From the NCBI GenBank assembly GCA_947496375.1, contig CANMCY010000012.1, forward strand, positions 1-64,000: a DNA stretch of 64,000 nucleotides, written 5' to 3'. Made by a program: the position numbers and the translations under genes. This document shows positions 1 to 64,000 of the stretch, piece after piece. Every line of letters starts with the position of its first letter. Within the stretch, counting starts at the first letter, position 1. Below the pieces are notes generated by a model. The model was given only the letters and a program-made list of their open reading frames with translations. It did not search any database and was not told the origin of the DNA. Origin of the DNA: Flavobacteriales bacterium (GTDB lineage: Bacteria; Bacteroidota; Bacteroidia; NS11-12g; UBA955).

Positions 1-872
1 AGACTAAAAAGGCCGTCCCGCTCCAGCAGTGCTGACAACTGGGCAATGCGAAGGGTAGGAAAATTTGGGGGCCTGAGCCGACCAAACTTCCAAATTTCGG
101 GCGACATCGGCTGCAAATGGTGCTTAACCTGCAAAAAGCGATATTCAGCCATCAATTGCCGGGCATAATCATCCTTGTGGTCGGCACTGAGCAGGCCGCT
201 TTGCCCAAACAGCAAGGCCTGTAGCTTCAAAGGACTGTGCCGATATTTTTGGATGAGTGAATAGGATGCGGCGGATGCCAGCATCTCCATGGCATCACCA
301 TTGACCAGCCGGCCCAGGTAGCGCGCCATGAGCAAGTACAGCATTTCTTCCCAATGAAATTGGGTTGTGCTGCCCAGCGACCATACCCTGTCGGCCTTTT
401 GCCACATGCGTTCCGCCAGTGCACGGTGTTTCATGCTGAGTACAGCGGCGGTGTGCGTGTGTGGATGATGCGGTTTGCAGGGCACGGAAGCCAGACTGCG
501 GTTAAGGGTTTGCCAGGTGTGCAGGTAACCAGCGGGAATGCGGTTGCGCAGTTCCAGACAGGGAATGCGGGTGCCGTCTGTACGGAAAACATCCGTATCT
601 GCATGAAGTACCACATGCAGAATTACATTATCATAGGCCTTATCGGTCTGGTGGTTGTGTTTCAGCCAGTCTGATGCATGGATATGAATTTCCACCTGCC
701 CTATCCAGTCCATGGGGCCAATGCGGATGCGTGCTTCAGAAAAATCGGGACCGCTGTTGGGGTTGTGAATCCCTCTGAAATCAAAGTGAATGGGCTGTCC
801 ACAAGTGGTAACTGCACTCCGGGTATCGAAAAGACCGTATTGCCATAAAAAATGTAAAAAATACTCCTGCAT
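1..872 (-). CDS. DUF2851 family protein, 3' end cut by window
   Basis: This reverse-strand frame stays open from an ATG at 872 to the window edge, giving 290 complete codons. The start reads MQEYFLHFLWQYGLFDTR, and later come NPNSGPDFSEARIRIG and DNVILHVVLHAD. This pattern of a WQYGLFD start, a G-x-DF segment and a histidine-rich sheet is what I know from DUF2851, a Bacteroidota-wide family of unknown function of roughly 420 residues, so about two thirds is visible. The gene has no stop inside the window and is therefore easily missed. I see no signal peptide or membrane segment, so it is probably cytosolic. The family name is fairly sure; the function is unknown. Confidence 0.85.
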   Translation of the reverse strand, partial: MQEYFLHFLWQYGLFDTRSAVTTCGQPIHFDFRGIHNPNSGPDFSEARIRIGPMDWIGQVEIHIHASDWLKHNHQTDKAYDNVILHVVLHADTDVFRTDGTRIPCLELRNRIPAGYLHTWQTLNRSLASVPCKPHHPHTHTAAVLSMKHRALAERMWQKADRVWSLGSTTQFHWEEMLYLLMARYLGRLVNGDAMEMLASAASYSLIQKYRHSPLKLQALLFGQSGLLSADHKDDYARQLMAEYRFLQVKHHLQPMSPEIWKFGRLRPPNFPTLRIAQLSALLERDGLFS

Positions 873-1053
873 CAGGTGTAATTATGATGCAATATCGGTA
901 AAAGACTTATTATTACGAAGATTTTTATCTATATTTAACGGAAAATGGGCGGGTTTTTGATTTATATTGGTGGATTACCATACCAACATTGCGCCCTGCA
1001 ACCCCGACCCCGGCGGGATCGCACATCTCTAGCCTGAACGGCGCATGGAATGC

Positions 1054-1170
1054 ACGACCCCGAAGGTGGTCGTATATTGTATTTGGGGGGGGTGATTGAT
1101 TTCGTGATTGACGTAAACATCATCGATATGTCGCCCCTATGGGGCTAGTATAATTTCACTCCTTCGGAGT
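1054..1170. repeat. Cluster of three short intergenic hairpins
   Basis: The 420-base gap 873-1293 has no gene. It holds three perfect inverted repeats: ACGACC/GGTCGT (1054-1073), GCCCC TAT GGGGC (1133-1145) and ACTCC TTC GGAGT (1158-1170). Short GC-rich hairpins of this kind are scattered through intergenic DNA of many Bacteroidota. Their location fits decayed REP-like elements or transcript ends. The rest of the gap shows nothing else. Confidence 0.5.
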
Positions 1171-1293
1171 TAATGACCGGATAGACCATTCAACCAACAA
1201 ATTATTGAACCTATTAACCTAAAAAACAGCACTCGCAGAATTGGGCCTCAAAAACCATTTAATCTTAGAAAGCAATAGAAGCTTCACTTATTT

Positions 1294-2217
1294 TTAGAAA
1301 GCCCGAATGGCGCGCACCGCATGCTTATCCGTCTTTAGCTGGGTTCCGGCACCACCCGCTGAAAAATAGTAGCCCCAGGCAACGTTGCTTTCCACTTCCG
1401 TGCTGCTCCAGTAGTAACCAAGTGATAGCGGCTTTGCACCGGCGATGCCATTGAACGCCCTGGCCACCACATTGTAATTGTTCCAAAGCACGGTCAGTTC
1501 CTGTATGGAAGGCAAATACCAGTCGCTGAAACCGCCGTCTGTCCAGTCTACACAAAGTTTTGCTGCGCTTGTTGTATGCCCGCTTTGGGCCACAATGGCG
1601 TTGCTGTTGGTCAATCCATCCCATACGGTTTGTGCATTGCTACCCACCGCTAGGCTAATCATATTGCTCCATGTAGTGCTTGCACTCAAATCGGTAGTGG
1701 AAACCACCAGTCCGTGCTCTTCGCCTTTGTCATCTTTCCACAGTTGAAATATAACCCCACCGCCAAAGGCTTCGCCAATGTGGTGTTTAAAACTGACGGC
1801 ACCGGAAACAGCGCTTGCCGAGGCCGCGTGCATGGCATAGGGCACGCTCAATAGCTGGCTAACGCCGGTAATATTGTAATTGGTTCCACCGGCAGGATCG
1901 GTTTCTGTTTTAATAAAGAAGGGACCTTGGCTCCAGTCTATGGCAGCAATGGAACCGCTTTGAATGGTACCTCCCCCTATTTCCAAGGTAGCCAATCCGT
2001 TTATATTGGTGCTGGTGGTGTGGGTTTCAACATACACAGCATTTCCAACTGTTGATGACTGCAAAATACTGATGCGCATACCCACGGGCTTATTGATGAG
2101 CAATGCGTTTTTATCATCGCGGATAACGGCCTGATAGCTGAATTTGGCAGGGGGCTGAGCATGGAGGAATAGCACGTAAAACAATAGAATCGGGAATAGT
2201 AGGGTATATTTGGGCAT
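1294..2217 (-). CDS. Secreted DUF1566 (Lcl C-terminal-like) protein
   Basis: This 307-residue protein begins with a signal peptide of about 20 residues ending near LHAQ. Residues 23-140 form a beta-rich region with FSYQAVIRD and LLSVPYAMHA, typical of Bacteroidota surface proteins. Residues 145-307 carry the DUF1566 pattern: GGGVIFQL, then DWYLPSIQEL, then YYWSSTE, and a final VRAIRAF. DUF1566 is an extracellular lectin-like fold; no ligand can be named. The gene stands alone, with 328 bases of gene-free DNA upstream. No type IX sorting tail or anchor is visible, so simple secretion to the periplasm or outside is the likely fate. Confidence 0.8.
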   Translation of the reverse strand: MPKYTLLFPILLFYVLFLHAQPPAKFSYQAVIRDDKNALLINKPVGMRISILQSSTVGNAVYVETHTTSTNINGLATLEIGGGTIQSGSIAAIDWSQGPFFIKTETDPAGGTNYNITGVSQLLSVPYAMHAASASAVSGAVSFKHHIGEAFGGGVIFQLWKDDKGEEHGLVVSTTDLSASTTWSNMISLAVGSNAQTVWDGLTNSNAIVAQSGHTTSAAKLCVDWTDGGFSDWYLPSIQELTVLWNNYNVVARAFNGIAGAKPLSLGYYWSSTEVESNVAWGYYFSAGGAGTQLKTDKHAVRAIRAF

Positions 2218-2545
2218 GGGTGGGAATTAATAGTTTCAAAATTACTAGCTTTTTATCTGTTAGGTACAATCGGCATTTTAGTATTTATGAATAAACGGAT
2301 AGTGGGGCATAGTAATGGCACAAAGGGAATTTGTTTGTTATAAAATGAAAATTCAATAAAGCTTGTTTAAAACGCTTACCGCAAATACTATTTCGCCTTA
2401 TTGGCCTTTTTTGAAATGAAGGACTATGGCAAAAAGGAAAATTTATTACATGAATTTCGGGTATTTTAATTGCTATTATCGTAGCTACCTATCAGATATC
2501 AAAAACCAAAAATCAATTTATAAAAGAACACTATCAGGAATAAAT
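2218..2545. other. Gene-free stretch between two reverse-strand genes
   Basis: AT-rich DNA upstream of the DUF1566 gene. I find no open frame longer than about 17 codons, no clear hairpin and no promoter match that I would defend. It should contain the promoter of the gene ending at 1294 and the transcript end of the genes from 4386. Confidence 0.5.
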
Positions 2546-3031
2546 TCATTTTATTTTCAATAATATATAGTCTTTCCAAAATGCTTCCGCTTCTTGTTTT
2601 TCGTCATCAGACATAGCCGAATAAGGAAATGCAGGCGCATACATACCTGGAAAAATAGTAACTAGGCAGTAATCCCCATCCTTTAATTCAGCAACAACCG
2701 TAACAAATTGTGTTTTGGGCAAGGTGTGCAGTTCTATGTATGATACACTAAAACCATTTCTTGTTTCTGTTAGAACCTCAGCATTTGGATAATCCTTTCT
2801 CAGGCCCACACCATAAAATCCGGTAAAGGCGAGTTCCGGAAAATAATACTCATGTGCCTCTCTATAGTTGGACTGCTTAACAATACGAATAGGGACCATA
2901 GTCGAGAGGACCGAAAGAAGCGAATCTACATCCGGGAATACATCAAGATTAAATTTACTACCACTTTTCTCTGACGGCACAAAATGCACTTTCAGATGGG
3001 CAATAGCAGCTTCAGAAACTGAATAGAACAT
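2546..3031 (-). CDS. Hypothetical cytosolic protein
   Basis: I do not recognise this 161-residue protein. It has no signal peptide or membrane helix and has mixed alpha/beta content, with a hydrophobic strand region around residues 85-125 and an acidic helix near the C-terminus. Its ATG overlaps the stop of the upstream gene by one base (TAATG at 3029-3033), so the two are almost certainly translated together and may form a complex. The upstream protein ends in a membrane anchor, so this could be its soluble partner. Confidence 0.65.
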   Translation of the reverse strand: MFYSVSEAAIAHLKVHFVPSEKSGSKFNLDVFPDVDSLLSVLSTMVPIRIVKQSNYREAHEYYFPELAFTGFYGVGLRKDYPNAEVLTETRNGFSVSYIELHTLPKTQFVTVVAELKDGDYCLVTIFPGMYAPAFPYSAMSDDEKQEAEAFWKDYILLKIK

Positions 3032-4386
3032 TAATTTTTGGGATTTTTAAACAATTTTCGCTTAATTTTTTTAGTATTCTCCGGGAATAAATAGGCGAGT
3101 ACAGGTACACTTAAAAACAGAACAAGAATTACCAAGCTCGAATAGAATAAACAGGATGACCAGTTCACCCGAACCCTAACTTTCTCCAAAATATTGAGAA
3201 TATCATTAACTGACGACAAACCCGTTAGCAGCGAAACAAGTCCCAATAATGCCGCCTGTCGTTTCTCCTGATCTTCCTGTATGCTTGCCGCCAGTTTTCC
3301 CAAACGCTTTTCAAATTGTTCAATCTCGGTGCCTATACCCAGCGCATGGTGTATTTTTTTGTAAAATATATTGGGTAGAAAATTAAAAGAAATGTGTGAG
3401 AAATTATAGTTATTGACAAAAGCCTCAAAGTTTGACCTAATCTTTACCGGATTATCACTAAATACAGCATTGAATCTAAATAAATTATAGCGTAAAAATA
3501 AATTATAAATATAAATGGCAAAATAGACACGGTTATAGATATTAAAAGAATAAAATCCATTCTCTTTATATTGAAACACCTGTTTATTGCCTATAATGGT
3601 GAAAGAATCCAGTAAGGCAAGACCTGTGTAGTTATTAAATACCTTAATGCTATTTTGCATTAATTCTTCATAATAAATAAGAGAAGGCGCATTATAATCT
3701 TGCTCTTCCACGGTGCCAATTCTGGAACCTGTTCCAATTTCATATACCAGATAATCGCGGCTATACAGTTTCTCATCATCAGGTTCTACAGTATTAATAA
3801 CTGTATAAATTTTAAATTTAGAACCACTGTAATCATCGGCCTGCACATTGGCGCCTCTTAATGGGATATTACACAATACTTCCTTACTTATAAATTCATG
3901 AAAAACAAGGGGATGCCCGGAAAACATTAGTTTGGCATCAAAAGAACGTAACCCGAATATGAGATCACTCAGGTATTCAAATGTATGTTGTATTGGCTTG
4001 AAAGAGAGTGCAAAAATCCCTGTTCCATTATCAAATAAAAATAATTCTTGCCGGCTACAAATGGCCTCTACATGCCGAGCATTTTTAATGGAACCCAGAG
4101 TAATGACCATTGAAAATTCCTTTGCCCGCTGCAATCCATGCATTCTCTTCCCTTCCGACTTGCCTGTAAACATCAAAGATGAAAATTCGCTGTAGTAGGT
4201 ATCCCGATAATAAAGAACCGATTCATCCTGCTCATTTTGATAGTCAGAATGTGTTTCCGGAACTTTTTCAGAAAGTGGAATATCCATGTATCCAGCATTA
4301 ATGAGTGCTTTTTTTTGTTTATTATCAAAGGAAAAAACACCCGTTACTTTTATGAGGGCAGCATCTATGGTGGGTAATGGCTTCAT
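3031..4386 (-). CDS. Hypothetical protein with C-terminal membrane anchor
   Basis: This 451-residue protein is unknown to me. Residues 1-330 are soluble and contain many aromatic residues. Residues about 340-395 form a charged helix (IEQFEKRLGKLAASIQEDQ) followed by a hydrophobic stretch, and residues 410-435 are a clear membrane helix with a lysine-rich tail. A long soluble domain, a helical stalk and terminal hydrophobic helices recall CorA-like proteins, but no GMN motif is present, so I do not call it a transporter. It is divergent from the thioesterase gene, whose likely start at 4473 leaves 86 bases for promoters. It is coupled to the gene at 2546. Confidence 0.65.
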   Translation of the reverse strand: MKPLPTIDAALIKVTGVFSFDNKQKKALINAGYMDIPLSEKVPETHSDYQNEQDESVLYYRDTYYSEFSSLMFTGKSEGKRMHGLQRAKEFSMVITLGSIKNARHVEAICSRQELFLFDNGTGIFALSFKPIQHTFEYLSDLIFGLRSFDAKLMFSGHPLVFHEFISKEVLCNIPLRGANVQADDYSGSKFKIYTVINTVEPDDEKLYSRDYLVYEIGTGSRIGTVEEQDYNAPSLIYYEELMQNSIKVFNNYTGLALLDSFTIIGNKQVFQYKENGFYSFNIYNRVYFAIYIYNLFLRYNLFRFNAVFSDNPVKIRSNFEAFVNNYNFSHISFNFLPNIFYKKIHHALGIGTEIEQFEKRLGKLAASIQEDQEKRQAALLGLVSLLTGLSSVNDILNILEKVRVRVNWSSCLFYSSLVILVLFLSVPVLAYLFPENTKKIKRKLFKNPKN

Positions 4387-4445
4387 CTATGGCAAATATA
4401 TTAAACGCATCCCAATTGATACTATACTATTTCCCATTAATACAG

Positions 4446-4453
4446 TATGTTTG
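4446..4453 (+). promoter_or_regulatory. Candidate -7 box upstream of the thioesterase gene
   Basis: TATGTTTG matches the Bacteroidota -7 consensus TAnnTTTG exactly. It lies 19 bases before the ATG at 4473 and inside the longer open frame that starts at 4377, which argues for the later start. No convincing -33 TTG is seen at the usual spacing. Confidence 0.4.
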
Positions 4454-4472
4454 TCCATACTTTAATGTTGAA

Positions 4473-5018
4473 ATGAAAACCATTGCAGAATCTGAAACTA
4501 TTTATACTGAACTTATGATTCCGTCCTATGCCAATTTTGGCGGCAAGGTGCATGGCGGTATAATTTTATCTATCATGGATAAAGTAGCTTATGTATGCGC
4601 CAGCAAGCACAGCGGCAGTTATGTGGTAACCGTAGCGGTGGAAGGTGTTGAATTTTTGAGTCCTGTGGAGGTTGGTGACTTACTCACGATTAAGGCCTCC
4701 ATTAATTATGTGGGAAATACCACCATGATTGTGGGTATGCGCACAGAGTGCTTTAATCCGAGAACCAGCCATACCAGGCATACCAACAGCTGCTATTTTA
4801 CCATGGCTGCAAAAAATGACGATGGCACGCTGAAAGAAGTTCCCGGACTGATTATCTCAAACCATCAGCAATTGGTGCGCTTTTGCGAAGGCAAACTCAT
4901 TCGGGACTTGTCCAAAAAGAAACGTGAGGCATTAAAAAATAATTTTGCGGAATACAAAGTAGAGGAACTCAAAGAATTATGTTCTTTGGAAAAATGCAAT
5001 GTAGAATTCCTAAAATAG
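4473..5018 (+). CDS. Acyl-CoA thioesterase (hotdog fold)
   Basis: Likely hydrolyses acyl-CoA to free acid and CoA in the cytosol. The 181-residue product has the hotdog signature: NFGGKVHGGIILSIMDKVAY (residues about 20-40) with the HGG turn and the acidic residue of the central helix, followed by TVAVEGVEFLSPVEVGD and the GNTTMIVG strand. This layout fits the YciA/BFIT branch, which usually acts as a hexamer. The C-terminal 45 residues are a charged helical tail. The open frame runs back to 4377, but that would overlap the divergent gene and add an odd N-terminus; the ATG at 4473 behind a -7 box is better. Chain-length preference cannot be read. Confidence 0.82.
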   Translation: MKTIAESETIYTELMIPSYANFGGKVHGGIILSIMDKVAYVCASKHSGSYVVTVAVEGVEFLSPVEVGDLLTIKASINYVGNTTMIVGMRTECFNPRTSHTRHTNSCYFTMAAKNDDGTLKEVPGLIISNHQQLVRFCEGKLIRDLSKKKREALKNNFAEYKVEELKELCSLEKCNVEFLK

Positions 5019-5102
5019 GACATTTATATCATTTACTGAAAACAATTAAGTTGTTTTTTTATTTATTTCTGCATTTATTTGCCCTAATAACACATATAGT
5101 TT

Positions 5103-5741
5103 ATGAAAAAACTTTACCTTCTTCTTGCCCTGCTTTTATTTGTGGCATTCTGTTACCTCATTTACAAAACCTGGGACATCTTTGGATTTTGGAACATTAT
5201 TCTTACTGGCGTTTTTTCCTTGTTCACAGGAATTTTGCTCAGCCGTTTTGCCCGCGCCAGAAAGGAAGTAGGCGATGAAGTCATTTACAATCCCAAAGAA
5301 TTTCCTAAAATCGCTCAAATCGCTGTTAGTATTGGCATCTGTTACTACCTTTTTACCGTTGTTTCGTCCAAGAACATTTCCAGTTATGAGTATACTTTTG
5401 GCCTGATTTACATATTCTTACTCACCTGTCTCCCCATTGTGATCAGTTTCATCAAAATTATCAGAGACAGAAATGATTTTGTGTCGGTATCTGATACAGT
5501 CGTTCGATATAAAGACAATTCACATACCGGTGAAATTAAAATTGACCAAATACAAACTTGCTCTTATAATAAAAAAGGAATGTTATTGGAGTTGAAGGAC
5601 GGTAGCTCCAGGCTCATTGAACTACATAACATGAATTTTTCCTCTATAGATATTTTTTCACTGGTTAATGAGATAAATAAATATTTACCAAAAACATCCG
5701 AAACAGCGGAAGATGCAACAGAACAAAACAAAACTATTTAA
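5103..5741 (+). CDS. Hypothetical membrane protein, first of two paralogues
   Basis: This 212-residue protein has four predicted membrane helices (about residues 3-20, 28-48, 70-88, 97-118) and then a soluble C-terminal domain of about 90 residues with alternating strands, similar in outline to a small PH-like domain (VSVSDTVVRYKD, MLLELKDGSS). The next gene has the same architecture and similar C-terminal segments, including LHNMNF against LMTMNL, so the two arose by duplication. No known family is recognised. The operon continues into a DUF481 barrel. Confidence 0.7.
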   Translation: MKKLYLLLALLLFVAFCYLIYKTWDIFGFWNIILTGVFSLFTGILLSRFARARKEVGDEVIYNPKEFPKIAQIAVSIGICYYLFTVVSSKNISSYEYTFGLIYIFLLTCLPIVISFIKIIRDRNDFVSVSDTVVRYKDNSHTGEIKIDQIQTCSYNKKGMLLELKDGSSRLIELHNMNFSSIDIFSLVNEINKYLPKTSETAEDATEQNKTI

Positions 5742-5776
5742 TCTGGTCTGATTATATTATTTATATCCAATTTATT

Positions 5777-6403
5777 TTGATATCCTTCGTAAATAAACAC
5801 AGGCGAAAAGCAATCATGATTGCTTTCATCGCCATATTGATTGTTCTTTACTTTACAGGTAAAACATACTTCTGGGGCTTGCTGCTTATAGGAGGTTTCC
5901 TTACCATTAAGATATTATGGGAATTGATTTTTTGCAGGGCAAGGAAAACAAAAGAAGGTATGGAATTTAACCTACCGCTTTTTGCTGAAATATCGCAGTT
6001 TATTTTACTGCTTGGCCTAGCAGGACTTTCTATTTATTCATTGATTTCTTATTCGCCGCCCTGGTACGCATGGATTTTGCCGACTATCTATGCGATAATG
6101 CTATTGTTTAAAGCAATGGATATATTTTCCAACAGAAACGATAAGTTAATTTTGAATGAAAACCGATTGATTTGGTTCAACGATGGCAATAAATTGGACC
6201 ATAAGGTAGTTTCTTATAGCTTCAAAAATGAAAAATCCAAGGCTATGCAAATGACATTATACAATGACAAAGGTTGGCACTTGCACCTTGTTGATGAGGA
6301 AGGCGGACTACACAAGCTTGATTTAATGACCATGAATCTTAATGGTTTCAAATCTGCCATTCAGCAAGAATTAAATAAACTGGGTGTAAAAGAGCTTGAA
6401 TGA
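5777..6403 (+). CDS. Hypothetical membrane protein, second paralogue
   Basis: This 208-residue protein shares the layout of the gene at 5103: four membrane helices followed by a soluble strand-rich tail ending in a helix. The listed start is a TTG at 5777, giving a basic NKHRRK stretch ahead of the first helix. An ATG at 5816 is equally possible and aligns better with the start of the paralogue. Its stop overlaps the next start as ATGA (6400-6403), so it is translationally coupled to the DUF481 gene. Function unknown. Confidence 0.68.
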   Translation: MISFVNKHRRKAIMIAFIAILIVLYFTGKTYFWGLLLIGGFLTIKILWELIFCRARKTKEGMEFNLPLFAEISQFILLLGLAGLSIYSLISYSPPWYAWILPTIYAIMLLFKAMDIFSNRNDKLILNENRLIWFNDGNKLDHKVVSYSFKNEKSKAMQMTLYNDKGWHLHLVDEEGGLHKLDLMTMNLNGFKSAIQQELNKLGVKELE

Positions 6404-7227
6404 TAGACTATATGTCTAAGAACTTTATATTTACTTACTTAATCTCTGCTGTCTGCGTTATCTTACAATTCCATACCGCAAAGGCACAAATCCTGAATAT
6501 TGACAGCGAACTAAAAGACTCTATGGATAGAAAGCGATACCTGCTGATTTCAGGAAACTTCAGCCACGACAAGCAAAAGAGAAGCATAAACGACCTTACA
6601 TCAGGTATAGAATTGGTCCAAAAACTTAAAAACCGCTACGCGCTGGTGTTGGTGGGGCAGACCAACGTGGTTCTTTCAGGAAGGGAAATTATTCAGAATG
6701 AGGGCTATTTTCAGTGGCGATACCGGGATCCGGATATACGCAAAACAAGCATGGAAGGATATGTTCAATTTCAATGGAATGGGCTTTGGGGAATGGAAAA
6801 AAGGGCGCTTGCAGGTGCCAATATCCGACAAAGAATTTTAGATAAAAAAAGCGGTGATTTTTATGTAGGTCTGGGTGGTTTTTATGAAACTGAAACTTGG
6901 AACTATAAAGGTGTTGAAGATGCCTCCAAGATCCCATTAAACCCTGTAGCTGTAACATTCAACCGCTTTCGAATTAACACCTATTTTAAAACGGCTAAGA
7001 AACTATTTAAAAACTGTGATATGATCGCTGAATCATTTTTTCAGGCCAATGCTTTATCACTCAATAACCCATCTGTTCGTTGGTGTATGCTTGGAAAAAT
7101 AAACTATCAATTAACGGATAAATTCATATTAACCTTTAATTACGACCATATATATAATCAAGCCCCTCCGGTACCTATCAAAAAAATGTATTCAGGGTAT
7201 TCATTGGAACTAAACATAAGGTTATAA
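6400..7227 (+). CDS. DUF481-like outer-membrane beta-barrel protein
   Basis: The 275-residue product starts with a signal peptide ending near AKAQ (residue about 30). It continues with alternating amphipathic strands such as YLLISGNFSH, YALVLVGQTNVV, GYFQWRYRD and GYVQFQWNGLWG, and ends in YSLELNIRL, a typical barrel closing strand. This is the pattern of DUF481 and related outer-membrane proteins in Bacteroidota. It is the last gene of the run from 5103, so the two inner-membrane paralogues may work with this barrel across the envelope. That link is inferred only from the four-base gene overlap. Confidence 0.72.
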   Translation: MIDYMSKNFIFTYLISAVCVILQFHTAKAQILNIDSELKDSMDRKRYLLISGNFSHDKQKRSINDLTSGIELVQKLKNRYALVLVGQTNVVLSGREIIQNEGYFQWRYRDPDIRKTSMEGYVQFQWNGLWGMEKRALAGANIRQRILDKKSGDFYVGLGGFYETETWNYKGVEDASKIPLNPVAVTFNRFRINTYFKTAKKLFKNCDMIAESFFQANALSLNNPSVRWCMLGKINYQLTDKFILTFNYDHIYNQAPPVPIKKMYSGYSLELNIRL

Positions 7228-7274
7228 ATAATCAATTAACTTATTTTCAGATTATTTATTAAAAATCAGGATAA

Positions 7275-7300
7275 GAAAACATCATTATTGCCATGTTTTC
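7275..7300. terminator. Weak inverted repeat between convergent genes
   Basis: GAAAACAT and ATGTTTTC flank a 10-base loop in the 257-base gap between the DUF481 gene and the reverse-strand gene at 7485. It sits where a terminator is expected, but the stem is AT-rich and has no clear T-run. The gap shows nothing else. Confidence 0.25.
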
Positions 7301-7484
7301 TGCAAATATTATTAATATCATATTCCCTATTATGGATTTTAATGGCGAATACTTGCATGAAAGCATTACGCCCCATACTACAGTTTTACAGATTAAATAA
7401 AAATAGTAATCCTAAAATTAGGTTTAATTTAAAGTAATGGCACAATTAAGAGGCCAAAAATGCAACCGCTTTCTTCGCTTCCTC

Positions 7485-7829
7485 TTAAGTAAGAGCATAT
7501 TTTTCAATGAGACTGTCAGCCATAGATTCTGGCCCAATTTCAGCATACTGCTTTTTTAGGGATTCCAAATCTGCATCCAATTCATTCATCATTAAAATGG
7601 TCATGCCCTCAATTTGATCAAAAACACCACTATTTTCAATTTGTTCACTCAACTTTTTATCTGCTTCGATGTAAGCGAGTCCATCTTCCCTCGTAACACC
7701 ATACCCAATGAGCTTTTCAAGGTAAGCTGCATCATCAATTTGACCGGAACCTCTTTGAAACTGCATTTGAATAAATCCCTCATCTTCCAGAAGCGATGAA
7801 TACTTCTCAATAAAATCTTCGTGTGTCAT
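7485..7829 (-). CDS. Small acidic hypothetical protein
   Basis: This 114-residue cytosolic protein is rich in Glu and Asp and looks almost wholly helical (MTHEDFIEKYSSLLEDEGF and later DADLESLKKQYAEIG). No signal, membrane helix or known motif is visible. It and the next gene (7929) both read away from the STAND locus. Similar small acidic proteins are common in accessory DNA. An immunity or inhibitor role is possible but there is no evidence for it. Confidence 0.6.
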   Translation of the reverse strand: MTHEDFIEKYSSLLEDEGFIQMQFQRGSGQIDDAAYLEKLIGYGVTREDGLAYIEADKKLSEQIENSGVFDQIEGMTILMMNELDADLESLKKQYAEIGPESMADSLIEKYALT

Positions 7830-7928
7830 ACTAGGACAATTTATTATTTAAACTATAATTTAAAAATGTAGATTCTAATAATTTATAAAAACGCAATTTA
7901 CTTTTAAAAGTATTTATATAATGTTGTA

Positions 7929-8282
7929 TTATTTAATGATCAGTTTTGGATAATAATCATCCCCGGTCATATCATTATCCATCCACACATCGTCTTCATC
8001 ATACCAGAATCCATTTCTCTGTTGAGTTTGATGATCATACACAAGCACATAAATTTCGTTATCGGTGCCAAGCTCTTGTAATTCGTCCCAAATTTTAACA
8101 TCATTCATTGATAAATCGCTGTAGTTAAGCAAAATACTGTAGGAACTTTCTTCATCTTCTTCATCATCTTTAACTTCAACACGTTTTGTGGGTTCCCCTA
8201 ATAAGGAAACAACAACATTAACACAGGCGTCAGCCTTTTCGGGTTCTGAGGGGAAGAAAGAATTTAAATCTATGGTTATCAT
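7929..8282 (-). CDS. Hypothetical protein with intact WYDEDD motif
   Basis: This 117-residue acidic protein has a strand-helix pattern and a highly charged loop (DDEEDEESS) near residue 42. Towards the end it reads YVLVYDHQTQQRNGFWYDEDD, a tight beta-hairpin. A broken relative of the same length lies at 18262-18612 and shares the VIVYN...GYWYDEDDEW segment, so this is a real family that has been duplicated or retained on both sides of the STAND locus. The start lies 67 bases from the divergent STAND gene, so they share one promoter region. Function unknown. Confidence 0.65.
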   Translation of the reverse strand: MITIDLNSFFPSEPEKADACVNVVVSLLGEPTKRVEVKDDEEDEESSYSILLNYSDLSMNDVKIWDELQELGTDNEIYVLVYDHQTQQRNGFWYDEDDVWMDNDMTGDDYYPKLIIK

Positions 8283-8306
8283 ATTACAAATATATTAAAT
8301 ACTCAT

Positions 8307-8314
8307 TAGATTTG
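8307..8314 (+). promoter_or_regulatory. Candidate -7 box of the STAND operon
   Basis: TAGATTTG is a perfect TAnnTTTG match, 35 bases before the ATG at 8350 and within the 67-base divergent gap. No good -33 TTG lies at the usual distance (the nearest is a TTA near 8284), so the site may be weak or need an activator. Confidence 0.4.
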
Positions 8315-8349
8315 CTCAACATAAACCCTAAACCAAAACCAAATTCCTT

Positions 8350-10845
8350 ATGATTTCTTTTCCTAATACTAAAATGGAACCTTCTGATATCAATCCTCAA
8401 CTATTACAAGCAATAGCAGAACTCCCGGTTCACATATCTCAACCATTATACCGCATATACGATTCAAAACTGTATTTCAAAAAACTCCATCTGGTATCTG
8501 ACCTGCTGATAGGTTGCTTCAGACTCTATGGCCATGCTTTAATACAAATAGCACGCAAGGAAAATTCCATATCTGAATCACTTGAACTTTCCATTGAAAC
8601 ATTACTTTCAAAGGATAGCCATGGACTTTGGAATACTACCATTATAAAACTGCTACAAGAAATTGAAAAAGCAGAATCCATTTCGCTTTCCCCGGAGATT
8701 TTTACCCTTTTTGGCGTAACCCTGAAAAAGCGAAAACAGCCGGTAATCAAACAGTTTACCGTAAAAAACACTGTCATTGACAGCACGGGCAAAAAGCAAT
8801 TGATTGACACCACTAACACCCCTTTGGAATTATTAATTAATTTCAGAAATAAATATGTTGGCCATGGCACAGTGTACTCAGAAGAAGAAAGCCATAAGAT
8901 ATTTCTTGTATATGAAAATGTACTTCTCGAACTTATCAATTTATTGAATCAATGCAAAGATTTTCAGTTTTTGGATTCTGAAAACAAAATTACCCTTCAT
9001 GGGTACGATAAAATCTGTAGCGGAAAAATTGAATTTTCATACGATGGCAATAGATACCAATTCGAATCGGTTGAGCAGCTTAGTATAGAAGTTGGTGAAT
9101 ACCTCAACGAGTCAGATAGCGGCAACCTTGTATCGGAAGACAATACAGATAAAAACATCATCCAGACCTACCCATATGTTATTGCACATCCATATAAAAG
9201 GGCATTGGAAGAAACAGATGGTTATAAACGCCTGCATCTCCTGAAAGAGACTTTCCTAAATTACCTTAAATATGTTGGATTAATCACAGCCTCTGAGTAT
9301 TTCAACAGTGATTTAAAAATTGGAGAAATAAATCGTGCATTTAAAAATTACCTTTTTAGGCCACAATTCGGCCATTGGAATGCTTTTGTGCGCAGCGCCA
9401 TCAAGGCTTTGATTGAAAATAAACACCATTGGTTTGTTGCTGAATTACCTGAATATTATGATGAGATTGAAACCCGGCCTTACGCTAAAAATGGAATTAC
9501 GGACATAGGCAAATTGATTGAATTCAGAAACCATTATCTGGGACATGGGACCGTGCCGTCAGAAAAACAGTGCAAGCAGTTATGGGCAGACTATTTTCCG
9601 CTGTTGAAAGGATTGCTGCAGAAAATGGCATTTTGTAAAAACTACACGATTGTAAGCAGCGACAAAACCATTGCCTGGCGCCTGATGGGTGATGAAATTA
9701 CCCAGGTCAATTTGCGGCAAAAACTAAAATCAAATATAGCTATGCTCAATAACCACAATGAGGAACTTAGCATTGTGCCGTTTTTTATCTTACCCGGTGA
9801 GTATTTTATAAAAGAAGTTTCTGAAAGGGCAAAACTGATGGTGTATGAGCAAAATACAGGTAGCCGAATTGTATTTTTTAGTCCGGAAAGTGTGCATGGA
9901 GAAACCAACAATGAGAGGGTACTTGAGCAACTGAATTTGATGATTCGTGAAAAAGAAAAACAAGAACCCGTTGATATAAAAAATTTAAATGAATCAGCCT
10001 GGAAGGCACTGCTGAAAGAAAACAATGAAGCAACCCTTCAAAGTCTGCTAAACGAAAAGAAAGTTATTAAAGGGATTTATCAGGAAAGACAGGATGCCGA
10101 GATAGCGCTACGCTCCTGGATTGGTGCTCGGGCAGGGCTTTTCTTTTTATCGGCAGAAGCCGGCAGTGGCAAAACCAATCTTTTAGTAGAGATGAGCCGA
10201 CAATATGGGGAACGAGGATTTGACACGATATTACTTCGCGGCAATCGTTTTCGCACACCAGATATTTGGGAGGAGTTGTGTTATCGACTAAATTTAACTC
10301 CAGACAGCTCTTTTGAAGATGCTGGTTTTGTCAAGTATGAACAGGAAAATCCACTATTAATTTTGATAGATGGGGCAAATGAAAATTCCAATTCAAAGGC
10401 ATTGTTTGACTCGATTCTTACATTTCTTGAAAAATACAAAGGTGGGCATATTAAAATTGTGCTGAGCTGGCGCGTAAACACAAAGAGTGAACTACCAAAA
10501 GCAGATGACAAGTATGAATCCATCATATACAGCGATGCGAAAGAAGGCGACCGGGAAGAAAACATCATTGCCCGCTCCTGCTATTGGCTGAAACCGTTGA
10601 ATAAAGTAGAAGTAGAGGGTGCCTGGAATAAATATGTGAATGATAAACAAGACAAGGTTAGGCGAAAACCCAATTTCTCTTATGAAGAACTGACCTACCA
10701 TGACCGTTCATTGAGTGATCAGTTAGATAACCCATTACTGCTTCGCTTATTTCTGGAACTAAACAATGGTAAAGGCCTGCCCAAAAGCCGGGGAGGATTT
10801 ATTAGTATTTGGTCATTATATCACGAGAAACTAATCTCACAATAA
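8350..10845 (+). CDS. NACHT/STAND NTPase with tandem HEPN-like domains
   Basis: This 831-residue protein has two copies of a domain of about 150 residues (roughly 30-200 and 275-425). Each contains a helix with FRN[KH]Y[VL]GHGTV: R166/H172 in the first, R393/H399 in the second. The R-N-x4-H pattern matches the HEPN RNase motif. The ATPase follows: Walker A AEAGSGKT with K608, Walker B LLILIDGANE with D674, an IKIVLSWR sensor strand (R708) and the NPLLLRL turn near 795. NACHT-type STAND proteins use ATP to assemble after a sensor detects a trigger. Here the chain stops at residue 831, just where the winged helix and sensor normally follow. Those parts appear in the next genes, which start five bases later. 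I infer an effector/ATPase subunit, probably antiviral; the HEPN call is less sure than the NACHT call. Confidence 0.82.
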   Translation: MISFPNTKMEPSDINPQLLQAIAELPVHISQPLYRIYDSKLYFKKLHLVSDLLIGCFRLYGHALIQIARKENSISESLELSIETLLSKDSHGLWNTTIIKLLQEIEKAESISLSPEIFTLFGVTLKKRKQPVIKQFTVKNTVIDSTGKKQLIDTTNTPLELLINFRNKYVGHGTVYSEEESHKIFLVYENVLLELINLLNQCKDFQFLDSENKITLHGYDKICSGKIEFSYDGNRYQFESVEQLSIEVGEYLNESDSGNLVSEDNTDKNIIQTYPYVIAHPYKRALEETDGYKRLHLLKETFLNYLKYVGLITASEYFNSDLKIGEINRAFKNYLFRPQFGHWNAFVRSAIKALIENKHHWFVAELPEYYDEIETRPYAKNGITDIGKLIEFRNHYLGHGTVPSEKQCKQLWADYFPLLKGLLQKMAFCKNYTIVSSDKTIAWRLMGDEITQVNLRQKLKSNIAMLNNHNEELSIVPFFILPGEYFIKEVSERAKLMVYEQNTGSRIVFFSPESVHGETNNERVLEQLNLMIREKEKQEPVDIKNLNESAWKALLKENNEATLQSLLNEKKVIKGIYQERQDAEIALRSWIGARAGLFFLSAEAGSGKTNLLVEMSRQYGERGFDTILLRGNRFRTPDIWEELCYRLNLTPDSSFEDAGFVKYEQENPLLILIDGANENSNSKALFDSILTFLEKYKGGHIKIVLSWRVNTKSELPKADDKYESIIYSDAKEGDREENIIARSCYWLKPLNKVEVEGAWNKYVNDKQDKVRRKPNFSYEELTYHDRSLSDQLDNPLLLRLFLELNNGKGLPKSRGGFISIWSLYHEKLISQ

Positions 10846-10850
10846 TCGTT

Positions 10851-12521
10851 ATGACAGATAATCATTTGTTGATCTATCGCCTGGCCGGACTCATGTTAGA
10901 ACATGAGCAGCATATATTGCCTGTGGATTTGTTGTTCGACGATGACCAAATTGGAGATTTTGTGAAGAGCATTCAAATAGATTCGCCCTATCAGCAAATG
11001 TTAATAGAAGGTGTGTTGACTGAATCTGTAAAGGAAGAAAAACTTTTTGTAAGCTTTACGGTAGAGGGGTATTTTCATTATGTGTTGGGAATGGTCATGG
11101 AATCACAGTTTGCAAACCACAGCGCACAAGACATACATCATAAAGTTTCGTGTAATCAATTAAATGGGATAACTGAAGGGCTGAAACATTTTTTGATTAG
11201 GGAAACTGACAATCAGAAATTTGACACATTGTTATGGTTCGTGGACTTTGGAAAAAACTTCAAAAATGTAATTGTTGACTCACTTTCATATGCCTATTTA
11301 AAGATTGGTGACCGCTCACCCGTTGGGGGTACCATCGAACTGACCAAGGGTTTATTTGAAAACCCAACTGACAGTGATATAGAAATTATTGACAGTGTTT
11401 TGGATAGATTGGAAAAACTACAAAAAAACAGTGTTTCCAAGCAAATCATCCATGAAGTCTTGCACTATATAAAGACCGACAGCCCTCAAAAAGCCGGTTT
11501 GTTTGTAAAGGCAATTCAATACTTAAAATCGGATGAAAAAATAGAGAAACTTGATAGACTGACATCTTTGGATTTTGATAACGGTGATCCGGAAACTGTT
11601 AAATTATATCAGAACATTGGCTCTGAATGGAATACCCTGGGACAATACAGCAAAGCAATAGCGGCGTATAACAAAGCAATAGCGGCCGTAGATCCACAGA
11701 ACATCCGCCAAATTGAAATATCAGCAGAGATTTACAACAATCTTGGCAATGCCTTTAAATACAACGGGCAATTCGATGAAAGCCTTAGCCATTTTAATAA
11801 ATCTTTGGATATTTATATATCGCATTTTGGTGAAGGCCATGTAGCATTAGGTACTACTTACGGCAATCTGGCTCTTAATTACCAAGAACAAGATAATTTA
11901 GAAAAAGCTATGCATTATTATGAAAAAGCCATTATGCTCGAAGAACGGCTGCATGGGTATTATCATCCAAACATAGCCATTACCTATAACAATTTAGGGA
12001 CTTTATCGGTGGAACAATTAAATTTTACCATGGCGAAAGTATATTATGAAAAATCACTAAAAATATTCCTTAGCATTTTTGGTCCCATTCACCAATGGGT
12101 TGCAACGGCATACAATAATATTTCATTGATGCACATCAAAGAAAAGAATTTTAGTCTTGGCCTTGAATATGGTAATAAAGCTTTGATTATAATAGAGACA
12201 TTGTTTGGTACCAAACACCCTTGGTATGCAACAACTATCAGTAATATTGGTGGTATTTCTCTTGAATTGAGGGAATTTAATAAAGCACTTGTTAATTTTA
12301 CACAAGGGCTGGAAATCAAACTGGAATTGTACGGAGAAGACAACCTCAATATCGGATATTCTTACTACAACATTGGTAAATGCCATTATGAATTAAAAAA
12401 CTATCACCCTGCAAGATTACACTATCATAAAGCTTGGACAATATTCAAGAACGCATTGAGTGAAAATCACAGCATATCAAAAAAAACCCAAGATTATTTG
12501 ACAAAATTAAATGACCTCTAA
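10851..12521 (+). CDS. STAND partner 1: winged-helix-like module plus TPR array
   Basis: The product has 556 residues. Residues 1-80 hold the shared module (HEQHILPVDLLFDDD, SPYQQMLIEGVLTESV, SFTVEGYFHYVLG), which resembles the helix bundle and winged helix after a NACHT ATPase. Residues 85-250 are helical and weakly similar to partners 2 and 3. From about 255 there are kinesin-light-chain-type TPRs of 42 residues, recognisable by YNNLG and repeated H-P/H-x turns. TPR arrays in STAND proteins usually serve as the sensor. I chose the ATG at 10851 because it follows the ATPase stop by five bases and matches the starts of the other two partners; an upstream in-frame start at 10809 would overlap the ATPase gene. 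Its last 11 bases overlap partner 2. Confidence 0.82.
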   Translation: MTDNHLLIYRLAGLMLEHEQHILPVDLLFDDDQIGDFVKSIQIDSPYQQMLIEGVLTESVKEEKLFVSFTVEGYFHYVLGMVMESQFANHSAQDIHHKVSCNQLNGITEGLKHFLIRETDNQKFDTLLWFVDFGKNFKNVIVDSLSYAYLKIGDRSPVGGTIELTKGLFENPTDSDIEIIDSVLDRLEKLQKNSVSKQIIHEVLHYIKTDSPQKAGLFVKAIQYLKSDEKIEKLDRLTSLDFDNGDPETVKLYQNIGSEWNTLGQYSKAIAAYNKAIAAVDPQNIRQIEISAEIYNNLGNAFKYNGQFDESLSHFNKSLDIYISHFGEGHVALGTTYGNLALNYQEQDNLEKAMHYYEKAIMLEERLHGYYHPNIAITYNNLGTLSVEQLNFTMAKVYYEKSLKIFLSIFGPIHQWVATAYNNISLMHIKEKNFSLGLEYGNKALIIIETLFGTKHPWYATTISNIGGISLELREFNKALVNFTQGLEIKLELYGEDNLNIGYSYYNIGKCHYELKNYHPARLHYHKAWTIFKNALSENHSISKKTQDYLTKLNDL

Positions 12522-12756
12522 CCACCTCCTACTCTACCGCCTGGCAGAACTCATGCTTGAACATGAGCAGCATATATTGCCTGTGGATTTGTTATTCGAC
12601 GATGACAAAATTGGGGATTTTGTAAAGAGTATTCAGATCGATTCACCCTATCAGCAGATGTTAATAGAAGGTGTGTTGACTGAATCTGTAAAGGATGAAA
12701 AACTTTTTGTAAGCTTTACGGTAGAGGGGTATTTTCATTATGTATTGGGAGAGGTA
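12511..12756 (+). repeat. 246-bp near-identical 5' module, present three times
   Basis: The first 246 bases of partner 2 (12511-12756) and partner 3 (14954-15199) are nearly identical. The first 240 bases of partner 1 (10851-11090) are a more diverged copy. Similarity falls off sharply just after the codons for HYVLG. Such a sharp edge suggests recent duplication or gene conversion of the module, or strong selection to keep one docking surface while the rest varies. Confidence 0.85.
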
Positions 12757-14964
12757 ATTTACAATCGAACTGACGGATTGGGTGCTGAAGCCTTGAAGCA
12801 AATTGTTGAGGATAACAAGTTGAATGGTGCAAAGGAAGGGGTAGAGCAATGTTTGCTTAGGGATGTGCAACAGGATAACTTATTACGGTTAATGTGGCTA
12901 ATTGATTGTGAAGATGGTTTGACAGACTTATGTAGCATCCCATTGGCATATTCTTTCTTAAACATTAAAGAACCAGCAAAATCGGAAAAAGAACTTACCG
13001 AGGCTTATAATAATCAAATCAAAAGGACATTAATAAAATTATTGGAAGAACCAACTGACAATGATATTGAATCACTTAGTCAATGTATCAAACATTTAGA
13101 AGAAGCTCAAAAGACTAAAGTAGTAGCTTCGATTTATTGGCATATAAATGAAATGTTAGAGCCAATTAATTTGAAAAAATCAATAATACTCACCAAATCC
13201 ATTAAATATTTATCAGAGGTTGACCGCAAAATCAAACTTCAACGTATTACCGAATTCAAGTTAGAAGAAGAATCAGATTTATCGGCAATATTTTTTAATT
13301 TCATAGCGATACAATTTAACTTTATAAACGAATATGATAAAGCTATTGAGTACTTTGAAAAATCACTAGCAATTGAATTATTATTTTATGACGAGCAGCA
13401 TCCATCAATAGGATCAATCTACAATAATTTAGGATTAGTATGCATGGAAAAGGGCGACTATGACAAGGCGTTAGAATACCATGAAAAGTCGTTGGCGATT
13501 AGTTTAAAGGCACATGGAGATCAACACACTTCAACTGGAACGTCTTATAATAATTTGGGAAGTGTTTGGAGCGAAAAAGGGGACCATAATAAGGCAATTG
13601 AATACTTTGTAAAATCATTGAAAATAGCTTTAAAAGTAGAAGGAGAACAACATACTTCCACAGCGGTTGTATACAATAATATTGCAAAAGTATGGACAGA
13701 TCAATTGAACTTTGAGAAAGCAATTGAGTACATTGAAAAATCACTCATAATAAGATTAAAAGTACTCGGCGAACAACATCTATCAACCGGAGAATCACTA
13801 AACAATCTCGGATCCGTTTGGCAAAAAATGGGAGACTATGACAAGGCCATTGAATATTATAATAAATCATTGGAGATAGATATAAAAGTACTTGGTGAAA
13901 AACATATTTCTATAGGAATTTCATATAATAATTTAGGATGTGTATGGAGCGATAAAGGCGTCTACGAAAAAGCACTAGATTACCATTATAAATCACTAAA
14001 TATTAAATTATTATTTTATGACGAAAAGCATCCTTCAATAGGTATTTCTTACAATAATTTAGGGTTGGTCTGGCGCGAGTTAGGGGACTACAACAAAGCG
14101 ATTGAATGTTTTGAAAAGTCCTTGGCAATATATTTGACGGCGCAGGGAGAAATGCATCCTTTAACCAGCGAATCTTATTATAATTTAGGAAGTGTATGGA
14201 GACTTAAAGGCGACTTTGAAAGTTCAATTAAATATTATGAAAAATCCTTGGAGATAGACATAAAAGTCCATGGTTACCTCCATCCTATAACCAGCGAATC
14301 ATACAATAATTTAGGACTATTATGGTGCGAACAGGGGAACTACGACAAAGCGATTGAATATTATGAGAAGTCATTGGAGATTTACTTGAAGGTTAATGGT
14401 GCTCAACACCTATACACTGGGATATCCTGCAATAATTTAGGTTCAGCATGGAAAGAGAAAGGCGAATATGACAAAGCAATTGAATTCTATGAAAAGTCTT
14501 TGGCGATTGACCTGAAAGTTCATGGAGAACAACACCCTTCAACTGGAATATCTTTTAATAATTTGGGTTCCGTATGGGAGGAGAAAGGCGTATATGACAA
14601 AGCAATTGAATACTACGAAAAGTCTTTGGCGATTAACTTGAAAGTTCATGGAGAACAACACCCTTCAACTGGAACATCTTTTAACAATTTGGGTTCCGTA
14701 TGGGAGGAGAAAGGCGTATATGACAAAGCAATTGAACACTATGAAAAGTCTTTGGAGATTAACTTGAAAGTTCATGGAGAACAACATACTTCAACTGGAA
14801 TAACTTATAACAATTTAGGCAATGCGTACAGGGACATAAAAAATAAATTTAATGCAAGAGAAATGTATGAGAAAGCACATGCCATTTTTTTAAGATCATA
14901 TGGTGAAGCACATGAGCACACAAAGCTTATTACAGAAAAACTAGAAAAACTCAATGACCTATAA
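12511..14964 (+). CDS. STAND partner 2: winged-helix-like module plus long TPR array
   Basis: This 817-residue protein has the shared module in residues 1-82, a helical linker to about 260, then 13 consecutive TPRs of 42 residues (13291-14929). A repeat reads YNNLGSVWEEKGVYDKAIEYYEKSL followed by G-E-Q-H-x-S-T-G. The repeats are of the kinesin-light-chain type and would build a long superhelix for binding a protein or peptide. Repeats 9-11 are almost identical in DNA, so the array is changing length recently. The start overlaps the end of partner 1 in ATGACCTCTAA, and the end overlaps partner 3 in ATGACCTATAA, so all four genes of the operon are likely translated together. Confidence 0.83.
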   Translation: MTSNHLLLYRLAELMLEHEQHILPVDLLFDDDKIGDFVKSIQIDSPYQQMLIEGVLTESVKDEKLFVSFTVEGYFHYVLGEVIYNRTDGLGAEALKQIVEDNKLNGAKEGVEQCLLRDVQQDNLLRLMWLIDCEDGLTDLCSIPLAYSFLNIKEPAKSEKELTEAYNNQIKRTLIKLLEEPTDNDIESLSQCIKHLEEAQKTKVVASIYWHINEMLEPINLKKSIILTKSIKYLSEVDRKIKLQRITEFKLEEESDLSAIFFNFIAIQFNFINEYDKAIEYFEKSLAIELLFYDEQHPSIGSIYNNLGLVCMEKGDYDKALEYHEKSLAISLKAHGDQHTSTGTSYNNLGSVWSEKGDHNKAIEYFVKSLKIALKVEGEQHTSTAVVYNNIAKVWTDQLNFEKAIEYIEKSLIIRLKVLGEQHLSTGESLNNLGSVWQKMGDYDKAIEYYNKSLEIDIKVLGEKHISIGISYNNLGCVWSDKGVYEKALDYHYKSLNIKLLFYDEKHPSIGISYNNLGLVWRELGDYNKAIECFEKSLAIYLTAQGEMHPLTSESYYNLGSVWRLKGDFESSIKYYEKSLEIDIKVHGYLHPITSESYNNLGLLWCEQGNYDKAIEYYEKSLEIYLKVNGAQHLYTGISCNNLGSAWKEKGEYDKAIEFYEKSLAIDLKVHGEQHPSTGISFNNLGSVWEEKGVYDKAIEYYEKSLAINLKVHGEQHPSTGTSFNNLGSVWEEKGVYDKAIEHYEKSLEINLKVHGEQHTSTGITYNNLGNAYRDIKNKFNAREMYEKAHAIFLRSYGEAHEHTKLITEKLEKLNDL
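14428..14805 (+). repeat. Three 126-bp tandem repeats inside the TPR array
   Basis: Three consecutive units of 126 bases (42 codons) are nearly the same, the last two differing by only a few bases. They encode repeats 9-11 of partner 2. The other repeats of the array are more diverged, so these units arose by recent unequal exchange or slippage. Confidence 0.85.
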
Positions 14965-16525
14965 CCACCTCCTACTCTACCGCCTGGCAGAACTCATGCT
15001 TGAACATGAGCAGCATATATTGCCTGTGGATTTGTTATTCGACGATGACAAAATTGGTGATTTTGTTAAGAGTATTCAGATCGATTCTCCCTATCAGCAG
15101 ATGTTATTAGAAGGTGTGTTGACTGAATCGGTAAAGGATGAAAAACTTTTTGTAAGCTTTACGGTAGAGGGGTATTTTCATTATGTATTAGGAGAGGTAT
15201 TACATGATGATGAGAGATTGAATGACCCCAAAACTCTAACAGTTCTACTAGAGTCAAATAGATTAACCGGACTGAAGGAAGGCATTGAACAGTGCATTCT
15301 ATTTGATATCCGGAATCACAATTATTCTCGGCTATTTGGTATGATTGATTTGGGTGGTATTGTGTTGGAATGTTGTGAATTTCCTCTGGCTTTTGCATTT
15401 AATTTTCAATCAAATTCCGGAAAGAATATTGACGATTTAAATTTGTTAAGGGAACAACAAATTGATTTTATTTTAACGCTATTATTGGCAGATTTTACAG
15501 AGAATGATCTGCTTGTCCTAAAAAGTAGTCTATTAAAATTATACAATTTACAGCAGATTAAGGTAATGAAGTCCATATATCGTAAGGTTTTTCAGTATCT
15601 TAAACCGAAAGATAAGTTATCTTTGGAGTTGTATATCAAATGTATACAATACTTAGAAAAGTCAGATGTTAGTTTGGCACTTAACATTATTGATAATTCT
15701 TATAAGGATATCATTGCTGATGACAATATTGAATTTTACTTAAAAATTGTATTTCAATATAATCGGTTAGGAGACTATAGTAAATCTTTACATTATTTAT
15801 TGCATTGCGAAAGTGTAGTTAATGAAGGCATTTCAGTTGATTATAAAGTAGAGTCTAAATTGCATTCTGCTCTTGCTACTGTATATTTTAATTTGGAAGA
15901 CTATGATAAGTCTCTTGGATTTTGGGATTCAAGTATTCGAACTTTATTAAACATTTCTGATAAAACTCCGATGGAACTGGGTTCAAGGTATAATAACAAG
16001 GCCACTACGTTGATGGTTTTAAGGAGATATGATGATGCTGCAAAATATTTTAGTTTGGCATTTGAACTACAATCTAAGAATTATGGATTATCACATGTGA
16101 GTATTACTAATTATTATACGAATATTGCAGTTTTGTATAGTAGAAAAAGAGATTTTCAAATGGCAAGAACGATGTATGAAAAATCACTTGAACTGAGGAA
16201 AAGGATATTCGGTGAAAATCACGAGCAAGTTGCAAATAATTATAATGGTTTAGGAGTCACTTTGGGAAAGATGGGAGATATGAAAGGTGCAATGGGGTTT
16301 TTAATGAAAGCGTTGGAGATTCAATTGGTTATTTTTGGTGAAATTCACCCAGAGCCGGCACTTACATACAAAAATATTGGTATGGGTTATTACTTTAATA
16401 ATTTTAGAGAAGATGCCTTGAATTTTCTGCAAATAGCCCATGGAATTTATACAAAATTGTACACCGAGGATCATCGGGCAGTCAAAGAAATTGAGAGAAC
16501 CTTATATAATATTTTAAGAAATTAA
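14954..16525 (+). CDS. STAND partner 3: winged-helix-like module plus divergent TPRs
   Basis: The 523-residue product starts with the shared module almost unchanged from partner 2. It then has a linker with the common pattern LKEGIEQC...RLFGMID and, from about residue 270, degenerate TPRs (YDKSLGFWDSSI, YYTNIAVLYSRK, YEKSLELRKRIFGENHEQ, YKNIGMGYYFNN). It is shorter than partner 2 and lacks near-identical repeats, so it probably senses something else or uses another surface. It closes the operon: the C-terminus ILRN differs from the LNDL end of partners 1 and 2, and no further copy follows. Confidence 0.8.
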   Translation: MTYNHLLLYRLAELMLEHEQHILPVDLLFDDDKIGDFVKSIQIDSPYQQMLLEGVLTESVKDEKLFVSFTVEGYFHYVLGEVLHDDERLNDPKTLTVLLESNRLTGLKEGIEQCILFDIRNHNYSRLFGMIDLGGIVLECCEFPLAFAFNFQSNSGKNIDDLNLLREQQIDFILTLLLADFTENDLLVLKSSLLKLYNLQQIKVMKSIYRKVFQYLKPKDKLSLELYIKCIQYLEKSDVSLALNIIDNSYKDIIADDNIEFYLKIVFQYNRLGDYSKSLHYLLHCESVVNEGISVDYKVESKLHSALATVYFNLEDYDKSLGFWDSSIRTLLNISDKTPMELGSRYNNKATTLMVLRRYDDAAKYFSLAFELQSKNYGLSHVSITNYYTNIAVLYSRKRDFQMARTMYEKSLELRKRIFGENHEQVANNYNGLGVTLGKMGDMKGAMGFLMKALEIQLVIFGEIHPEPALTYKNIGMGYYFNNFREDALNFLQIAHGIYTKLYTEDHRAVKEIERTLYNILRN

Positions 16526-16710
16526 TATTGCGTTAGATAATTAGAGTTAAAGAAGATTAAGGAATGTAGGTGGTGACAATTAATTATTAAGTTCCTATGA
16601 AATAAACTACAGCAAATTTCATTGATTTTGTAGACCTGCTTTTGCAAGAGGCCTTTTGCAGAACAGGATTTAATTCTTAACTGCATGCAGGGCCGGGCAA
16701 TAGAATATTA

Positions 16711-16903
16711 CACTAACTGTGTCAAATTTAAGAAAACCACTTAAACTTGACATATCAAAATAAACAAAAATCCATTCGACTACGAAGAATTCAAAAAGAG
16801 CTTTGCCACACGATTTAAGGAGAGTAAAAGTCTTCTGGGCAAATACGGAGTATTAACGCAACTGATTAAGGAGTTTTTGGAGGAAGCGCTCGTAGGTAGA
16901 TGA
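16711..16903 (+). mobile_element. Left-end remnant of an IS256-family element
   Basis: The 414-base gap after the STAND operon contains an IS fossil. Around 16715-16724 the sequence aactgtgtca resembles the terminal repeats of IS256-type elements. From 16751 an open run of 50 codons reads NPFDYEEFKKSF and then SLLGKYGVLTQLIKEFLEEAL, which matches the N-terminus of IS256/Mutator transposases. A TGA at 16901 cuts it, and the catalytic DDE region is absent. The element shows that transposition shaped this accessory region. It is not active. Confidence 0.65.
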
Positions 16904-16939
16904 AAGGACACATTAAAGTAAATTACAAACTTAATTAAA

Positions 16940-17752
16940 TCATAATACAAAGAGCTGATTATTAGGACAGATTTGAATCATCAATATGTCACCAAGATTA
17001 TAATGATTTTGTAAATATTCAACGGCTTGAATAAAATGTAACCTTACAGTACGATTGTTGTTTGCTGTTCGATTGATTGGTGATTGAAATTGCGTTCCAT
17101 CAGGAAAAATCAGCGTAACTATTTCACCTATTTGACCAAAACAATGATCTACCCCGACCCCAGGATTCATGAAGCTTTGATTATAGTAGGTCTCACCGAG
17201 TTTCCAATTGAAAGCACCACAGATAGAATTACAATTTTTAGTATTTGGAGAAATTGTTTGATTGATTAAATTATCAATTTCTATTTCATCCTCAAAATCC
17301 TCTAATGTAGTTTTTGGAATGCCGTGCGTATTGTTCCAATCAGGTTTAAAAGAATAAATGAGACTATCCTCTAAGCCAGCGGGCAAATTCAAATTGTACC
17401 CACCCCACTGAAGTGCTGGAATATCGGCAAGGATAAATATCTTGATAGATTGATTTTTTTCAAGCAAATCAATTATCGATCTTTTAATCCTATTATTAGT
17501 ACTATTTCCATACCCGAGTTTATATTGTGACATCCTAGTTTCAATACCCTTGGTAGTCTTTCCTATATATTTAACTGATGATTCTAAACGGTCGGAAATA
17601 GACACAAATGCATAAAGCACATTTCTGGAACCCATATTTTTGGTATTATACATTTGAGAGTTTATTGAGATTTCTATGGTATCGCTGTTAATCAATTCAC
17701 ATTCTCCTATCTCAATAAAATTGAGTTCAATTAAATCTTGAATATCTGCCAT
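16940..17752 (-). CDS. GIY-YIG nuclease domain protein
   Basis: The 270-residue product carries a GIY-YIG-like domain at residues 44-145: a VLYAFVS strand in place of GIY, KYIGKTTKGIETRMSQY (61-77) with the YIG and the catalytic Arg at 73, GLEDSLI with Glu128, and DWN with Asn140. These match the catalytic set of the family, which cuts DNA with a metal ion. Residues 170-270 form a strand-rich C-terminal domain that may bind DNA. Restriction enzymes and homing or repair nucleases share this fold. No methyltransferase lies nearby, so a classical restriction-modification pair is not supported. It sits between decayed genes in AT-rich DNA, as expected for transferred DNA. Confidence 0.7.
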   Translation of the reverse strand: MADIQDLIELNFIEIGECELINSDTIEISINSQMYNTKNMGSRNVLYAFVSISDRLESSVKYIGKTTKGIETRMSQYKLGYGNSTNNRIKRSIIDLLEKNQSIKIFILADIPALQWGGYNLNLPAGLEDSLIYSFKPDWNNTHGIPKTTLEDFEDEIEIDNLINQTISPNTKNCNSICGAFNWKLGETYYNQSFMNPGVGVDHCFGQIGEIVTLIFPDGTQFQSPINRTANNNRTVRLHFIQAVEYLQNHYNLGDILMIQICPNNQLFVL

Positions 17753-18000
17753 GTCTTATAATTATTAGAACAAAGAAATATATAATTAATCAAAAAGTCA
17801 AAACAACAATATTAACTATTTGTAAAGAAATAAAGCACCCACCTATATTCAAACTCCATTAACCCTTGCATCAGCCAAACAATAATTATTAAATAGTTGC
17901 TCTTATTAAATGATCACCCAATTACTTATCAATGTAGTCCATATTAGTTAAATCTAAAAGCCGGAAAATCCAGAACCCTGAAATTCTTTCTTATCGAACT

Positions 18001-18227
18001 TTAGAATTCTACAGACACTCTATGACCTATAAAAATGTCAATGTAGAATTCACCATCCCGTACCATTAATCTGGGATAACTGCACTGTGGGCAATTATCA
18101 AGAACTAAATAAGGATGCAAGCACTTCCAAACTTTCAAATCTCTGCTAACTAAATACAAATAACCGTCTACAAAGTCGGTGTGGACTAAAGAAAATTACA
18201 GTATTACACATACACCTTTGAAGCCAT
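18001..18227 (-). pseudogene. Gene remnant with a CPxC knuckle
   Basis: On the reverse strand the stretch from about 18180 to a TAA at 18001 reads DFVDGYLYLVSRDLKVWK, then HPYLVLDNCPQCSYPRLMV and FYIDIFIGHRV. This is clearly protein-like, with a Cx2C that could belong to a zinc ribbon. Upstream the frame is broken by a TAA and shifts toward an ATG at 18227. No complete gene exists here. I do not recognise the parent family. Confidence 0.5.
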
Positions 18228-18261
18228 GTTGCCTTCAAAAATATTGAACTCGAAAATGCAG

Positions 18262-18612
18262 CTAAAAAATCACTGATAGATGTTCAAGAGTTTTTTCATC
18301 TATAGAGGATGCAATCCATTCATCATCTTCATCATACCAATACCCTACCCTTTTCTTATTCTCTAAATTGTAAACAATAACATAAAGCCCTAAATCTACT
18401 ACAAGGTCTTTTAAAAAATCTAAGTCCACTTCAGAGATGTCTGGGTATTTTATTTAAAAATCAAACCCATAACTTTCATCATCGGGATTTTTGAAAACTT
18501 GTTCAGAAAATGCCGTTGAGCCTTATTTGGATTCAAGGGCATTCAAGATGTTTAACTTATTTTCTTCTGCTTCCTCTCCAAAAAAGACATTAAAATGTAT
18601 CACTATGGCCAT
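18262..18612 (-). pseudogene. Broken paralogue of the 7929-8282 gene
   Basis: From an ATG at 18612 to a TAG at 18262 the reading frame spans 117 codons, the same size as the intact gene at 7929. It contains two in-frame TAA codons (after NALESK and after YGFDF) but no frameshift. The second half reads LYVIVYNLENKKRVGYWYDEDDEW, matching YVLVYDHQTQQRNGFWYDEDD of the intact protein. Point-mutation decay is the simple reading. Copies on both sides of the STAND operon suggest that the family travels with this region. Confidence 0.75.
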
Positions 18613-18780
18613 GACGTGATTTACTATAATTAGTTTTACGTATCAAAAAAATTCAAGTAATATCAGTAAAAACTTTTGCCAGTTAATTTCTGAAAGTTAT
18701 AATTATATGTTTTGCCTAATTATAAATAGTCCTAACTTTTAGAGGTACCTACGATAGGTACTAAGACTATTATGAAACAG

Positions 18781-19221
18781 TTAACAGGATAAAATTTCTA
18801 AAATTTCTTTTCCTACATTTGTTATTTCAAAATCACTGTATGATGAGCAATCAACACTCAAAGATTTGTTATTAGTTTCTAAAGTTAAGCTATGTAACCA
18901 ATCATACTCGTAATCAATTGAAATTGTCTCAAGATCTCCATTACCTTCAAAAAAGCTAGATGACCCAGTTTCTATTTCTTTTTCTTCAATAAAAAATCTA
19001 ATTGATTTATTTTCTCCACCGTCCGTTTCTTCATAATCACAGTTTTCAAATTTCAACAACTTAAAATCATTTAATGCTCTATCGATATCAGCTTTATTAG
19101 AAATGGTATAAATAAATCTATAAATTGCCTTGTTATAATAAAGTGCGTGTCCTTGCTTGTTATCAATTATCCCAAATTCTTTTGAAATGTCTCGGGTTAG
19201 TCCACTAAAGATAATTTTCAT
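18781..19221 (-). CDS. Hypothetical protein
   Basis: This 146-residue protein has no signal peptide or membrane helix. It begins MKIIFSGLTRDISKEFGII and alternates strands and helices, with an acidic loop DYEETDGGENKS in the middle. The length and even composition suggest one small alpha/beta domain. I recognise no family. It stands alone between the decay zone and the tRNA region, in AT-rich DNA, and is the last gene of the left accessory block. Confidence 0.6.
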   Translation of the reverse strand: MKIIFSGLTRDISKEFGIIDNKQGHALYYNKAIYRFIYTISNKADIDRALNDFKLLKFENCDYEETDGGENKSIRFFIEEKEIETGSSSFFEGNGDLETISIDYEYDWLHSLTLETNNKSLSVDCSSYSDFEITNVGKEILEILSC

Positions 19222-19477
19222 AAAATGTTACTTCTATTGCAAAAGTAAAGAATATCATTAATTAGTTCCCGCATTTGTCCCAAATAAATTTAAACCAAAC
19301 AACTTACTGACCTAAAATATCTGTATAAATTCAACCAATGAAATTAGGTCAAAAACAAGTCGAGTGTAAAAAAATATCAGGCATGATTGGACTTGAGTGC
19401 ATTTCAAATGTTTGACCTATGTTTGACCCGGCTAAAAATAAACAAGGCTTCCAGATATCTGAAAGCCTTGTGTTTAC

Positions 19478-19497
19478 TGAGTCGGGATGACAAGATT
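19478..19497 (-). repeat. Second copy of the tRNA-Pro 3' end (candidate att site)
   Basis: A 20-base perfect copy of 19801-19820, which covers the last part of the tRNA-Pro gene and its 3' flank. Read on the reverse strand it is followed by its own hairpin, AAGGCTT/AAGCCTT type, and a T-rich tract at about 19436-19475, like a tRNA terminator. A repeated tRNA 3' end is the classic trace of tyrosine-recombinase integration. Only about 300 bases separate the copies, so any element between them is now tiny. Confidence 0.55.
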
Positions 19498-19704
19498 ACT
19501 CGACTCAGCTCTTGATGGGGGCCACCATCAAAACCCCGGGCTTTCAGCGTTTGTCATGCTGAGCCTGTCGAACGCATGACCAACGACTAACCCGAGACTG
19601 TCGACTTTCAACTGTAAACTATCAACTAAATCGTTACTCGGCTGCGCCTCGTGATCTTCAGGGGGTGGGCTGCAACGAAAATCCTCAATACGCTACGCGT
19701 CTTC

Positions 19705-19777
19705 GGGCTTTTTTACGCATGTCCTTCGCTTGCTCCCGGCTCTGCCGCGGCAGACTCGGCCTTGCGTAAAAAAGCCC
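19705..19777. repeat. 14-bp inverted repeat next to the tRNA terminator
   Basis: GGGCTTTTTTACGC and its exact complement flank 45 bases. One arm overlaps the T-run of the tRNA-Pro terminator, so the arms look like two facing terminator tails and could stop transcription from both sides. Confidence 0.5.
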
Positions 19778-19798
19778 CGGCTATCGCCGAGGCTTTTC
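19768..19798 (-). terminator. Intrinsic terminator of tRNA-Pro
   Basis: Read on the reverse strand just after the tRNA: AAAGCCTCGGC, a GATA loop, GCCGGGGCTTT and then a run of T. A GC-rich stem followed by T residues is a standard Rho-independent terminator. Confidence 0.75.
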
Positions 19799-19804
19799 GT
19801 TGAG

Positions 19805-19878
19805 TCGGGATGACAAGATTCGAACTTGCGACCCCTTGCACCCCATGCAAGTGCGCTACCGGGCTGCGCTACATCCCG
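19805..19878 (-). tRNA. tRNA-Pro (anticodon GGG)
   Basis: A 74-base cloverleaf on the reverse strand. The acceptor stem is CGGGATG with CATCCCG, and the discriminator base is A. The D arm is GCGC...GCGC, the anticodon stem CTTGC with GCAAG, and the T arm contains GTTCGAATC. The seven-base loop ATGGGGT places GGG at positions 34-36, so it reads the proline codons CCC and CCU. The C at position 1 and the TAGCGCAG...GGTAGCGC core agree with bacterial proline tRNAs. CCA is not encoded. Confidence 0.92.
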
Positions 19879-20035
19879 ATGTGGTTTTTTTTCCGGTATC
19901 TGCGACACTTTCTGCCGCCGGCATGGGATCGGGTCTCCCGTTAAGGGGCTGCAAAAGTAACATAAAGATGGCAATTCAGCAAAAGTTAACCACCAATTGA
20001 TGCCACTTTCCGCATCTTTCCCGCATATTTGCAGT

Positions 20036-20662
20036 ATGGAAACCGGATTTCTTCATCTGCACAAAACAACCGTTATTCTCTTTCTGGCCCTGTACCTCTT
20101 TAAATGGATCGCCCTAACCTTCAATGTGGAAGGCCTAAAAGCTTTCTTTGCCAAAAAAGGACTGCGCATCTTTGAAATGGTCATCAGCACCCTGTTTCTG
20201 GTTACCGGCATGTACTTAATGGTAAAAATGCCTGCAGAACTCCGCACCAACCTACTCTGGATTAAAATCGCCCTAGTATTTGCCTCCATACCCCTCGCAG
20301 TGATTGGCTTTAAGCGTAGTAACAAAATTCTCGCTACCCTGAGCGTCCTTCTCATCATCACTTCATACGGCCTGGCCGAAATGCACAAAAAGAATAAAGG
20401 CAAATCCGCAACCATTGAAACTACTGCCACCCTCAGCGGACAGGAAATCTATGCCAAACTCAACTGCGCCATTTGTCATGGACAAGACGGCAAACTCATG
20501 CTCAACGGTGCCAAAGACCTTACTGCATCTACCCTCAGCCGCGCCGATATCGAACACCAGATTCTCAATGGCAAAAATGCCATGCCTGCCTACAAAGATG
20601 CACTAACCCCCGAGCAACTCAAATCGCTCACGGATTACGTAACATCCTTACAGCAGAAATAA
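20036..20662 (+). CDS. Membrane-anchored cytochrome c with SirB-like helices
   Basis: The 208-residue product has four membrane helices in residues 10-115, arranged like SirB-family proteins, and a C-terminal cytochrome c domain from about 130. The haem site is CAICH (144-148), and MPAYKD near 183 supplies the likely distal Met ligand. A periplasmic c-type haem carried on a small membrane domain suggests electron transfer to a terminal oxidase or to another carrier. I start at the ATG at 20036; the open frame goes back to 19997, but that adds an unlikely N-terminus. The gene is the first of the GC-richer core segment right of the tRNA. Confidence 0.82.
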   Translation: METGFLHLHKTTVILFLALYLFKWIALTFNVEGLKAFFAKKGLRIFEMVISTLFLVTGMYLMVKMPAELRTNLLWIKIALVFASIPLAVIGFKRSNKILATLSVLLIITSYGLAEMHKKNKGKSATIETTATLSGQEIYAKLNCAICHGQDGKLMLNGAKDLTASTLSRADIEHQILNGKNAMPAYKDALTPEQLKSLTDYVTSLQQK

Positions 20663-20697
20663 GGTTGTTTATTATACAGCAGAACACTTATCGCAAT

Positions 20698-20717
20698 ATT
20701 ACGATAAATATCGTAAT
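20698..20717. terminator. Perfect 9-bp hairpin between convergent genes
   Basis: ATTACGATA and TATCGTAAT with a two-base loop, in the 71-base gap between the cytochrome gene and the dehydrogenase gene. It could end transcription from both sides, but the stem is AT-rich and T-runs are poor. It may equally be a regulatory palindrome. Confidence 0.35.
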
Positions 20718-20733
20718 TCAACAATAAAGATTA

Positions 20734-21969
20734 TCAGACAAGGTCTGTAAGACTCAATTCCAGCCCCTTGGCACTGATACCTGTATGCCGGGGATTGAAC
20801 TGATGCAGTCGCATTACCGAGCTGTGAATAATCTGACTCACATCCTTGAAAATCGCCACATCCGTTACCTCGGCCTCTTTCTTCATCAGGTAGGCAAAAA
20901 CCCTGGCCATGCCGCAGTTGGCAATAAAGTCAGGGATAACCGCCATCTGTCCGTCAGCAAGCCGACTGATGGGACCCATGAAAATTTCTTTATCAGCAAA
21001 CGGCACGTTGGCACCACAGCTTACTACTTCCATGCCCGCTTTGGCCATGCGGTTCACCTGATCTTCGGTTACCAGGCGGCTGGCCGCTCCGGGAATGAAT
21101 ATTTCAGCGGGTAAATCCCATATTTTCTCATTCACTTCCTCAAAGCTCAGCATATTGTCAGCAACCAGTTTGTTGCCCTCACGGTTCAGAAACAGCTGTC
21201 TTACTTCCTCTTCACCCAGTCCGTTGGGCACAATAATGCCCCCTTCCCTGTCGATGATACCGGCAACCCTTACCCCGTATTTGGTAAGATAATAGGCAGC
21301 AGCGGCCGCCACGTTGCCCCAGCCCTGAATGATAGCCAGTTTGCCGTTCATAAAGCCGCCGTATACTTCGTAGTAATGGCGAACCGCTTCGCACACACCC
21401 CAGCCGGTAATCATGTCAGCAATGGTATAGCCACGCGATGTATCGGGGCTTAGTCGCTCGTCGGTGATGGGCAGCACAACGCCATCCTGCAGGCGTGAAA
21501 TGGCCCTGAGACGCTCTTCGGCAGTATAGTTTTTCAGGTGGCCATTAACAGTACCCTCCTGTGGGTGCAGCAATCCATTGGCCGCGGTGTAGGGAATTAC
21601 TTCGTGAATTTCATCCACGTTTAAATCGCCACCGGTTCCATAATACTGCTTCAGCAAGGGATGAACAGCTTTATACCAGCGCTCAAGAACGCCCTTTTTA
21701 CGGGGGTCGGCGGGATCGAAGTTAATGCCGCTTTTAGCGCCGCCTATGGGCGGTCCGGCCACGGTGAATTTCACTTCCATGGTTTTGGCAAGACTTTCCA
21801 CTTCCCTTTTGTCAAGACCTTTACGCATGCGGGTTCCGCCGCCTGCGGCGCCATTCCTTAGCGAGTTGATTACCACCCAGCCCTCGGCCTCGGTTTCACT
21901 GTCTTTCCATTCAAATACAATTTCGGGTCTTTTGCCTTCAAATTTGGCAATGAGTTGATCTAGTTTCAC
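20734..21969 (-). CDS. Glu/Leu/Phe/Val dehydrogenase family protein
   Basis: This 411-residue enzyme belongs to the amino-acid dehydrogenase family, which converts an amino acid, NAD(P)+ and water to a 2-oxo acid, NAD(P)H and ammonium. The substrate domain has the glycine-rich AAGGGTRM, the catalytic region VKFTVAGPPIGGAKSGI with lysines at 67 and 79, and GTGGDLNVDE. The nucleotide domain follows with IIQGWGNVA (214-221). Length fits the family. Neither substrate nor cofactor preference can be read safely; glutamate is the usual one in Bacteroidota. The gene lies nine bases after anmK and probably shares its transcript. Confidence 0.9.
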   Translation of the reverse strand: MKLDQLIAKFEGKRPEIVFEWKDSETEAEGWVVINSLRNGAAGGGTRMRKGLDKREVESLAKTMEVKFTVAGPPIGGAKSGINFDPADPRKKGVLERWYKAVHPLLKQYYGTGGDLNVDEIHEVIPYTAANGLLHPQEGTVNGHLKNYTAEERLRAISRLQDGVVLPITDERLSPDTSRGYTIADMITGWGVCEAVRHYYEVYGGFMNGKLAIIQGWGNVAAAAAYYLTKYGVRVAGIIDREGGIIVPNGLGEEEVRQLFLNREGNKLVADNMLSFEEVNEKIWDLPAEIFIPGAASRLVTEDQVNRMAKAGMEVVSCGANVPFADKEIFMGPISRLADGQMAVIPDFIANCGMARVFAYLMKKEAEVTDVAIFKDVSQIIHSSVMRLHQFNPRHTGISAKGLELSLTDLV

Positions 21970-21978
21970 GGTTTAAGT

Positions 21979-23061
21979 TTACAATAGTTTAGAAAAATCA
22001 CCATCCAAAGAACCGCTGATGGCAGCGCGGGAAGCGCCGGTAGCGGCATTTCGGATGTTGGGTATATTTTTTACGCGCATGGCGCCGAGCAAAGCAAAGA
22101 TGAGGGCCTCTTTGTAATCAACCATCAATGCATCGGGAATCACAATTTCTGCTTCGGTTTCAGCGCGCAGGTGATCAATTAGGGAAGCATTGTGGGCACC
22201 ACCTCCGGTAACAAGCACAGCGCGGCCTGCGCCGTTTTCGCCGTGAATGCTGTTAATGGATGCCGCAATCTGTCTGGCAATGTGTACCACCAGGGTTTTC
22301 ATGCGGTCAGGGGCCGGCTCCTGGTCAAAATCGCGCACGATATGCCAGAAACCCTTGTTAATCCACTCTCTCCCCAAACTTTTGGGCGCACTTTGGCGGT
22401 AGTATTCAATGTCATTAAGGCGATTGAGCAGCGGGAAAATAATCTGACCGCTTTCTGCTATCTGTCCGTTGGTATCGTAGGCCTGTCCAATCTCTCTGGC
22501 AATGCGGTTCAGCACAATATTACAGGGAGCAATGTCGAAGGCCATTCTGCGGCCATTGACTTCAGCACTGATATTGGAAAAACCGCCCAGGTTGAGGCAG
22601 CTGTCGTATTCGGGAAAAAGCAATTCATCGCCGATGCCCACCAGTGGGGCACCCTGGCCACCGAGGGCAACATCTGCCCTGCGGAAATTGGACACCACAG
22701 GCAGGTTACAGATGGCACTGAGGGTGGCCCCGTCTCCCACCTGCGCGGTCAGGCGGTGGTCGGGATGGTGAAAAATGGTATGACCGTGTGAAGCCACCAG
22801 GTCAGGGGTTATGCCATTTTCTGCGCAAAAACGGTTCACCAGTTCACCCAGAAATCTGCCGTAAAACACATCGGTTTTGGCATACAGCTCGGTGGTCTGG
22901 TACTTAAGCTGCGAAAGGCGCACACGCCATTTTTCATCGTAGGGGTAGGTTTTGGCTGCCTCAATGCGGGCTGACCATTCGGTACCGTTGAACTCAACGT
23001 TACACAGCGCCAGATCTGCACCATCCATGCTGGTCCCGCTCATAATTCCAATCACTTTCAT
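21979..23061 (-). CDS. anmK: Anhydro-N-acetylmuramic acid kinase
   Basis: This 360-residue sugar kinase recycles peptidoglycan: it opens and phosphorylates 1,6-anhydro-MurNAc to MurNAc-6-phosphate with ATP. The start MKVIGIMSGTSMDGADLALC contains the phosphate-binding GTSMDG of AnmK. Further family marks are SHGHTIFHHP, GDGATLSAI, FDIAPCNIVLN and the C-terminal LVTGGGAHN. The length agrees with known AnmK. It is the first gene of a two-gene reverse-strand run with the dehydrogenase, which need not be functionally linked. The identification is firm. Confidence 0.95.
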   Translation of the reverse strand: MKVIGIMSGTSMDGADLALCNVEFNGTEWSARIEAAKTYPYDEKWRVRLSQLKYQTTELYAKTDVFYGRFLGELVNRFCAENGITPDLVASHGHTIFHHPDHRLTAQVGDGATLSAICNLPVVSNFRRADVALGGQGAPLVGIGDELLFPEYDSCLNLGGFSNISAEVNGRRMAFDIAPCNIVLNRIAREIGQAYDTNGQIAESGQIIFPLLNRLNDIEYYRQSAPKSLGREWINKGFWHIVRDFDQEPAPDRMKTLVVHIARQIAASINSIHGENGAGRAVLVTGGGAHNASLIDHLRAETEAEIVIPDALMVDYKEALIFALLGAMRVKNIPNIRNAATGASRAAISGSLDGDFSKLL

Positions 23062-23136
23062 AGATGCGTGGTTAGGGGTACAAAAATAGGTGTTAATGCG
23101 AAAATCCCTAAAAACTGCATTTGCCCCTAAATTTTG

Positions 23137-23144
23137 TATGTTTG
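23137..23144 (+). promoter_or_regulatory. Candidate -7 box for the PLP enzyme and menE
   Basis: TATGTTTG, an exact TAnnTTTG match, lies 13 bases before the ATG at 23158 in the 96-base gap divergent to anmK. The implied leader is very short. A TTTG at 23120 is too close to be the -33 element. Confidence 0.4.
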
Positions 23145-23157
23145 TGCTGATTCATTC

Positions 23158-24426
23158 ATGAAAAGAAAATCATTCCTAACGGCAGCCGCGCTGATGGCAG
23201 CCGCCGGCAGCAGGGCAGGCGTTCGCAGGCAATTCATGCAAATGCCCGCTGAAACCGACGATGAGCAATACTGGAGTGCCCTGAGGGCCTCCCTGTTTCC
23301 CATCGAAAACGGACGTATATTCCTGAATAACGGCACCATGGGTATTACCCCCTACCCCGTTCTTTCGGCATTGCAAAACGGCTTTGAACACGCCGCCAGC
23401 AAAGGCGCCTATCCCGGCCATACCGATGATTTGCAAAAAGCCATTGCGGAGCTTATTGGCTGCGACTTTGACGAAATTGCCATCACCAAAAACGTGAGTG
23501 AAGGCATTAACCATGCCTGCTGGGGCATACCCATGAGCAAAGGCGATGAGGTACTGATGACCACCCATGAACACGCAGGCGGATGCATTACATGGCTTCA
23601 TAGGGCCAATATGGAGGGCATTGTCATCAAAACTTTTGCTTTGGGAAAAACTGCAAATGAGACTTTGGAGAATTTGCAAAAAGCCGTAACCAAAAAAACC
23701 AGGGTTATTGCGGTTCCCCATATTCCCTGCACCATAGGGCAAATATTGCCGGTGAATGAAATCTGCGAATTTGCCATAAACCGCGGAATTGTCACAGCCA
23801 TTGACGGAGCGCACCCCCTGGGCATGATTCGCTTTAATGTGAAGGAAATGGGCTGCGATTACTACAGCGGATGCCTTCACAAATGGGCCCTGGCGCCGTT
23901 GGGACTGGGCTATTTCTATATTAACAGAAAAAAGCTGGATAAAACCCGTTGTACGCATGTGGCGGCCTATTCCAGCAATGAGTTCAATATGGCGGCTACG
24001 CCACCCACCGGGGGCAAACTGGTAGACAACGCCCACCGCTTTTCCTACGGCACCTTTTGCGGACCTATGTATGAAGCAGGCCTGGAAGCCCTGAAACTTT
24101 ACAAAAAAATCGGGCCGGAGCGCATAGAAACCCGTGTGCGGGCATTGGCCGCCTACCTGCAGGAATCGCTGATGGCACTGGGCGATAAGATCATCATGCT
24201 CACCCCAACTGAAGCCAAAAGCCGCGGGGCACAGATTGCCTTCCGCATCAACAACGGCAACCCCAAGGCAAGCTCGGAGTTTGTGACCTCACTCTACAGC
24301 AAGAAAATTACGCTGCGCTATGTGGGCGAAAACGGGGTGGACTGCGTGCGTGTGAGCACCCATTACTACAACAGCCGTGAAGAAATAGACACCCTTGTTT
24401 CGGAAATTAAAAAAGTGCTGGGATAA
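23158..24426 (+). CDS. Class V aminotransferase-fold PLP enzyme, Tat-like signal
   Basis: The 422-residue product begins MKRKSFLTAAALMAAAG, a twin-arginine-like signal with KRK in place of RR, suggesting export after folding. The catalytic domain matches the isopenicillin N epimerase/cysteine desulfurase group: FLNNGTMG near the start, NVSEGINHACWG, TTHEHAGG, TAIDGAHPLGM with the PLP-binding Asp, and YSGCLHKWALAPLG with the Schiff-base Lys. Substrate unknown; an epimerase, lyase or desulfurase is possible. I chose the ATG at 23158 because the open frame upstream begins with a rare TTG inside the promoter box. The stop is directly followed by menE, so both may be co-transcribed. Confidence 0.83.
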   Translation: MKRKSFLTAAALMAAAGSRAGVRRQFMQMPAETDDEQYWSALRASLFPIENGRIFLNNGTMGITPYPVLSALQNGFEHAASKGAYPGHTDDLQKAIAELIGCDFDEIAITKNVSEGINHACWGIPMSKGDEVLMTTHEHAGGCITWLHRANMEGIVIKTFALGKTANETLENLQKAVTKKTRVIAVPHIPCTIGQILPVNEICEFAINRGIVTAIDGAHPLGMIRFNVKEMGCDYYSGCLHKWALAPLGLGYFYINRKKLDKTRCTHVAAYSSNEFNMAATPPTGGKLVDNAHRFSYGTFCGPMYEAGLEALKLYKKIGPERIETRVRALAAYLQESLMALGDKIIMLTPTEAKSRGAQIAFRINNGNPKASSEFVTSLYSKKITLRYVGENGVDCVRVSTHYYNSREEIDTLVSEIKKVLG

Positions 24427-25398
24427 GTGCTTACCCAACAGGCAGAAATCCTTTTACAGCAATGGCGTTCCGGGCAATCGGAATTCCCGGTGAGCAGCAG
24501 CGGCACTACCGGTGAGCCGGGCATTTTCATACTGAAACGTTCACTGATAGAACTGAGTTGCCGAATGACCGCAAAAGCCCTGTCAGTAGGCCCTTCAGAC
24601 CGCATTTTCTGTTGTCTGCCTACCGACAAAGTGGGCGGCATGATGCAACTGTTTCGCTCGGAAGTGTGGCAGATTCCCATTGATGTGGCAGCGCCCACAG
24701 CCCATCCTTTAAAGGATTATACCGGGCACGCTAGCATCATTTCCCTCACCCCTATGCAGCTAAGCCATACCTGGCAAGATGAAAACGCCCGTAAGGCATT
24801 GCTTACCTTCAGGGTGGTACTGATTGGGGGTGCCGGCATCTCAGAAACGCTGGAAGACGCCCTGAAATCTGTGACAGGAACCGCATTTTACCATACCTAC
24901 GGCATGACCGAAACCTACAGCCACGTGGCGTTGCGGCGAATTGGTAAACCGGGATTTTCTTTTATTCTGCCAACGGAAGCATCCTTGAAAAATGACGGCT
25001 GCCTTCAATTCAGCAACGATCTTACGGAAAATCGCGTATTGCAAACCTCCGATGTTGCAATTTTCGCAAATGATGGCACATTCCGCATTACCGGAAGGGC
25101 CGACAACATCATCAATTCGGGAGGGGTTAAAATTTCGGCTGAAAGCATAGAAGCCATCATTCATCAACATTCCGGACTGGAAGAAGGTACCTTTTTCTGT
25201 GCCGGAATACCGGATGAAATACTGGGCCAAAAAATGGTTTTGGTGCTACTGAAGGGCATTCCAGCCCCCGATTTGCAAAAAATCCCATTTGAATACGCCT
25301 ATTTAAGGCCAAAGGAAGTGATGGTAGCGGAACGATTTATTTTCACAGAAACCCAGAAAATCAGGCGTAGGGAAACACTGTCCCTTATTTATAGCTAA
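24427..25398 (+). CDS. menE: o-Succinylbenzoate-CoA ligase, short form
   Basis: Activates o-succinylbenzoate to its CoA thioester with ATP in menaquinone synthesis. The 323-residue protein has the AMP-binding P-loop SSSGTTGEPG (23-32), YGMTETYSH (158-166), and FRITGRADNIINSGGVKIS in the hinge. It lacks much of the N-terminal lid found in 450-residue ligases, which is normal for the short MenE of Bacteroidota. Translation starts with GTG immediately after the previous TAA, which fits coupling. No other men gene lies nearby, so the assignment rests on family shape; another small acyl-CoA ligase is the alternative. The last 14 bases overlap the convergent TraB gene. Confidence 0.78.
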   Translation: MLTQQAEILLQQWRSGQSEFPVSSSGTTGEPGIFILKRSLIELSCRMTAKALSVGPSDRIFCCLPTDKVGGMMQLFRSEVWQIPIDVAAPTAHPLKDYTGHASIISLTPMQLSHTWQDENARKALLTFRVVLIGGAGISETLEDALKSVTGTAFYHTYGMTETYSHVALRRIGKPGFSFILPTEASLKNDGCLQFSNDLTENRVLQTSDVAIFANDGTFRITGRADNIINSGGVKISAESIEAIIHQHSGLEEGTFFCAGIPDEILGQKMVLVLLKGIPAPDLQKIPFEYAYLRPKEVMVAERFIFTETQKIRRRETLSLIYS

Positions 25399-26290
25399 CA
25401 GGGGTAACGACATATCCCATGCGCCTGAGGCCGGCTACAAGGCCATCCTCTTTCATCAGGTGGGCCGCACCCACCGCTACAAAACACCTTTCCTTGTCCA
25501 GCAGGCCCTCCAGCTTTTTCAGCCAAAGGGTGTTTCTATCAGAAAGCAATTGTCGGGTCCAGACGGCTTCTTCGGCATCACCGGTCACAGATCGGTCCAT
25601 GATGTATTCCATGCTGTCCATCTGCTGTCGTTCATAAAACGCCGGCATTCTCAGACTGAGCTTAATATAGGCCTGCATGGCGCTGTCCTCTTCGCCTTGC
25701 AGCAGTCGCTTCAGCGAACGGAACTGCAATGCCAGCGATGGCTTGGTGAACATTACCTCAAACTGGTCTTCCGGGGTTTCCAGAAAATCACGCCGGTAGC
25801 CGTTTTTATAGGCATAATCCGCAATCCCCTGATCGATAGGAACCATTCGCTCATACACCAGGTCTTTGTATGCATCTCCGTACATGCGGGCACTGATGAT
25901 GGATTCAACCAGCGCGGGACGGTAATCATCGTAAACAGCGGCTTTTATGGGCGGATCACCCTGTTGCAGGATGCTATCCAGTTTTTGCCACTGCGCAGGG
26001 CTTAAACTGTCAGAAAGTTTCACCCCCTCGGGCATGGCGGCATATCGGAACATAGAGAACATGGCACCACGGTCGGTGAGGTCCACTTCGGTTATGATTC
26101 TGGAGCATTTTTTAAGACTATCGAAGGGGGCGGGATGTGCCTCGAAATAGCGATAATTGGCCAGGTGCATGGTACCAAAAAGAAAGGAACTTTTTTGGGT
26201 AACCGGATGCGTTACGCGCCACAGCAGCTGGGCATGAAGGACCGTTGAGGCCCAACCCGTCAGCAATATGGCAAATAATAACTTTTTCAT
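25385..26290 (-). CDS. TraB/GumN family protein
   Basis: This 301-residue protein has a signal peptide ending near LHAQ, then LLWRVTHPVTQKSSFLFGTMHL, the hallmark GT-H of the TraB/GumN (Tiki-like) family. Near the C-terminus it has CFVAVGAAHLMKEDGLVAGLRRMGYVVTPV, the second conserved block with Gly-x-x-His. Members are putative metalloproteases or erythromycin-esterase-like hydrolases facing the periplasm. The gene is the last of three with ATGA-type overlaps (26287-26290), so it is translationally coupled to the lipoprotein upstream. Confidence 0.85.
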   Translation of the reverse strand: MKKLLFAILLTGWASTVLHAQLLWRVTHPVTQKSSFLFGTMHLANYRYFEAHPAPFDSLKKCSRIITEVDLTDRGAMFSMFRYAAMPEGVKLSDSLSPAQWQKLDSILQQGDPPIKAAVYDDYRPALVESIISARMYGDAYKDLVYERMVPIDQGIADYAYKNGYRRDFLETPEDQFEVMFTKPSLALQFRSLKRLLQGEEDSAMQAYIKLSLRMPAFYERQQMDSMEYIMDRSVTGDAEEAVWTRQLLSDRNTLWLKKLEGLLDKERCFVAVGAAHLMKEDGLVAGLRRMGYVVTPVSYK

Positions 26291-26730
26291 CGGGTGGCAG
26301 TTGGGTTATACTCATACATTTCCCTGAGCAGGTAATTGTAAAATTCTTCCGCCTTTTCGTTATTCTGGTTGGGATAAAGCCAGGTAAAGGTTTTTTGCTG
26401 CTCCTTGGTTTGCCAAATGATAGACTTGTAAATATTATCGGGCAGGGGCTTATCACTGCTACCGGCAAATACATCCGGCAATTCCCGAAAGTAGCGGCGG
26501 GCCACGCGACCCGGCATAGCGTTCATGTGGATGTAAAGAGAATCGGTTTGTTCACGGCGATAGATCTTACCATTAGGCAGCAGCCAGAAATGGGTGTATG
26601 CACCCGTAATTCCGCCCCCCTCACCTATCATCACCCAGCGTCGCGCCTTGGTGGGATCGGACACGCTGCATGATGTAACAGCAATCAGCAGCAACAGCAG
26701 GGCAAAGAGGTACATTTTCATGTTTTTCAT
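26287..26730 (-). CDS. Small lipoprotein
   Basis: The 147-residue product starts with a lipoprotein signal ending VTSCS, so Cys21 would be lipidated and anchored to a membrane. The mature part (TKARRWVMIGEGGGITGAYTHFWLLPNGKIYRRE) is strand-rich, with a KTFTWLYPNQ segment before a final helix. I recognise no named family. It overlaps the TraB gene by four bases and starts within the end of the membrane-protein gene at 26727, so the three form a tight envelope operon. Confidence 0.72.
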   Translation of the reverse strand: MKNMKMYLFALLLLLIAVTSCSVSDPTKARRWVMIGEGGGITGAYTHFWLLPNGKIYRREQTDSLYIHMNAMPGRVARRYFRELPDVFAGSSDKPLPDNIYKSIIWQTKEQQKTFTWLYPNQNNEKAEEFYNYLLREMYEYNPTATR

Positions 26731-27146
26731 ATCGGCAGCTTACCGGATTGGATAAGGTAAAAAACCCCGGCTGAAACAACAATTACGGCCAGCAATTTAA
26801 TCAGTGAAGATAGCACAAATTTTTTGATGAAGAATTCGGGCATGGCAGCTGCTTTCAGCTTTTTCCATATCATCATCACAATCACACCATTGTTAAACAG
26901 CAGCAATGCCGCCACATAGCTGCTAAACAACCAGGCGAAAGTAAACTGCCCAAACCGGGATGCCAGCAAAAATGCGGTAATAATAACAACCAGAAATAAC
27001 AGGGACCATTTACGGACAGAGGCGGTAATATCCAAAAACAGGCCCTTTTCCTGCATGGAAAGGGTATTGAGTCCTTTACCCAACACCACACGTGCCAGAA
27101 TCTGTGCTGCCAGATAAAGGGCAATGCAAATAATCAATCCTGTCAT
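26727..27146 (-). CDS. Small four-helix membrane protein
   Basis: The 139-residue product has four predicted membrane helices (about residues 3-18, 48-64, 70-92, 112-132) separated by short basic loops such as WKKLKAAAMPEFFIKK. No conserved catalytic motif is seen. It is the first gene of the three-gene overlapping run that ends with TraB, and starts 50 bases after the AAA+ gene, so one transcript from 28858 is possible. Function unknown; a membrane scaffold for the lipoprotein and TraB protein is a guess from context. Confidence 0.68.
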   Translation of the reverse strand: MTGLIICIALYLAAQILARVVLGKGLNTLSMQEKGLFLDITASVRKWSLLFLVVIITAFLLASRFGQFTFAWLFSSYVAALLLFNNGVIVMMIWKKLKAAAMPEFFIKKFVLSSLIKLLAVIVVSAGVFYLIQSGKLPI

Positions 27147-27196
27147 TTACTGCAAAATTGCACGTAAATAGGGGGAATACCAAACCGGCGGTGCGA

Positions 27197-28858
27197 TTAG
27201 GAAAAACCGAGTAACTGTGAGCTTTGGTGGCTCCATTTTTCAGATGTACAAAGGCGGTTGATGAGCTCAAACTCAGGGGTACGGCGATTTAACAGCGATT
27301 GAACAGCAAGCTTTCGGGCAATGTTGTAAATCTCGGCCGCACTCAGTTTATGGCGGGATGCCAGCCATTCGGCTTCCTGTAATTTCAAGGAAGGAATGGC
27401 CTGTTTCCAGATATTTACAGCCACGGCAAACTCAGGCAGCTCAAACTGCACTTTGTAGAGAAATCTGCGTTCAAAGGCATCATCGAGGTTGCGGGTCATG
27501 TTGGTAGTGGCAATCAGTATACCATTAAAATTTTCAAGCTCCTCCAGCAGAATATTTTGCAGGGCATTGTTCATTTGATCCACAGAGGAATTCACGGCCA
27601 TGCGGCGGGTGAGCAGACCATCACACTCATTGAGGAGTAAAATGGGCTCGGGTTTAAGGTATTGCAGGGCCCGGCTGTAATCCTGAAAATACGTTTTGAG
27701 GTTTTTTTCGCTATCGCCCACCCATTTACTCATTATCTGGGTAACATCCAGTCGAAATACGGCTCTGCCGGTTTGTCGCGCCAACTGCAGGGCCAGCTCG
27801 GTTTTGCCCGTTCCCGGAGACCCGTGAAACAATATGGTAAGACCGCTCATGCGGCCCTGGGCGGGCATTTTACGTTTAAATTCTTTAAACTTGGTGGGGG
27901 CAATCAGCCGGCGAAGATCCCGCACCTGCGCATCCACATCCGGATTGAACAACAGGTCGGCCGGTTTTATTTTCTTAGGGTCTATCGCATTGGGCGGAAG
28001 CGTTTTAAATCGCTCTTTCAGGGATGCTTCCAGTTCGGCAGAAATTTCCGGCATCAGCGCGTCAACGCCTTTATTGGTAAGCTCCAGCTCAATATCATCG
28101 TTCATCAGCGCCCCGCCCGCCTGAACGACCAGTTTTTGCTTCATAGGGGCCCATACACCGGAAGATATCTGCTGTTTAAGGGTGGGGTAATTGGCACCTG
28201 AACGCACAAAACGCTCGATGTAGCGCAGCTCAAAGGGGCGGTTATCCATGAGAAAACGGGCAATGATGGCACACAATACAAAACGGTGCAGAATGTTATT
28301 ATTGCTCCTCATTTGTTTTACCAGCGTTAAATTGTCATTTACCGTAAAAAGAAAATCCATCTCTTCGTGCAGTTCACGCTCGGTCACAAAATCATGGTCC
28401 AGCAGGTTAAAACGGAAGTACTCCATCATCCGATAGACCCCTATGGGCTTGAGTTCACGGATAAACTTGATATCATTCTTTCGGGCGGCAGACCACACGG
28501 CCCTTTGAAGCACAATTTTGGTTTCATGCATGTGGCTTTCCGTATCAGAAACCACGCGCATGCGTTTGAAACTATACAGCACATCAAAAGCATCACCGCG
28601 ATTACCCATCTGCCTTTCGGCCAGCTCATACAGGCGGTTCTCCTCTATCGGAGAAATTCTGTATTGATGATGAAATATGAGGGCAAATACCACCAGTTCA
28701 TCACGGGTCATATTCAGACATTGGGCACAGGCATCAATGTGGGCATCGGTCTTGGCCTTATTTGCCTCCATGTTGCCGGCAATGGTTTTGCGGTAAACGG
28801 CAGCAAAGCAATCGGCTAGTGTGGGAAAGTGTTGAAAGAGGGGGCTGTTGGGTTCCAT
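27197..28858 (-). CDS. AAA+ ATPase of the Bacteroidota NEcD type
   Basis: This 553-residue protein has a helical N-terminal region (1-300) and one AAA+ module. Walker A is GSPGTGKTE (346-354), Walker B is ILLLNECDG (406-414), sensor 1 lies in LIATTNM (448-454) and the arginine finger in DDAFERRF (459-466). The Asp that normally opens Walker B is Asn, followed by Glu; this N-E-x-D form is one I associate with an AAA+ family in this phylum and need not mean inactivity. AAA+ proteins remodel proteins or complexes, but no partner can be named. About 330 bases of regulatory DNA separate it from the divergent gene at 29189. Confidence 0.83.
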   Translation of the reverse strand: MEPNSPLFQHFPTLADCFAAVYRKTIAGNMEANKAKTDAHIDACAQCLNMTRDELVVFALIFHHQYRISPIEENRLYELAERQMGNRGDAFDVLYSFKRMRVVSDTESHMHETKIVLQRAVWSAARKNDIKFIRELKPIGVYRMMEYFRFNLLDHDFVTERELHEEMDFLFTVNDNLTLVKQMRSNNNILHRFVLCAIIARFLMDNRPFELRYIERFVRSGANYPTLKQQISSGVWAPMKQKLVVQAGGALMNDDIELELTNKGVDALMPEISAELEASLKERFKTLPPNAIDPKKIKPADLLFNPDVDAQVRDLRRLIAPTKFKEFKRKMPAQGRMSGLTILFHGSPGTGKTELALQLARQTGRAVFRLDVTQIMSKWVGDSEKNLKTYFQDYSRALQYLKPEPILLLNECDGLLTRRMAVNSSVDQMNNALQNILLEELENFNGILIATTNMTRNLDDAFERRFLYKVQFELPEFAVAVNIWKQAIPSLKLQEAEWLASRHKLSAAEIYNIARKLAVQSLLNRRTPEFELINRLCTSEKWSHQSSQLLGFS

Positions 28859-29188
28859 ATTACAAATTTTTTAAAGTTAAACGCATCCTATTCGCGTAGT
28901 GAAAATTTACACCCCGGATGCAGGGGATATAAATTGATGAAAAGCCATATCAAAGCAGAAGTTTTTTAAAATTTTCAAGATTTTTTCCTGTTTAGTTGCC
29001 TGCAAATCACAATATGCTCCTTCACGCTTTAATACTATTGTTTAGATTATATAGATAGACAAAATAATTAACAATATAGATTTGTTTTTATTACTTAAAC
29101 CTGTATTATTGCAAACTTATTAAAAACCCAAATTATCGATATGGTTACATATCACTATATTTAAAAGTAATTCCAAAATAAATCAAAT
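28859..29188. promoter_or_regulatory. Divergent promoter region
   Basis: No gene in this 330-base AT-rich gap. TATATTTA at 29156-29163 is one base off the TAnnTTTG box and sits 25 bases before the ATG at 29189, so it could drive the forward genes. I see no strong reverse promoter, riboswitch or hairpin. Confidence 0.35.
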
Positions 29189-29485
29189 ATGTCAAATGAA
29201 ATAACCCTTGCGGAGGCCATCACCATGACCCACGCTTACCAGAACGACCCACTGTTTGCCGGACAGACCATAGCGGCTAAACTCAACAATGCATCCTACC
29301 TGGAAATCATTAACCAACCCGGCTGTGTGGAAGTAAGAACTTACTTTGCCAAAGACGCTGCAGGTGTACTCACCCTGGTGGCAGTGGGTGTGGACGGCAA
29401 TGGCAACGATATGACATCGGGAAAAATCATGGATAAATTCAGACGCTGCCCAACCGAATGCCCACAAAATTCACCGCTTATGTAA
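29189..29485 (+). CDS. Small conserved Bacteroidota protein
   Basis: This 98-residue protein begins MSNEITLAEAITMTHAYQND. It has strands CVEVRTYFAKDA and LTLVAVGVDGNGNDMT and ends CPTECPQNSPLM. I know proteins of this design (MTHAYQ start, CxxVR-T-Y core, CPxxC tail) as common, single-domain and uncharacterised in Bacteroidota. The two terminal cysteines could bind metal or form a disulfide. The signal-transduction genes that follow begin one base after its stop, so it is probably their operon leader and perhaps a regulated partner. Confidence 0.72.
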   Translation: MSNEITLAEAITMTHAYQNDPLFAGQTIAAKLNNASYLEIINQPGCVEVRTYFAKDAAGVLTLVAVGVDGNGNDMTSGKIMDKFRRCPTECPQNSPLM

Positions 29486-29486
29486 G

Positions 29487-30092
29487 ATGGTATTGATTAT
29501 TGAGCACCTCCACACCGCGCTAATTATTATTACCACTATACTGGGGATAATGAGTGTAGCGAAAAAAGGGTTTATAAAATCTATGTCCACCATCTATGTT
29601 TATGTTTTTATAGGAACCATTTTTGAAATTGCATTTGTGGTGAATGACGGCAATAAAGGGGGGGGGTACTATTTAGGCAACTACATTTATCCGTTAATCT
29701 TTCCTACATGTGTTTTCGTGAGCGTTTTAATTCGGCTTTTTGATAGCTATATCAAGAAAATTATTATTTTCTTAACGGCATTGGCTATTTTATTTATAAT
29801 GCTTGATACCGCAATTTTTCCTGCAGTAAATTATTTGATTGCCCTATCCGGCATTGCAATTACCCTGATTGCAGTATCACAAAATAAATCATTAAAATGG
29901 CATCATTTGATAGATGCGCTTTTTGCACTTAATTTGTTTGAAACAATAATAGAGTATTTTATGGAAAGCAAATTCAATTACTGGAATGATTCTGTGTATG
30001 TAGATTATTTCCTTTTTTTCTATAGCGTTCCTATAACTTTTCTATATCTATTTTTAATCGATGTTAAATTCTGGAGATCAATTACTCGTTGA
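29487..30092 (+). CDS. Six- to seven-helix membrane protein, likely sensor
   Basis: The 201-residue product is almost wholly hydrophobic, with six or seven predicted helices and short loops (AKKGFIKSM, NDGNKGGGYY). No transporter motif is visible. Its 3' end overlaps the histidine kinase gene by 32 bases in another frame, which implies coupled translation. The kinase has only one short membrane helix, so this protein is a good candidate for the sensing membrane part. That role is inferred from the arrangement. Confidence 0.7.
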   Translation: MVLIIEHLHTALIIITTILGIMSVAKKGFIKSMSTIYVYVFIGTIFEIAFVVNDGNKGGGYYLGNYIYPLIFPTCVFVSVLIRLFDSYIKKIIIFLTALAILFIMLDTAIFPAVNYLIALSGIAITLIAVSQNKSLKWHHLIDALFALNLFETIIEYFMESKFNYWNDSVYVDYFLFFYSVPITFLYLFLIDVKFWRSITR

Positions 30093-30825
30093 GATTTTTT
30101 ACCTGCTGCTACCGGGCATCATTTTATTTGTAACGGTGCTGCTGGTTTCGTTTTTTTATGTCAGAAGATTTAACCGCATCATGAGGCGGTATAAAATTCA
30201 GAAACTGGCAGAAGTAGAGAATGAAAGGAAGCGCATTGCCAATGATTTGCATGATTTTGTGGGCAGCAAGCTGTTGAAAATCAAAAGTGAACTGCACGAT
30301 AGTTTACATAAATCAAATGAGCCGGTTTATTATAACAATGTGGCGCAGGGCATTTCGGATTTGAACAAATTCCATGATGACCTCCGATACCTTGTGGAAT
30401 ATATATATCCGAAAGAACTCATGTCGGGCAATGTCCGTGATGGTTTCCTTCGCCTGGCAGACGACATGAGCAATGCTACTACAGAAATCATCATGGATAT
30501 TGAGTTTGAGCATCAGCCGTCGCGCAATGTGATGCATCAGCTGTATCGATTGCTTCAGGAGAAAATTTCAAACATTGTGACGCATGAAAGACCTCCCAAA
30601 ATCTTTATCGGGCTATATGAAACCATTGAAGATAAAGAGGGATTGCTGTCCATTTCCTATTTGGCCAACCATCCAAACAACTCCAAAATTACAAAATCAA
30701 AAAGGCGAAGTGGCGGAAGGGGTTTATTCATCATCAAAGAAAGGCTAAAAGTGCTAAAAGCACGTATTCAAAGCGAATACGATTACGGTTTTTACAAGGA
30801 AAACATTATCTTTCCCATTGATTAG
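30061..30825 (+). CDS. Sensor histidine kinase (HisKA_3 type)
   Basis: The 254-residue kinase has one membrane helix (13-33), then a dimerisation helix with ERKRIANDLHDFVGSKL, where His64 is the likely phosphate acceptor. The ATPase domain keeps the N-box residues E167, N171 and H175 in LLQEKISNIVTH and a G-box GGRGLFIIKERL (218-229). The D-box is poor, so ATP binding may be weak. HisKA_3 kinases pair with LuxR/FixJ-type regulators, and such a gene follows after six bases. It should phosphorylate the product of 30832. Confidence 0.85.
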   Translation: MLNSGDQLLVEIFYLLLPGIILFVTVLLVSFFYVRRFNRIMRRYKIQKLAEVENERKRIANDLHDFVGSKLLKIKSELHDSLHKSNEPVYYNNVAQGISDLNKFHDDLRYLVEYIYPKELMSGNVRDGFLRLADDMSNATTEIIMDIEFEHQPSRNVMHQLYRLLQEKISNIVTHERPPKIFIGLYETIEDKEGLLSISYLANHPNNSKITKSKRRSGGRGLFIIKERLKVLKARIQSEYDYGFYKENIIFPID

Positions 30826-30831
30826 CAATAC

Positions 30832-31449
30832 ATGAAAATTCTGATATTGGAGGACCACCCGGGAATTTTCCATTTGCTTGAAATGATTGTGAGAGAGGTT
30901 TCAGAATCTACAACCATTGAGCATCATTTGGACTGGAAAAATGCGCTGCAGACTTTAAAATCAAGCCCGCCGGATTATGTTATTACAGACATTCAGATTG
31001 GCGAATACAAGCAGCTGGAACTCATGGAAGAATGCAAGGAACTGAAAATTCCTTTTATGGTTTTTTCGGGCTATATGAACTCCACCATACTTGGGCATTG
31101 CGATGAATACAGGGCCAGGGTGGTTGTGGCCAAGTCAGCACCCATTGAAGATTTAAAACTGGGCATACAAAATTTACTAAACGATGGATTTTATCGTTGC
31201 TCGATTTGCTCTGAGCTGGGAAAGGTAAAAAGCCGTGTTTCTGAAGAAATACCCAGGGTTTTATTTACACAGGCAGAGGAATTTGTTATACTGGCCCAGA
31301 TAGAGGGGAAGACCACATTACAGCTATCTGAAGAAACACGTAAATCCATTTACACGATTCGGAATCAGCGGATGAAACTCATGGAAAAAAACGGCTGCAC
31401 CATGGAAGAAATTGTGCGCAGGTACCTGTTTTGGCATACCAAGGGGTAA
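30832..31449 (+). CDS. Response regulator, receiver plus HTH
   Basis: This 205-residue regulator starts MKILILEDHPG with the acidic pair near residue 8. Asp53 in YVITDIQIGE is the phosphorylation site, and VVVAKSAPIEDL supplies the conserved Lys. Residues about 140-205 form a LuxR-like helix-turn-helix (VILAQIEGKTTLQLSEETRKSIYTIRNQRMKLMEK). A CSICSE segment between the domains is unusual. It acts as a DNA-binding switch under the kinase at 30061. Targets cannot be read, although the palindrome at 31580 just downstream is a possible site. Confidence 0.85.
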   Translation: MKILILEDHPGIFHLLEMIVREVSESTTIEHHLDWKNALQTLKSSPPDYVITDIQIGEYKQLELMEECKELKIPFMVFSGYMNSTILGHCDEYRARVVVAKSAPIEDLKLGIQNLLNDGFYRCSICSELGKVKSRVSEEIPRVLFTQAEEFVILAQIEGKTTLQLSEETRKSIYTIRNQRMKLMEKNGCTMEEIVRRYLFWHTKG

Positions 31450-31493
31450 TACCTCTTTGTGGCAGCAAACATCCCTTTAGTAACCGATGCACC

Positions 31494-31550
31494 TATGTAT
31501 CTATGTATGTATGCGTGCGTGCGTGTGCTTGTGTATGCACACATAAATAT
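31494..31550. repeat. Tetranucleotide microsatellite, alternating purine-pyrimidine
   Basis: Runs of TATG and CGTG units form a mostly alternating pyrimidine-purine tract 110-170 bases upstream of the vWA gene. Such tracts slip easily and can form Z-DNA. It lies outside the coding genes. Confidence 0.6.
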
Positions 31551-31579
31551 AGCGGGATTTTACAAAATGGTTGTTTTTT

Positions 31580-31630
31580 GTCAACGTTGACGAATAAATG
31601 GGGATGGCTCCAAACCCATGCAATTTTGTA
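31580..31630 (+). promoter_or_regulatory. Palindromic operator and promoter of the vWA gene
   Basis: The perfect palindrome GTCAACGTTGAC (31580-31591) is followed by CG and, after 32 bases, by TTTGTA (31625-31630), whose TTTG with the preceding CAAT approximates the TAnnTTTG box. The ATG follows 31 bases later. The same palindrome type with the same 32-base spacing occurs upstream of the gene at 34410-34793, so a shared regulator is likely. Confidence 0.5.
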
Positions 31631-31661
31631 GAACACATTTCAATCCAATTTATTTTTTATT

Positions 31662-32303
31662 ATGAACAAAACAACTGAAACCACCATCGCAAATGCCGTC
31701 AATCTCTTTATTATTGATGAAAGCGGCTCCATGGCCTCCGTGACCGAAAGCACCCGCGAAACCTTTATTGGCTTGCTGGAAAAAATCAAACAGGAACAGA
31801 CCGAAATGCCCGAGCTGCAGCAGTTTGTGAACCTATGGACCTTTGCAGACAATCGCTTCAATGAGCGCCTGATTTTTCAGGAGGTGCAGCGCTGGAACGG
31901 CCAAGCTCCCGATTACAGACCTACGGGAGGCACGCCGCTGAACGACGCCATTGGCAACGCCCTTAAGAAACTGGAAAATTACCTGTTTGTAAAAAACCTG
32001 CCTGCAGAAAGCACCCGTGTAAGCGTATTTGTGCTTACAGACGGCGAGGAAAACAGCAGCCGCGAATGGACCACTGCCGGTATCCGCCAGTATATTGGCG
32101 AATGCGAAACCAAGGGCTGGGAGTTTACCTACTACGGCACCGACCACGATGTGTGGAGAGCCGCTGAGGCCCTGAACATTAAGAACCACGGCTATTTCAG
32201 CAAAAATTCGGCCGGCATGCGGGATATGGTGAATGAGCACAATTACGCAGAATACAACAAAAAAATGGCGTATTTGCAAAAATTGAAAAACCCTAATCCG
32301 TAA
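31662..32303 (+). CDS. Cytosolic von Willebrand A domain protein
   Basis: The 213-residue protein is one vWA domain with a complete MIDAS metal site: DESGSM (residues 19-24), the threonine in GGTPLND and the aspartate in LTDGEEN. It has no signal peptide, so it acts in the cytosol, probably as a metal-dependent protein-binding module. Similar stand-alone proteins accompany stress or phage-defence genes, but no ATPase partner is adjacent here. Expression is probably controlled by the palindrome at 31580. It converges on the gene at 32310 with only six bases between the stops. Confidence 0.85.
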   Translation: MNKTTETTIANAVNLFIIDESGSMASVTESTRETFIGLLEKIKQEQTEMPELQQFVNLWTFADNRFNERLIFQEVQRWNGQAPDYRPTGGTPLNDAIGNALKKLENYLFVKNLPAESTRVSVFVLTDGEENSSREWTTAGIRQYIGECETKGWEFTYYGTDHDVWRAAEALNIKNHGYFSKNSAGMRDMVNEHNYAEYNKKMAYLQKLKNPNP

Positions 32304-32314
32304 CGGAGATTAGG
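32292..32314 (-). terminator. Hairpin spanning two convergent stop codons
   Basis: CCTAATC and GATTAGG pair across both stop codons (32301-32303 and 32310-32312). On the reverse strand the stem is followed by TTTTT, so it works best as the terminator of the reverse-strand genes. Confidence 0.5.
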
Positions 32315-33512
32315 CTGTAAGCGCAGCAATGCGATAGGGACGGTTCCGCTCTCCGCTGATGATGTAAGGTTGTATCAAACTTACATCCATGCGAGAGCGG
32401 AATCTCGCTTTTATACGGGATATACTCTGATTCATGCTGCTGTTGTCTTTGGAGAGTATAAACATGGGCTCCAGAATGCTGTTGATTCGGTCCTCGTCTT
32501 CTATGCCGGTTACCCCGCGGTAAATATTACGCATTTCATCCAGGTATTGAGGTCTGTCACTCAATTTAAAACCATTGGGATGATTGTAAAACAGACGGTA
32601 CAGGGAAAAATCCAGGGGTTTCAGTTGAACAAAGGTATCAATCTCCACAAAATCAATGCTGTTTCTGAAACCGTTGATGCTCAAACGAAACGGCCTGCGT
32701 TCAGCTTCAAGCATAATCTGACCCAACACAGGTACAAGCTCTCTGCCTGCCTGCGGGTGATGATAAACTTCCTGCAATAATGCGCGTACAACTTTGTAAA
32801 ATCCCTTTTCGGTTTCTGTTCGCTGAATGGCCTGCAGAGTGTGTAATACATCCTCGTCTTCCAGTATAGCCTGCTTATCGTAATCTACTCCCGGCTCCCG
32901 GAAATCGGGACTTCCAACAACACTGTCGTACAAGTTTCTTAGCCAGTTTTGCCTATTGTCGGAGATATCGGGCGTTGTTTTAAACGACTGTTCCCTATCA
33001 ATTGAAGCATTGTAATTCAGTTCGGGGCTTGACGGAATGCCGCTTTGTGCTATCTGCAGCATAAGGCCGCACATGGCTTTTTCTGATTGAAATTCACGAT
33101 GAGCGCAGCACCAGGTACCATCATACCCAAAATAGAGCAGATAATGCTGTTGATCTGCCTCAATATTGAGCTTTCGCAGCATCAGGTGGCCGGCCAGTTG
33201 CAGGTTCACACCGCGCAGCAGTTCCCCCACCAGAATACCCTGCTTGCGGCGGTGCAGCGATTTTAACCCCGGGAAATGGTAGGTCCAGTAATCTTCATCT
33301 GTCTGAGACAGATCCAGCGTGTCGTTGTCCAGGTCGGGGGGAAACGCCAGCGACATGCCATGCTGCTCGAGTTGTTCGCACAGCGCAAAACGCATGCCGG
33401 AGGAAAGGCGCCCATTTGAATCCGGGCTCAGGTTGATGTAAACAAAGCTGTTGGGAGGAAATAAAAAGTTAAGTCTGTCAGAAATTTTCTCAAAGATGGG
33501 CTGGAGTATCAT
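32310..33512 (-). CDS. Hypothetical protein with winged-helix-like C-terminus
   Basis: The 400-residue product has a soluble mixed N-terminal part and, from about residue 290, segments LDFSLYRLFYNHPNGFKLSD, EMRNIYRGVTG and SISRIKARFRSRMD followed by ISGERNRPYRI. This order of short helices and a final beta wing looks like a DNA-binding winged helix of the type seen at the C-terminus of some Bacteroidota regulators. I choose the ATG at 33512, which limits the overlap with the amidotransferase gene to 23 bases; a start at 33557 is open. Regulator or structural protein cannot be decided. Confidence 0.68.
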   Translation of the reverse strand: MILQPIFEKISDRLNFLFPPNSFVYINLSPDSNGRLSSGMRFALCEQLEQHGMSLAFPPDLDNDTLDLSQTDEDYWTYHFPGLKSLHRRKQGILVGELLRGVNLQLAGHLMLRKLNIEADQQHYLLYFGYDGTWCCAHREFQSEKAMCGLMLQIAQSGIPSSPELNYNASIDREQSFKTTPDISDNRQNWLRNLYDSVVGSPDFREPGVDYDKQAILEDEDVLHTLQAIQRTETEKGFYKVVRALLQEVYHHPQAGRELVPVLGQIMLEAERRPFRLSINGFRNSIDFVEIDTFVQLKPLDFSLYRLFYNHPNGFKLSDRPQYLDEMRNIYRGVTGIEDEDRINSILEPMFILSKDNSSMNQSISRIKARFRSRMDVSLIQPYIISGERNRPYRIAALTA

Positions 33513-34293
33513 GCGCGTGTATTTCTCCAAAAATACAAACTCCATCTTTAAAAACAAACAATTGACCTTTGGGCAGTGCCTGCCAGTTTTCGTTATCTGT
33601 TATGGCCGCCGTGGCAATCACCACACCCCGGGTATCCGGATTTTTTTCATCTTCCAGGTTCAGTGACATATCCAGGTCAGACAGTGTAATCCTGCCGAAC
33701 GGGGCCTTGCGGATGGCATAGTGCAGGGATTTGCCGGGTGTGGCGGTGTGGTATACAAACAATCGTTCTCCATCGCTGAAAATACAGTTGAATTTTCCGA
33801 GGGAATTGATGTGTTTCAGGATATCCTGAATTTTCGGATAATGGCCCGGCCGCTCCAGTTCCAGCTTTTGTTCTTTCATCGCACCCAGCAAATGGCAGAA
33901 GGCATGTTCGGAGTCGGTTTCTCCTGCGGGCTGGTATCCTTTCAAAGCAAGCGATTCATGCCCGTTTAGTACGCCATTATGGGCAAAAACAATGCTCTTT
34001 TTACGGTAATAACGCATAAACGGATGGGTGTTTTGCTGCAAGTGATTTCCATGCGTTGCAAAGCGCAGGTGGGAAAGGATGTTTTTGCTTTTCACCCAGG
34101 GGCCATCATAGACCGCCTCAAACAGACTGCTGTTCATGGCATTTCGGGGTTCCTTGATGATCTGTGCCTCTCCATCGGGGAACCAGGCCAGGCCCCAGCC
34201 GTGGCTGTGCACGCGGGCTCGTTGCTGAAAACCTTTGAGGGAAAAACGGGGGTTGATATTCTGATTAAAATGAAGGGCTAATAATTCGCACAT
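33490..34293 (-). CDS. Class II glutamine amidotransferase (YafJ type)
   Basis: The 267-residue protein starts MCELLALHFN, so after Met removal Cys2 becomes the N-terminal nucleophile of class II amidotransferases. Further family blocks are HSHGWGLAWF, ILSHLRFATHG, FAHNGVLNG and ETDSEHAF. These proteins release ammonia from glutamine or, in related cases, hydrolyse peptide-like bonds. No synthase domain is fused, so the acceptor is unknown. It overlaps the gene at 32310 and both may form one transcript. Confidence 0.88.
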   Translation of the reverse strand: MCELLALHFNQNINPRFSLKGFQQRARVHSHGWGLAWFPDGEAQIIKEPRNAMNSSLFEAVYDGPWVKSKNILSHLRFATHGNHLQQNTHPFMRYYRKKSIVFAHNGVLNGHESLALKGYQPAGETDSEHAFCHLLGAMKEQKLELERPGHYPKIQDILKHINSLGKFNCIFSDGERLFVYHTATPGKSLHYAIRKAPFGRITLSDLDMSLNLEDEKNPDTRGVVIATAAITDNENWQALPKGQLFVFKDGVCIFGEIHAHDTPAHL

Positions 34294-34294
34294 G

Positions 34295-34360
34295 GTGGAT
34301 TGGTGGATTGGTTGATTGGTTGATTGGTTTAACGGTTAGTTTATTGGTTGATTAGGGAAA
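34295..34360. repeat. Short tandem repeat, unit TTGATTGG
   Basis: Several copies of an eight-base unit, partly degenerate, lie directly upstream of the amidotransferase ATG. They may alter the spacing of its promoter. The rest of the 116-base gap shows nothing. Confidence 0.5.
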
Positions 34361-34409
34361 TTTGTATTTACCATTACACTATTAAACCATTAAACTCATT
34401 ATTACGCAC

Positions 34410-34793
34410 TTAATTTACAGCAAGAACCTTAATGTAAATTTCTTCGGGGTAGCCACCGCCAAAGACGTACTCGGTTACAGGGCAAAGCCACAGCTCATGG
34501 TTAATCTGCAGCACATTGTAATAGGCGCCGTAATCCACCGGGGCGTGGCCAATATCCGCCAGCAATTCCTTGTCAAGGCCATCTCTTACTTTTTGCAGTT
34601 GATAATCAAACGGGGCAGCGGAATCAGTGCTGATTTCCACCTGAACACGGTGCCCGTTTCCGGATACCCTATCCAAAAAGGTGTCTGCACCGGCCACCAT
34701 CATCAGATTGGCTTTGGTGCCAAGGCCTGCATTTAAAAATTCGGGTAAGTCGATGTACCAGATTCCGTCTTCTTTGTAAAATGTGTGATTCAT
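34410..34793 (-). CDS. DUF6717-like protein
   Basis: This 127-residue cytosolic protein reads GIWYIDLPEFLNAGLGTKANLMM near the start and NHELWLCPVTEYVFGGGYPEEIYIKVLAV at the end. The WxxDxP...GL start and the WLCP...P-IY-K end are those of the DUF6717 family as I recall it; function unknown. Its promoter region has the palindrome at 34854 with the same geometry as that of the vWA gene at 31662, so the two are probably expressed under the same condition. Confidence 0.68.
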   Translation of the reverse strand: MNHTFYKEDGIWYIDLPEFLNAGLGTKANLMMVAGADTFLDRVSGNGHRVQVEISTDSAAPFDYQLQKVRDGLDKELLADIGHAPVDYGAYYNVLQINHELWLCPVTEYVFGGGYPEEIYIKVLAVN

Positions 34794-34814
34794 AGAGATA
34801 ATTTAAAATTGAGA

Positions 34815-34866
34815 TACAAAGTTCCGGTCGAAACCAAGAAACAGGCAAAATCCGTCAACCTTGACG
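34815..34866 (-). promoter_or_regulatory. Palindromic operator and promoter of the DUF6717-like gene
   Basis: On the reverse strand CGTCAAGGTTGACG (34866-34853) is followed after exactly 32 bases by TTTGTA (34820-34815), and 21 bases later by the ATG at 34793. A TTG 21 bases before the TAnn position gives a plausible -33 element. The palindrome differs from that at 31580 only in its centre and flank. Confidence 0.5.
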
Positions 34867-34974
34867 AAATATTGAATTTTTATAAAAATCCCTTATATTT
34901 AAGAAGATGCTTTACCGGTTTTTTGTGGGCAAAAACCACAATTCACGTTAGCATGACCCCGCGGGTATCAATCG

Positions 34975-35421
34975 CTATTTTTTTGACGGGCAATCCCTCA
35001 TTTTACTATCCTGCAATAGTTTTTTGGCGCTGCTTTCCACAATGGGTGTGCATGACACATTTTTTCGGTTGGCAGGATTACTCACAATATGCAGATACAT
35101 CGTTTTTCCGGCTTCACATTTAATGGAGAAGGCAGTTTCATTTTCCCTGGCTTTCAGCTTTCTTTTGGCAGAAAATGAAACAAAAAAGGTATGCTCACCA
35201 ATGGAAGGTGACAAGATCATATGCTGACCTGCGGTAAGACTGCATTCTTTCATTCCGTCCACATATACCCAGGCCGGTTTACTACCGGGTAAATCATCTT
35301 CGGCTCGCAAAACAATCACAGAAGATGTAGTAGCATCCCGGGAATTTTGGGCAAAAGACAACGAAAACCATAACGACAGTCCTGTCAATAGCAATATTTT
35401 TTTGCTGAATATGGCTTTCAT
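34975..35421 (-). CDS. Secreted hypothetical protein, DUF2846-like
   Basis: The 148-residue product has a signal peptide (KKILLLTGLSLWFSLSFAQ) and then a small beta domain: VIVLRAEDDLPGSKPAWVYVDG, LTAGQHMILSPSIGEHTFFVSF and GKTMYLHIV. A domain that states a named quantity, a tag and a PG-H-type turn recalls DUF2846 and PEGA-like folds, found in periplasmic or surface proteins. An ATG nine bases upstream (35430) is possible; I prefer 35421 because it gives the more typical signal start. It is a single-gene unit. Confidence 0.65.
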   Translation of the reverse strand: MKAIFSKKILLLTGLSLWFSLSFAQNSRDATTSSVIVLRAEDDLPGSKPAWVYVDGMKECSLTAGQHMILSPSIGEHTFFVSFSAKRKLKARENETAFSIKCEAGKTMYLHIVSNPANRKNVSCTPIVESSAKKLLQDSKMRDCPSKK

Positions 35422-35524
35422 ATTAATCATTCTAAGTTAATCAACTCAAAATTAACCCATTAAATCAAGATTTACACAGGGAATTGTATTAAATTTATAT
35501 AACCATTCGATGGTTATATATGCA

Positions 35525-37531
35525 CTACATTTTTTGTTTGTAGAAACGATGCATGGCCCAAACATGCGGCATACTGAGACAGGCCAGAAATATAAAAAAT
35601 ACAGAAATAAATTGTTCTTTATTCCACGGGATAAATTGAGCTTCTGTCAACAAAAAGAAACCCGTTAACAAGGCAACTGCGCCCAGGGTAAACGGCAATG
35701 CCTTCAGAAAAAGCAATCGGTTGCCTGCCCGCATGCCTTGCCTGAGATGCATCCAGCCATTCATGCTGTGTTGCCCAATAAAATACAAACCAAAGGCAGA
35801 AATTACCGGCAAATGCATACCGATTGTCAGCATTAGCAGACTCCACAAAATCGCCGGCTTTTTCTCGTGCAGCCCCCAGGCAAATGCCGGAAGCAGCGCT
35901 GCATAGCCCACCACATTATCGGGCACCATTGAAATATGGATATTCATCCCTTTTAAAATCTGAGCCACCTCAGAAACATGGGAAAACAGGATGATGCCCA
36001 GAATCAGCACACCCCAAAAAAATGATTTGATGTGCGGCAAACGACCAATTTGCCATTCCTGTATATCTGCCTGCCCGAAATGAAATGCCGAATACAACAG
36101 AAAAATCAAAAGGGAAGCAACCGGAAACCATTGCCATAGCAGCAGATACAACAGCATAATTCCCAGGTATTTTAGTATAAAAACAGGTCGGGGTTTTCCA
36201 TGAATTTTACCGGATTCCAGCAGGTGATCCACGGCACCGTGGGGTATTCCCACAGCCAGCAAACCCGCTGTCAGCAGCACCCACTGAAGGGGTAAATACC
36301 ATGAGGGCGATAATCCATAAATAAGCCATAGTATCAAGGCAATTGCGGTTAATATTGCTGGCTTGGAAACAGCAGGCGGATTATATTTAAGATCCTGCCT
36401 TAAAGCAGCCAAAAAAGGGCGGAAAGGCAAACTCATCAAAATTCCCACATCCTGAATCAATGTAGTTTTCTCATCCAGGAAGCGCAATATTCGAGGGGTG
36501 CGATTTTTCTTGAATAACTGCTGAAAAATGGGTTTACCCCACTCGGGTTTATTGCAGAGTATCCACAACAGGAGTCGGTCGTAGAAACGAAAGCGGGCGG
36601 AGAAAACAAGTGGTTTGGCGGCTTGGCCCTCTTGTAAATTTTGGCAAATTTCAACCGCCTGCCTATGCATGTTTTTGAAGGCATAACCGGTTCCCGGTTT
36701 AATGGCTCCTGCCCTGCCTCCCAGTCGGGTCACCCCCCGCATTTCATGCACCCTGAGCGGCGCGGAACACATGGGAATGCAGCCCGTTTCGGTTTCGAGT
36801 ATTCGGACCTCTCCAAAGTATTTTGCAATGTATTGCTCCAACACCGTTTTGGCTTCTGTATCGGTGATGATTTGCGCGCCAAAACGGGTAAGTTCCACCA
36901 AGGCCCTGTTTTCTGCCATGGGCAGCACATACATAAACTGGGTTGCGCCCTGCTGCTCCACATTAAAATCCATCATATCCATGATTTCCGGATTTGACAG
37001 CGGCTGGGTGGTTTCTATTACATAACCTATAAATGATTGAAAAAGGGCGGTTTCATTGGGCTTTGGAGGCAAATACCCTGCAGGCCGGCTGTCATAAACA
37101 TGCCCTGCAATAAACATACCCCTATCGGTAGAAACCTCCACACTCTCTCCCACTGAAACCACGGACAGTACCGGCGTTTCTAAGCGTTCAATATTATTAC
37201 GCTCCACCAGGGCGCTAAGTGCCTCATGCATAGTAACCCCGGGTATGCAATGGTATTGCAGCGGATGAAGGTTTTTGGGCGTTTCCCTGTTTATCCGCAG
37301 ATAATCCCAGCTTTTTTGAATTAAACTGCCACAGTCTGCAAGCAGCGTTTCATCAGGTTTTGCCCAGAAAGAAAAGGTCTTTCGTTTAAGCGAAGTAAAA
37401 TCCGCATCAACAAGCACCACTTTTTTACCGGCGAGCAACCCTGCCTTCTCCATGCGCAACAGCAACAACGTGGCAGATGCACCGGCTCCTGCAAACAGGT
37501 AATCGCAATGTATGGGCTGTGTTGTTATCAT
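35525..37531 (-). CDS. Lycopene beta-cyclase fused to Blh carotenoid dioxygenase
   Basis: This 668-residue fusion should carry out two consecutive steps. Residues 1-385 are a CrtY-type cyclase: the FAD-binding FAGAGASA (13-20), the DADF end of its second strand, and PGTGYAF (279-285). It turns lycopene into beta-carotene. Residues 390-668 are a membrane Brp/Blh 15,15'-dioxygenase with GIPHGAVDH (428-436), YSAFHFGQAD (480-489), GQHSMNGW (586-593) and SMPHVWAMHRFY (653-664), which keep the family's metal-binding histidines. It cuts beta-carotene into two retinals. The gene follows the rhodopsin by 67 bases on the same strand, so it makes the chromophore where it is needed. Usually these are two genes. 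Confidence 0.92.
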   Translation of the reverse strand: MITTQPIHCDYLFAGAGASATLLLLRMEKAGLLAGKKVVLVDADFTSLKRKTFSFWAKPDETLLADCGSLIQKSWDYLRINRETPKNLHPLQYHCIPGVTMHEALSALVERNNIERLETPVLSVVSVGESVEVSTDRGMFIAGHVYDSRPAGYLPPKPNETALFQSFIGYVIETTQPLSNPEIMDMMDFNVEQQGATQFMYVLPMAENRALVELTRFGAQIITDTEAKTVLEQYIAKYFGEVRILETETGCIPMCSAPLRVHEMRGVTRLGGRAGAIKPGTGYAFKNMHRQAVEICQNLQEGQAAKPLVFSARFRFYDRLLLWILCNKPEWGKPIFQQLFKKNRTPRILRFLDEKTTLIQDVGILMSLPFRPFLAALRQDLKYNPPAVSKPAILTAIALILWLIYGLSPSWYLPLQWVLLTAGLLAVGIPHGAVDHLLESGKIHGKPRPVFILKYLGIMLLYLLLWQWFPVASLLIFLLYSAFHFGQADIQEWQIGRLPHIKSFFWGVLILGIILFSHVSEVAQILKGMNIHISMVPDNVVGYAALLPAFAWGLHEKKPAILWSLLMLTIGMHLPVISAFGLYFIGQHSMNGWMHLRQGMRAGNRLLFLKALPFTLGAVALLTGFFLLTEAQFIPWNKEQFISVFFIFLACLSMPHVWAMHRFYKQKM

Positions 37532-37543
37532 GGCTGTTTCAAA

Positions 37544-37579
37544 AAAAAGGGGTTCATGATAAGCTCAGAACCCCTTTTT
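37544..37579 (-). terminator. Hairpin between rhodopsin and retinal-synthesis genes
   Basis: AAAAAGGGGTTC and GAACCCCTTTTT enclose a 12-base loop. On the reverse strand it lies directly after the rhodopsin stop, with T residues following the stem. It should end most rhodopsin transcripts, so the downstream fusion enzyme would be made in smaller amounts by read-through. Confidence 0.75.
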
Positions 37580-37598
37580 GAAAAATTACAATTAAATC

Positions 37599-38327
37599 TT
37601 AGTCTTCGCTTCTGCTCAGGGCATATACTACCAGACCAAATCCGATTTTGTTTACGGCATCACCAATGTTGTAGATGATGTCCATGTTCAGGTTCCAGTT
37701 CTTGCAGAACTCATACCACTGACCATCGGCAGTACCTACGAGGTAACCCAGAGGATAGATACCCCATCCGATAACTACGAATTTCAGCAGAGAATCGATG
37801 GCTTTCTGTACAGCAGGGCTGCTGGCTTTTGAAAGCTGAGCCACTTCGCCTTTCCATACCATCCACACGATCCAGAAATAAGCAGCACCTGATACCAGAC
37901 CCCAGAAGGCAGCCTGATTGCGGGCAACCGCTTCACCCCAGTAGCCAGTAACCAACATGATTACGGAAGCAAAGATGAGTTTCCACAGCAGACCTACTTT
38001 GGCACCTGCCTTCTTGGTGATGAGGTAGAATTCTACGCACATCAAAGGCACAGTCAGCAACCAGTCAACATAGCGGAAGAATACAGGAGACTCTCCACCG
38101 GTTTCCAGGTTGTAGCCGCGCATGTAGTAGTAGTGCACAGCTGCAATGAAGGTGATGATACCGGATACCAGAACAGATGTTCTCCAGCTTTTAGAGGTGT
38201 TACCCAGTTCAAAGAAGAAGAACACAGAAGCGGCCATCATGGCCATTGTGCCGATGAAGAACGTAAATGCTACGTAGTTGTCGGCTGCGATGACGTTAGT
38301 CGTCGTCAATAGGTTGAAATGTTCCAT
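37599..38327 (-). CDS. Proteorhodopsin-type light-driven proton pump
   Basis: The 242-residue, seven-helix protein uses light to move protons out of the cell. The third helix reads RYVDWLLTVPLMCVEFYL with Asp88 (proton acceptor), Thr92 and Glu99 (donor), the DTE set of proton pumps. Lys227 in GDAVNKIGF binds retinal and Asp223 is the second counter-ion partner; His65 in HYYYMRG is conserved. Met96 sits at the colour-tuning place (position 105 of the green proteorhodopsin), so green absorption is expected. Helix E may place Gly143 at the opening that lets some rhodopsins bind an antenna carotenoid. The retinal enzyme is next to it. Confidence 0.95.
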   Translation of the reverse strand: MEHFNLLTTTNVIAADNYVAFTFFIGTMAMMAASVFFFFELGNTSKSWRTSVLVSGIITFIAAVHYYYMRGYNLETGGESPVFFRYVDWLLTVPLMCVEFYLITKKAGAKVGLLWKLIFASVIMLVTGYWGEAVARNQAAFWGLVSGAAYFWIVWMVWKGEVAQLSKASSPAVQKAIDSLLKFVVIGWGIYPLGYLVGTADGQWYEFCKNWNLNMDIIYNIGDAVNKIGFGLVVYALSRSED

Positions 38328-38601
38328 ACGTGTATGTATTTAATGATGTACACAAATGAACAAACTTTTGATATTTGTGTTTGCATGATTGTAATTTTTT
38401 TCGTATATTGCGTGGCATTATCCACAATAATTATCTTAAGAAAAGTACAATAATTTCAGATGTTTATTCTTGAATCAGTTGTATTCATTGATTTTCAATA
38501 CGGTATTACAAAATAAAAAAGGCCGATATGAAAGCTCCCGAAAAAACAACAATGTGGATAACTAATTTCCACAGCCCATAAAAAATTAAAACAACCTGGG
38601 T

Positions 38602-39552
38602 TTAATTCAGCATGCCATGTTTGGGGCTTGTTGACACAGATTGCCTTACAAAGGAAGATGAGCTGAAAGACATACTGATGATTCGCTCAATCAAGGTAGT
38701 TATAGGGTAATGGTGATGCTTGCATAATGCGGGCATTACCGATTTTTCGGGATGAAGGTTTGGCATGGCATTTACATCCAAAACATAAATCTCACCGTCT
38801 TCATCTACTTTAAAATCAGTCCTAGACATTCCTCTCAGACCTATAACTTCATGGAGTGAAAGTGCCTGCTGCATCAGGGCAGCTCTGCTATGCAAGGACA
38901 ATTCAGGGTCAAAAACCCTGTATGTTTCACCATACTCCTGTCCTGCAATAAATACATCAGCACCACTTTTAGGCAATATTTCCACAGGAGGTAAGGCAAA
39001 ATAGTCACCAATGCCATTAGCCGGCACTATGGCAACAGAGAACTCCCTACCAATGATATAGGGCTGTATTACCTTATTGTCAAGATGATCCGGGTTACTT
39101 TTGAACCAAAGTCCACTTTCGATGATAATATTTCGATGGCAACTCCCATTAAAAGGTTTTGCTATATATAAATTATCGTCTTCCAAGTCGGTAATTCCCC
39201 CACAAATAACCGGTGTGTTAACACCAAGAGGCAAACAAATCTGAGGCAATAAGGTCTTATCCTGAGCGACAGCCATCGCCCCTGAGAATGCAGTTGTAAC
39301 CCTGAAATTTTGTGCTTCCAACCAAGTAGCTACCTCTACCTGCCCTGCATCTCTGTAACCGTATGATAGGTTAAAAATCAGGTCAAATTCTGACAACTTA
39401 TCTTTCATCTCCTCCGAAAAGCCGTTGAAATGGACGATTTCACTACTCCAATACTCCGGCACATGGCTTTGGATGAAACGCAGCGTTTCAGCATTAACGT
39501 TCTCTTTCCATGGTGTTAACTTTGATTTTGTGTACAGTAGGGCAAGCTTCAT
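38602..39552 (-). CDS. ATP-grasp ligase, D-Ala-D-Ala ligase-like
   Basis: The 316-residue enzyme has the ATP-grasp fold: FDLIFNLSYGYRD in the first domain, DDNLYIAKPFNGSCHRN with the ATP-binding Lys, QPYIIGREFSVAI, and YVLDVNAMPNLHPEKSVMP with the metal-binding Asp/Asn. This resembles D-alanine-D-alanine ligase, but the N-terminal domain is divergent and no mur genes are near, so the joined substrates are unknown. A serine-rich C-terminal tail follows. The 274-base gap toward the rhodopsin gene shows no other gene, only AT-rich DNA with the rhodopsin promoter. Confidence 0.78.
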   Translation of the reverse strand: MKLALLYTKSKLTPWKENVNAETLRFIQSHVPEYWSSEIVHFNGFSEEMKDKLSEFDLIFNLSYGYRDAGQVEVATWLEAQNFRVTTAFSGAMAVAQDKTLLPQICLPLGVNTPVICGGITDLEDDNLYIAKPFNGSCHRNIIIESGLWFKSNPDHLDNKVIQPYIIGREFSVAIVPANGIGDYFALPPVEILPKSGADVFIAGQEYGETYRVFDPELSLHSRAALMQQALSLHEVIGLRGMSRTDFKVDEDGEIYVLDVNAMPNLHPEKSVMPALCKHHHYPITTLIERIISMSFSSSSFVRQSVSTSPKHGMLN

Positions 39553-39797
39553 AAAGAATGGTTAAAGATTTTTAAGCGGTTGTATTCCGCTAAATTACCC
39601 TCACAAACCACAGGCAAAAAACATCGCCACAATGACCTTGGTTCAAGCAAAATAATTCAATAACAATATCAAGTGAAACTGGACCTTAATTCCCTATAAT
39701 TTGACTAAATACTTACTTTGTTAAACATAGATTTATGAATGCCTAACAAACTATTGTAAAAAAATAACAAAAACACAAAATGGCCCGAAAGAGGATA

Positions 39798-41255
39798 TCA
39801 GGGGGCTGTGGTGAAGGACACCTCGTTGCTGTAGATATTGGAGTTTTTGTATATGCGAAGGTAATATTTTGTATTGGGTGCAAGCCCTGTAAGGGTAGCT
39901 GTAATTTTACTCTGTGATATTGTGCAGTTTTTTTCGGAAGCACTTCCATACATCGGATTTGGAGAGAGACTCCAAAGAACCCTGAAGTTTGCACCTTGAT
40001 CACAACTTCGAACAGCAACTGCCTCTATTTCAGCTGTATTGGCACTAAAGGTTGCAACCGAATTTAAAGTCACTTCAGTTCCATTTAATTTGGCACCCGA
40101 AAAACAGGCAGTATTCAGTGCGGCATTATTGGCATTGATATACATATAGGGTTCCTGACCGTTGCAATTAATTTCCTTCAGATTACAAATATTTAAAACG
40201 CTTAGTAATGCGTTTCCGGAAACATACAGGTAATTGGAAATCGACTGGAGCTTGGGCGCATGGATGGCAGTCAAGTGCAAATTCCTATCAACATAAACAT
40301 AGGAAGATGTTTGTTCTAATTCGGGCAACAGTAGCTCAGTAATATTATTGGTCTGGTATAGGTATAAAATACCCTTAATTTTCCTCAGTGCGGGATAACT
40401 GATTTTTGTAGGATACAGATAGCTGCTGGCATGAAAAGAAACATCACTTAATACGGTATCCAACTTTTGTATGATGGCAGTATCTGTGTTTTTAAGGGTG
40501 GTAAATGTTACCACAGAAGAGTAAGACAACCCCATGTTATTGGATGCAAACGCCCTGCAGCGATAGGTAGAATTGATAAGCAGTTTAGTGAGGTTGGCAG
40601 TAAAAAGAGAATCGCCGGTATTCAAAACAACGGCATTGCTATCTTTGGTGGGCATGCCATATTTTGACCAGCAAAAACCCTGCTGAGATATGGGATCACC
40701 GCCATTTGACAGTACAGCGGCCACCAGCTCGGCACTGTTATGGGCAACATTCAATGTTTGTGTTATTTTTACGGTAGGAGGAAACAACGTATCGGTAACA
40801 AAACTGTAAACTTGACCATAGGAAATTCCTTTTTTGTTTTCGGCATAGGCACGATAGTGGTATTTCGTGGCCGGTTTCAGTCCATTGAGCATTGCCATTA
40901 TGCTATCACCGGCACTGTTGTCGTCCCGAAATTTGTGCACAAGAGATGGCGTGGATGTAGTATCCCAACAAATGCCTTTTCTGAATACTGCAGAGCCATT
41001 GTTATTCAGCACCACGCCACCACATTGTGCGCTATATGGGCCTATTCCACCGGCAATGCCTGTTCGTAATGTGGGAATTTTTATGAGGGTACCGGGCCCC
41101 GGATAGTAAAACACAATGCTATCGAGATCAGCGGCAACAATGGATTGCCTATGAATGATGTAACCGTTTTTCATAAAATACATCGTATCGGTCTGTGCAG
41201 AAACCGTAAATCGGCACAGCACAGCAAACAGCAATATCAGCAGATATTTATGCAT
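39798..41255 (-). CDS. Secreted protein with fibronectin type III-like repeats
   Basis: The 485-residue product has a signal peptide ending VSAQ, then repeated beta-sandwich domains. The LKPATKYHYRAYAENKKG, LLINSTYRCRAFASNNMG and LAPNTKYYLRIYKN segments are typical of fibronectin III-like strands; between them residues about 265-385 form short leucine-rich-like repeats (ALRKIKGILYLYQTNNITEL and similar). Surface display or adhesion is likely. No C-terminal sorting domain is visible. I start at 41255, which fits the signal peptide and follows the previous stop by one base; the frame open to 41348 would overlap that gene. Confidence 0.75.
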   Translation of the reverse strand: MHKYLLILLFAVLCRFTVSAQTDTMYFMKNGYIIHRQSIVAADLDSIVFYYPGPGTLIKIPTLRTGIAGGIGPYSAQCGGVVLNNNGSAVFRKGICWDTTSTPSLVHKFRDDNSAGDSIMAMLNGLKPATKYHYRAYAENKKGISYGQVYSFVTDTLFPPTVKITQTLNVAHNSAELVAAVLSNGGDPISQQGFCWSKYGMPTKDSNAVVLNTGDSLFTANLTKLLINSTYRCRAFASNNMGLSYSSVVTFTTLKNTDTAIIQKLDTVLSDVSFHASSYLYPTKISYPALRKIKGILYLYQTNNITELLLPELEQTSSYVYVDRNLHLTAIHAPKLQSISNYLYVSGNALLSVLNICNLKEINCNGQEPYMYINANNAALNTACFSGAKLNGTEVTLNSVATFSANTAEIEAVAVRSCDQGANFRVLWSLSPNPMYGSASEKNCTISQSKITATLTGLAPNTKYYLRIYKNSNIYSNEVSFTTAP

Positions 41256-41256
41256 A

Positions 41257-41781
41257 TCAGTAAGTTTTGATGATGGAATAATGAAAGGTGTTTTCCTCAT
41301 TGCGGAGGGTTGCCCGGTAAATACCGTGAGGGAAAGGCGGCAGGACAAAATGCAATTGATTGTTGGATGAAATTTGCGAAAGTGTGAGCAAGGTTTTGCC
41401 GTCGGTAGCGCATAAGCTGAGGGTCCAAGATGCAGACTGAGAAGCCAAACCTGAGAAAAACAGATTATGGCTGAACGGGTTTGGCCAAACTGTGGGTATC
41501 GGTTTAATGATGGGATTAATGGTTATTGTATTTTGTACAGTAACAAAGCGAATGTTTCTTATTGTAGCTACAGCATTTGAAAGTAATTTTTGATTATTCC
41601 CCCCTATCACAAGCTCTCCTTGGCTGTTGAATTGCCATTTCCGAATCTGTGCCTGCGGTATAGATTTCACCCCCACTTGGTTGTCGGAAATTTGCATGAA
41701 ACGCTGCTGGGAAAAGGCAAATTTACCCATGCAAAAAACCAGCAACGCAGCCAAACGGAATGAATAACTATAAGACATCAC
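41257..41781 (-). CDS. Secreted protein with type IX sorting domain
   Basis: The 174-residue product has a signal peptide (AALLVFCMGKFAFSQ) and a C-terminal type A sorting domain: PTVWPNPFSHNLFF, then WTLSLCATDGKTLLTL, HFVLPPFPHGIYRATL and a final FHYSIIKTY. The WPNPF opening and the G-I-Y strand are the marks of the type IX secretion signal of Bacteroidota. Its N-terminal part has an I-K-W strand pair seen in proteins with few features. It is probably a small surface protein, co-transcribed with the fibronectin-type protein, whose start follows one base after its stop. Confidence 0.8.
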   Translation of the reverse strand: MMSYSYSFRLAALLVFCMGKFAFSQQRFMQISDNQVGVKSIPQAQIRKWQFNSQGELVIGGNNQKLLSNAVATIRNIRFVTVQNTITINPIIKPIPTVWPNPFSHNLFFSGLASQSASWTLSLCATDGKTLLTLSQISSNNQLHFVLPPFPHGIYRATLRNEENTFHYSIIKTY

Positions 41782-41985
41782 TATGGATTGTTTAAAACAA
41801 ATTTATAGACTTTAGTTACATGGCATGTAATGCTAATATTAACAATAAGCGATGCGAACCGGTTTAAAACTGAGTTGCACCGATTGAATGATGTCCCTAG
41901 CATATCCATGAAGCACATTGGCCGTTATTTTAATTGTCAAGAATATTTACTATTATTGCTTTTTAATAAACACAGTCCTCCACTT

Positions 41986-42945
41986 ATGGCAAGCTTGTAC
42001 ATCATTCCTTTGCTCTGCATTATACTGGTTTTTTACCTGGCCGGCTTTGAAATGCAATACAGATCTGGCAGTGATTCTGTTTACCTCCCCGACAAACACC
42101 TTACCCTGATTGAGTTTCTGACCCAACATAAAACCAAAACCAAAGATTACAGCAGGCCCCCGAAAGAATATGGCGCCTACCAACATTTCATTAAAGGAAC
42201 CTTGGATGGCACTACTGCCTCATTCATTTATGAATATCCGCTGATTCAAAAAATACAGGGTCGCTCGCACATTACCCTCGAACCGGAGGAGACTTCCAAG
42301 CAAGTAGATACGTTTGGACTTCCCATGAAACTGATCCAAAAAAATGAAGATGGCTTCGGCATCGCACCCGGTGTCACCCGGGCTGAAATGGACCTGCACT
42401 TTAATAGCAACGGCTGGTACTTCGATGGGAATACCCAAATGGGAGTGGCCTACCCTACGTTAATCCATCAGTTTGATGCCCTTACAGGAAAAATTGCAGC
42501 TGATTTGAGAGAACAACTATCAGCACACAATAAAGACAATTATTTCAACAGGGTGCAGGCCACGCTAAACTTTGTTCAATTCATTCCCTATGGTCAACCC
42601 AATTTTGATACCGAAGACTGGTATTATCACGAACTCAGCCTTCCGCCCGAGAGCTTTATTCTGGGCTATGCCGATTGCGACAGCAAATCCCTGTTTTTCT
42701 CCTCCATTCTTTCACACCTCATTCCCAAAGAAAATATTATTATTGTGCATTGTATGGTACAATCTTCCTCCAGCAGAACCAATGGGGCCCATGCCATGGC
42801 GGCCGTTTCAGACCTCAATATCGCAGGAGAAAGCATCCTTCACAACCAAAAATCTTACCTGCTGCTTGAAACTACCGCACCCAGCGCCATCGGCAGTTTT
42901 GACTGGGCTTCCTTTCAACTAACAGATATCAGACCCCTGGCATAA
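41986..42945 (+). CDS. Transglutaminase-like membrane protein, first of operon
   Basis: The 319-residue product has an N-terminal membrane helix (about 4-22) and a large outer domain. It ends with a transglutaminase/protease-like core: YADCDSKSLFFSSIL with Cys231, GAHAMAAV with His269 and LLLETTAP with a possible acidic third residue. This fold cleaves or forms amide bonds in proteins or peptides. I start at the ATG at 41986; the frame open from 41830 adds a poor N-terminus. The stop overlaps the next start in TAATG. A second protein with the same core closes the run (46867). Confidence 0.75.
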   Translation: MASLYIIPLLCIILVFYLAGFEMQYRSGSDSVYLPDKHLTLIEFLTQHKTKTKDYSRPPKEYGAYQHFIKGTLDGTTASFIYEYPLIQKIQGRSHITLEPEETSKQVDTFGLPMKLIQKNEDGFGIAPGVTRAEMDLHFNSNGWYFDGNTQMGVAYPTLIHQFDALTGKIAADLREQLSAHNKDNYFNRVQATLNFVQFIPYGQPNFDTEDWYYHELSLPPESFILGYADCDSKSLFFSSILSHLIPKENIIIVHCMVQSSSSRTNGAHAMAAVSDLNIAGESILHNQKSYLLLETTAPSAIGSFDWASFQLTDIRPLA

Positions 42946-43727
42946 TGTATAACTTTTTTGAATGGCTCAGCGAACTCGATAAAAGCACACAGCTGCTGCT
43001 GTTCCTGCTGGTGGTAGCCGCCATGGTGATTATTCCCTATGCATCGCTCATTAAAAAGTATATACTTTTTCTCATAAAACCCGAGCCCCTTAAAATCGTA
43101 TTTTTCAAATTGGAATCTACACCGCATGTGCATGTTGGCAAAGACAGCGATGGAACAGATTTGTATGCCGAAATAGCCGGAGAAGGGATTTTCATTGACG
43201 GCTGTTCAGCTACGCTGATATGGGAAGTAACAGGTGCGCGCAACATAGACATCCACCCTGTAGGAAAATCCTTGGAGGGAAATGCCGCTACGGTTATTAT
43301 CAATGTGTCACAACCTGAATACACCCTCACAGCCAAGGGCTTTAACGGGAAAACCCTTTCTGCTACCCTGCGCATTCCCGAGGAAGATTTGTATCGGCTG
43401 GATTTAGCGCCACTGGGCGATCTAGCCCATACCGGGAATGACCGATCGCTGAATACCGCACCCCTTACCCAATCATTTCCAACAAACCGGCATTTTACCC
43501 GGGATCAACCTTTGACAGGAAACAGAAATAACCTGATTGGCCCGCAAATCAGCCGTTTAAACCCCGAACCCGTGGCCCTTCGCAATGAAAAAAGACGTAT
43601 TTTACATACCGCACTCGACAAACGAAAAATAATGGCTGTGTACAACTACAGCACTACGAAATACAATGCCCTCAAGCATTTCTTCAATGAAACAGAAGCA
43701 GATTATTCAAATACAATCAAACAATAA
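42945..43727 (+). CDS. Membrane-anchored hypothetical protein
   Basis: The 260-residue protein has one N-terminal helix (about 14-30) and a soluble domain. Residues 55-145 form an Ig-like beta domain (VKIVFFKLES, ATLIWEVTGARNIDIHPVG, AATVIINVSQPEYTLTAKGFNGKT). Residues 150-260 are polar and probably disordered, with a helix at the end. It lies directly after the transglutaminase-like gene and before DUF4407, so it may support the same envelope complex. No catalytic motif is seen. Confidence 0.68.
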   Translation: MYNFFEWLSELDKSTQLLLFLLVVAAMVIIPYASLIKKYILFLIKPEPLKIVFFKLESTPHVHVGKDSDGTDLYAEIAGEGIFIDGCSATLIWEVTGARNIDIHPVGKSLEGNAATVIINVSQPEYTLTAKGFNGKTLSATLRIPEEDLYRLDLAPLGDLAHTGNDRSLNTAPLTQSFPTNRHFTRDQPLTGNRNNLIGPQISRLNPEPVALRNEKRRILHTALDKRKIMAVYNYSTTKYNALKHFFNETEADYSNTIKQ

Positions 43728-43743
43728 AAAATAAATATACATC

Positions 43744-44916
43744 ATGAATGAACATGTAGACTATTCAGCCAAACCGGCCAAAGGGGCCACCCGCTTTCTG
43801 TGGTGGTGCGCCGGTGCAGACAAGGATATTTTAAAATATTCCAGTTATGCCGATCACGTAAAGTATGTTGGTATCGGAGGCATCGTACTGGCCACAGGTA
43901 TCCTGGCCAGTCTTTCTATGTTTTTTGCCATCAATTACATTTTTGAAAATGCAGCCATTGCCATCCCGGTAGGATTGCTATGGGGTGCCATTATCTTTAA
44001 CCTGGACCGCTTTATTGTATCCAGCACGGGGAAAGGCGACGGCACAGACACCATCACCTGGAAAGAACTGGGTAACGCTACCCCACGTCTTGCCATGGCG
44101 ATGATTCTGGGTTTTACTATTTCCGCTCCCCTGGAGGTTTATATTTTCCAGAAAGAGATTAATAAACAATTCTTTTTGCAAGATCAAGAAGAACAGAGAC
44201 AATTAAAGAAAAAAATTGAGGAGAGCTTTGAAAAACAACCTGATGTCATTCGACTTAATGAAGAAAAAAGAATAATTCAAAAAAATATAGATGGTGACGC
44301 ACTCAAAGCTAAGTATTACGATAGTCTTTCTGGAGTTGAGAATGACTCAAAAAGAGGAGGCTGCCACGGAAGTTGTGAACAGTATCGGAAAATGGCTGAT
44401 GATTACCGGAAAATAATTCAAGAAAATGAAGCCAAAAAGAAGCTATTAGAGATTGAATTGCAGAAGTATGAAGTTGTTAGAGACAAATCAATTAATGAAT
44501 TGATGGAAAAAAATAAATATCATGGTCTATTAGATAGAATTATTGCCCTGGAAGCCATCCCTGGTTCTTCCCTACCCGCCTGGATGATTCGCCTGATGTT
44601 CGTTTTCATAGAAATTGCGCCCGTGCTATTGAAACTCATGCTCATCAAATCACCGTATGACTACATGAGCGAAAACGTAAATCAGATTCTGGAAACCAAG
44701 CAGGGTATTAACCGTGAGCATATCATTGATGAAAACAACAAGCTTCATACGATGAAAGGTTTCTATAACCCCAAGCGCATCATTGCCATTGTGGAACACC
44801 AGAATGCCAAAGAAGAAGAAAACGCCAAAGAAGCCATTACCCTGTTTGCCAAACAGGAAAAAGAAGACATTCAAAAAGACCCTTCTTCATTCGTAAAACC
44901 CGACAATCAAGCATAA
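43744..44916 (+). CDS. DUF4407 family membrane protein
   Basis: This 390-residue protein has two membrane helices (about 40-85) with GLLWGAIIFNLDRFIVS, then a third (about 120-138) and a fourth near 280-300. These frame a large region from 145 to 270 that is highly charged and coiled-coil-like (QDQEEQRQLKKKIEESFEKQ). The FNLDRF motif is the hallmark of DUF4407, widespread in Bacteroidota, of unknown function. The central region is visibly AT-richer than the ends of the gene, as if exchanged. It follows the Ig-like gene by 16 bases. Confidence 0.82.
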   Translation: MNEHVDYSAKPAKGATRFLWWCAGADKDILKYSSYADHVKYVGIGGIVLATGILASLSMFFAINYIFENAAIAIPVGLLWGAIIFNLDRFIVSSTGKGDGTDTITWKELGNATPRLAMAMILGFTISAPLEVYIFQKEINKQFFLQDQEEQRQLKKKIEESFEKQPDVIRLNEEKRIIQKNIDGDALKAKYYDSLSGVENDSKRGGCHGSCEQYRKMADDYRKIIQENEAKKKLLEIELQKYEVVRDKSINELMEKNKYHGLLDRIIALEAIPGSSLPAWMIRLMFVFIEIAPVLLKLMLIKSPYDYMSENVNQILETKQGINREHIIDENNKLHTMKGFYNPKRIIAIVEHQNAKEEENAKEAITLFAKQEKEDIQKDPSSFVKPDNQA

Positions 44917-44929
44917 GTAATTCGGCTGC

Positions 44930-45907
44930 ATGTCGCTTCCATTTCTTTTTGTTCAGGGAACCTTTAGCGGGAACTACTTTACCGATCAGGGTAGCACCCT
45001 GGTAGATGGACAACCCATGCCTGGCCCCGACAGACACCATGTGCGTTTGTATCGGGGTGAACTGCATGATATATTGCCGCTTAAAGAATTCAAACCGCAG
45101 GACCACCTGAACCGCGATGCCCTTTACCTATACAACGTCACCAATATTCAACTGCATCCGGGCAACAAACAATACATTCAGGAAAAGATTGTTTACGATT
45201 TCGAACAGGTTGTCATCAAAGATGCGCGGGTAAAAGATTCCTGGGAAATTAATGGCAAGACCTACGGCATTGTAGAAGGAACTTTTTTGGGTAAAATTAA
45301 AGTGCCATCCAATGCCCCGGAACCGACTGACCCGCAACCGCCCGCACCTGAACCCATCAATCCGGAAAAGCCCCCCATAGTAACGCAATTCAGCGGTTGC
45401 CTAACCAAGTTGTGGGATATTCTGAAGTGGCTGCTTCTGTTGCTGTTGCTTTTGCTACTATTAAAAAAGTGCAATCCCAGCGGCTGCAACCTGGGCTTGA
45501 ATAACTGCAAGGATTGTCAGGAAGAGCTTGCCCGTCTGCGCAAGCAAATAGACAGCTTAAATGGAGACAACACCATAGGTTGCAGTCAGGCAGCCAAATC
45601 CGGAGGTCGTGGCATTACCGAGAAAAAGCATATTCTGGGCAATCAATCAGGAAGGGTAATCATACAATACGACATGGAAACCGTACCCGATAAAATGGAA
45701 GTGTTTTACGAAGGTACCCTGGTAGCTTCCACCAATCAGGTGCCAGGGAATGAAAAGGGTTTTGTAGGCGGCAAGAATGCAGCCAAATGCTGTGGAGCGC
45801 TCACCTTTGATTTTCAGTACAACAAAGACGACCATTGCATGGTGCGGGTTACAGGCGGCAGCAGCGACACTAAATGGAAATACACATTGTTTTGCCCACA
45901 GCAATAA
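44930..45907 (+). CDS. Membrane-anchored protein with C-terminal beta domain
   Basis: The 325-residue product has a soluble N-terminal domain (LFVQGTFSGNYFTDQGS, HHVRLYRGELHDILPL), a proline-rich spacer (residues 125-150), one leucine-rich membrane helix (about 170-186) and a second soluble part with several Cys (CNPSGCNLGLNNCKDCQ). The C-terminal 85 residues (SGRVIIQYDMETVPDKMEVFYEGTLV...FCPQQ) look like a calx-beta or collagen-binding-type beta sandwich. It may bridge both sides of the membrane. The neighbours imply a role in the same envelope complex. Confidence 0.68.
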   Translation: MSLPFLFVQGTFSGNYFTDQGSTLVDGQPMPGPDRHHVRLYRGELHDILPLKEFKPQDHLNRDALYLYNVTNIQLHPGNKQYIQEKIVYDFEQVVIKDARVKDSWEINGKTYGIVEGTFLGKIKVPSNAPEPTDPQPPAPEPINPEKPPIVTQFSGCLTKLWDILKWLLLLLLLLLLLKKCNPSGCNLGLNNCKDCQEELARLRKQIDSLNGDNTIGCSQAAKSGGRGITEKKHILGNQSGRVIIQYDMETVPDKMEVFYEGTLVASTNQVPGNEKGFVGGKNAAKCCGALTFDFQYNKDDHCMVRVTGGSSDTKWKYTLFCPQQ

Positions 45908-45931
45908 AACCGTAATCAAGTAAAAAATAAT

Positions 45932-46870
45932 ATGCGGCTTAGCGACCAGATAGGAATTGACAGCGATATCATGCAGAAACTTTCTGCAGATGTTGTTAAG
46001 CGGCAAATATTTATTTACAACGGCATATCGCTGATGCTGCTGGTAATTGGTTTGATTAGTGCGGTTTCAGCCACCGTGTATTCGCTCATACTCTTTCACA
46101 GCTGGCTTATTGCCCTTGGTGTGGGCATATTTATCGGTGCAGTGGTGTTTAATCTTTACCGGCTGTTTCTGATGACAGGTTTAGATCTGAAAGGGAGCAC
46201 ACTCGAACATTATCACATCAAGCACGAAAACCACTACCGGGAACACAATCTGTATGCGCTGGATGGCAAAGTCTACCAGCATGCAGATGAAGTCCTTAAA
46301 GGATGGGCAGTTACCGCCAAAGACAAGCTTCGCAGTAAAATCAGTATAAACCCTGCAGCCCCGCGCAACCTTTTCACCATTTTCGTACGGGTATTTGTGA
46401 TGGCGCTGCTGGCCGTAATTTTTGCCAATGGCCTGGAAATTCTGATGTTCAGCCAGCAAATCAACATGGCACTGTCTGACCTAAAACAGGTGCTTCCACC
46501 CGAAGACTGGACCTACAAATACATTCTGACCCCCGATCCGGATGAGCCATTCATTTTGATCAATGCCAATTCGCTGCTGCTCACTTTCGATGCACTGGCT
46601 TCGGGACTTGGCAAATGGAAGTTATGGATGGACATCATGGTACTTGCCATCTACATGATACCGCTGATGGTTATCTACCGTTCCATGGAGGTCAGGCATG
46701 GTGCCTATGTGCAGGAACTGGCACTGCATGAAATCAACAAAACCACCTACCATTACCTGATTACCCAGAAATACTGTCATGTGATTGACACAGAAATTAA
46801 AGCAATGAAATTGCAATTCCGTAAGTATGGGAATCATACAAACAACATTGCAGAAACAACATCGGCATGA
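45932..46870 (+). CDS. DUF4407-like membrane protein, divergent paralogue
   Basis: The 312-residue product has paired helices at about 28-55 and 58-75 with GAVVFNLYRLF, which parallels GAIIFNLDRF of the DUF4407 protein two genes upstream; Asp is replaced by Tyr. Two more helices lie near 152-170 and 228-246, separated by a soluble loop (MSDLKQVLPPEDWTYKY). It was probably derived from the same ancestor. Its stop overlaps the next start in ATGA (46867-46870), so it is coupled to the second transglutaminase-like protein. Confidence 0.72.
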   Translation: MRLSDQIGIDSDIMQKLSADVVKRQIFIYNGISLMLLVIGLISAVSATVYSLILFHSWLIALGVGIFIGAVVFNLYRLFLMTGLDLKGSTLEHYHIKHENHYREHNLYALDGKVYQHADEVLKGWAVTAKDKLRSKISINPAAPRNLFTIFVRVFVMALLAVIFANGLEILMFSQQINMALSDLKQVLPPEDWTYKYILTPDPDEPFILINANSLLLTFDALASGLGKWKLWMDIMVLAIYMIPLMVIYRSMEVRHGAYVQELALHEINKTTYHYLITQKYCHVIDTEIKAMKLQFRKYGNHTNNIAETTSA

Positions 46871-47796
46871 CCCGTGAAAAGAAATATTTCAATGTTTCCC
46901 AGCTGTTATTCTGGGCACTGATTGTATTGCTGATTGTTTTGTCATTCCTGAAATCAGACCTGGGGTTGTTTAACGAAAACGAACTCAGTCGCCGCCATGC
47001 AGAGGCGGATTCACTGAACAAGATTGCCTTGCAGGAACAGGAAGAACAAGAGGAAGAGGAAAATGCGCAAGACAATGATCCGGAAAACACCATTAAAAGA
47101 ACCTGGAAATGGGAATCTTTCGATGGTAAGATTTACACCCTTTCGTTTTCTATTCCCAAAAAAGCCTACGAATCGGCGCGGCAAAACCGGCTGAAACTGC
47201 CCGCTGATCCGAATTGCTGGACCGGCATGTTCCGACATGACAGATCAGGACTGAAAGATATGGTGGAAGGTTACCGCAACATTATTGAAGAACAGAAACT
47301 GGACTACCGGCAAGCCATGCAAATGGTGGTTTCCAGTGCCCAGAATTTCGATTACACCTATATTACGTGGGCCAAGGATCCCTGTCGTGATATTCGCGAT
47401 GCCAACGGCGAAAAACCCTCGCAGGATTGCAAACCGAAACCCTATCCTTATGGATGCTGCGACAATGTAGAACCATTTGCTGTGTATTCTCCGCTGGAAT
47501 ATGCGGTAAACGGGGCCGGTGACTGCGACACTAAATCCCTTTTTGCCATGTCCATACTCAAATACCTGAACATGGGATTTGATGCAGAAATGCTGATGGG
47601 CGAAGTTGAGGCAGGACATCATGCCATGCTGGGTATATGCGTTCCAAACCCACCTTTCAGAAAGCACTCTGTAAGGGATATGCGCACCGGAAAACGTTAT
47701 TATGCCTGGGAATGCACGCAACGGAATAATGCGGCAGAACTGGGCGCTCCCGTATGGCAAATCTTTAAAAACTGGGAAGTAGTACCCATCAGATAA
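46867..47796 (+). CDS. Second transglutaminase-like membrane protein
   Basis: The 309-residue product has one N-terminal helix (about 10-28), an acidic coiled stretch (EEQEEEENAQDN) and a transglutaminase-like core: GAGDCDTKSLFAMSIL with Cys220, EAGHHAMLGI with His252 and WECTQ with Glu282. This matches the core of the first gene of the operon (DCDSKSLF, AHAMA). The family is related to cysteine proteases that cut or join peptide bonds. Both active centres look intact, so two related enzymes probably act on different partners or as a pair. Confidence 0.78.
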   Translation: MTREKKYFNVSQLLFWALIVLLIVLSFLKSDLGLFNENELSRRHAEADSLNKIALQEQEEQEEEENAQDNDPENTIKRTWKWESFDGKIYTLSFSIPKKAYESARQNRLKLPADPNCWTGMFRHDRSGLKDMVEGYRNIIEEQKLDYRQAMQMVVSSAQNFDYTYITWAKDPCRDIRDANGEKPSQDCKPKPYPYGCCDNVEPFAVYSPLEYAVNGAGDCDTKSLFAMSILKYLNMGFDAEMLMGEVEAGHHAMLGICVPNPPFRKHSVRDMRTGKRYYAWECTQRNNAAELGAPVWQIFKNWEVVPIR

Positions 47797-47812
47797 AAAC
47801 AACATAACAACT

Positions 47813-48295
47813 ATGAATACAGGATTATTTAACCTACTCGTACTAATGGTTTTGGGAATCGGATACATGTTCGGATTCATCAAAATGCAACAGCGATTTT
47901 TTGCCAAGTTTTCAAACCCCACCAAAAATCAGGCAGTGCTGATTGTGTTTATTGCTTCCTTGCTCATGGCAGGAATAAACCTATACCACGTAGCCGATCT
48001 CACCAACCAGGCATTTACATTCTTTATTTCAAACAACCAGCTTTCCAGTGCCATCACTTACGCTATTGGATACTTTGCCGGCATGTGGGTATTTTCATTA
48101 ATATTTTTCAGATTGAGTTATTTGGTGGTGGGCATGCTCACGCATGAAAACGAAGATGTGGAGCTCACAAAAAATAATGTAGAGCTGGCATGGACACATG
48201 CTGTCATCCTCATTGTTTTGGCATTTGTCATTGCCCCTGCCCTAATCAACATTGCCGCCGGCTTTATTCCCTATCCGAAGTTTCCCAGTATGTAA
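47813..48295 (+). CDS. Four-helix membrane protein, last of operon
   Basis: The 160-residue product has four predicted helices (about 4-22, 40-58, 85-110, 130-152) and short loops with few charges. It looks like a small membrane subunit, without recognisable motif. It is the last gene of the seven-gene run from 41986 and is followed by a strong terminator, so it belongs to that complex by position. Confidence 0.7.
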   Translation: MNTGLFNLLVLMVLGIGYMFGFIKMQQRFFAKFSNPTKNQAVLIVFIASLLMAGINLYHVADLTNQAFTFFISNNQLSSAITYAIGYFAGMWVFSLIFFRLSYLVVGMLTHENEDVELTKNNVELAWTHAVILIVLAFVIAPALINIAAGFIPYPKFPSM

Positions 48296-48310
48296 TCAGT
48301 AGAGGCATAA

Positions 48311-48336
48311 AAAAAGCCCTCTGAAAAGGGCTTTTT
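48311..48336 (+). terminator. Strong intrinsic terminator of the seven-gene operon
   Basis: AAAAAGCCCT and AGGGCTTTTT enclose a six-base loop, followed by T residues. It lies 16 bases after the stop at 48295 and marks the border between the GC-richer core and the AT-rich right accessory block. Confidence 0.88.
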
Positions 48337-48624
48337 GTTGTGGTATCGGACGATTGCGCTGATTCGGTTAAAATACGGATCATCTCCCAATTTGGGCTAT
48401 CTTTATCCCTATATAAATTTTCATCATTATATTCTTCCAGAACGGGTTATTTAAAAATATCTTTTTTGAATAACATTCGTTCAGAGAATCAATTATTATG
48501 TCAAAGAGGTATTGTTGCCTGTCTTAGGTTATCACAGCTACGGTATTTTTATGAAAATACAAGTTTTTCACCAATCAACAATAAATACGCGTAAACCCTA
48601 TCCACTTTATGTATATTTGATAAC
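48337..48624. other. Gene-free stretch with a promoter-like box
   Basis: No coding gene. TATATTTG at 48612-48619 is a perfect TAnnTTTG match only five bases before the ATG at 48625, which would give a leaderless or nearly leaderless message. The rest is AT-rich without hairpins. Confidence 0.4.
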
Positions 48625-49263
48625 ATGAAAGTTGAATTTTCTGAAAGTACAAACAGTTTCCCCATATCAAGCCATGGTGATCTGCTAAAAACCATATTAA
48701 CAAAGTATGCCAATAATAGTCAAACGACAAAAGTGACACTCTATGCTGTGCAAGAAATAGTTCAAAACATAAAAGATGAATGGGAGTGGATACAAAAAAA
48801 GGCGGCCTATTTTGATGAATCCACAACAATAATCATTACCCGGCTATTAAAGCAGCAGCAAAAAATAAACAATATGGCAAAACGATTTAAAATCAAAGAA
48901 GAACCCGGTTTCGGAGATGTTCAATACCTGAACATAGCTGCAAAGTGGATTCGTTTTGAAAAAGACTTAAAATTCTCGCTTAATACGTTGCAGAATGCCA
49001 TTGAGAATATGAAACAGTTATCACCACAGCAGACAAAATTAAGTTCAGATAAATACTGGATTATCGAAAAACAGAAAGAAATTTGGACTGAAAGGCAACC
49101 TTCCAACAAAGGCAAGGCAAAGCACGACATTACAATCGAGATGCCTTTGACAATATCATCAGGTATCAATATGGTTGCAATATCAGGGAATGGACAAGGT
49201 AGTATTCGCAAATATTTTACTTTTTGGCAATATAAAAAAGATCGATGGGTAAATATAAAATAG
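48625..49263 (+). CDS. Helical hypothetical protein
   Basis: This 212-residue protein is mostly helical (residues 20-145), with a C-terminal strand-rich part of about 50 residues. No signal, membrane helix or motif is seen. A WIRFEKDLKFSLNTLQNAIENMK helix is rich in charges, suggesting a coiled coil. It is the first gene of the accessory block with the MoxR ATPase, and an adaptor role is possible but unsupported. Confidence 0.62.
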   Translation: MKVEFSESTNSFPISSHGDLLKTILTKYANNSQTTKVTLYAVQEIVQNIKDEWEWIQKKAAYFDESTTIIITRLLKQQQKINNMAKRFKIKEEPGFGDVQYLNIAAKWIRFEKDLKFSLNTLQNAIENMKQLSPQQTKLSSDKYWIIEKQKEIWTERQPSNKGKAKHDITIEMPLTISSGINMVAISGNGQGSIRKYFTFWQYKKDRWVNIK

Positions 49264-49298
49264 CCACAGCTCCATTTTTCTTAGTAAGTTTACAACTA

Positions 49299-49306
49299 TA
49301 TATTTG
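49299..49306 (+). promoter_or_regulatory. Candidate -7 box before the 85-residue gene
   Basis: TATATTTG, a perfect TAnnTTTG match, 13 bases before the ATG at 49320. The same octamer occurs before the gene at 48625. No -33 TTG is seen. Confidence 0.4.
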
Positions 49307-49319
49307 AATCAGAATACCT

Positions 49320-49577
49320 ATGGAAATTATTAATTTTATGTCGCCTGGCACTGATGTTTTTGGAAGAAAATACCCATTGGAGATAACCTGCAAAGATGGT
49401 TCTGTTTTTTTTGGCCATATAAAGACCTATAATAATGCAGTAAAGAAAATATATTTTTTACTCTTGGGAAGCAATGAAGACTGGATTAATCAGAGAGAGC
49501 CGGATGTTCAACACAGGGAAAATATTACTATTCATACAGAAACCATTGATAGTATTCGCGTCTTCAAAAATTACTAG
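49320..49577 (+). CDS. Small beta-rich hypothetical protein, Sm-like outline
   Basis: The 85-residue product has strands PLEITCKDGSVFFGHIKTY, KKIYFLLLG and ENITIHTETIDSIRVF. Five strands of this length in a small protein resemble an Sm/SH3-like barrel, but no family motif is visible, so this is only a shape argument. It has its own promoter-like box and lies 48 bases before the MoxR gene, probably on the same transcript. Confidence 0.6.
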   Translation: MEIINFMSPGTDVFGRKYPLEITCKDGSVFFGHIKTYNNAVKKIYFLLLGSNEDWINQREPDVQHRENITIHTETIDSIRVFKNY

Positions 49578-49625
49578 TTCCTACACCAGATTTACTATTA
49601 AATACCCACGCCAGAAACTGCTATT

Positions 49626-50738
49626 ATGTCAACTTACGGACAAATACTTAACACCAAGCAGCTAATTGCTTTTCTAGATCACATTTTCAGAGACAATAAG
49701 GACAACAACCCAAAAAGAAATACCCCTGTTTTAATCTGGGGAAAACACGGTTTGGGGAAAACTGAGAGCATTATGGATTATGCCCGAAAGAAAAACTGGA
49801 AAATAGCCTATTGTGCGCCTGCACAATTTGAAGAAATGGGCGATTTACATGGCATGCCAATAGTCCGGGACCCCAATCCCAAGGTACACGGTGATGAAGT
49901 AACCATATACAGTCCCCCGGCATGGATACCGAAAGAACCCGGACCCGGGCTGTTGATTCTGGATGACATCAACAGGGCCGATGATAGAATCCTACGAGGC
50001 GTAATGCAGTTGCTTCAGAATTTTGAACTTATGTCATGGACACTTCCGCCCAACTGGCATATCATTGCCACAGCCAATCCTGATGACGGGAATTATTCGG
50101 TTACAACTATGGATGAGGCCATGCTGACAAGAATGTTGCATGTGACCCTTGAATTTGACGTGAAAAGCTGGCTGGATTGGGCAATTGAAAACGATATAGA
50201 TAGACGCGGTTTTAATTTTGTTGCTACTTACCCCGAATCCATAACAGGCAATCGCACAACCCCCAGAAGTCTGGTGCAATTTTTCGAACATTTAAAAGGG
50301 ATTGAGAATTTAAATGAGAATATTGAGATGGTAAATATTCTTGCAAGCAGCACACTCGATGCTACTACTGTTTCATCTTTTATTGCATACATCAATAATG
50401 ACCTTGATGTTTTACTTTCACCTGAAGATATCCTTGACAGCAAAGATTGGGATAATACCTCAAAGCAAGTACAGAAAATTGCTATTGATAAAGATGGCGC
50501 CTTCAGACTGGACCGCCTATCTACGGTTATAATGCGGATTTCTCAATTTCTACTGCATAATAATTACCAAGGCGGAGCAAAACATAAAGAAAATTTAATT
50601 GCCTTTATGCATTTGGATTGTATACCTTCTGACCTTAAAATGTCTCTCTATTTAGACTTATCTAAAATAGGAAATCCACAGATAAAAGAAATAATTAAGG
50701 ATCCAAAACTGGCTAAATTGATGTTAAATTCAATGTAA
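49626..50738 (+). CDS. MoxR-type AAA+ ATPase
   Basis: The 370-residue protein has an AAA+ module near its start: Walker A GKHGLGKTE (39-47), Walker B LLILDDINRAD (109-119), sensor 1 IIATANPDDG (146-155) and a DEAMLTRM segment with the arginine finger. The loop ahead of Walker B and the N-terminal position are MoxR-like. MoxR ATPases usually partner with vWA proteins to load metals or remodel complexes, and a vWA protein is encoded convergently (50753). C-terminal 130 residues are helical. Confidence 0.85.
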   Translation: MSTYGQILNTKQLIAFLDHIFRDNKDNNPKRNTPVLIWGKHGLGKTESIMDYARKKNWKIAYCAPAQFEEMGDLHGMPIVRDPNPKVHGDEVTIYSPPAWIPKEPGPGLLILDDINRADDRILRGVMQLLQNFELMSWTLPPNWHIIATANPDDGNYSVTTMDEAMLTRMLHVTLEFDVKSWLDWAIENDIDRRGFNFVATYPESITGNRTTPRSLVQFFEHLKGIENLNENIEMVNILASSTLDATTVSSFIAYINNDLDVLLSPEDILDSKDWDNTSKQVQKIAIDKDGAFRLDRLSTVIMRISQFLLHNNYQGGAKHKENLIAFMHLDCIPSDLKMSLYLDLSKIGNPQIKEIIKDPKLAKLMLNSM

Positions 50739-50752
50739 ATAACATCAAATTA

Positions 50753-51991
50753 TTAATCCCAATTAAGCTTAATTACCTTACCGGATTCCAGCAGATGCTG
50801 ACCGGAATCACTGCCCACTATAACATATAAAATTTTGTATTTACACTTAACGTCAGGGGCGGATGCACCACCATCTGTAAAATAAATTACTCCCGCGTAC
50901 TTTGTTTTTGATTCGTTAATAAATTCCAATGCAGGATTAAAATCTGTCCCTCCCCTGCCTTCCGCCTGAAAAGAATAATTTTTGGTAAATTTCTGGGCTG
51001 TCTGAACCCTGGCATCTGCTTGAATAATCAAAATTTCAGCCCCACGGTTATGTATATTTCTAATTTCATGCATAAACGCTTCCAGCTCTCTATTGTGAAC
51101 AGAACCAGATGTATCGATAACGACTGCAAGTTTCCAGCCCGGTTCTCGTTTAATTCTTACACCAGGTCTGGTCCCAAAACGTTTACTCTCTCGCTTGATA
51201 GTTCTATATACCTTGGTGCTTCGGGTGCCTGACGCAAATAAACGTAGTGCCTTTTTCCAGTCCAGCTTTGATTTTAAACGCTTTTCCAACATTTCTATTT
51301 CTTCAACAACTTCACCAGGCAAATACCCTCGCCCCCGGTTTGGTAATTTGCCTAGACTATCCATAATCTTTTTGGCTAACTGCTTTTCTGCAGCGGAATC
51401 ACGGCCAGGCATATATTCCTGTAGGGATTCTCCGATGGTGTTTTTGCCCCAAAGAGAATGGTTTCCTAGGTTTTCTCTACCATAAACAGCATCTAACAGC
51501 GCCTTAGGACTGACATCAGAATCTGTTAACTGCTCATATTTTCCATCCTTGATTTTTTGGAGTTCTGCATAATAATATTCCAACGTTTCATTTTCGCGAA
51601 GATTAACACTATTAAATATTTGCAGCGTTACGGCACCGTCCGGCAAATCATTACTGCTGATAAACTGATTAATCACAATATCTGCAGCAAGATTCAGCAG
51701 CTTTAAATCGGCAAAATCAGACTGCCGGAACAAATGCCTGAAAACAAGATGTAATACTTCATGTTTTAATACTGCAACCTTTTGTTTTATCCCTTTAAGC
51801 TCTTTAGTATAAAAATCAGCATTCACGAACAGCGCAATCTGATTGTCTTTAAAACCAACGGCAATGGTTGGAATCCGGTTTGTAAAGACACGAACGAGGC
51901 CTGACAACATGTGAGCAAAAAAAGGCTCCTTAATCAATAACTGATTAACACAGTGAGATAGCTCTTCATTTGCTTTTTGGTTTGATGACAT
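50753..51991 (-). CDS. DUF2201-like metallopeptidase/vWA protein
   Basis: The 412-residue protein has a putative zinc-peptidase-like region, KHEVLHLVFRHLF (76-88), with HExxHxxxxH, and LAADIVINQF. The C-terminal vWA domain (from about 285) has the MIDAS residues DTSGSV (293-298), GGTD (347-350) and TDGGAS (372-377). This pairing of a metallopeptidase-like domain with vWA is what I know as DUF2201, often encoded with a MoxR ATPase. The two genes converge here with 14 bases between the stops instead of forming an operon. They probably act together on an unknown target. Confidence 0.85.
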   Translation of the reverse strand: MSSNQKANEELSHCVNQLLIKEPFFAHMLSGLVRVFTNRIPTIAVGFKDNQIALFVNADFYTKELKGIKQKVAVLKHEVLHLVFRHLFRQSDFADLKLLNLAADIVINQFISSNDLPDGAVTLQIFNSVNLRENETLEYYYAELQKIKDGKYEQLTDSDVSPKALLDAVYGRENLGNHSLWGKNTIGESLQEYMPGRDSAAEKQLAKKIMDSLGKLPNRGRGYLPGEVVEEIEMLEKRLKSKLDWKKALRLFASGTRSTKVYRTIKRESKRFGTRPGVRIKREPGWKLAVVIDTSGSVHNRELEAFMHEIRNIHNRGAEILIIQADARVQTAQKFTKNYSFQAEGRGGTDFNPALEFINESKTKYAGVIYFTDGGASAPDVKCKYKILYVIVGSDSGQHLLESGKVIKLNWD

Positions 51992-52044
51992 TATCTCATA
52001 CTCTCTTCAAATATAATATCTTGACGATTAGAATATTTTTATTA

Positions 52045-53166
52045 ATGAACACTTTTATCTATAATTGCTATACATCATTCAATAATTTGATTCCCTCTGA
52101 ATTTATACGAAATAAAGGTCTAAGCAAAAAAGAATTCGTCAAATTGACCTCCTTGCTTCAATCAAAAGAATACAGTGAGATATTCGTAGGTGTATCTATT
52201 GTTGAAGGGCTGATGGATGAAAATCTGATAGATTTCTTACTGGATGGATTGACATATAAAAATTACACACTAAAAACACCCGATTTTTTCAATGCCGGAC
52301 CAAAAGCCAAACCATATACCACAACTGCCTTACTAGGCATACTGCAGGCAGCTTCTGCTTTCCCGAAATGGAATAATTTTATTACCAAAATTAAGCATAT
52401 ACTGCTTGTTTGCGACCAGCCTGACTATCTTGGTGTCTTTAAACAGGCAGACTCTGTCTGTCTACTCCGTAAAAATAATTATGGTAATTACAAACCTGAG
52501 ATATGGAACTTCCCCGATAATGTTACGGCGGGAGTCGCCATAGGAAATCAGATATGGATGGAGAAAAATCTATCCATAGATAAATTCAGCAATGGTGAAC
52601 GTATTCCGGAAGCCATGACTGAGAGCCAATGGTATAGTTTTCAGGACCAATATAAACCGGGCATGGCGTGTTACAACTATAATGCCAACAATGAAACCGT
52701 CTGCGGTAAACTCTACAATGGCATTTCTATTATAGATTCGAGAAAATTGGCTCCAAAAGGCTGGCATATTCCATCATCAGCAGAATTTGAGAAGCTGATT
52801 ACACATCTCGGAGGGCACTCAAAAGCAGGCAATAAATTAAAAAGCAAGACCGGATGGGCTCATGGTGGTCATGGCAATAACAAGAGCGGTTTTAATGCTT
52901 TTCCAGGGGGCTATATCAACTACCAGGGAATAAATTATGGCCCCAAATTCGAAAACTATTCAAACTTACCTGCCGGTTACATTCCCTTTGAGCATGGGCC
53001 CGAAGTTCCAGGAGACGCAGCAGGCTGGTGGACCACTGATTTAGATACAGACCCCGGTAAATCATTTCTATATTATGTAGAAGGGGATTCAGATAATGTT
53101 CATAAAACAAGCAATTATATGAGCGATGGATTTTCTGTTCGATGCATCTGGGACTATTCAATATAA
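52045..53166 (+). CDS. Shared N-terminal module plus FISUMP domain
   Basis: The 373-residue protein has two parts. Residues 25-120 form a helical module (VEGLMDENLIDFLLDGL, TALLGILQAASAFPKW) also found at the start of the next gene. Residues 163-373 are a FISUMP domain: IGNQIWMEKNL, WHIPSSAEFEKL, GWAHGGHGNNKSGFNAFPGG and FSVRCIWD. FISUMP is usually extracellular and sugar-binding-like, but no signal peptide is present here, so this copy seems to work inside the cell. I start at 52045, since upstream codons are part of the divergent promoter. Probably a modular adaptor or sensor. Confidence 0.75.
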   Translation: MNTFIYNCYTSFNNLIPSEFIRNKGLSKKEFVKLTSLLQSKEYSEIFVGVSIVEGLMDENLIDFLLDGLTYKNYTLKTPDFFNAGPKAKPYTTTALLGILQAASAFPKWNNFITKIKHILLVCDQPDYLGVFKQADSVCLLRKNNYGNYKPEIWNFPDNVTAGVAIGNQIWMEKNLSIDKFSNGERIPEAMTESQWYSFQDQYKPGMACYNYNANNETVCGKLYNGISIIDSRKLAPKGWHIPSSAEFEKLITHLGGHSKAGNKLKSKTGWAHGGHGNNKSGFNAFPGGYINYQGINYGPKFENYSNLPAGYIPFEHGPEVPGDAAGWWTTDLDTDPGKSFLYYVEGDSDNVHKTSNYMSDGFSVRCIWDYSI

Positions 53167-53172
53167 ATTAAA

Positions 53173-54375
53173 ATGAAAAATAAAAAGTTAACCCTCAAAG
53201 AAATTGATAATTTTAAAAAAATTTTCAAACAAATGGTAATATCCAATGAACCTGAAACCATAATTTCAGCTGTTGGAATGGCTGAGGGCCTGGATGATGA
53301 AAGGTTATATGATATAATGCTGGATGGAATTCGCATTGAAAAAAAATCAAATAGACTTCTGCCTTCAGATTTTTTTATGGACAATGGACCAAGAGGTATT
53401 CCTAAAGAATGGGGCACTTATAATACCTCCTATCCATATAATGCGATGAAAAAGATAATTAATAATGGTTTTCATCCATACAGATTTACAGCTATGACAG
53501 GCATATTAAATGCCGCTAGTAAATACCCTAAATGGCAGGCTTTTGTAAATGAAATCAAAGAATTAAGAAGTCCCTGTTTTTATCTGGATTTTTTAAACTG
53601 TTTTAAAAACCTGGATATTTTGTACTTGGAAAATGGAGACAGATTTGAAAAAGGCATCGACATGCCCTGTCTTAAAAAAATATTCTGGTACAGTTTTGGT
53701 CATGGAGAATGCCCTTATGATGAAACCGGAATCAGTTTACATGCCATAAACAAGTGTCACAATCTTACCCATCTTGAAATAGAAGGAAATTTGTTTCTCC
53801 ATGATGGTTTTGAGGGAATAGACGAAATGAGAAATTTAGAAACCCTAATCGTTGAAAAACTACAGGGCAACTTTCTAAGCGGATTTAGTCCGCTTGGCTC
53901 TTGTAAAAAAATTAGTATTCTGAGTATAAATAAAAAAACAGAATACCCTAGAACCAAGTATGACACGTTTCATAATCATTCATCCACAATAATGAATTCA
54001 CCCAATTATCAAGTTTCGGGAGAATCCAACTATGCACATCGTTGGGTTGATCCCCCCAATGTGATTTATGATGAACTATACCCACCGGTTAACATCTCAA
54101 ATCTAAAAGGTTTAGAAAATTTATATGAGTTAAAAGTATTGATACTAAAGGGTTTTCATTCCTTAACAGATACAACTGCACTTACAAACTGCAAAAATCT
54201 TGAAGAAATTCATATTTTATCTAACTCTGTAGCCAACCTAGTATTCCACAAAAAACTGCCACAATTAAGAAAATTAAAGTTAAAATGTAAAGAGTTAAAA
54301 ACAATTGCTTGCCAGGAATATCCGGATATGCTTGAGGAATTTATTATAGAATCCAATAAGTTTAATTTTTCCTAA
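53173..54375 (+). CDS. Shared N-terminal module plus leucine-rich repeats
   Basis: The 400-residue product starts with the same module as its neighbour (residues 6-132: AEGLDDERLYDIMLDGI, TAMTGILNAASKYPKW). From about 135 it has irregular leucine-rich repeats (CFKNLDILYLEN, CHNLTHLEIEGN, MRNLETLIVEK, LYELKVLILKG, CKNLEEIHILS, LPQLRKLKLK). LRRs bind proteins. No signal peptide is visible. It follows 52045 by six bases, so both are co-expressed: one constant module, two different recognition parts. Confidence 0.75.
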   Translation: MKNKKLTLKEIDNFKKIFKQMVISNEPETIISAVGMAEGLDDERLYDIMLDGIRIEKKSNRLLPSDFFMDNGPRGIPKEWGTYNTSYPYNAMKKIINNGFHPYRFTAMTGILNAASKYPKWQAFVNEIKELRSPCFYLDFLNCFKNLDILYLENGDRFEKGIDMPCLKKIFWYSFGHGECPYDETGISLHAINKCHNLTHLEIEGNLFLHDGFEGIDEMRNLETLIVEKLQGNFLSGFSPLGSCKKISILSINKKTEYPRTKYDTFHNHSSTIMNSPNYQVSGESNYAHRWVDPPNVIYDELYPPVNISNLKGLENLYELKVLILKGFHSLTDTTALTNCKNLEEIHILSNSVANLVFHKKLPQLRKLKLKCKELKTIACQEYPDMLEEFIIESNKFNFS

Positions 54376-54757
54376 CGATATAACCATGACAATCATGTTA
54401 AATTCAAAATATTTTATTAGGAATGTATACAATTGCACACATTAATAAAGTTTGGCTTTATTTGCATTGTGTTATCTGAATAAACTTAAAATAAACCGTA
54501 GTATTAAGAGTAAGGCATATAACTATTAACAATTCGGAATGTCACATATCCTTAGTAATGTTCTGTAAATTGAACAGCTTAAAACGAATTTGATATGATT
54601 TTTTTATAAATATAAAAATACTAACATTACAGAATTTCTAAGTTTATGTTTTTTATAATATGTAATGGTGTTAACCTGTTAAATAATTCCTCTCTTACTA
54701 TTGCATTTTGCACGTTTATACGTATGTTCGTAATAAATTAATATAAAAACACTCAAC
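54376..54757. promoter_or_regulatory. Long AT-rich gap with candidate promoter
   Basis: 382 bases without gene. At 54701-54703 a TTG, 19 bases and then TATGTTCG (54723-54730) match the Bacteroidota promoter layout TTG-N19-TAnnTTTG with one mismatch. It is 27 bases before the ATG at 54758. No terminator or RNA motif is recognised. Confidence 0.4.
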
Positions 54758-55450
54758 ATGAAACACGCACTTAACTTTTGTGTCCTTTTGGCAAGCATTC
54801 TATTAATATCCTGCAATCAAGCTTCTCCAGAAAACAATTCAAGCAGTGATTCAATCAGTAAAGAGGGACAAACGAATATTGAAGAACCAACAACAGACGA
54901 GGTAAAAATAGGAGATCAAATATGGATGACCAAAAACCTTGATGTTGCAACATTTAGAAATGGCGACCCTATTCCTGAGGCAAAAACAGACGAGGAATGG
55001 GTACGTGCTGGGAAAAATAGAAAACCAGCCATGTGTTATTACAATAATGACGAGGCCAATAAAAAATATGGAAGATTATATAATCGATATGCAGTAACAG
55101 ATAAGAGAGGACTAGCTCCAAAAGACTGGCATATTCCTACTGATAGTGAGTTTGAAACACTTACGCAATCCGTTGGCGGTTATGAGGTTGCTGGCAAAAA
55201 ACTAAAAACAAAGAATGGCTGGGAAGACAACAAAAACGGGGATAATAGTTCTGGTTTTTTTGGCTACCCAAATGGTTTACGATATACCGAGGGCACTTTC
55301 AGACACATGCACCAATATGTAAGATACTGGACGGCAGATGAAACTGCGGAGGAAACCAATGGACGCTACCTTCACCTATCGCTCGAATCATTTCCCAGCC
55401 ACCCTCATGATGCCACCGAAGGCTTGTCAGTAAGATGCATTAAAGATTAA
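54758..55450 (+). CDS. FISUMP lipoprotein
   Basis: The 230-residue product has a lipoprotein signal ending LLISC (Cys19), a serine- and glutamate-rich spacer to residue 48, and a complete FISUMP domain: VKIGDQIWMTKNLDVATFRNG, WHIPTDSEFETL, SGFFGYPNG and LSVRCIKD. This domain closely parallels that of the cytosolic-looking 52045 protein, so the two probably descend from one source within this cluster. It should be anchored in the outer or inner membrane and face the periplasm or surface. A FISUMP domain is often linked to polysaccharides, but a ligand cannot be named. Confidence 0.85.
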   Translation: MKHALNFCVLLASILLISCNQASPENNSSSDSISKEGQTNIEEPTTDEVKIGDQIWMTKNLDVATFRNGDPIPEAKTDEEWVRAGKNRKPAMCYYNNDEANKKYGRLYNRYAVTDKRGLAPKDWHIPTDSEFETLTQSVGGYEVAGKKLKTKNGWEDNKNGDNSSGFFGYPNGLRYTEGTFRHMHQYVRYWTADETAEETNGRYLHLSLESFPSHPHDATEGLSVRCIKD

Positions 55451-55565
55451 TATTAGAATACTGCCCTTTTCAATTGAAAAATTAAAAGTCCCTTACTATC
55501 ATAATAATCACTATTAACAACATAGGTTGGTAATGGTATTTTTATTCAATCATTGAAACTAAAAC

Positions 55566-58500
55566 ATGCAGTTTACTGATCCCTCCTATCTTAGAATTAT
55601 TGAGCACGGCTTACTTACAGGAATTTATAATAAAGATGACGGCTTCAATTTACCCATCGGCCTGACCGAAATTTATGAAAGTTACTTTCCACCAGAAACC
55701 AATGTCAACGAAAGAAAAGATTTACTGGAATTCTTTTGCACATGGGCTTTAATTAAAAAGGAAATAAGTATTGATTTCATTAAGCCTATTCTCCCTAATT
55801 TAAGTGCTGAAAAGGCACAGGAAATATTTAACAACCATAGCAAATTATTCAACATAAGCTCTAATGGTAAATGTACCCTATACCATGATCGCTTAAGGGT
55901 ATTCTTTTTACAAAAAATAAGCCATAAATACTTAGTAGATATTAATCAAAATATAATAAATAAGTGTTACAAATCCTTAAAAGACAAAAAAGAAAATGAA
56001 TGGTCCATTTATGCATTAGAACATCTTGGATCGCACCTATTGTGGACAGCCACCTTGAAAAAACAAAATGGCAAATCACTAAAGCACTTAGCCTACAGCA
56101 TCCATATTTGGAAACAACAGAAAAAATATTGCGGCAACTATGATTGGAGCCGGAAAATCTTAGAAGAGGCAATGATCTGGGCAAGCATGAACAATGAGAA
56201 AGATATCATAGAATGTACTGTTAAACAGATTAATTTAAGAAACTTTGAAATATCCCAATTTATAACAGACATTAAAACCTATATCGGCGATAATGACATA
56301 GAAAAAGCAATCAGTATAATTAATATTATTTACAATGAATCACACCTCTATAAAACCACTGTATTAATAGCATCAATCATATATGTTAAATTCGGCAAGC
56401 ACAAGGATAATATTGATTTAGAAAATATAATTGATCGAATAATAAATGAGATAGATGAAAATTTAAAAGAGATTAAATCTAAATCTTTATTATCAGCTGA
56501 TGAATATGAAGAATATAATAAAACAATAAACGGCACCCTAATTTTGATACAGAATAATTGGGGCAAAACAAGAATTAGTAAATCTTTTGCATTGATTGAA
56601 TTTGATGACAACAAAGAACAGCACATTAATAGCGTAAACAAGTATGTATCCATGGAAGATTCAGAGCTAATGGTAAATCTTGATAATTTTACTGGCACTA
56701 TAGATAACCCATACGAGTTGTGCAAAACAATTGCCAACATCTCTGCTGAGCTATTTAAACGGAATTATACAACCGACGCCATGAGATATCTGGAGGAAAG
56801 CATCCTCATAATGAAAAAACATAGCGTACAAAGCGCCTGGCCAATTGTCATAAGAACTCTTGTACAAATGGGCCGAACTGATGATGCAGATAAACACATA
56901 GAATCGCTCGAGAAAAGTATTTTATTTTGCAGTGATCAAGAATATCATGATCTGAATAAAGCATTTGAAGGTTCCCTATATTGTGGGATTGTGGCAAGTA
57001 TCAATAACAATTCATTTCCGGAAGTTTGGATAAATAGACTATGCAATTACTATTTCACGGAATATAATTTATCAACTACAATAATAGATAGAAGTTTCCA
57101 AAAGTTACAGGCAATATTAGAAGCACTTAGCCAATCAAACCTAAAGACTAAAATGCCTGAAATCATCGAAAGAATAACAGAACTATGGGGTAACTATGTA
57201 AAATACGGCAATAAACCAATTAATAAACATATATACTTTTTAAAATTTGTTCTTTCTGCATTAGGTAAAATCCAATCATCAGAAGATACTATTAATACTC
57301 TCATAAGAGGGAACTACTCAATTCAGCGGAATGAAGAAAGCCAACGTAAAGACTTCAATACTGACAAGATTATCAAGACCTTTATAGCGGCCAACAAATA
57401 CTATGAAGCATGGATTGTTGCAGAAAACACTCAAAATGAAACTGAAACCAACCAATGGGAAGTGATATTATTTGCCATTAAAAAGGGTCATTATGACGAT
57501 GCCCATGGATTGATAAAAATGCATATTAATAAGTATAATTATTTCGGCGAAAATGAAATAATAGAAATAAAAACTGAGAGACAGTTGATGAAAATGAAGG
57601 CATTGTATCACAATTATAAAGAATCCTTAGAGATGTTCACTAGACTCTGTAACATTGCGGAAACTAAATATCCTATTTATGAGAAGGTAATGGATTTAAT
57701 TGAAATAGCTGAATTGGCATATAACCAAAAAGAAACTGAATATGCCACAACCGTTCTGGATTTTGCTGGAAGAATTATCAAAAAATCAGGTAAAAATGAA
57801 TCATATGCAGTTCAATCCTTAGTAAAAGAATATGCCAGACAGCATGCCTTGGATAAATCCCTTGAAATTATTAATAATTTACCAAACCCAAAGGATAGAG
57901 CAGCTTATATTTTAGATATCATTCAAATTTTGTGTACCCAAGGAAAGCTTGACGAAGCAGTTGAACTTTCAGAGAATTGGGAATTATATGGAGCAGAAAA
58001 AGAATTTATGAGATACGCGATTACCGAATTGCTAGAAGAGAAGAAATTTGAAAAAGCCATTGAATTAAACTCATATATTTCAGGAGAACAGCGATTTATC
58101 GCCTACAATGCAATCATAGAAGCACTTGAGAAAAACAATCTCACATCGTTGACCCAAAAAACGATTGCCGAAGCTTTTGAATACTTTTTGAATAACATAA
58201 ACCACCGTGAAAATTATTCTGATTATTCAAATAATCTAGCGACAATTTCTAATCATCTTCACAAGACCAGTAAATTACAAACCATTACTTCACTTATTAA
58301 AATTTATAAAAAATCCAAATATGATTCCATTCTAATTCAACAATACGCTTTATTTTTAGCATTAAAAGGCCAAATTAATAATGCACTGAAAACTGCTAAA
58401 TCAATTACCGATATTTCATTAAAAGGACAAACCTTTAAACAAATAGCAATCATACAATTTAGAAAAAACGAATTTAACGAATCTATCAACATAGCCAAAG

Positions 58501-58997
58501 CTATCTCCATAAAAGAAATACAGGATGAAACATTGAGCGAACTGGCAATAGAAGCCGCACTGGCTGGTATGTGGGAAAAATCACAACAAATTGGCGGCAC
58601 AATAGAAGATAATCAATACAGATATGAATGCTGGCATAAAATATTTAGAAAAACCTATTGCCGAATTAACGACAACACATTCATCACAATAATGAATAAG
58701 ATATATACACCCGAAATGAAAGATGCTTTTACGCGGCTTTGGTTTGATGAGCTTGTAAAATCTGAAACATTATGCGATTTTTCACCTAAAGAGATATTCC
58801 CAATCGGTTGCTTTAACATTGGGCAGAAGACGGTTCTATTGCGTGAATATTTCACATGGAAACTATTTTCTGATGGGTTGTCGGATAAAGAAGTAAAACT
58901 TTACAAAGAATGCATGAACATTACTAAGGAACTTAATTTAAAAAGTAATTTAGAAATATATTTGAAGGAAAATCCTCTATGTTTACATTTTAACTAA
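55566..58997 (+). CDS. Winged-helix plus helical-solenoid protein, orphan STAND half
   Basis: The 1143-residue product starts with a winged-helix-like part (50-120) ending in CTLYHDRLRVFFLQKI, a motif typical of the region after a NACHT ATPase. Then come more than 900 residues of helical repeats (degenerate TPR/ARM-like pairs such as YEAWIVAENTQN, NQKETEYATTVLDFAGR, DEAVELSENW, EKAIELNSYISGEQ). No Walker A or B exists. It is therefore the C-terminal half of a STAND protein without the ATPase, as in the three partner genes at 10851-16525 but with different sequence. It may need an ATPase encoded elsewhere. The L,D-transpeptidase gene starts eight bases later. Confidence 0.72.
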   Translation: MQFTDPSYLRIIEHGLLTGIYNKDDGFNLPIGLTEIYESYFPPETNVNERKDLLEFFCTWALIKKEISIDFIKPILPNLSAEKAQEIFNNHSKLFNISSNGKCTLYHDRLRVFFLQKISHKYLVDINQNIINKCYKSLKDKKENEWSIYALEHLGSHLLWTATLKKQNGKSLKHLAYSIHIWKQQKKYCGNYDWSRKILEEAMIWASMNNEKDIIECTVKQINLRNFEISQFITDIKTYIGDNDIEKAISIINIIYNESHLYKTTVLIASIIYVKFGKHKDNIDLENIIDRIINEIDENLKEIKSKSLLSADEYEEYNKTINGTLILIQNNWGKTRISKSFALIEFDDNKEQHINSVNKYVSMEDSELMVNLDNFTGTIDNPYELCKTIANISAELFKRNYTTDAMRYLEESILIMKKHSVQSAWPIVIRTLVQMGRTDDADKHIESLEKSILFCSDQEYHDLNKAFEGSLYCGIVASINNNSFPEVWINRLCNYYFTEYNLSTTIIDRSFQKLQAILEALSQSNLKTKMPEIIERITELWGNYVKYGNKPINKHIYFLKFVLSALGKIQSSEDTINTLIRGNYSIQRNEESQRKDFNTDKIIKTFIAANKYYEAWIVAENTQNETETNQWEVILFAIKKGHYDDAHGLIKMHINKYNYFGENEIIEIKTERQLMKMKALYHNYKESLEMFTRLCNIAETKYPIYEKVMDLIEIAELAYNQKETEYATTVLDFAGRIIKKSGKNESYAVQSLVKEYARQHALDKSLEIINNLPNPKDRAAYILDIIQILCTQGKLDEAVELSENWELYGAEKEFMRYAITELLEEKKFEKAIELNSYISGEQRFIAYNAIIEALEKNNLTSLTQKTIAEAFEYFLNNINHRENYSDYSNNLATISNHLHKTSKLQTITSLIKIYKKSKYDSILIQQYALFLALKGQINNALKTAKSITDISLKGQTFKQIAIIQFRKNEFNESINIAKAISIKEIQDETLSELAIEAALAGMWEKSQQIGGTIEDNQYRYECWHKIFRKTYCRINDNTFITIMNKIYTPEMKDAFTRLWFDELVKSETLCDFSPKEIFPIGCFNIGQKTVLLREYFTWKLFSDGLSDKEVKLYKECMNITKELNLKSNLEIYLKENPLCLHFN

Positions 58998-59005
58998 AAA
59001 GAAGT

Positions 59006-59518
59006 ATGAATATTTTTAAAAAAGTTGGATTGGTTTTACTAGCCATAACTGCAGCCGGATTGGTTTATTATTATATTCCCGAAAAGCAACTACCGGCAAA
59101 TGCCAAGATAACGAGGATTGTTGTGAACAAATCTGAAAGAAAAATGATGGTATATGAAGGCGTTAAGCTACTAAACACCTACACTGTTGCTTTGGGCAAG
59201 TCACCGATAGGTGATAAACAAAAAGAGGGCGATAACAAAACGCCAGAAGGCAATTACAACATTACCAGAAAATATGGTTTGGGGGTATGCGGATATCACA
59301 AAGGCCTATATATAAATTATCCAACTCCGGCTCAGACTGCTCAGGGAAAAAAAGGTGGAGATATTTTGATTCACGGACAAGACCCCAAATACAGTTTCAC
59401 GGGCAAGTTTCACCGATGGAAAGACTGGACAGCAGGTTGTATTGCTGTTACAGATGAAGAAATAGATGATATTTACGATCGGGTAATAATCGGTTGTCCG
59501 GTCACTATCAATCCATAA
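59006..59518 (+). CDS. L,D-transpeptidase (YkuD domain)
   Basis: The 170-residue product has an N-terminal membrane helix (7-23) and a YkuD domain: RIVVNKSERKMMVYEGVKLLNTYTVALGKS, GDKQKEGDNKTPEGNYNIT, then ILIHGQ with His123 and the catalytic WTAGCIAV with Cys145. L,D-transpeptidases cross-link peptidoglycan stems through Cys acyl-enzymes in the periplasm. The length is minimal but complete. It lies directly after the solenoid gene and may be on its transcript, though a functional link is unproven. Confidence 0.88.
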   Translation: MNIFKKVGLVLLAITAAGLVYYYIPEKQLPANAKITRIVVNKSERKMMVYEGVKLLNTYTVALGKSPIGDKQKEGDNKTPEGNYNITRKYGLGVCGYHKGLYINYPTPAQTAQGKKGGDILIHGQDPKYSFTGKFHRWKDWTAGCIAVTDEEIDDIYDRVIIGCPVTINP

Positions 59519-59537
59519 AATAAAAGCCGATTTGCTA

Positions 59538-60050
59538 TTATTCCTTTAAGGTTGTAAATCTGCAAATAGCCCAAAATGGCTTACAGGGATAGCAGTGAGC
59601 TATGTTGTCTTTCACAGTGATTTTGGTAAATTTCAAATCCATATTCGTGTAAACCTTTTTCGTTTTATCAAAAACAATATACTGTTTAATTTCATATCCT
59701 TTAGGAGAACGGCTCACGGCAAACCCATTCAGCGCATAGGATAGTCGCCAGTCTTCATCCTGTATGAACTTCACCTCTTTCACTTTCTCACCAACTTTCA
59801 GCTTCTTTGCGGCATTTACAACCACAGGCGATTTCTGAAAATAACCGGAATCAAGAAATAGTGTATCACCCGAACCCGAAGTGTATCTGTCAAGTATTTG
59901 AGCGGCCTCGGGCGCAATAATCCTACCACCCAGAATGAGGGTCTGTACTTTCATTCTCTCTGGGTTAAAATCGCCTTTTACGGCTATGTATAAAAACAGC
60001 ACAAGAAATAGTGTCATTAAAATAAATATTGTTTTCTTTATAATTTTCAT
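59538..60050 (-). CDS. Hypothetical protein with N-terminal membrane anchor
   Basis: The 170-residue product has a membrane anchor or signal (IFILMTLFLVLFLYIAV) and a soluble domain with strands (TLILGGRI, DTLFLDSGYF, YEIKQYIVFDK, NIAHCYPCKPFWAICRF). The last part has three Cys close together. No family is recognised. I start at 60050, which fits the signal better than the in-frame codon at 60074. It converges on the L,D-transpeptidase gene 19 bases away and has no visible operon partner. Confidence 0.65.
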   Translation of the reverse strand: MKIIKKTIFILMTLFLVLFLYIAVKGDFNPERMKVQTLILGGRIIAPEAAQILDRYTSGSGDTLFLDSGYFQKSPVVVNAAKKLKVGEKVKEVKFIQDEDWRLSYALNGFAVSRSPKGYEIKQYIVFDKTKKVYTNMDLKFTKITVKDNIAHCYPCKPFWAICRFTTLKE

Positions 60051-60131
60051 GGTTGTGAATATAATTAAAAACAATTACATAAAGCCAAAAACATTTGCAA
60101 CGATTTGTTATGTATGCATGATCAACCTTTT

Positions 60132-61856
60132 CTATGAATTGGTTATATCGGATTTATAGAGCTCATGAAAAACATCAAGGTTAATAATTTTCTCTGCCTG
60201 TTGCACAAAACCGACATTGCTACCGGACTTTAGATCTTTTCTGATTTTATCCAACAACAATAAATATAATATTTCATAATTGGATGAAAATTTGGCAAGC
60301 AGAAAATTCCTTATTTCATCATTAAGCTCATTGCCTTTTTTGTATCCTCCAATGATAAAATCATACAGACATTCTCTAAGCGACTTTTCTGAAATAGGAT
60401 TATACTTATTCCTATCTGAAAAATGTTCGCACAACATGATAAAATCGTCTTTCACTAAACTCTCAGCAATCTTTTTTCTTGCATAAAGCGGATATTGGTC
60501 TTTCAAAATAATATCCATCAAATCCTGGTGTTCAGTGTAGGTGTTTTTGAAAGTTTCTATATATGATGCATGGTCATTATTAAGCAAATATTTAAATATG
60601 GAAGTGAAGAATGCTTTATGCTCTACTTGGCCATATAATTGATGCAGTGTATCAAAATCATACTTTATTATGTAGTAACCGATTAGTTTGTCAATTAACA
60701 TGGTTGTTTTTTCATTCCACAGTTCGGCATTTTGCCATAATAATTCAAGCAACTCCCGTTCAGCTATAAACATCCAAGCTTCTTCCAAAAATAAAACCTT
60801 TACATCCCTATTTTCAATTTTCCCAAAGCTGTTCAACGCTTTTTGCAGATCCTTTTCTGTAATATGGCGGATTGTACTATAAACATACTTTCTGTCATTA
60901 TCATCTTCATAATATTGCTGCAGTACAGCGGACAATTCGGATAATTGAACATCATTTATTTTGAGTTTACAGATATTACCTACTGATACTAAATACGACT
61001 TTATGTCTGCCAGAAGCTGAGATCCAGGGCTGTTCTCAATCAAATATAGTAAAACATGAATTGCCTTTTCGGCATCAACTTCCAATACAGCGAGATACTC
61101 ATCCAAAAAATACTGCAAAGCAAAATACTGAATATCATAATTATTTGACAAATCGAACATAACTTTAGCCCTTATAGTCTGAGGTATTAAAGCTCTAATA
61201 GTAACTTCTCTCTGATAATCCTGCCTCCTTCTTGAATCAATTCTTTTTTCATGAAGAAACTGCAGTGTATTTGAATATATTATAGACGAAATACTCATTT
61301 CTTTTTTTCCGATTATCTGCAATAACTGAAACCAGACTTTATCAATGGTTTCCTGATTCGATAAAAATAGTCTGGTACAGATTTTTTCCATTCCGGAAAT
61401 CCAAATGGAAAGGTCGGCGGTTTTGTGAACCTGCACCAGTAAGTCACTCAGGTTATTCAAATGAATTCTTAAGACATCCGGTTTATATTCAGCAGGTTTT
61501 TGAAATACAGTGTCCGCTTCGAATCGCAGATGCTTTAAATTCCTGGGGATAATCTTTGTATCAAACAACAGTGATGTTTCTATAAGTCGTTTAAAACCAT
61601 CATCATTATCCATAAAATATTCAGATGCCTTTGCAGAATATTTATCGGAAGTCCCTACCACTCCAAAATTCGTATTGTCATAAAAGTCATCACTATTAAT
61701 AATTCTTATTTTTTCATATATTTTATTTTTCCATACATCAGCAAGCTCGTGCATACCCTTTTTTTTATAATAATCAACCATGGCAAAACAGGATTGCAAA
61801 TCTTGCACACTTTGGTTAAAAGAATTGAATGCGTCGGGTGTGAATAGAAAGCTCAT
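60132..61856 (-). CDS. Helical-solenoid protein of unknown function
   Basis: The 574-residue product is almost wholly helical and hydrophilic, with paired amphipathic helices of 30-40 residues (for example DIQYFALQYFLDEYLAVLEVDAEKAIHVLLYLIENS and EELLELLWQNAELWNEK). This is a solenoid of ARM/HEAT or TPR-like type, with no catalytic motif. Its start overlaps the stop of the next gene upstream (61853) by four bases, so both are made together and probably bind each other. It shows no clear sequence tie to the STAND partners. Confidence 0.68.
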   Translation of the reverse strand: MSFLFTPDAFNSFNQSVQDLQSCFAMVDYYKKKGMHELADVWKNKIYEKIRIINSDDFYDNTNFGVVGTSDKYSAKASEYFMDNDDGFKRLIETSLLFDTKIIPRNLKHLRFEADTVFQKPAEYKPDVLRIHLNNLSDLLVQVHKTADLSIWISGMEKICTRLFLSNQETIDKVWFQLLQIIGKKEMSISSIIYSNTLQFLHEKRIDSRRRQDYQREVTIRALIPQTIRAKVMFDLSNNYDIQYFALQYFLDEYLAVLEVDAEKAIHVLLYLIENSPGSQLLADIKSYLVSVGNICKLKINDVQLSELSAVLQQYYEDDNDRKYVYSTIRHITEKDLQKALNSFGKIENRDVKVLFLEEAWMFIAERELLELLWQNAELWNEKTTMLIDKLIGYYIIKYDFDTLHQLYGQVEHKAFFTSIFKYLLNNDHASYIETFKNTYTEHQDLMDIILKDQYPLYARKKIAESLVKDDFIMLCEHFSDRNKYNPISEKSLRECLYDFIIGGYKKGNELNDEIRNFLLAKFSSNYEILYLLLLDKIRKDLKSGSNVGFVQQAEKIINLDVFHELYKSDITNS

Positions 61857-64000
61857 ACCAGATATTTTGCAGTTTCGTTTATAGGATTTTGATTAAATTC
61901 AAAAGGATTATTTGCGGATTCAAATGCACCATTTGAGTTTGGTCGAGTTTCCATTTCCTCTAAAATTAAATTCAATTTTGAATATTTTTTCATCGCAGAA
62001 AAAACAATAGCCCGTAAAGTAAAAAGCTTGGATTGCTCAGTATTGTTAAATTTCTCCCATGTCTTCAGTTGTCCTTTATTTAACAGGCAAACATATTTTT
62101 TAAACAATTCAGGATTTAAGCCATAGCCGCCTGTATACGTGTTATAAAACCGGAATACATAATCATTAAATGCATTGGATATTTTTGTATGTTGGGCTAT
62201 AGACCCTAACACAGTTTGAATTGAGGCAGCTATCTTTTCGGAATCAGAGATTTCCAGACAGTGTTCCACAACCAGATCAAGCACAAAAGCCTGGAATACA
62301 CTACTTTTTATCTGTTTAATAAGATACAAAGCATTCTCAATAAACTGCTCCTTTTGAGCTTGGCTCAGACTTGTCTTTATTTCACTCAGTAACTCATCTC
62401 GATTACATGCTATTATCTTATTTTCATTTATATAATATTTAACCGCTATTTTCCTGAAAGGACTTTTAATATGGTTATATATTTGGGGTAGTTTTTCGGC
62501 AGCTATAACTTCTTTTTTCAGCAAATCTCTAATAACATCAGCAAATATGACTATATAGTCCTTTTTTAAGAGCTCTGATAACACAGTTTTCATCCAAAAC
62601 AAAAATGGTTCGTTATTTCTTTGACTGATGTGAAAATTCATTAATTTCAAACCTGTTTCAATGGAAACATCGGAATTGGCAAACTTCTTTCTCAATTGTT
62701 CCTCTACCCTGTTTGCATCATCATTTGCTTCATTTTTCTTTAGAAATGCATATGTTTCAAGAATAAGACCCATTTGCTCATTGGGATGTTTGTCTATTTG
62801 CCAAATTGCAATATCTGCCATTTTCTTTACCGAAGCAGGCAGATTTTTATTGAGCATTAACCGGAGAAGAATAGTGTTATAATTTGGCGTTATTTTAGTT
62901 TGTTGGAACAGTGGATTTAATCTTTTGGTCTTTTGGCTTTTATCTTTCAAATCATTGATTATGTTTATCATTTCTACAGCAAGCACGCGAGAGATTTTTT
63001 GCTTTTGATATTTTTCAGCATGCAAGCAAATCCATTCGAGTACATTCAGTTTGCTATCGGTTGTGGCCACTTGTTTATAATGGCTTAGGATATATACATA
63101 AATGCGTTTCTGTAATTTTTTATTTCTGTGTATATGGTCACAACATTTTGACAGGGTCGCTAAATTTAGTAGCTCATTATTATTCTGGACGATTTCATTA
63201 AGCAGAATGTGGCAGTAGCGAACATCAGGCCTTATACCTATTTCATCCATATGCTGCATCACTGCGCAAATACATTGTAATTTTAAGGCTTCGGAAGGGA
63301 TAGTAGTGATAATTGCTCTTTGCATCGCTATTGCTTCATTTCTTAAAGCAATGTTTTTAGAGACTACTTTATTCAAACATTCTATTTTAAAATTGTATTT
63401 TTCGACCTTTATATTTTTATACACATTACCATACATATTGACCCGTTTTTCAGCATTTTTATCAATAGCATCTATGATTTCAGCTATTCTGGCTATATCA
63501 TGGGTTTGCAATTCTCTGTCGAGTATTTTTTCTATATTATGGATATAATTTTCCTGTTGTGAGTCCAGTTTTATTATTTTAATAAGCAGGGAAAGATTGT
63601 AATGCTCATGTGCCAGCAAGCCCGTGATGTTTTGGGGATGTTTCCACCAGTCCATTCTGTCTACACCCAATTGAAATAGGGCTGCCTGATACCTGTAAAT
63701 CATTTTCAGCGGATAGTATTCGGGCCATCGGACATTGAATTTTTCCTCATTCAATGAAAACAAATCAAAGAGAATATTAACAGTACTGCGAATGAATCTT
63801 TCTGTAAATTTATGTCTGCCTGTAAGCAGCAGTTCATGGAATAGCAACAGAATCATTTTTGCCTTCCGCACACCGCTAAAGGTATTCAGTCTGTCGGCAA
63901 GTAATTCTGTATTTTCTGATTCAAGAATGGCGTAAATATCCTTAAAACTGTTTTGTTCCTGATGCTGAGCAGTTAGCAATTTTAAAGCTGCTTCGTACGC
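61853..64000 (-). CDS. Large helical-solenoid protein, 5' end cut by window
   Basis: An open frame of 716 codons enters from the right window edge and ends at 61853. The frame has no stop at its upstream end (it reads AYEAALKLLTAQHQEQ into the body), so the TTG at 63979 is not the true start and the gene continues outside. The protein is helical and hydrophilic throughout, with repeats like AYEAALKLL, LARIAEIIDAIDKN and VFQAFVLDLVVEHCLE, resembling HEAT/ARM arrays. It is coupled by ATGA to the gene at 60132. What precedes it is unknown; a catalytic or ATPase domain upstream is possible. Confidence 0.65.
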   Translation of the reverse strand, partial: AYEAALKLLTAQHQEQNSFKDIYAILESENTELLADRLNTFSGVRKAKMILLLFHELLLTGRHKFTERFIRSTVNILFDLFSLNEEKFNVRWPEYYPLKMIYRYQAALFQLGVDRMDWWKHPQNITGLLAHEHYNLSLLIKIIKLDSQQENYIHNIEKILDRELQTHDIARIAEIIDAIDKNAEKRVNMYGNVYKNIKVEKYNFKIECLNKVVSKNIALRNEAIAMQRAIITTIPSEALKLQCICAVMQHMDEIGIRPDVRYCHILLNEIVQNNNELLNLATLSKCCDHIHRNKKLQKRIYVYILSHYKQVATTDSKLNVLEWICLHAEKYQKQKISRVLAVEMINIINDLKDKSQKTKRLNPLFQQTKITPNYNTILLRLMLNKNLPASVKKMADIAIWQIDKHPNEQMGLILETYAFLKKNEANDDANRVEEQLRKKFANSDVSIETGLKLMNFHISQRNNEPFLFWMKTVLSELLKKDYIVIFADVIRDLLKKEVIAAEKLPQIYNHIKSPFRKIAVKYYINENKIIACNRDELLSEIKTSLSQAQKEQFIENALYLIKQIKSSVFQAFVLDLVVEHCLEISDSEKIAASIQTVLGSIAQHTKISNAFNDYVFRFYNTYTGGYGLNPELFKKYVCLLNKGQLKTWEKFNNTEQSKLFTLRAIVFSAMKKYSKLNLILEEMETRPNSNGAFESANNPFEFNQNPINETAKYLV

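Follow-up and report, generated by a model that had tools for sequence, protein, structure and literature searches.

STAND cores consist of an NBD, a helical domain (HD) and a winged-helix lid (WHD), which are followed by an arm and a TPR sensor (PMC6468293). In PH0952, the WHD spans 77 aa, and a loose stretch of 6 aa connects it with the HD (PMC6468293). Known STAND and Avs proteins, such as PH0952, MalT and Avs2, are single chains. The family that we describe here keeps their order of P-loop core, helical domain, WHD-position segment, arm and TPR, but it seems to be divided before the WHD position, and its sensor side comes in 1-4 exchangeable copies. Several sensors acting via one shared partner are familiar from NAIP/NLRC4 and from plant sensor-helper (NRC) pairs, where sensor and helper are each a complete NLR. 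A shared partner for several sensors is likewise proposed here, but the locus under study would split the NLR core itself between two proteins.

Three other systems offer partial parallels. In Rhs loci, exchange of C-terminal tips combines a constant core with exchangeable C-termini, core and tip histories are decoupled, and homologous recombination in the constant part leaves downstream fragments behind (PMC2935791); each of these features appears to have a counterpart in the present family, although Rhs proteins are unrelated to it. Displaced Rhs tips are dissociated and silent (PMC2935791), whereas the cassettes of this family are nearly all intact genes with their own starts; we met no silent displaced cassettes of the Rhs type, and short trailing fragments alone are decayed. 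STAND antigen sensors diversified by DGRs also place a diversified sensor part in STAND conflict systems, but there reverse-transcriptase hypermutation acts on C-lectin folds (PMC10907252), while whole repeat sensors appear to recombine here. Finally, HEPN-STAND-TPR fusions combine the same three elements in single chains (PMC3710099); HEPN membership of the protein analyzed here rests on a motif and predicted helices.

Array layout in the window and in related loci

We analyzed a 64,000-nucleotide stretch of a Flavobacteriales genome (the window; positions 1 to 64,000 of contig CANMCY010000012.1). Between 8350 and 16525 it carries four plus-strand genes, namely an ATPase gene and then three partners, p1, p2 and p3 (Table 1). 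The sequence-only reading of this region had described a nearly identical start in p2 and p3 with p1 close to it, an abrupt loss of similarity behind it, and a conserved 11-base overlap at the gene junctions, and our measurements bear out all three. Over the first 246 bases, 239 positions are identical between p2 and p3, 217 between p1 and p2, and 215 between p1 and p3. The next 246 bases of p2 and p3 match at only 105 positions (ungapped). In 30-base bins, p2/p3 identity runs 29, 30, 30, 28, 29, 28, 30 and 29, then 10, 12 and 16; upstream of the shared ATG it is 13-17 per 30 bases. Position 15199 is the end of the module in p3, and the gene itself continues to 16525. The overlap is a property of the p1/p2 and p2/p3 junctions, unlike the ATPase/p1 junction, where a 5-base gap takes its place. 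The module occurs three times in the whole genome, always in p1-p3.

Table 1 Features of the window and of related loci (window positions unless a locus is named)
Feature	Position	Strand	Remarks
Small neighbor gene	2558-2962		
CorA-like gene	3055-4377	minus	
4HBT thioesterase	4377-5018		
ATPase gene	8350-10845	+	831 aa; two N-terminal helical (HEPN-like) domains, then NBD and helical domain of STAND core
First R-N-x4-H motif, RNKYVGH	8845-8865	+	residues 166-172; HEPN-like
Second R-N-x4-H motif, RNHYLGH	9526-9546	+	residues 393-399; HEPN-like
P-loop, GSGKT	10162-10176	+	ATPase core
Walker B, LILIDG	10357-10374	+	ATPase core
p1 (partner 1)	10851-12521	+	TPR repeats
Constant module, copy 1	10851-11096	+	82 codons; probable winged-helix lid
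Arm and TPR sensor of p1	11097-12521	+	type A; TPR repeats from residue ~263
11-base overlap ATGACCTCTAA	12511-12521	+	p2 start and p1 stop
p2 (partner 2)	12511-14964	+	TPR repeats
Constant module, copy 2	12511-12756	+	239/246 identical to copy 3
Arm and long TPR sensor of p2	12757-14964	+	near type D
11-base overlap ATGACCTATAA	14954-14964	+	p3 start and p2 stop
p3 (partner 3)	14954-16525	+	TPR repeats
Constant module, copy 3	14954-15199	+	start of p3
Arm and TPR sensor of p3	15200-16525	+	
270-aa ORF	16940-17752	minus	directly downstream of array; weak GIY-YIG match (E 0.006)
tRNA-Pro(ggg)	19804-19878		
Fused relative	L022:15599-19813		1404 aa
Fused relative	L040:3731-7249	minus	congener G002
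Fused relative	ORF of L058	minus	
Kelch partner	L019:1929-3950		same module; Kelch propeller behind TPR-like part
Kelch partner	L020:4674-7220		same module; Kelch propeller behind TPR-like part
Kelch partner	L026:12055-14601		same module; Kelch propeller behind TPR-like part

One scan of genome contigs returned 16 contigs with the module, all titled as Bacteroidota MAGs; module identity is 73-94% in 15 of them and distant in one. Wherever the locus is complete, we found one P-loop ATPase gene and then 1-4 tandem genes that each join a module to a repeat sensor. The ATPase gene lies directly upstream of the array wherever the contig covers that place, and the lone exception to this plan is the distant L034, in which no ATPase was recognized. 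ATPase orthologues are present in 12 related loci (59-79% identical to the window ATPase). The array genes begin with ATG and their reading frames are intact, and 16 of 20 internal junctions in related arrays overlap by exactly 11 bases (two overlap by 4 and two are gapped). At such a junction the cassette start, ATGACCnnTAA, does double duty: it opens its own gene, and read in a second frame it encodes the N-D-L-stop or similar tail of the preceding gene.

The arrays of L026, L030 and L031 are followed on their 3' side by decayed starts of modules, which retain 80-85% identity to modules, and weaker decayed fragments are visible behind those of L021 and L029. The contigs of L024 and L028 end 33 and 62 bases past a module, which is suggestive of the effect that repeated modules are expected to have in assemblies. 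L032 (5383-10570) resembles a decaying locus: its ATPase is disrupted into two ORFs, and it has a truncated first module. In L022 (6785-6792) and L028 (9994-10001), the ATPase and first partner are in frame with one TAG and two codons between them, so that altering this one stop codon would join the two. Translation past the ATPase stop into p1 was rejected as a general feature, as the frames agree only in these two loci and disagree in nine, including the window.

Beyond these loci the family is sparse. Scans of viral contigs with the ATPase and module gave no match, nor did plasmid and phage records searched with the ATPase. None of six congeners searched has a close module, and one of them, G002, has a fused form (L040) instead of a split array. 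The module is seldom met outside the order: 395 genomes sampled from the class yielded one distant fused protein, and a fused query against 396 genomes drawn from the phylum matched its own genome alone.

The ATPase and the probable place of the module in the STAND core

The ATPase has the Walker A and Walker B motifs of a STAND NTPase, and both GSGKT and LILIDG are invariant among its orthologues. Its core matched Avs2 models (E 8.7e-12 and 7e-10), but the score is far below the whole-protein cut-off of the NCBIfam model for Avs2 (AVAST type 2; 37.5 vs 1000 bits), and the P-loop core alone matches. The predicted ATPase model has low quality in its core (pLDDT < 50), and Foldseek with the whole model gave AAA+ ORC/Cdc6 as best matches, followed by ZAR1 and Avs4, all weak. 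When the sequences of solved structures were searched with profiles of the ATPase and of the fused core, they returned weak SRP-type and unrelated matches only, and for the full fused protein all matches were to TPR structures.

The N-terminal 430 residues of the ATPase form two homologous, mainly helical domains (25% identity, E 2e-11; predicted helices with pLDDT about 80-90). HEPN RNases share an Rx4-6H motif with a polar residue after the R (PMC3710099), and RNKYVGH and RNHYLGH both conform to it within predicted helical domains. The first motif is conserved as RNKYVGH, RNRYVGH or RNKFVGH in all ATPases covering it; in the second, R, N and H are invariant in 12/12 ATPases, and this motif is present in the fused relatives as well. 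Pfam HEPN profiles gave no match to the window protein at E <= 1. The motif and predicted helices make a tandem HEPN-like RNase the probable effector.

What the module is became clearer from three single-gene relatives, in which ATPase, module and TPR are fused in that order. The ATPase runs from about residue 260 to 825, the module follows ~13 aa later, and the repeats come after it. Profiles tile these proteins without overlap (ATPase columns 1-293, E 5e-56; module columns 305-378, 96%, E 2e-9). In the fused relatives, NBD-HD, the presumed WHD-position segment, arm and repeats agree in order and length with a STAND protein, and in the window the same series is divided over two genes, the ATPase gene stopping before the segment homologous to the module. 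By this sequence comparison, the division falls at the place of the HD/WHD boundary known from PH0952. The module is therefore likely, on sequence grounds, to be the winged-helix lid of the STAND core. An AF2 model of it shows helices and then a beta hairpin (pLDDT 89).

The sequence-only reading had called the module a docking domain. Its homology to the segment behind the ATPase core of the fused relatives identifies this "docking domain" as the C-terminal continuation of the STAND switch; that part of the description is now refined, while docking in trans is what the split arrangement would imply. It could instead be a separate adaptor or docking domain, with an ATPase that is complete by itself and TPR proteins as accessory subunits. 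Foldseek returned no significant match for the module model, which agrees with such a reading, but a homologous segment of about WHD length lies directly behind the ATPase core in all three fused relatives, and we consider a separate adaptor improbable. In L022 (4326-19813), a split ATPase with three sensors and a fused gene 4 kb downstream share one contig; the C-terminal part of this fused protein has weak Rhs-core and DUF4347 matches.

Histories of modules and sensors

Synonymous sites revealed a sharp contrast within the same gene pairs. For p2/p3, pS is 0.10 and dS 0.11 in the module, compared to a pS of 0.70 and a dS of 2.0 beyond it; pS rises from 0.38 to 0.74 for p1/p2 and from 0.42 to 0.71 for p1/p3. 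When only codons for conserved degenerate amino acids are counted, p2 and p3 differ at 5 of 75 within the module and at 64 of 125 past its end (Fisher p 1e-11), and the same codon test gave p = 2e-5 for p1/p2 and p = 0.005 for p1/p3. L026_1/2 and L021_2/3 show the same contrast as the window pairs. Divergence of module and remainder, which the sequence-only reading had singled out as the telling comparison, is therefore unequal, and because synonymous divergence jumps at the module end, protein-level selection alone does not explain the likeness of the modules. Modules of different loci, in turn, are synonymously saturated (median pS 0.81), so the module DNA itself is not constrained; this rules out an RNA element or codon use as the cause.

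These data bear on plain tandem duplication of whole genes, in which sensors diverged fast and purifying selection held the module protein, with neither exchange nor conversion. Strong conservation of the module protein everywhere (mean column identity 87%) is what such a history predicts. However, it is contradicted by the synonymous contrast and the between-locus saturation unless synonymous rates in sensors are several-fold higher than in modules, and by two further results given below, i.e., the opposite discordance in L022_1/L027_2 and the clustering of type A sensors across loci without their modules. We regard it as extremely unlikely.

Sensor types recur across loci at other array positions and with different modules. 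The type A sensor is at position 1 in the window, and its orthologues L022_3 and L027_3 (44-47% aa) are both at array position 3; across loci, type A sensors resemble one another more than they resemble their array neighbors, which does not hold for their modules. Type F sensors occupy positions 1 and 2, and type C sensors, which have Kelch repeats and thus extend the repertoire of related arrays beyond TPR, occupy positions 3, 1 and 3. For the p3 sensor, a comparison among related loci found no close orthologue. Modules instead follow the locus (12 label changes on the module tree vs 18.8 in shuffles; 0/200 as low). Grouping of modules by sensor type was rejected for types A (AU p 2e-4), D (6e-6) and B (0.003), and marginally for G (AU p 0.04), whereas types C, E and F gave no rejection. 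Between loci, Kelch partners share 68-71% identity; their modules are more divergent than other modules and mostly stay with their own sensor, which indicates that exchange is not universal.

L022_1 and L027_2, the plainest individual example of exchange, present the reverse of the discordance in the window, where near-identical modules sit on old, diverged sensors. Their sensors share 79% aa identity with a dS of 0.42, while their modules are saturated (Fisher p 1.5e-6), indicating that a sensor moved without its module. High similarity in this pair extends up to the next ATG (58/60) and drops in the following module. Breakpoints vary, lying near codon 82 in both the window and L026, near codon 135 in L021_2/3, and within codons 82-106 for L022_1/L027_2. 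At the level of sequence, these results demonstrate that module and sensor histories are separate, in both directions, and together with the module trees they show that the two parts have recombined. The proposal of the sequence-only reading, cassette duplication with swapping of sensor parts or else gene conversion, is supported by this discordance and by the clustering of modules by locus.

Gene conversion in place would have homogenized neighboring modules within old, fairly fixed arrays, with little swapping of sensors. Locus-wise clustering of modules fits this, as do the variable tract ends and the p1/p2 module, which is identical at 88/90 of its last 90 bases and at just 19/30 of its first 30. 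Sensor types are nonetheless found at different positions and with different neighbors across loci, and type F sensors were recently common to two loci without their modules, for which sensors must have moved. We thus consider conversion in place somewhat unlikely as the whole account. The sequences are compatible both with duplication plus exchange and with in-place conversion, and they do require some movement of sensors between loci.

Genomic setting and a candidate split switch

Similarity of the window to congeners G002, G003, G005 and G006 stops near the tRNA-Pro gene, at about 19.5-19.8 kb, which marks the array side as variable sequence. A 4HBT thioesterase is found near arrays in the window, L021, L024 and L030, and near the fused gene of L040. 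The CorA-like gene and the small neighbor recur in the window, L021, L022 (in part) and L040; in L024 and L030 the thioesterase lacks both, and in congeners G006 and G001 it occurs without the CorA-like gene or a STAND gene. This pattern of neighbors suggests that the array sits in a variable, defense-like region.

A defense role is our reading of these loci, and STAND proteins with TPR sensors such as MalT also act as regulators (PMC6468293), so the locus might encode a MalT-like regulatory STAND with several inducers. A domain search of the window genes found no DNA-binding output domain, though, and the HEPN-like N-terminus, the similarity to Avs2, the sporadic occurrence and the variable neighborhood fit conflict systems better. 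A regulatory role is therefore doubtful in our judgment.

The locus probably encodes a STAND switch of the NLR/Avs-like kind that is split and has multiple interchangeable lid-sensor subunits, which recombine at the module. The product of the ATPase gene would act as effector and motor, its HEPN-like domains preceding the NBD and helical domain. At rest, the WHD would clamp ADP, and here it would be supplied by each partner's own copy of the module, such that every sensor subunit would place its lid on the common ATPase and hold it closed. Binding of a trigger to the sensor (probably a phage component) would displace the lid, and the ATPase could then take ATP, oligomerize and turn on the HEPN effector. 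One motor could in this way answer several triggers. The module protein would be constant since a common ATPase has to accommodate all partners, and because the module DNA is repeated, it could be a crossover site for in-frame gain, loss and swap of sensors. Module-module recombination (unequal crossover, insertion or conversion) would add, delete, shuffle or replace sensors while frame and docking are kept, the first 11 bases of the module also giving the stop of the preceding gene.

In the open-access literature, we found no account of a STAND switch that is split ahead of the WHD position and is served by several sensor subunits; this is weak evidence, most subscription papers lying outside that literature. 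What would be new, judging by the comparisons above, is the split, multi-sensor STAND/Avs-like switch, and the array dynamics resemble Rhs tip exchange.

Known immune STAND switches tie lid, arm and sensor covalently to the motor. The wider claim, on which we are evenly divided, is that the core of a bacterial immune switch has been parted here into a shared effector-motor and interchangeable lid-sensors in a recombining array, with the docking lid as the recombination substrate. If true, one killer enzyme would have an expandable repertoire of triggers, and it would become testable whether a lid in trans suffices for autoinhibition and coupling, and how one effector serves several triggers. 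It would likewise become possible to test how bacterial immune receptors acquire new specificities, here by exchange of entire sensors at a constant module in place of point mutation.

Follow-up and report, generated by a model that had tools for sequence, protein, structure and literature searches.

A bare pair of a MoxR ATPase and a metallopeptidase-vWA protein is already known from jumbo phages. Those of group 2.2 encode MoxR together with a vWA protein that carries an N-terminal metallopeptidase, and virion assembly with peptidolysis has been proposed as the role of this pair (PMC7824862). MoxR and vWA proteins are also found in ternary conflict systems, of which VMAP, iSTAND, FtsH, beta-propeller, iSTAND2 and TERNS3 versions are described (PMC7159879, PMC8195603). 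In addition, C-type-lectin sensors diversified by DGRs occur with MoxR (PMC10907252), and Fib_succ_major (FISUMP) is counted among DGR variable proteins (PMC4159848). The block of genes considered here lies within a 64,000-nucleotide stretch of Flavobacteriales DNA (the window). We read it, with a probability of roughly one half, as an ATP-driven machine for proteolysis or remodelling whose recognition subunits can be exchanged and which serves conflict or DNA-linked quality control.

In agreement with the first-pass annotation, which had described an AT-rich block, GC content was 0.36-0.39 across positions 48001-54000 as opposed to 0.43-0.46 across 42001-48000 (2-kb windows). A MoxR-type AAA+ ATPase (protein C, 370 aa; 49626..50738, + strand) is encoded convergently with a 412-aa protein (protein D; 50753..51991, - strand) in which a predicted metallopeptidase (DUF2201_N) is fused to a vWA-like domain (DUF2201), the two ORFs being separated by 14 bases. 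Both the pairing of MoxR with a metallopeptidase-like/vWA protein and the convergent orientation had been claimed before and were borne out. Scores above the Pfam cut-offs were obtained for AAA_5 in C (PF07728, 27.2 bits vs 22) and for DUF2201_N and DUF2201 in D (PF13203, 54.9 bits vs 23.2, and PF09967, 65.2 bits vs 26.4).

The characteristic motifs of both proteins were intact. Walker A of C (GKHGLGKT, residues 39-46; 49740..49763, + strand) occupied invariant columns, with G39, G42, G44, K45 and T46 unchanged in all 16 alignment rows, and the pattern was present in 26/26 MoxR matches of the bacterial set. Protein C was 44-59% identical to the vWA-adjoining MoxR proteins of most relatives; its best solved relative, the midasin AAA ring, was uninformative on targets. 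In D, the predicted metallopeptidase motif HExxH (HEVLH, residues 77-81; 51749..51763, - strand) showed no variation at H77, E78 and H81 over the same number of rows and occurred in 32 of 35 bacterial-set proteins and 89/89 viral proteins (all at least 330 aa). The MIDAS motif DxSxS of the vWA domain (DTSGS, residues 293-297; 51101..51115, - strand) was likewise unvarying at D293, S295 and S297 in 16 rows and was present in all 35 bacterial-set and all 89 viral proteins of at least 330 aa. The vWA domain itself spans residues 288-409 of 412 (Pfam). No solved relative of D was found by sequence; the C-terminal part of its AF2 model (pLDDT 82) resembled vWA/I-domains with Z up to 12.9, and among the fold matches listed only the vWA half was represented, the zincin half being predicted from sequence.

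Next to D lie two genes for putative recognition proteins, E (373 aa; 52045..53166, + strand) and F (400 aa; 53173..54375, + strand). That two helical-module proteins are present had been noted at first inspection, and the N-termini of E and F were indeed related (32% identity over 152 aa, E 2e-13). The shared module, of about 97 residues, was detected by HMM at 52123..52410 in E (iE 2e-27) and, with an insertion, at 53194..53571 in F (iE 4e-20), both on the + strand, and was 38% identical between the two. It was modelled with a pLDDT of about 90-96 over residues 31-120 of E and bore a weak resemblance to HEAT/ARM folds (Z at most 6.1). The first-pass annotation had overlooked the known recognition-type C-termini of these proteins, FISUMP on E and LRR_4 on F. 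In E, the FISUMP domain, which is of Fibrobacter type, covers residues 164-368 (52534..53148, + strand; PF09603, 109.7 bits vs cut-off 33.9); this half received a low-confidence AF2 fold. No signal peptide was apparent by eye on E, and no solved relative of it was found. In F, leucine-rich repeats (LRRs) scored 29.9 bits against a cut-off of 27 (PF12799), and the protein aligned with the second half of giant LRR proteins. Depending on the locus, the module was partnered with LRR, DUF285 or FISUMP, the last of these in the window alone. The nearest copy of the FISUMP domain of E within its own genome was in a lipoprotein with a lipobox-like start by eye (G; 54758..55450, + strand; PF09603, 148.6 bits; 47% identity over 129 aa). 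Lipoprotein G is a possible source of this domain, and its membership of the system is uncertain.

The gene set recurred in relatives, which answers the objection, raised in advance, that the neighbourhood might not be conserved. Of 30 bacterial loci, 21 encoded MoxR within 4 kb of the vWA gene, and 14 by script, or 15 when L025 was added from Pfam results, encoded a protein with LRR, DUF285 or the module within the same distance; these LRR counts are lower bounds because the simple regular expression overlooked both F itself and L025. Locus L037 was left out of the count for lack of a usable vWA ORF, and L017 and L025, as contigs of genomes G055 and G108, are not independent of the vWA genome search. 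MoxR was missing at 9/30 vWA loci (one of them cut by its contig end) and an LRR/module protein at 15/30, so that adaptor-free versions, consisting of the pair or of the vWA protein on its own, exist as well. The module was present in 1/395 sampled genomes of the phylum, namely the source genome, and among 147 relatives in the source genome (G000) and G055, at the vWA locus in both, together with one marginal match; none was found on plasmids. The loci were retrieved via the vWA protein, and confinement of the module rests on these two partly overlapping surveys. The HMM of the module was refined iteratively from few sequences, and its weaker matches (L016, L018, L020, L021, L023 and L028) may include drift.

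Linkage of the ATPase-vWA pair to recognition proteins was well supported. In a tree, D grouped with its counterparts at L007 and L017 (support 95/94), both of which own giant module-LRR proteins, and in G165, a genome of the phylum sampled irrespective of LRR, genes for WGR-TPR-LRR-BRCT and LRR proteins lay just upstream of MoxR-vWA. Recognition proteins also diverged fastest: identities of MoxR, vWA and LRR proteins in three pairs of loci were 84.1/71.0/39.5, 92.6/91.6/73.7 and 70.5/68.3/44.3%, an order of MoxR > vWA > LRR in each case.

The block is accessory, as D was present in 0/6 congeners and two of these (G002 and G006) carried different genes beyond a common 160-aa gene. A reading without a functional unit, by which LRR and FISUMP genes stand by chance next to a phage-type pair of MoxR and vWA within a variable island, could be argued from the single observation of the FISUMP-module fusion and from the STAND, TPR and DUF4407 clusters nearby, which are shuffled among relatives. 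Such a reading appears very improbable, for module-LRR genes directly adjoin the pair in several Bacteroidota lineages and one viral contig and the module was not found elsewhere in the sample, a recurrence that largely counters chance.

Other neighbours fared differently. The first-pass annotation had envisaged an ATPase-vWA core directed by variable adaptors. The core, together with recognition proteins that vary but have a module in common, was upheld by the recurrent set, the confined module and the fastest divergence, but the 212-aa gene, the 85-aa gene and the STAND-like half (55566-58997) did not hold as parts. No copies of the two small genes were found at related MoxR-vWA loci. The helical 212-aa gene is a plausible ORF without a family, whose sole relative in 147 genomes was in G003, a congener without a vWA gene. 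The 85-aa gene, called Sm-like earlier, had no Pfam match above cut-off, Sm included, and no meaningful PDB match at the sequence level (best YaeO, E 0.16). For the gene at 55566-58997 only weak TPR/PPR scores were obtained (Pfam). It was missing from related loci save for a 36% match in L007, and its relatives in G033, G097 and G126 came from genomes without a vWA match, as did STAND relatives in G032 and G033. This gene and the STAND/TPR block (8350-16525) were accordingly rejected as core parts. In L007 and G055, however, their relatives do lie close to the MoxR-vWA block. They share a variable island, and a looser link to the pair is possible.

Antisense control, which had been proposed from the convergent orientation, was not sustained. 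There is no overlap between the two ORFs. Promoter-like sites numbered 34 vs 30.5 expected from shuffles, and terminator-like sites 3 vs 5.8 expected, with none between MoxR and vWA. Moreover, orientation varied in relatives: the vWA and LRR genes converge in L005/L017 and L007, and the vWA gene is co-directional in most others.

For the proposed machine, we infer complex formation, module docking, proteolysis, targets and biological role as follows. The MoxR AAA+ ring would partner a co-chaperone in which an HExxH zinc-type protease is joined to a vWA domain with a MIDAS motif. The two recognition proteins, presumed cytoplasmic, would bind targets via their differing ends, leucine-rich repeats or FISUMP, and the same small helical module probably brings both to the core. 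Target binding would then recruit or license the ring, which would unfold the target or a partner and pass it on for proteolysis. The machine would probably act in conflict with invaders or in quality control linked to DNA. More tentatively, the module of about 97 residues may be a dedicated docking domain through which free-standing LRR, BspA-type DUF285 and FISUMP (C-type-lectin kind) proteins program one MoxR-zincin-vWA protease. The result would be a bacterial immune or DNA-guard system in which adaptors address proteolysis and whose bare core is also widespread in phages.

Alternatively, the pair might act as an assembly chaperone that matures a specific complex or metalloenzyme, with the recognition proteins as clients or scaffolds rather than sensors. 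MoxR-vWA pairs are widely described as chaperone-cochaperones (PMC7159879), and the assembly role proposed for the phage pair is of this kind (PMC7824862). This seems unlikely here, as no conserved enzyme client was noticed beside the genes, presence was sporadic (8/395), and the recognition proteins differ in domain type (LRR, DUF285, FISUMP) and diverge fastest, unlike a fixed client.

Links to DNA were evident at related loci. By a home-made HMM, BRCT was found in LRR-set proteins of L016, L018, L020, L021, L023, L028 and L075, and Pfam confirmed it in L020 (just under cut-off), L021, L023 and L072, the last of which carries WGR as well. An ATP-dependent ligase and two small genes lie next to the pair in L008, L024 and L030 as well as in L031, a contig of Kiritimatiellia, an SRA-GreA/B-C gene occurs in L010 and a phosphorothioation-associated methyltransferase adjoins L075. 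The ligase cassette, SRA, BRCT and WGR suit a role at DNA no less well than one in defence. They raise the possibility, though a rather doubtful one, that the system is devoted to removing or remodelling proteins where DNA is damaged or modified, much as DNA-protein crosslink proteases do. DNA would then be sensed by the LRR/BRCT/WGR adaptors, and the window would hold a derived version that has lost its DNA-sensing domains. However, no such domains were found in the window's own block by Pfam, ligase and SRA occurred in a minority of loci, and the ligase cassette was present in 0/95 viral loci. In open-licence PubMed Central literature, no paper that treats MoxR together with a WGR domain, or with DUF2201, was found.

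As regards defence, 9 proteins were compared with PADLOC-DB 2.0.0 and none of its models fitted, the best match, at E 0.009, being an unlabelled candidate. No virion genes were noticed near the block. If the reading as a recognition-directed machine is correct, the block would represent a bacterial protease machine with targets set by exchangeable recognition proteins, akin to eukaryotic adaptor-addressed degradation yet built on MoxR-vWA. For a common phage pair whose role is so far a proposal, it would also provide a bacterial counterpart that can be tested and whose target-binding parts are named, and it offers a short candidate docking module movable between recognition domains.

Compared with known systems, the core is that of the jumbo-phage pair (PMC7824862). 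Thus, D matched PHROG 1314 (E 1e-54) and was 28% identical over 90% to a phage AR9 'zincin-like protease fused to vWA domain'. The bare pair was seen at 75/80 viral loci, phage versions formed one clade (27/27 sampled rows), and phage MoxR lay directly downstream on the same strand (74/75) as opposed to convergently in the window. Phage loci other than L075 gave weak module matches at best (6 loci, E 1e-4 to 7e-6), and unlike the phage pair, the window adds two recognition proteins to the core; no description of an LRR/module-bearing bacterial version was found in open-licence PubMed Central literature. As in the DGR sensor systems outlined in PMC10907252, a sensor domain adjoins MoxR, but FISUMP here sits on the module rather than on the vWA protein. 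DGR diversification of this domain was ruled out by the lack of a reverse transcriptase, there being 0 matches to PF00078 in the source genome (99.99% complete) and control matches in 3/14 genomes. With the ternary conflict systems, as these are presented in PMC7159879 and PMC8195603, the window shares the MoxR-vWA adjacency, a variable third part and rapid change of the non-ATPase parts. No VMAP- or iSTAND-type third part was matched among window genes at Pfam E up to 1, a collection that may lack such models, and the strict order of third component, MoxR and vWA (VMAP type) is not kept, MoxR and vWA being convergent. In contrast with those systems, the vWA protein of the window has a protease at its N-terminus but lacks a C-terminal effector, and the variable part consists of separate recognition proteins that share a module.

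Four of the six open reading frames (ORFs) of interest between 48.6 and 54.4 kb of the window gave Pfam matches above cut-off. These were gene C (49626-50738, forward strand), for a MoxR/AAA_5 ATPase, gene D (50753-51991, reverse strand), for a protein in which a putative metallopeptidase (DUF2201_N) is joined to a vWA-like domain (DUF2201), and two forward-strand genes for putative recognition proteins, E (52045-53166), with a C-terminal FISUMP domain, and F (53173-54375), with C-terminal leucine-rich repeats (LRR). E and F had an N-terminal helical module in common (32% over 152 aa, E-value 2e-13). There is good support for a functional link among C, D, E and F, in agreement with the first-pass annotation, which had proposed an ATPase-vWA core with adaptors, and the AT-richness that it ascribed to the block was borne out against the left flank. 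Its further proposals, that two small upstream ORFs (212 aa and 85 aa, both without a match in family searches) and a STAND half are parts of the system and that antisense control might operate, were wrong or unsupported. A 160-aa gene left of the block (47813-48295) was shared by the window with congeners G002 and G006, in which other genes come after it. A cluster at 41830-48295 encodes one or more DUF4407 membrane proteins (PF14362; 195 bits for 43744-44916) and has two members that by eye appeared transglutaminase-like; judged from the parts seen, it is conserved in G002 and G006, and it was partly kept in G033.

In 16-row alignments, no variation was seen in the Walker A motif of C or in the HExxH or DxSxS motif of D. 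Among proteins 330 aa or longer, HExxH was present in 89/89 viral ones and in 32/35 of the bacterial set, a count that takes in the window and duplicate loci from the same contigs; the three exceptions were the distant L034-L036. In an AlphaFold2 model of D (mean pLDDT 82), the C-terminal 130 residues matched vWA/I-domains in a fold search (Z up to 12.9).

D was a single-copy gene in its own genome, and relatives were found in none of six congeners and in two other genomes among 147. In one of these (G055) the order was MoxR, a giant LRR protein of 1444 aa in which the module occurs twice, and a convergent vWA gene, while in the other (G108) LRR, vWA and MoxR genes lay on a single strand. When genome contigs were scanned, D relatives turned up at 31 loci, of which 30 were analysed for neighbours. 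MoxR lay within 5 kb in 21/30, and a protein with LRR, DUF285 or the module lay within 4 kb in 14/30, with the G108 contig a 15th by Pfam. ORFs of 200 aa or longer that a crude script called LRR-like numbered 8/55 within 1.5 kb versus 1/68 beyond 5 kb. Of 395 phylum genomes sampled evenly, eight had a D relative at E-value 1e-10 or below, and neighbourhoods were inspected for the window's own, G165 and G181. In G165, MoxR and vWA were preceded, on a single strand, by genes for a WGR-TPR-LRR-BRCT protein (1156 aa), an LRR protein (531 aa) and a product of 317 aa, in that order; in G181 the vWA gene adjoined one of PLD-like type, and MoxR was not seen. Elsewhere in the window, a P-loop (STAND-like) protein gene followed by genes for three TPR proteins that share their N-terminal domain was noted at 8350-16525. 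This block directly adjoins the MoxR-vWA set in G055, with a partial copy in L007, and its STAND-like gene was present in G032 and G033, which had no vWA match. Close to the end of the contig, two long helical/TPR proteins that resemble each other (55566-58997 and contig C12 63905-64639) had relatives in G033, G097, G126 and L007.

With an iterated HMM of 97 positions, two copies of the module were found in each giant protein of L005/L017 (both G055) and L007, two proteins with the module at each of L008, L009, L010, L012 and L030, and further matches in L024 and viral contig L075; LRR proteins of the deeper clade matched more weakly. With a 17-row alignment, only the window's genome among the 395 had the module, at the window locus only. 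Good matches among the 147 relatives were confined to this genome and G055, in both at the vWA locus, with one marginal match in G085 (E-value 0.009). AlphaFold2 modelled the module (pLDDT about 90-96) as two sets of helices with a hairpin between them, followed by a strand that runs into the repeats, with a weak structural match to HEAT/ARM-type repeats (Z 6.1 or less).

In relatives the module was joined to LRR or DUF285 repeats, the latter in the L010 proteins. E and F are short, with one module each, and E has FISUMP in place of repeats. Their modules were mutually closest (38%); next, at 37 and 30%, came the second of the two modules in the L005 giant. FISUMP matches occurred at three places in the genome altogether, and because the copy closest to that of E was in the neighbouring lipoprotein gene (54758-55450; 47% over 129 aa), the sequences suggest a local domain swap. 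FISUMP is listed among domains of DGR variable proteins in the portion consulted of PMC4159848; no reverse transcriptase was found in the window's genome.

In a 57-row tree, D, on a long branch (1.03), grouped with L007 and L017 (support 95/94) within an 11-row set, at an open fork (93/92), in which nine rows had LRR or module proteins; the phage proteins sampled formed one separate clade (100/100). In each of three pairs, identity was highest for MoxR, lower for vWA and lowest for LRR (84.1/71.0/39.5, 92.6/91.6/73.7 and 70.5/68.3/44.3), as would be expected if the LRR proteins did the recognising, and relaxed constraint on the repeats would look alike. The likeliest mechanism, to which we assign a probability of about one half, is a protease addressed by adaptors.

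The main rival explanation, DNA-linked quality control, was retained because of hints from nucleic-acid-linked genes that recur near the sets in relatives. A three-gene cassette, encoding proteins of about 200 aa and about 235 aa and an ATP-dependent ligase-like protein, lay beside MoxR-vWA in L008 (12956-15608), L024 (469-3125) and L030 (14557-17206), all Bacteroidota, and in L031 (551-3512), from Kiritimatiellia; in the copies scanned, the two small proteins had no NCBIfam match and no Pfam match above cut-off. BRCT domains were found within several LRR proteins, L008 and L030 had BRCT as a stand-alone gene, and L010 encoded an SRA-GreA/B-C protein, the GreA/B-C domain being reported from other conflict systems in the parts consulted of PMC8195603. 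In L075, filed as viral, a DNA phosphorothioation-associated putative methyltransferase (9285-11909; TIGR04096, 580 bits) adjoined a giant BRCT-module-LRR protein, MoxR and vWA. Sequence alone does not separate this reading from defence against invaders, in either of which an adaptor-addressed protease might serve.

The bare pair of MoxR and metallopeptidase-vWA is already known from jumbo phages, in which, according to the sections seen of PMC7824862, the vWA protein has an N-terminal metallopeptidase and a role in virion assembly was proposed. D matched 46/50,697 phage and 39/72,556 plasmid records, and 75/80 viral loci had a MoxR match, in 74 of these downstream on the same strand. PHROG 1314 and many phage annotations (e.g., NC_031039 and NC_043027) name the phage metallopeptidase-vWA family 'HNH endonuclease', at odds with its DUF2201 domains, while that of phage AR9 (KU878088) reads 'zincin-like protease fused to vWA domain'. 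The LRR- or module-bearing bacterial version was absent from the open-licence papers searched, as far as their text was covered. When compared with ternary conflict systems, as described in the portions consulted of PMC7159879 and PMC8195603, the window block lacked two of the features tested and for this reason was not filed among them, although it has in common with them a MoxR-vWA pair and a variable third part.
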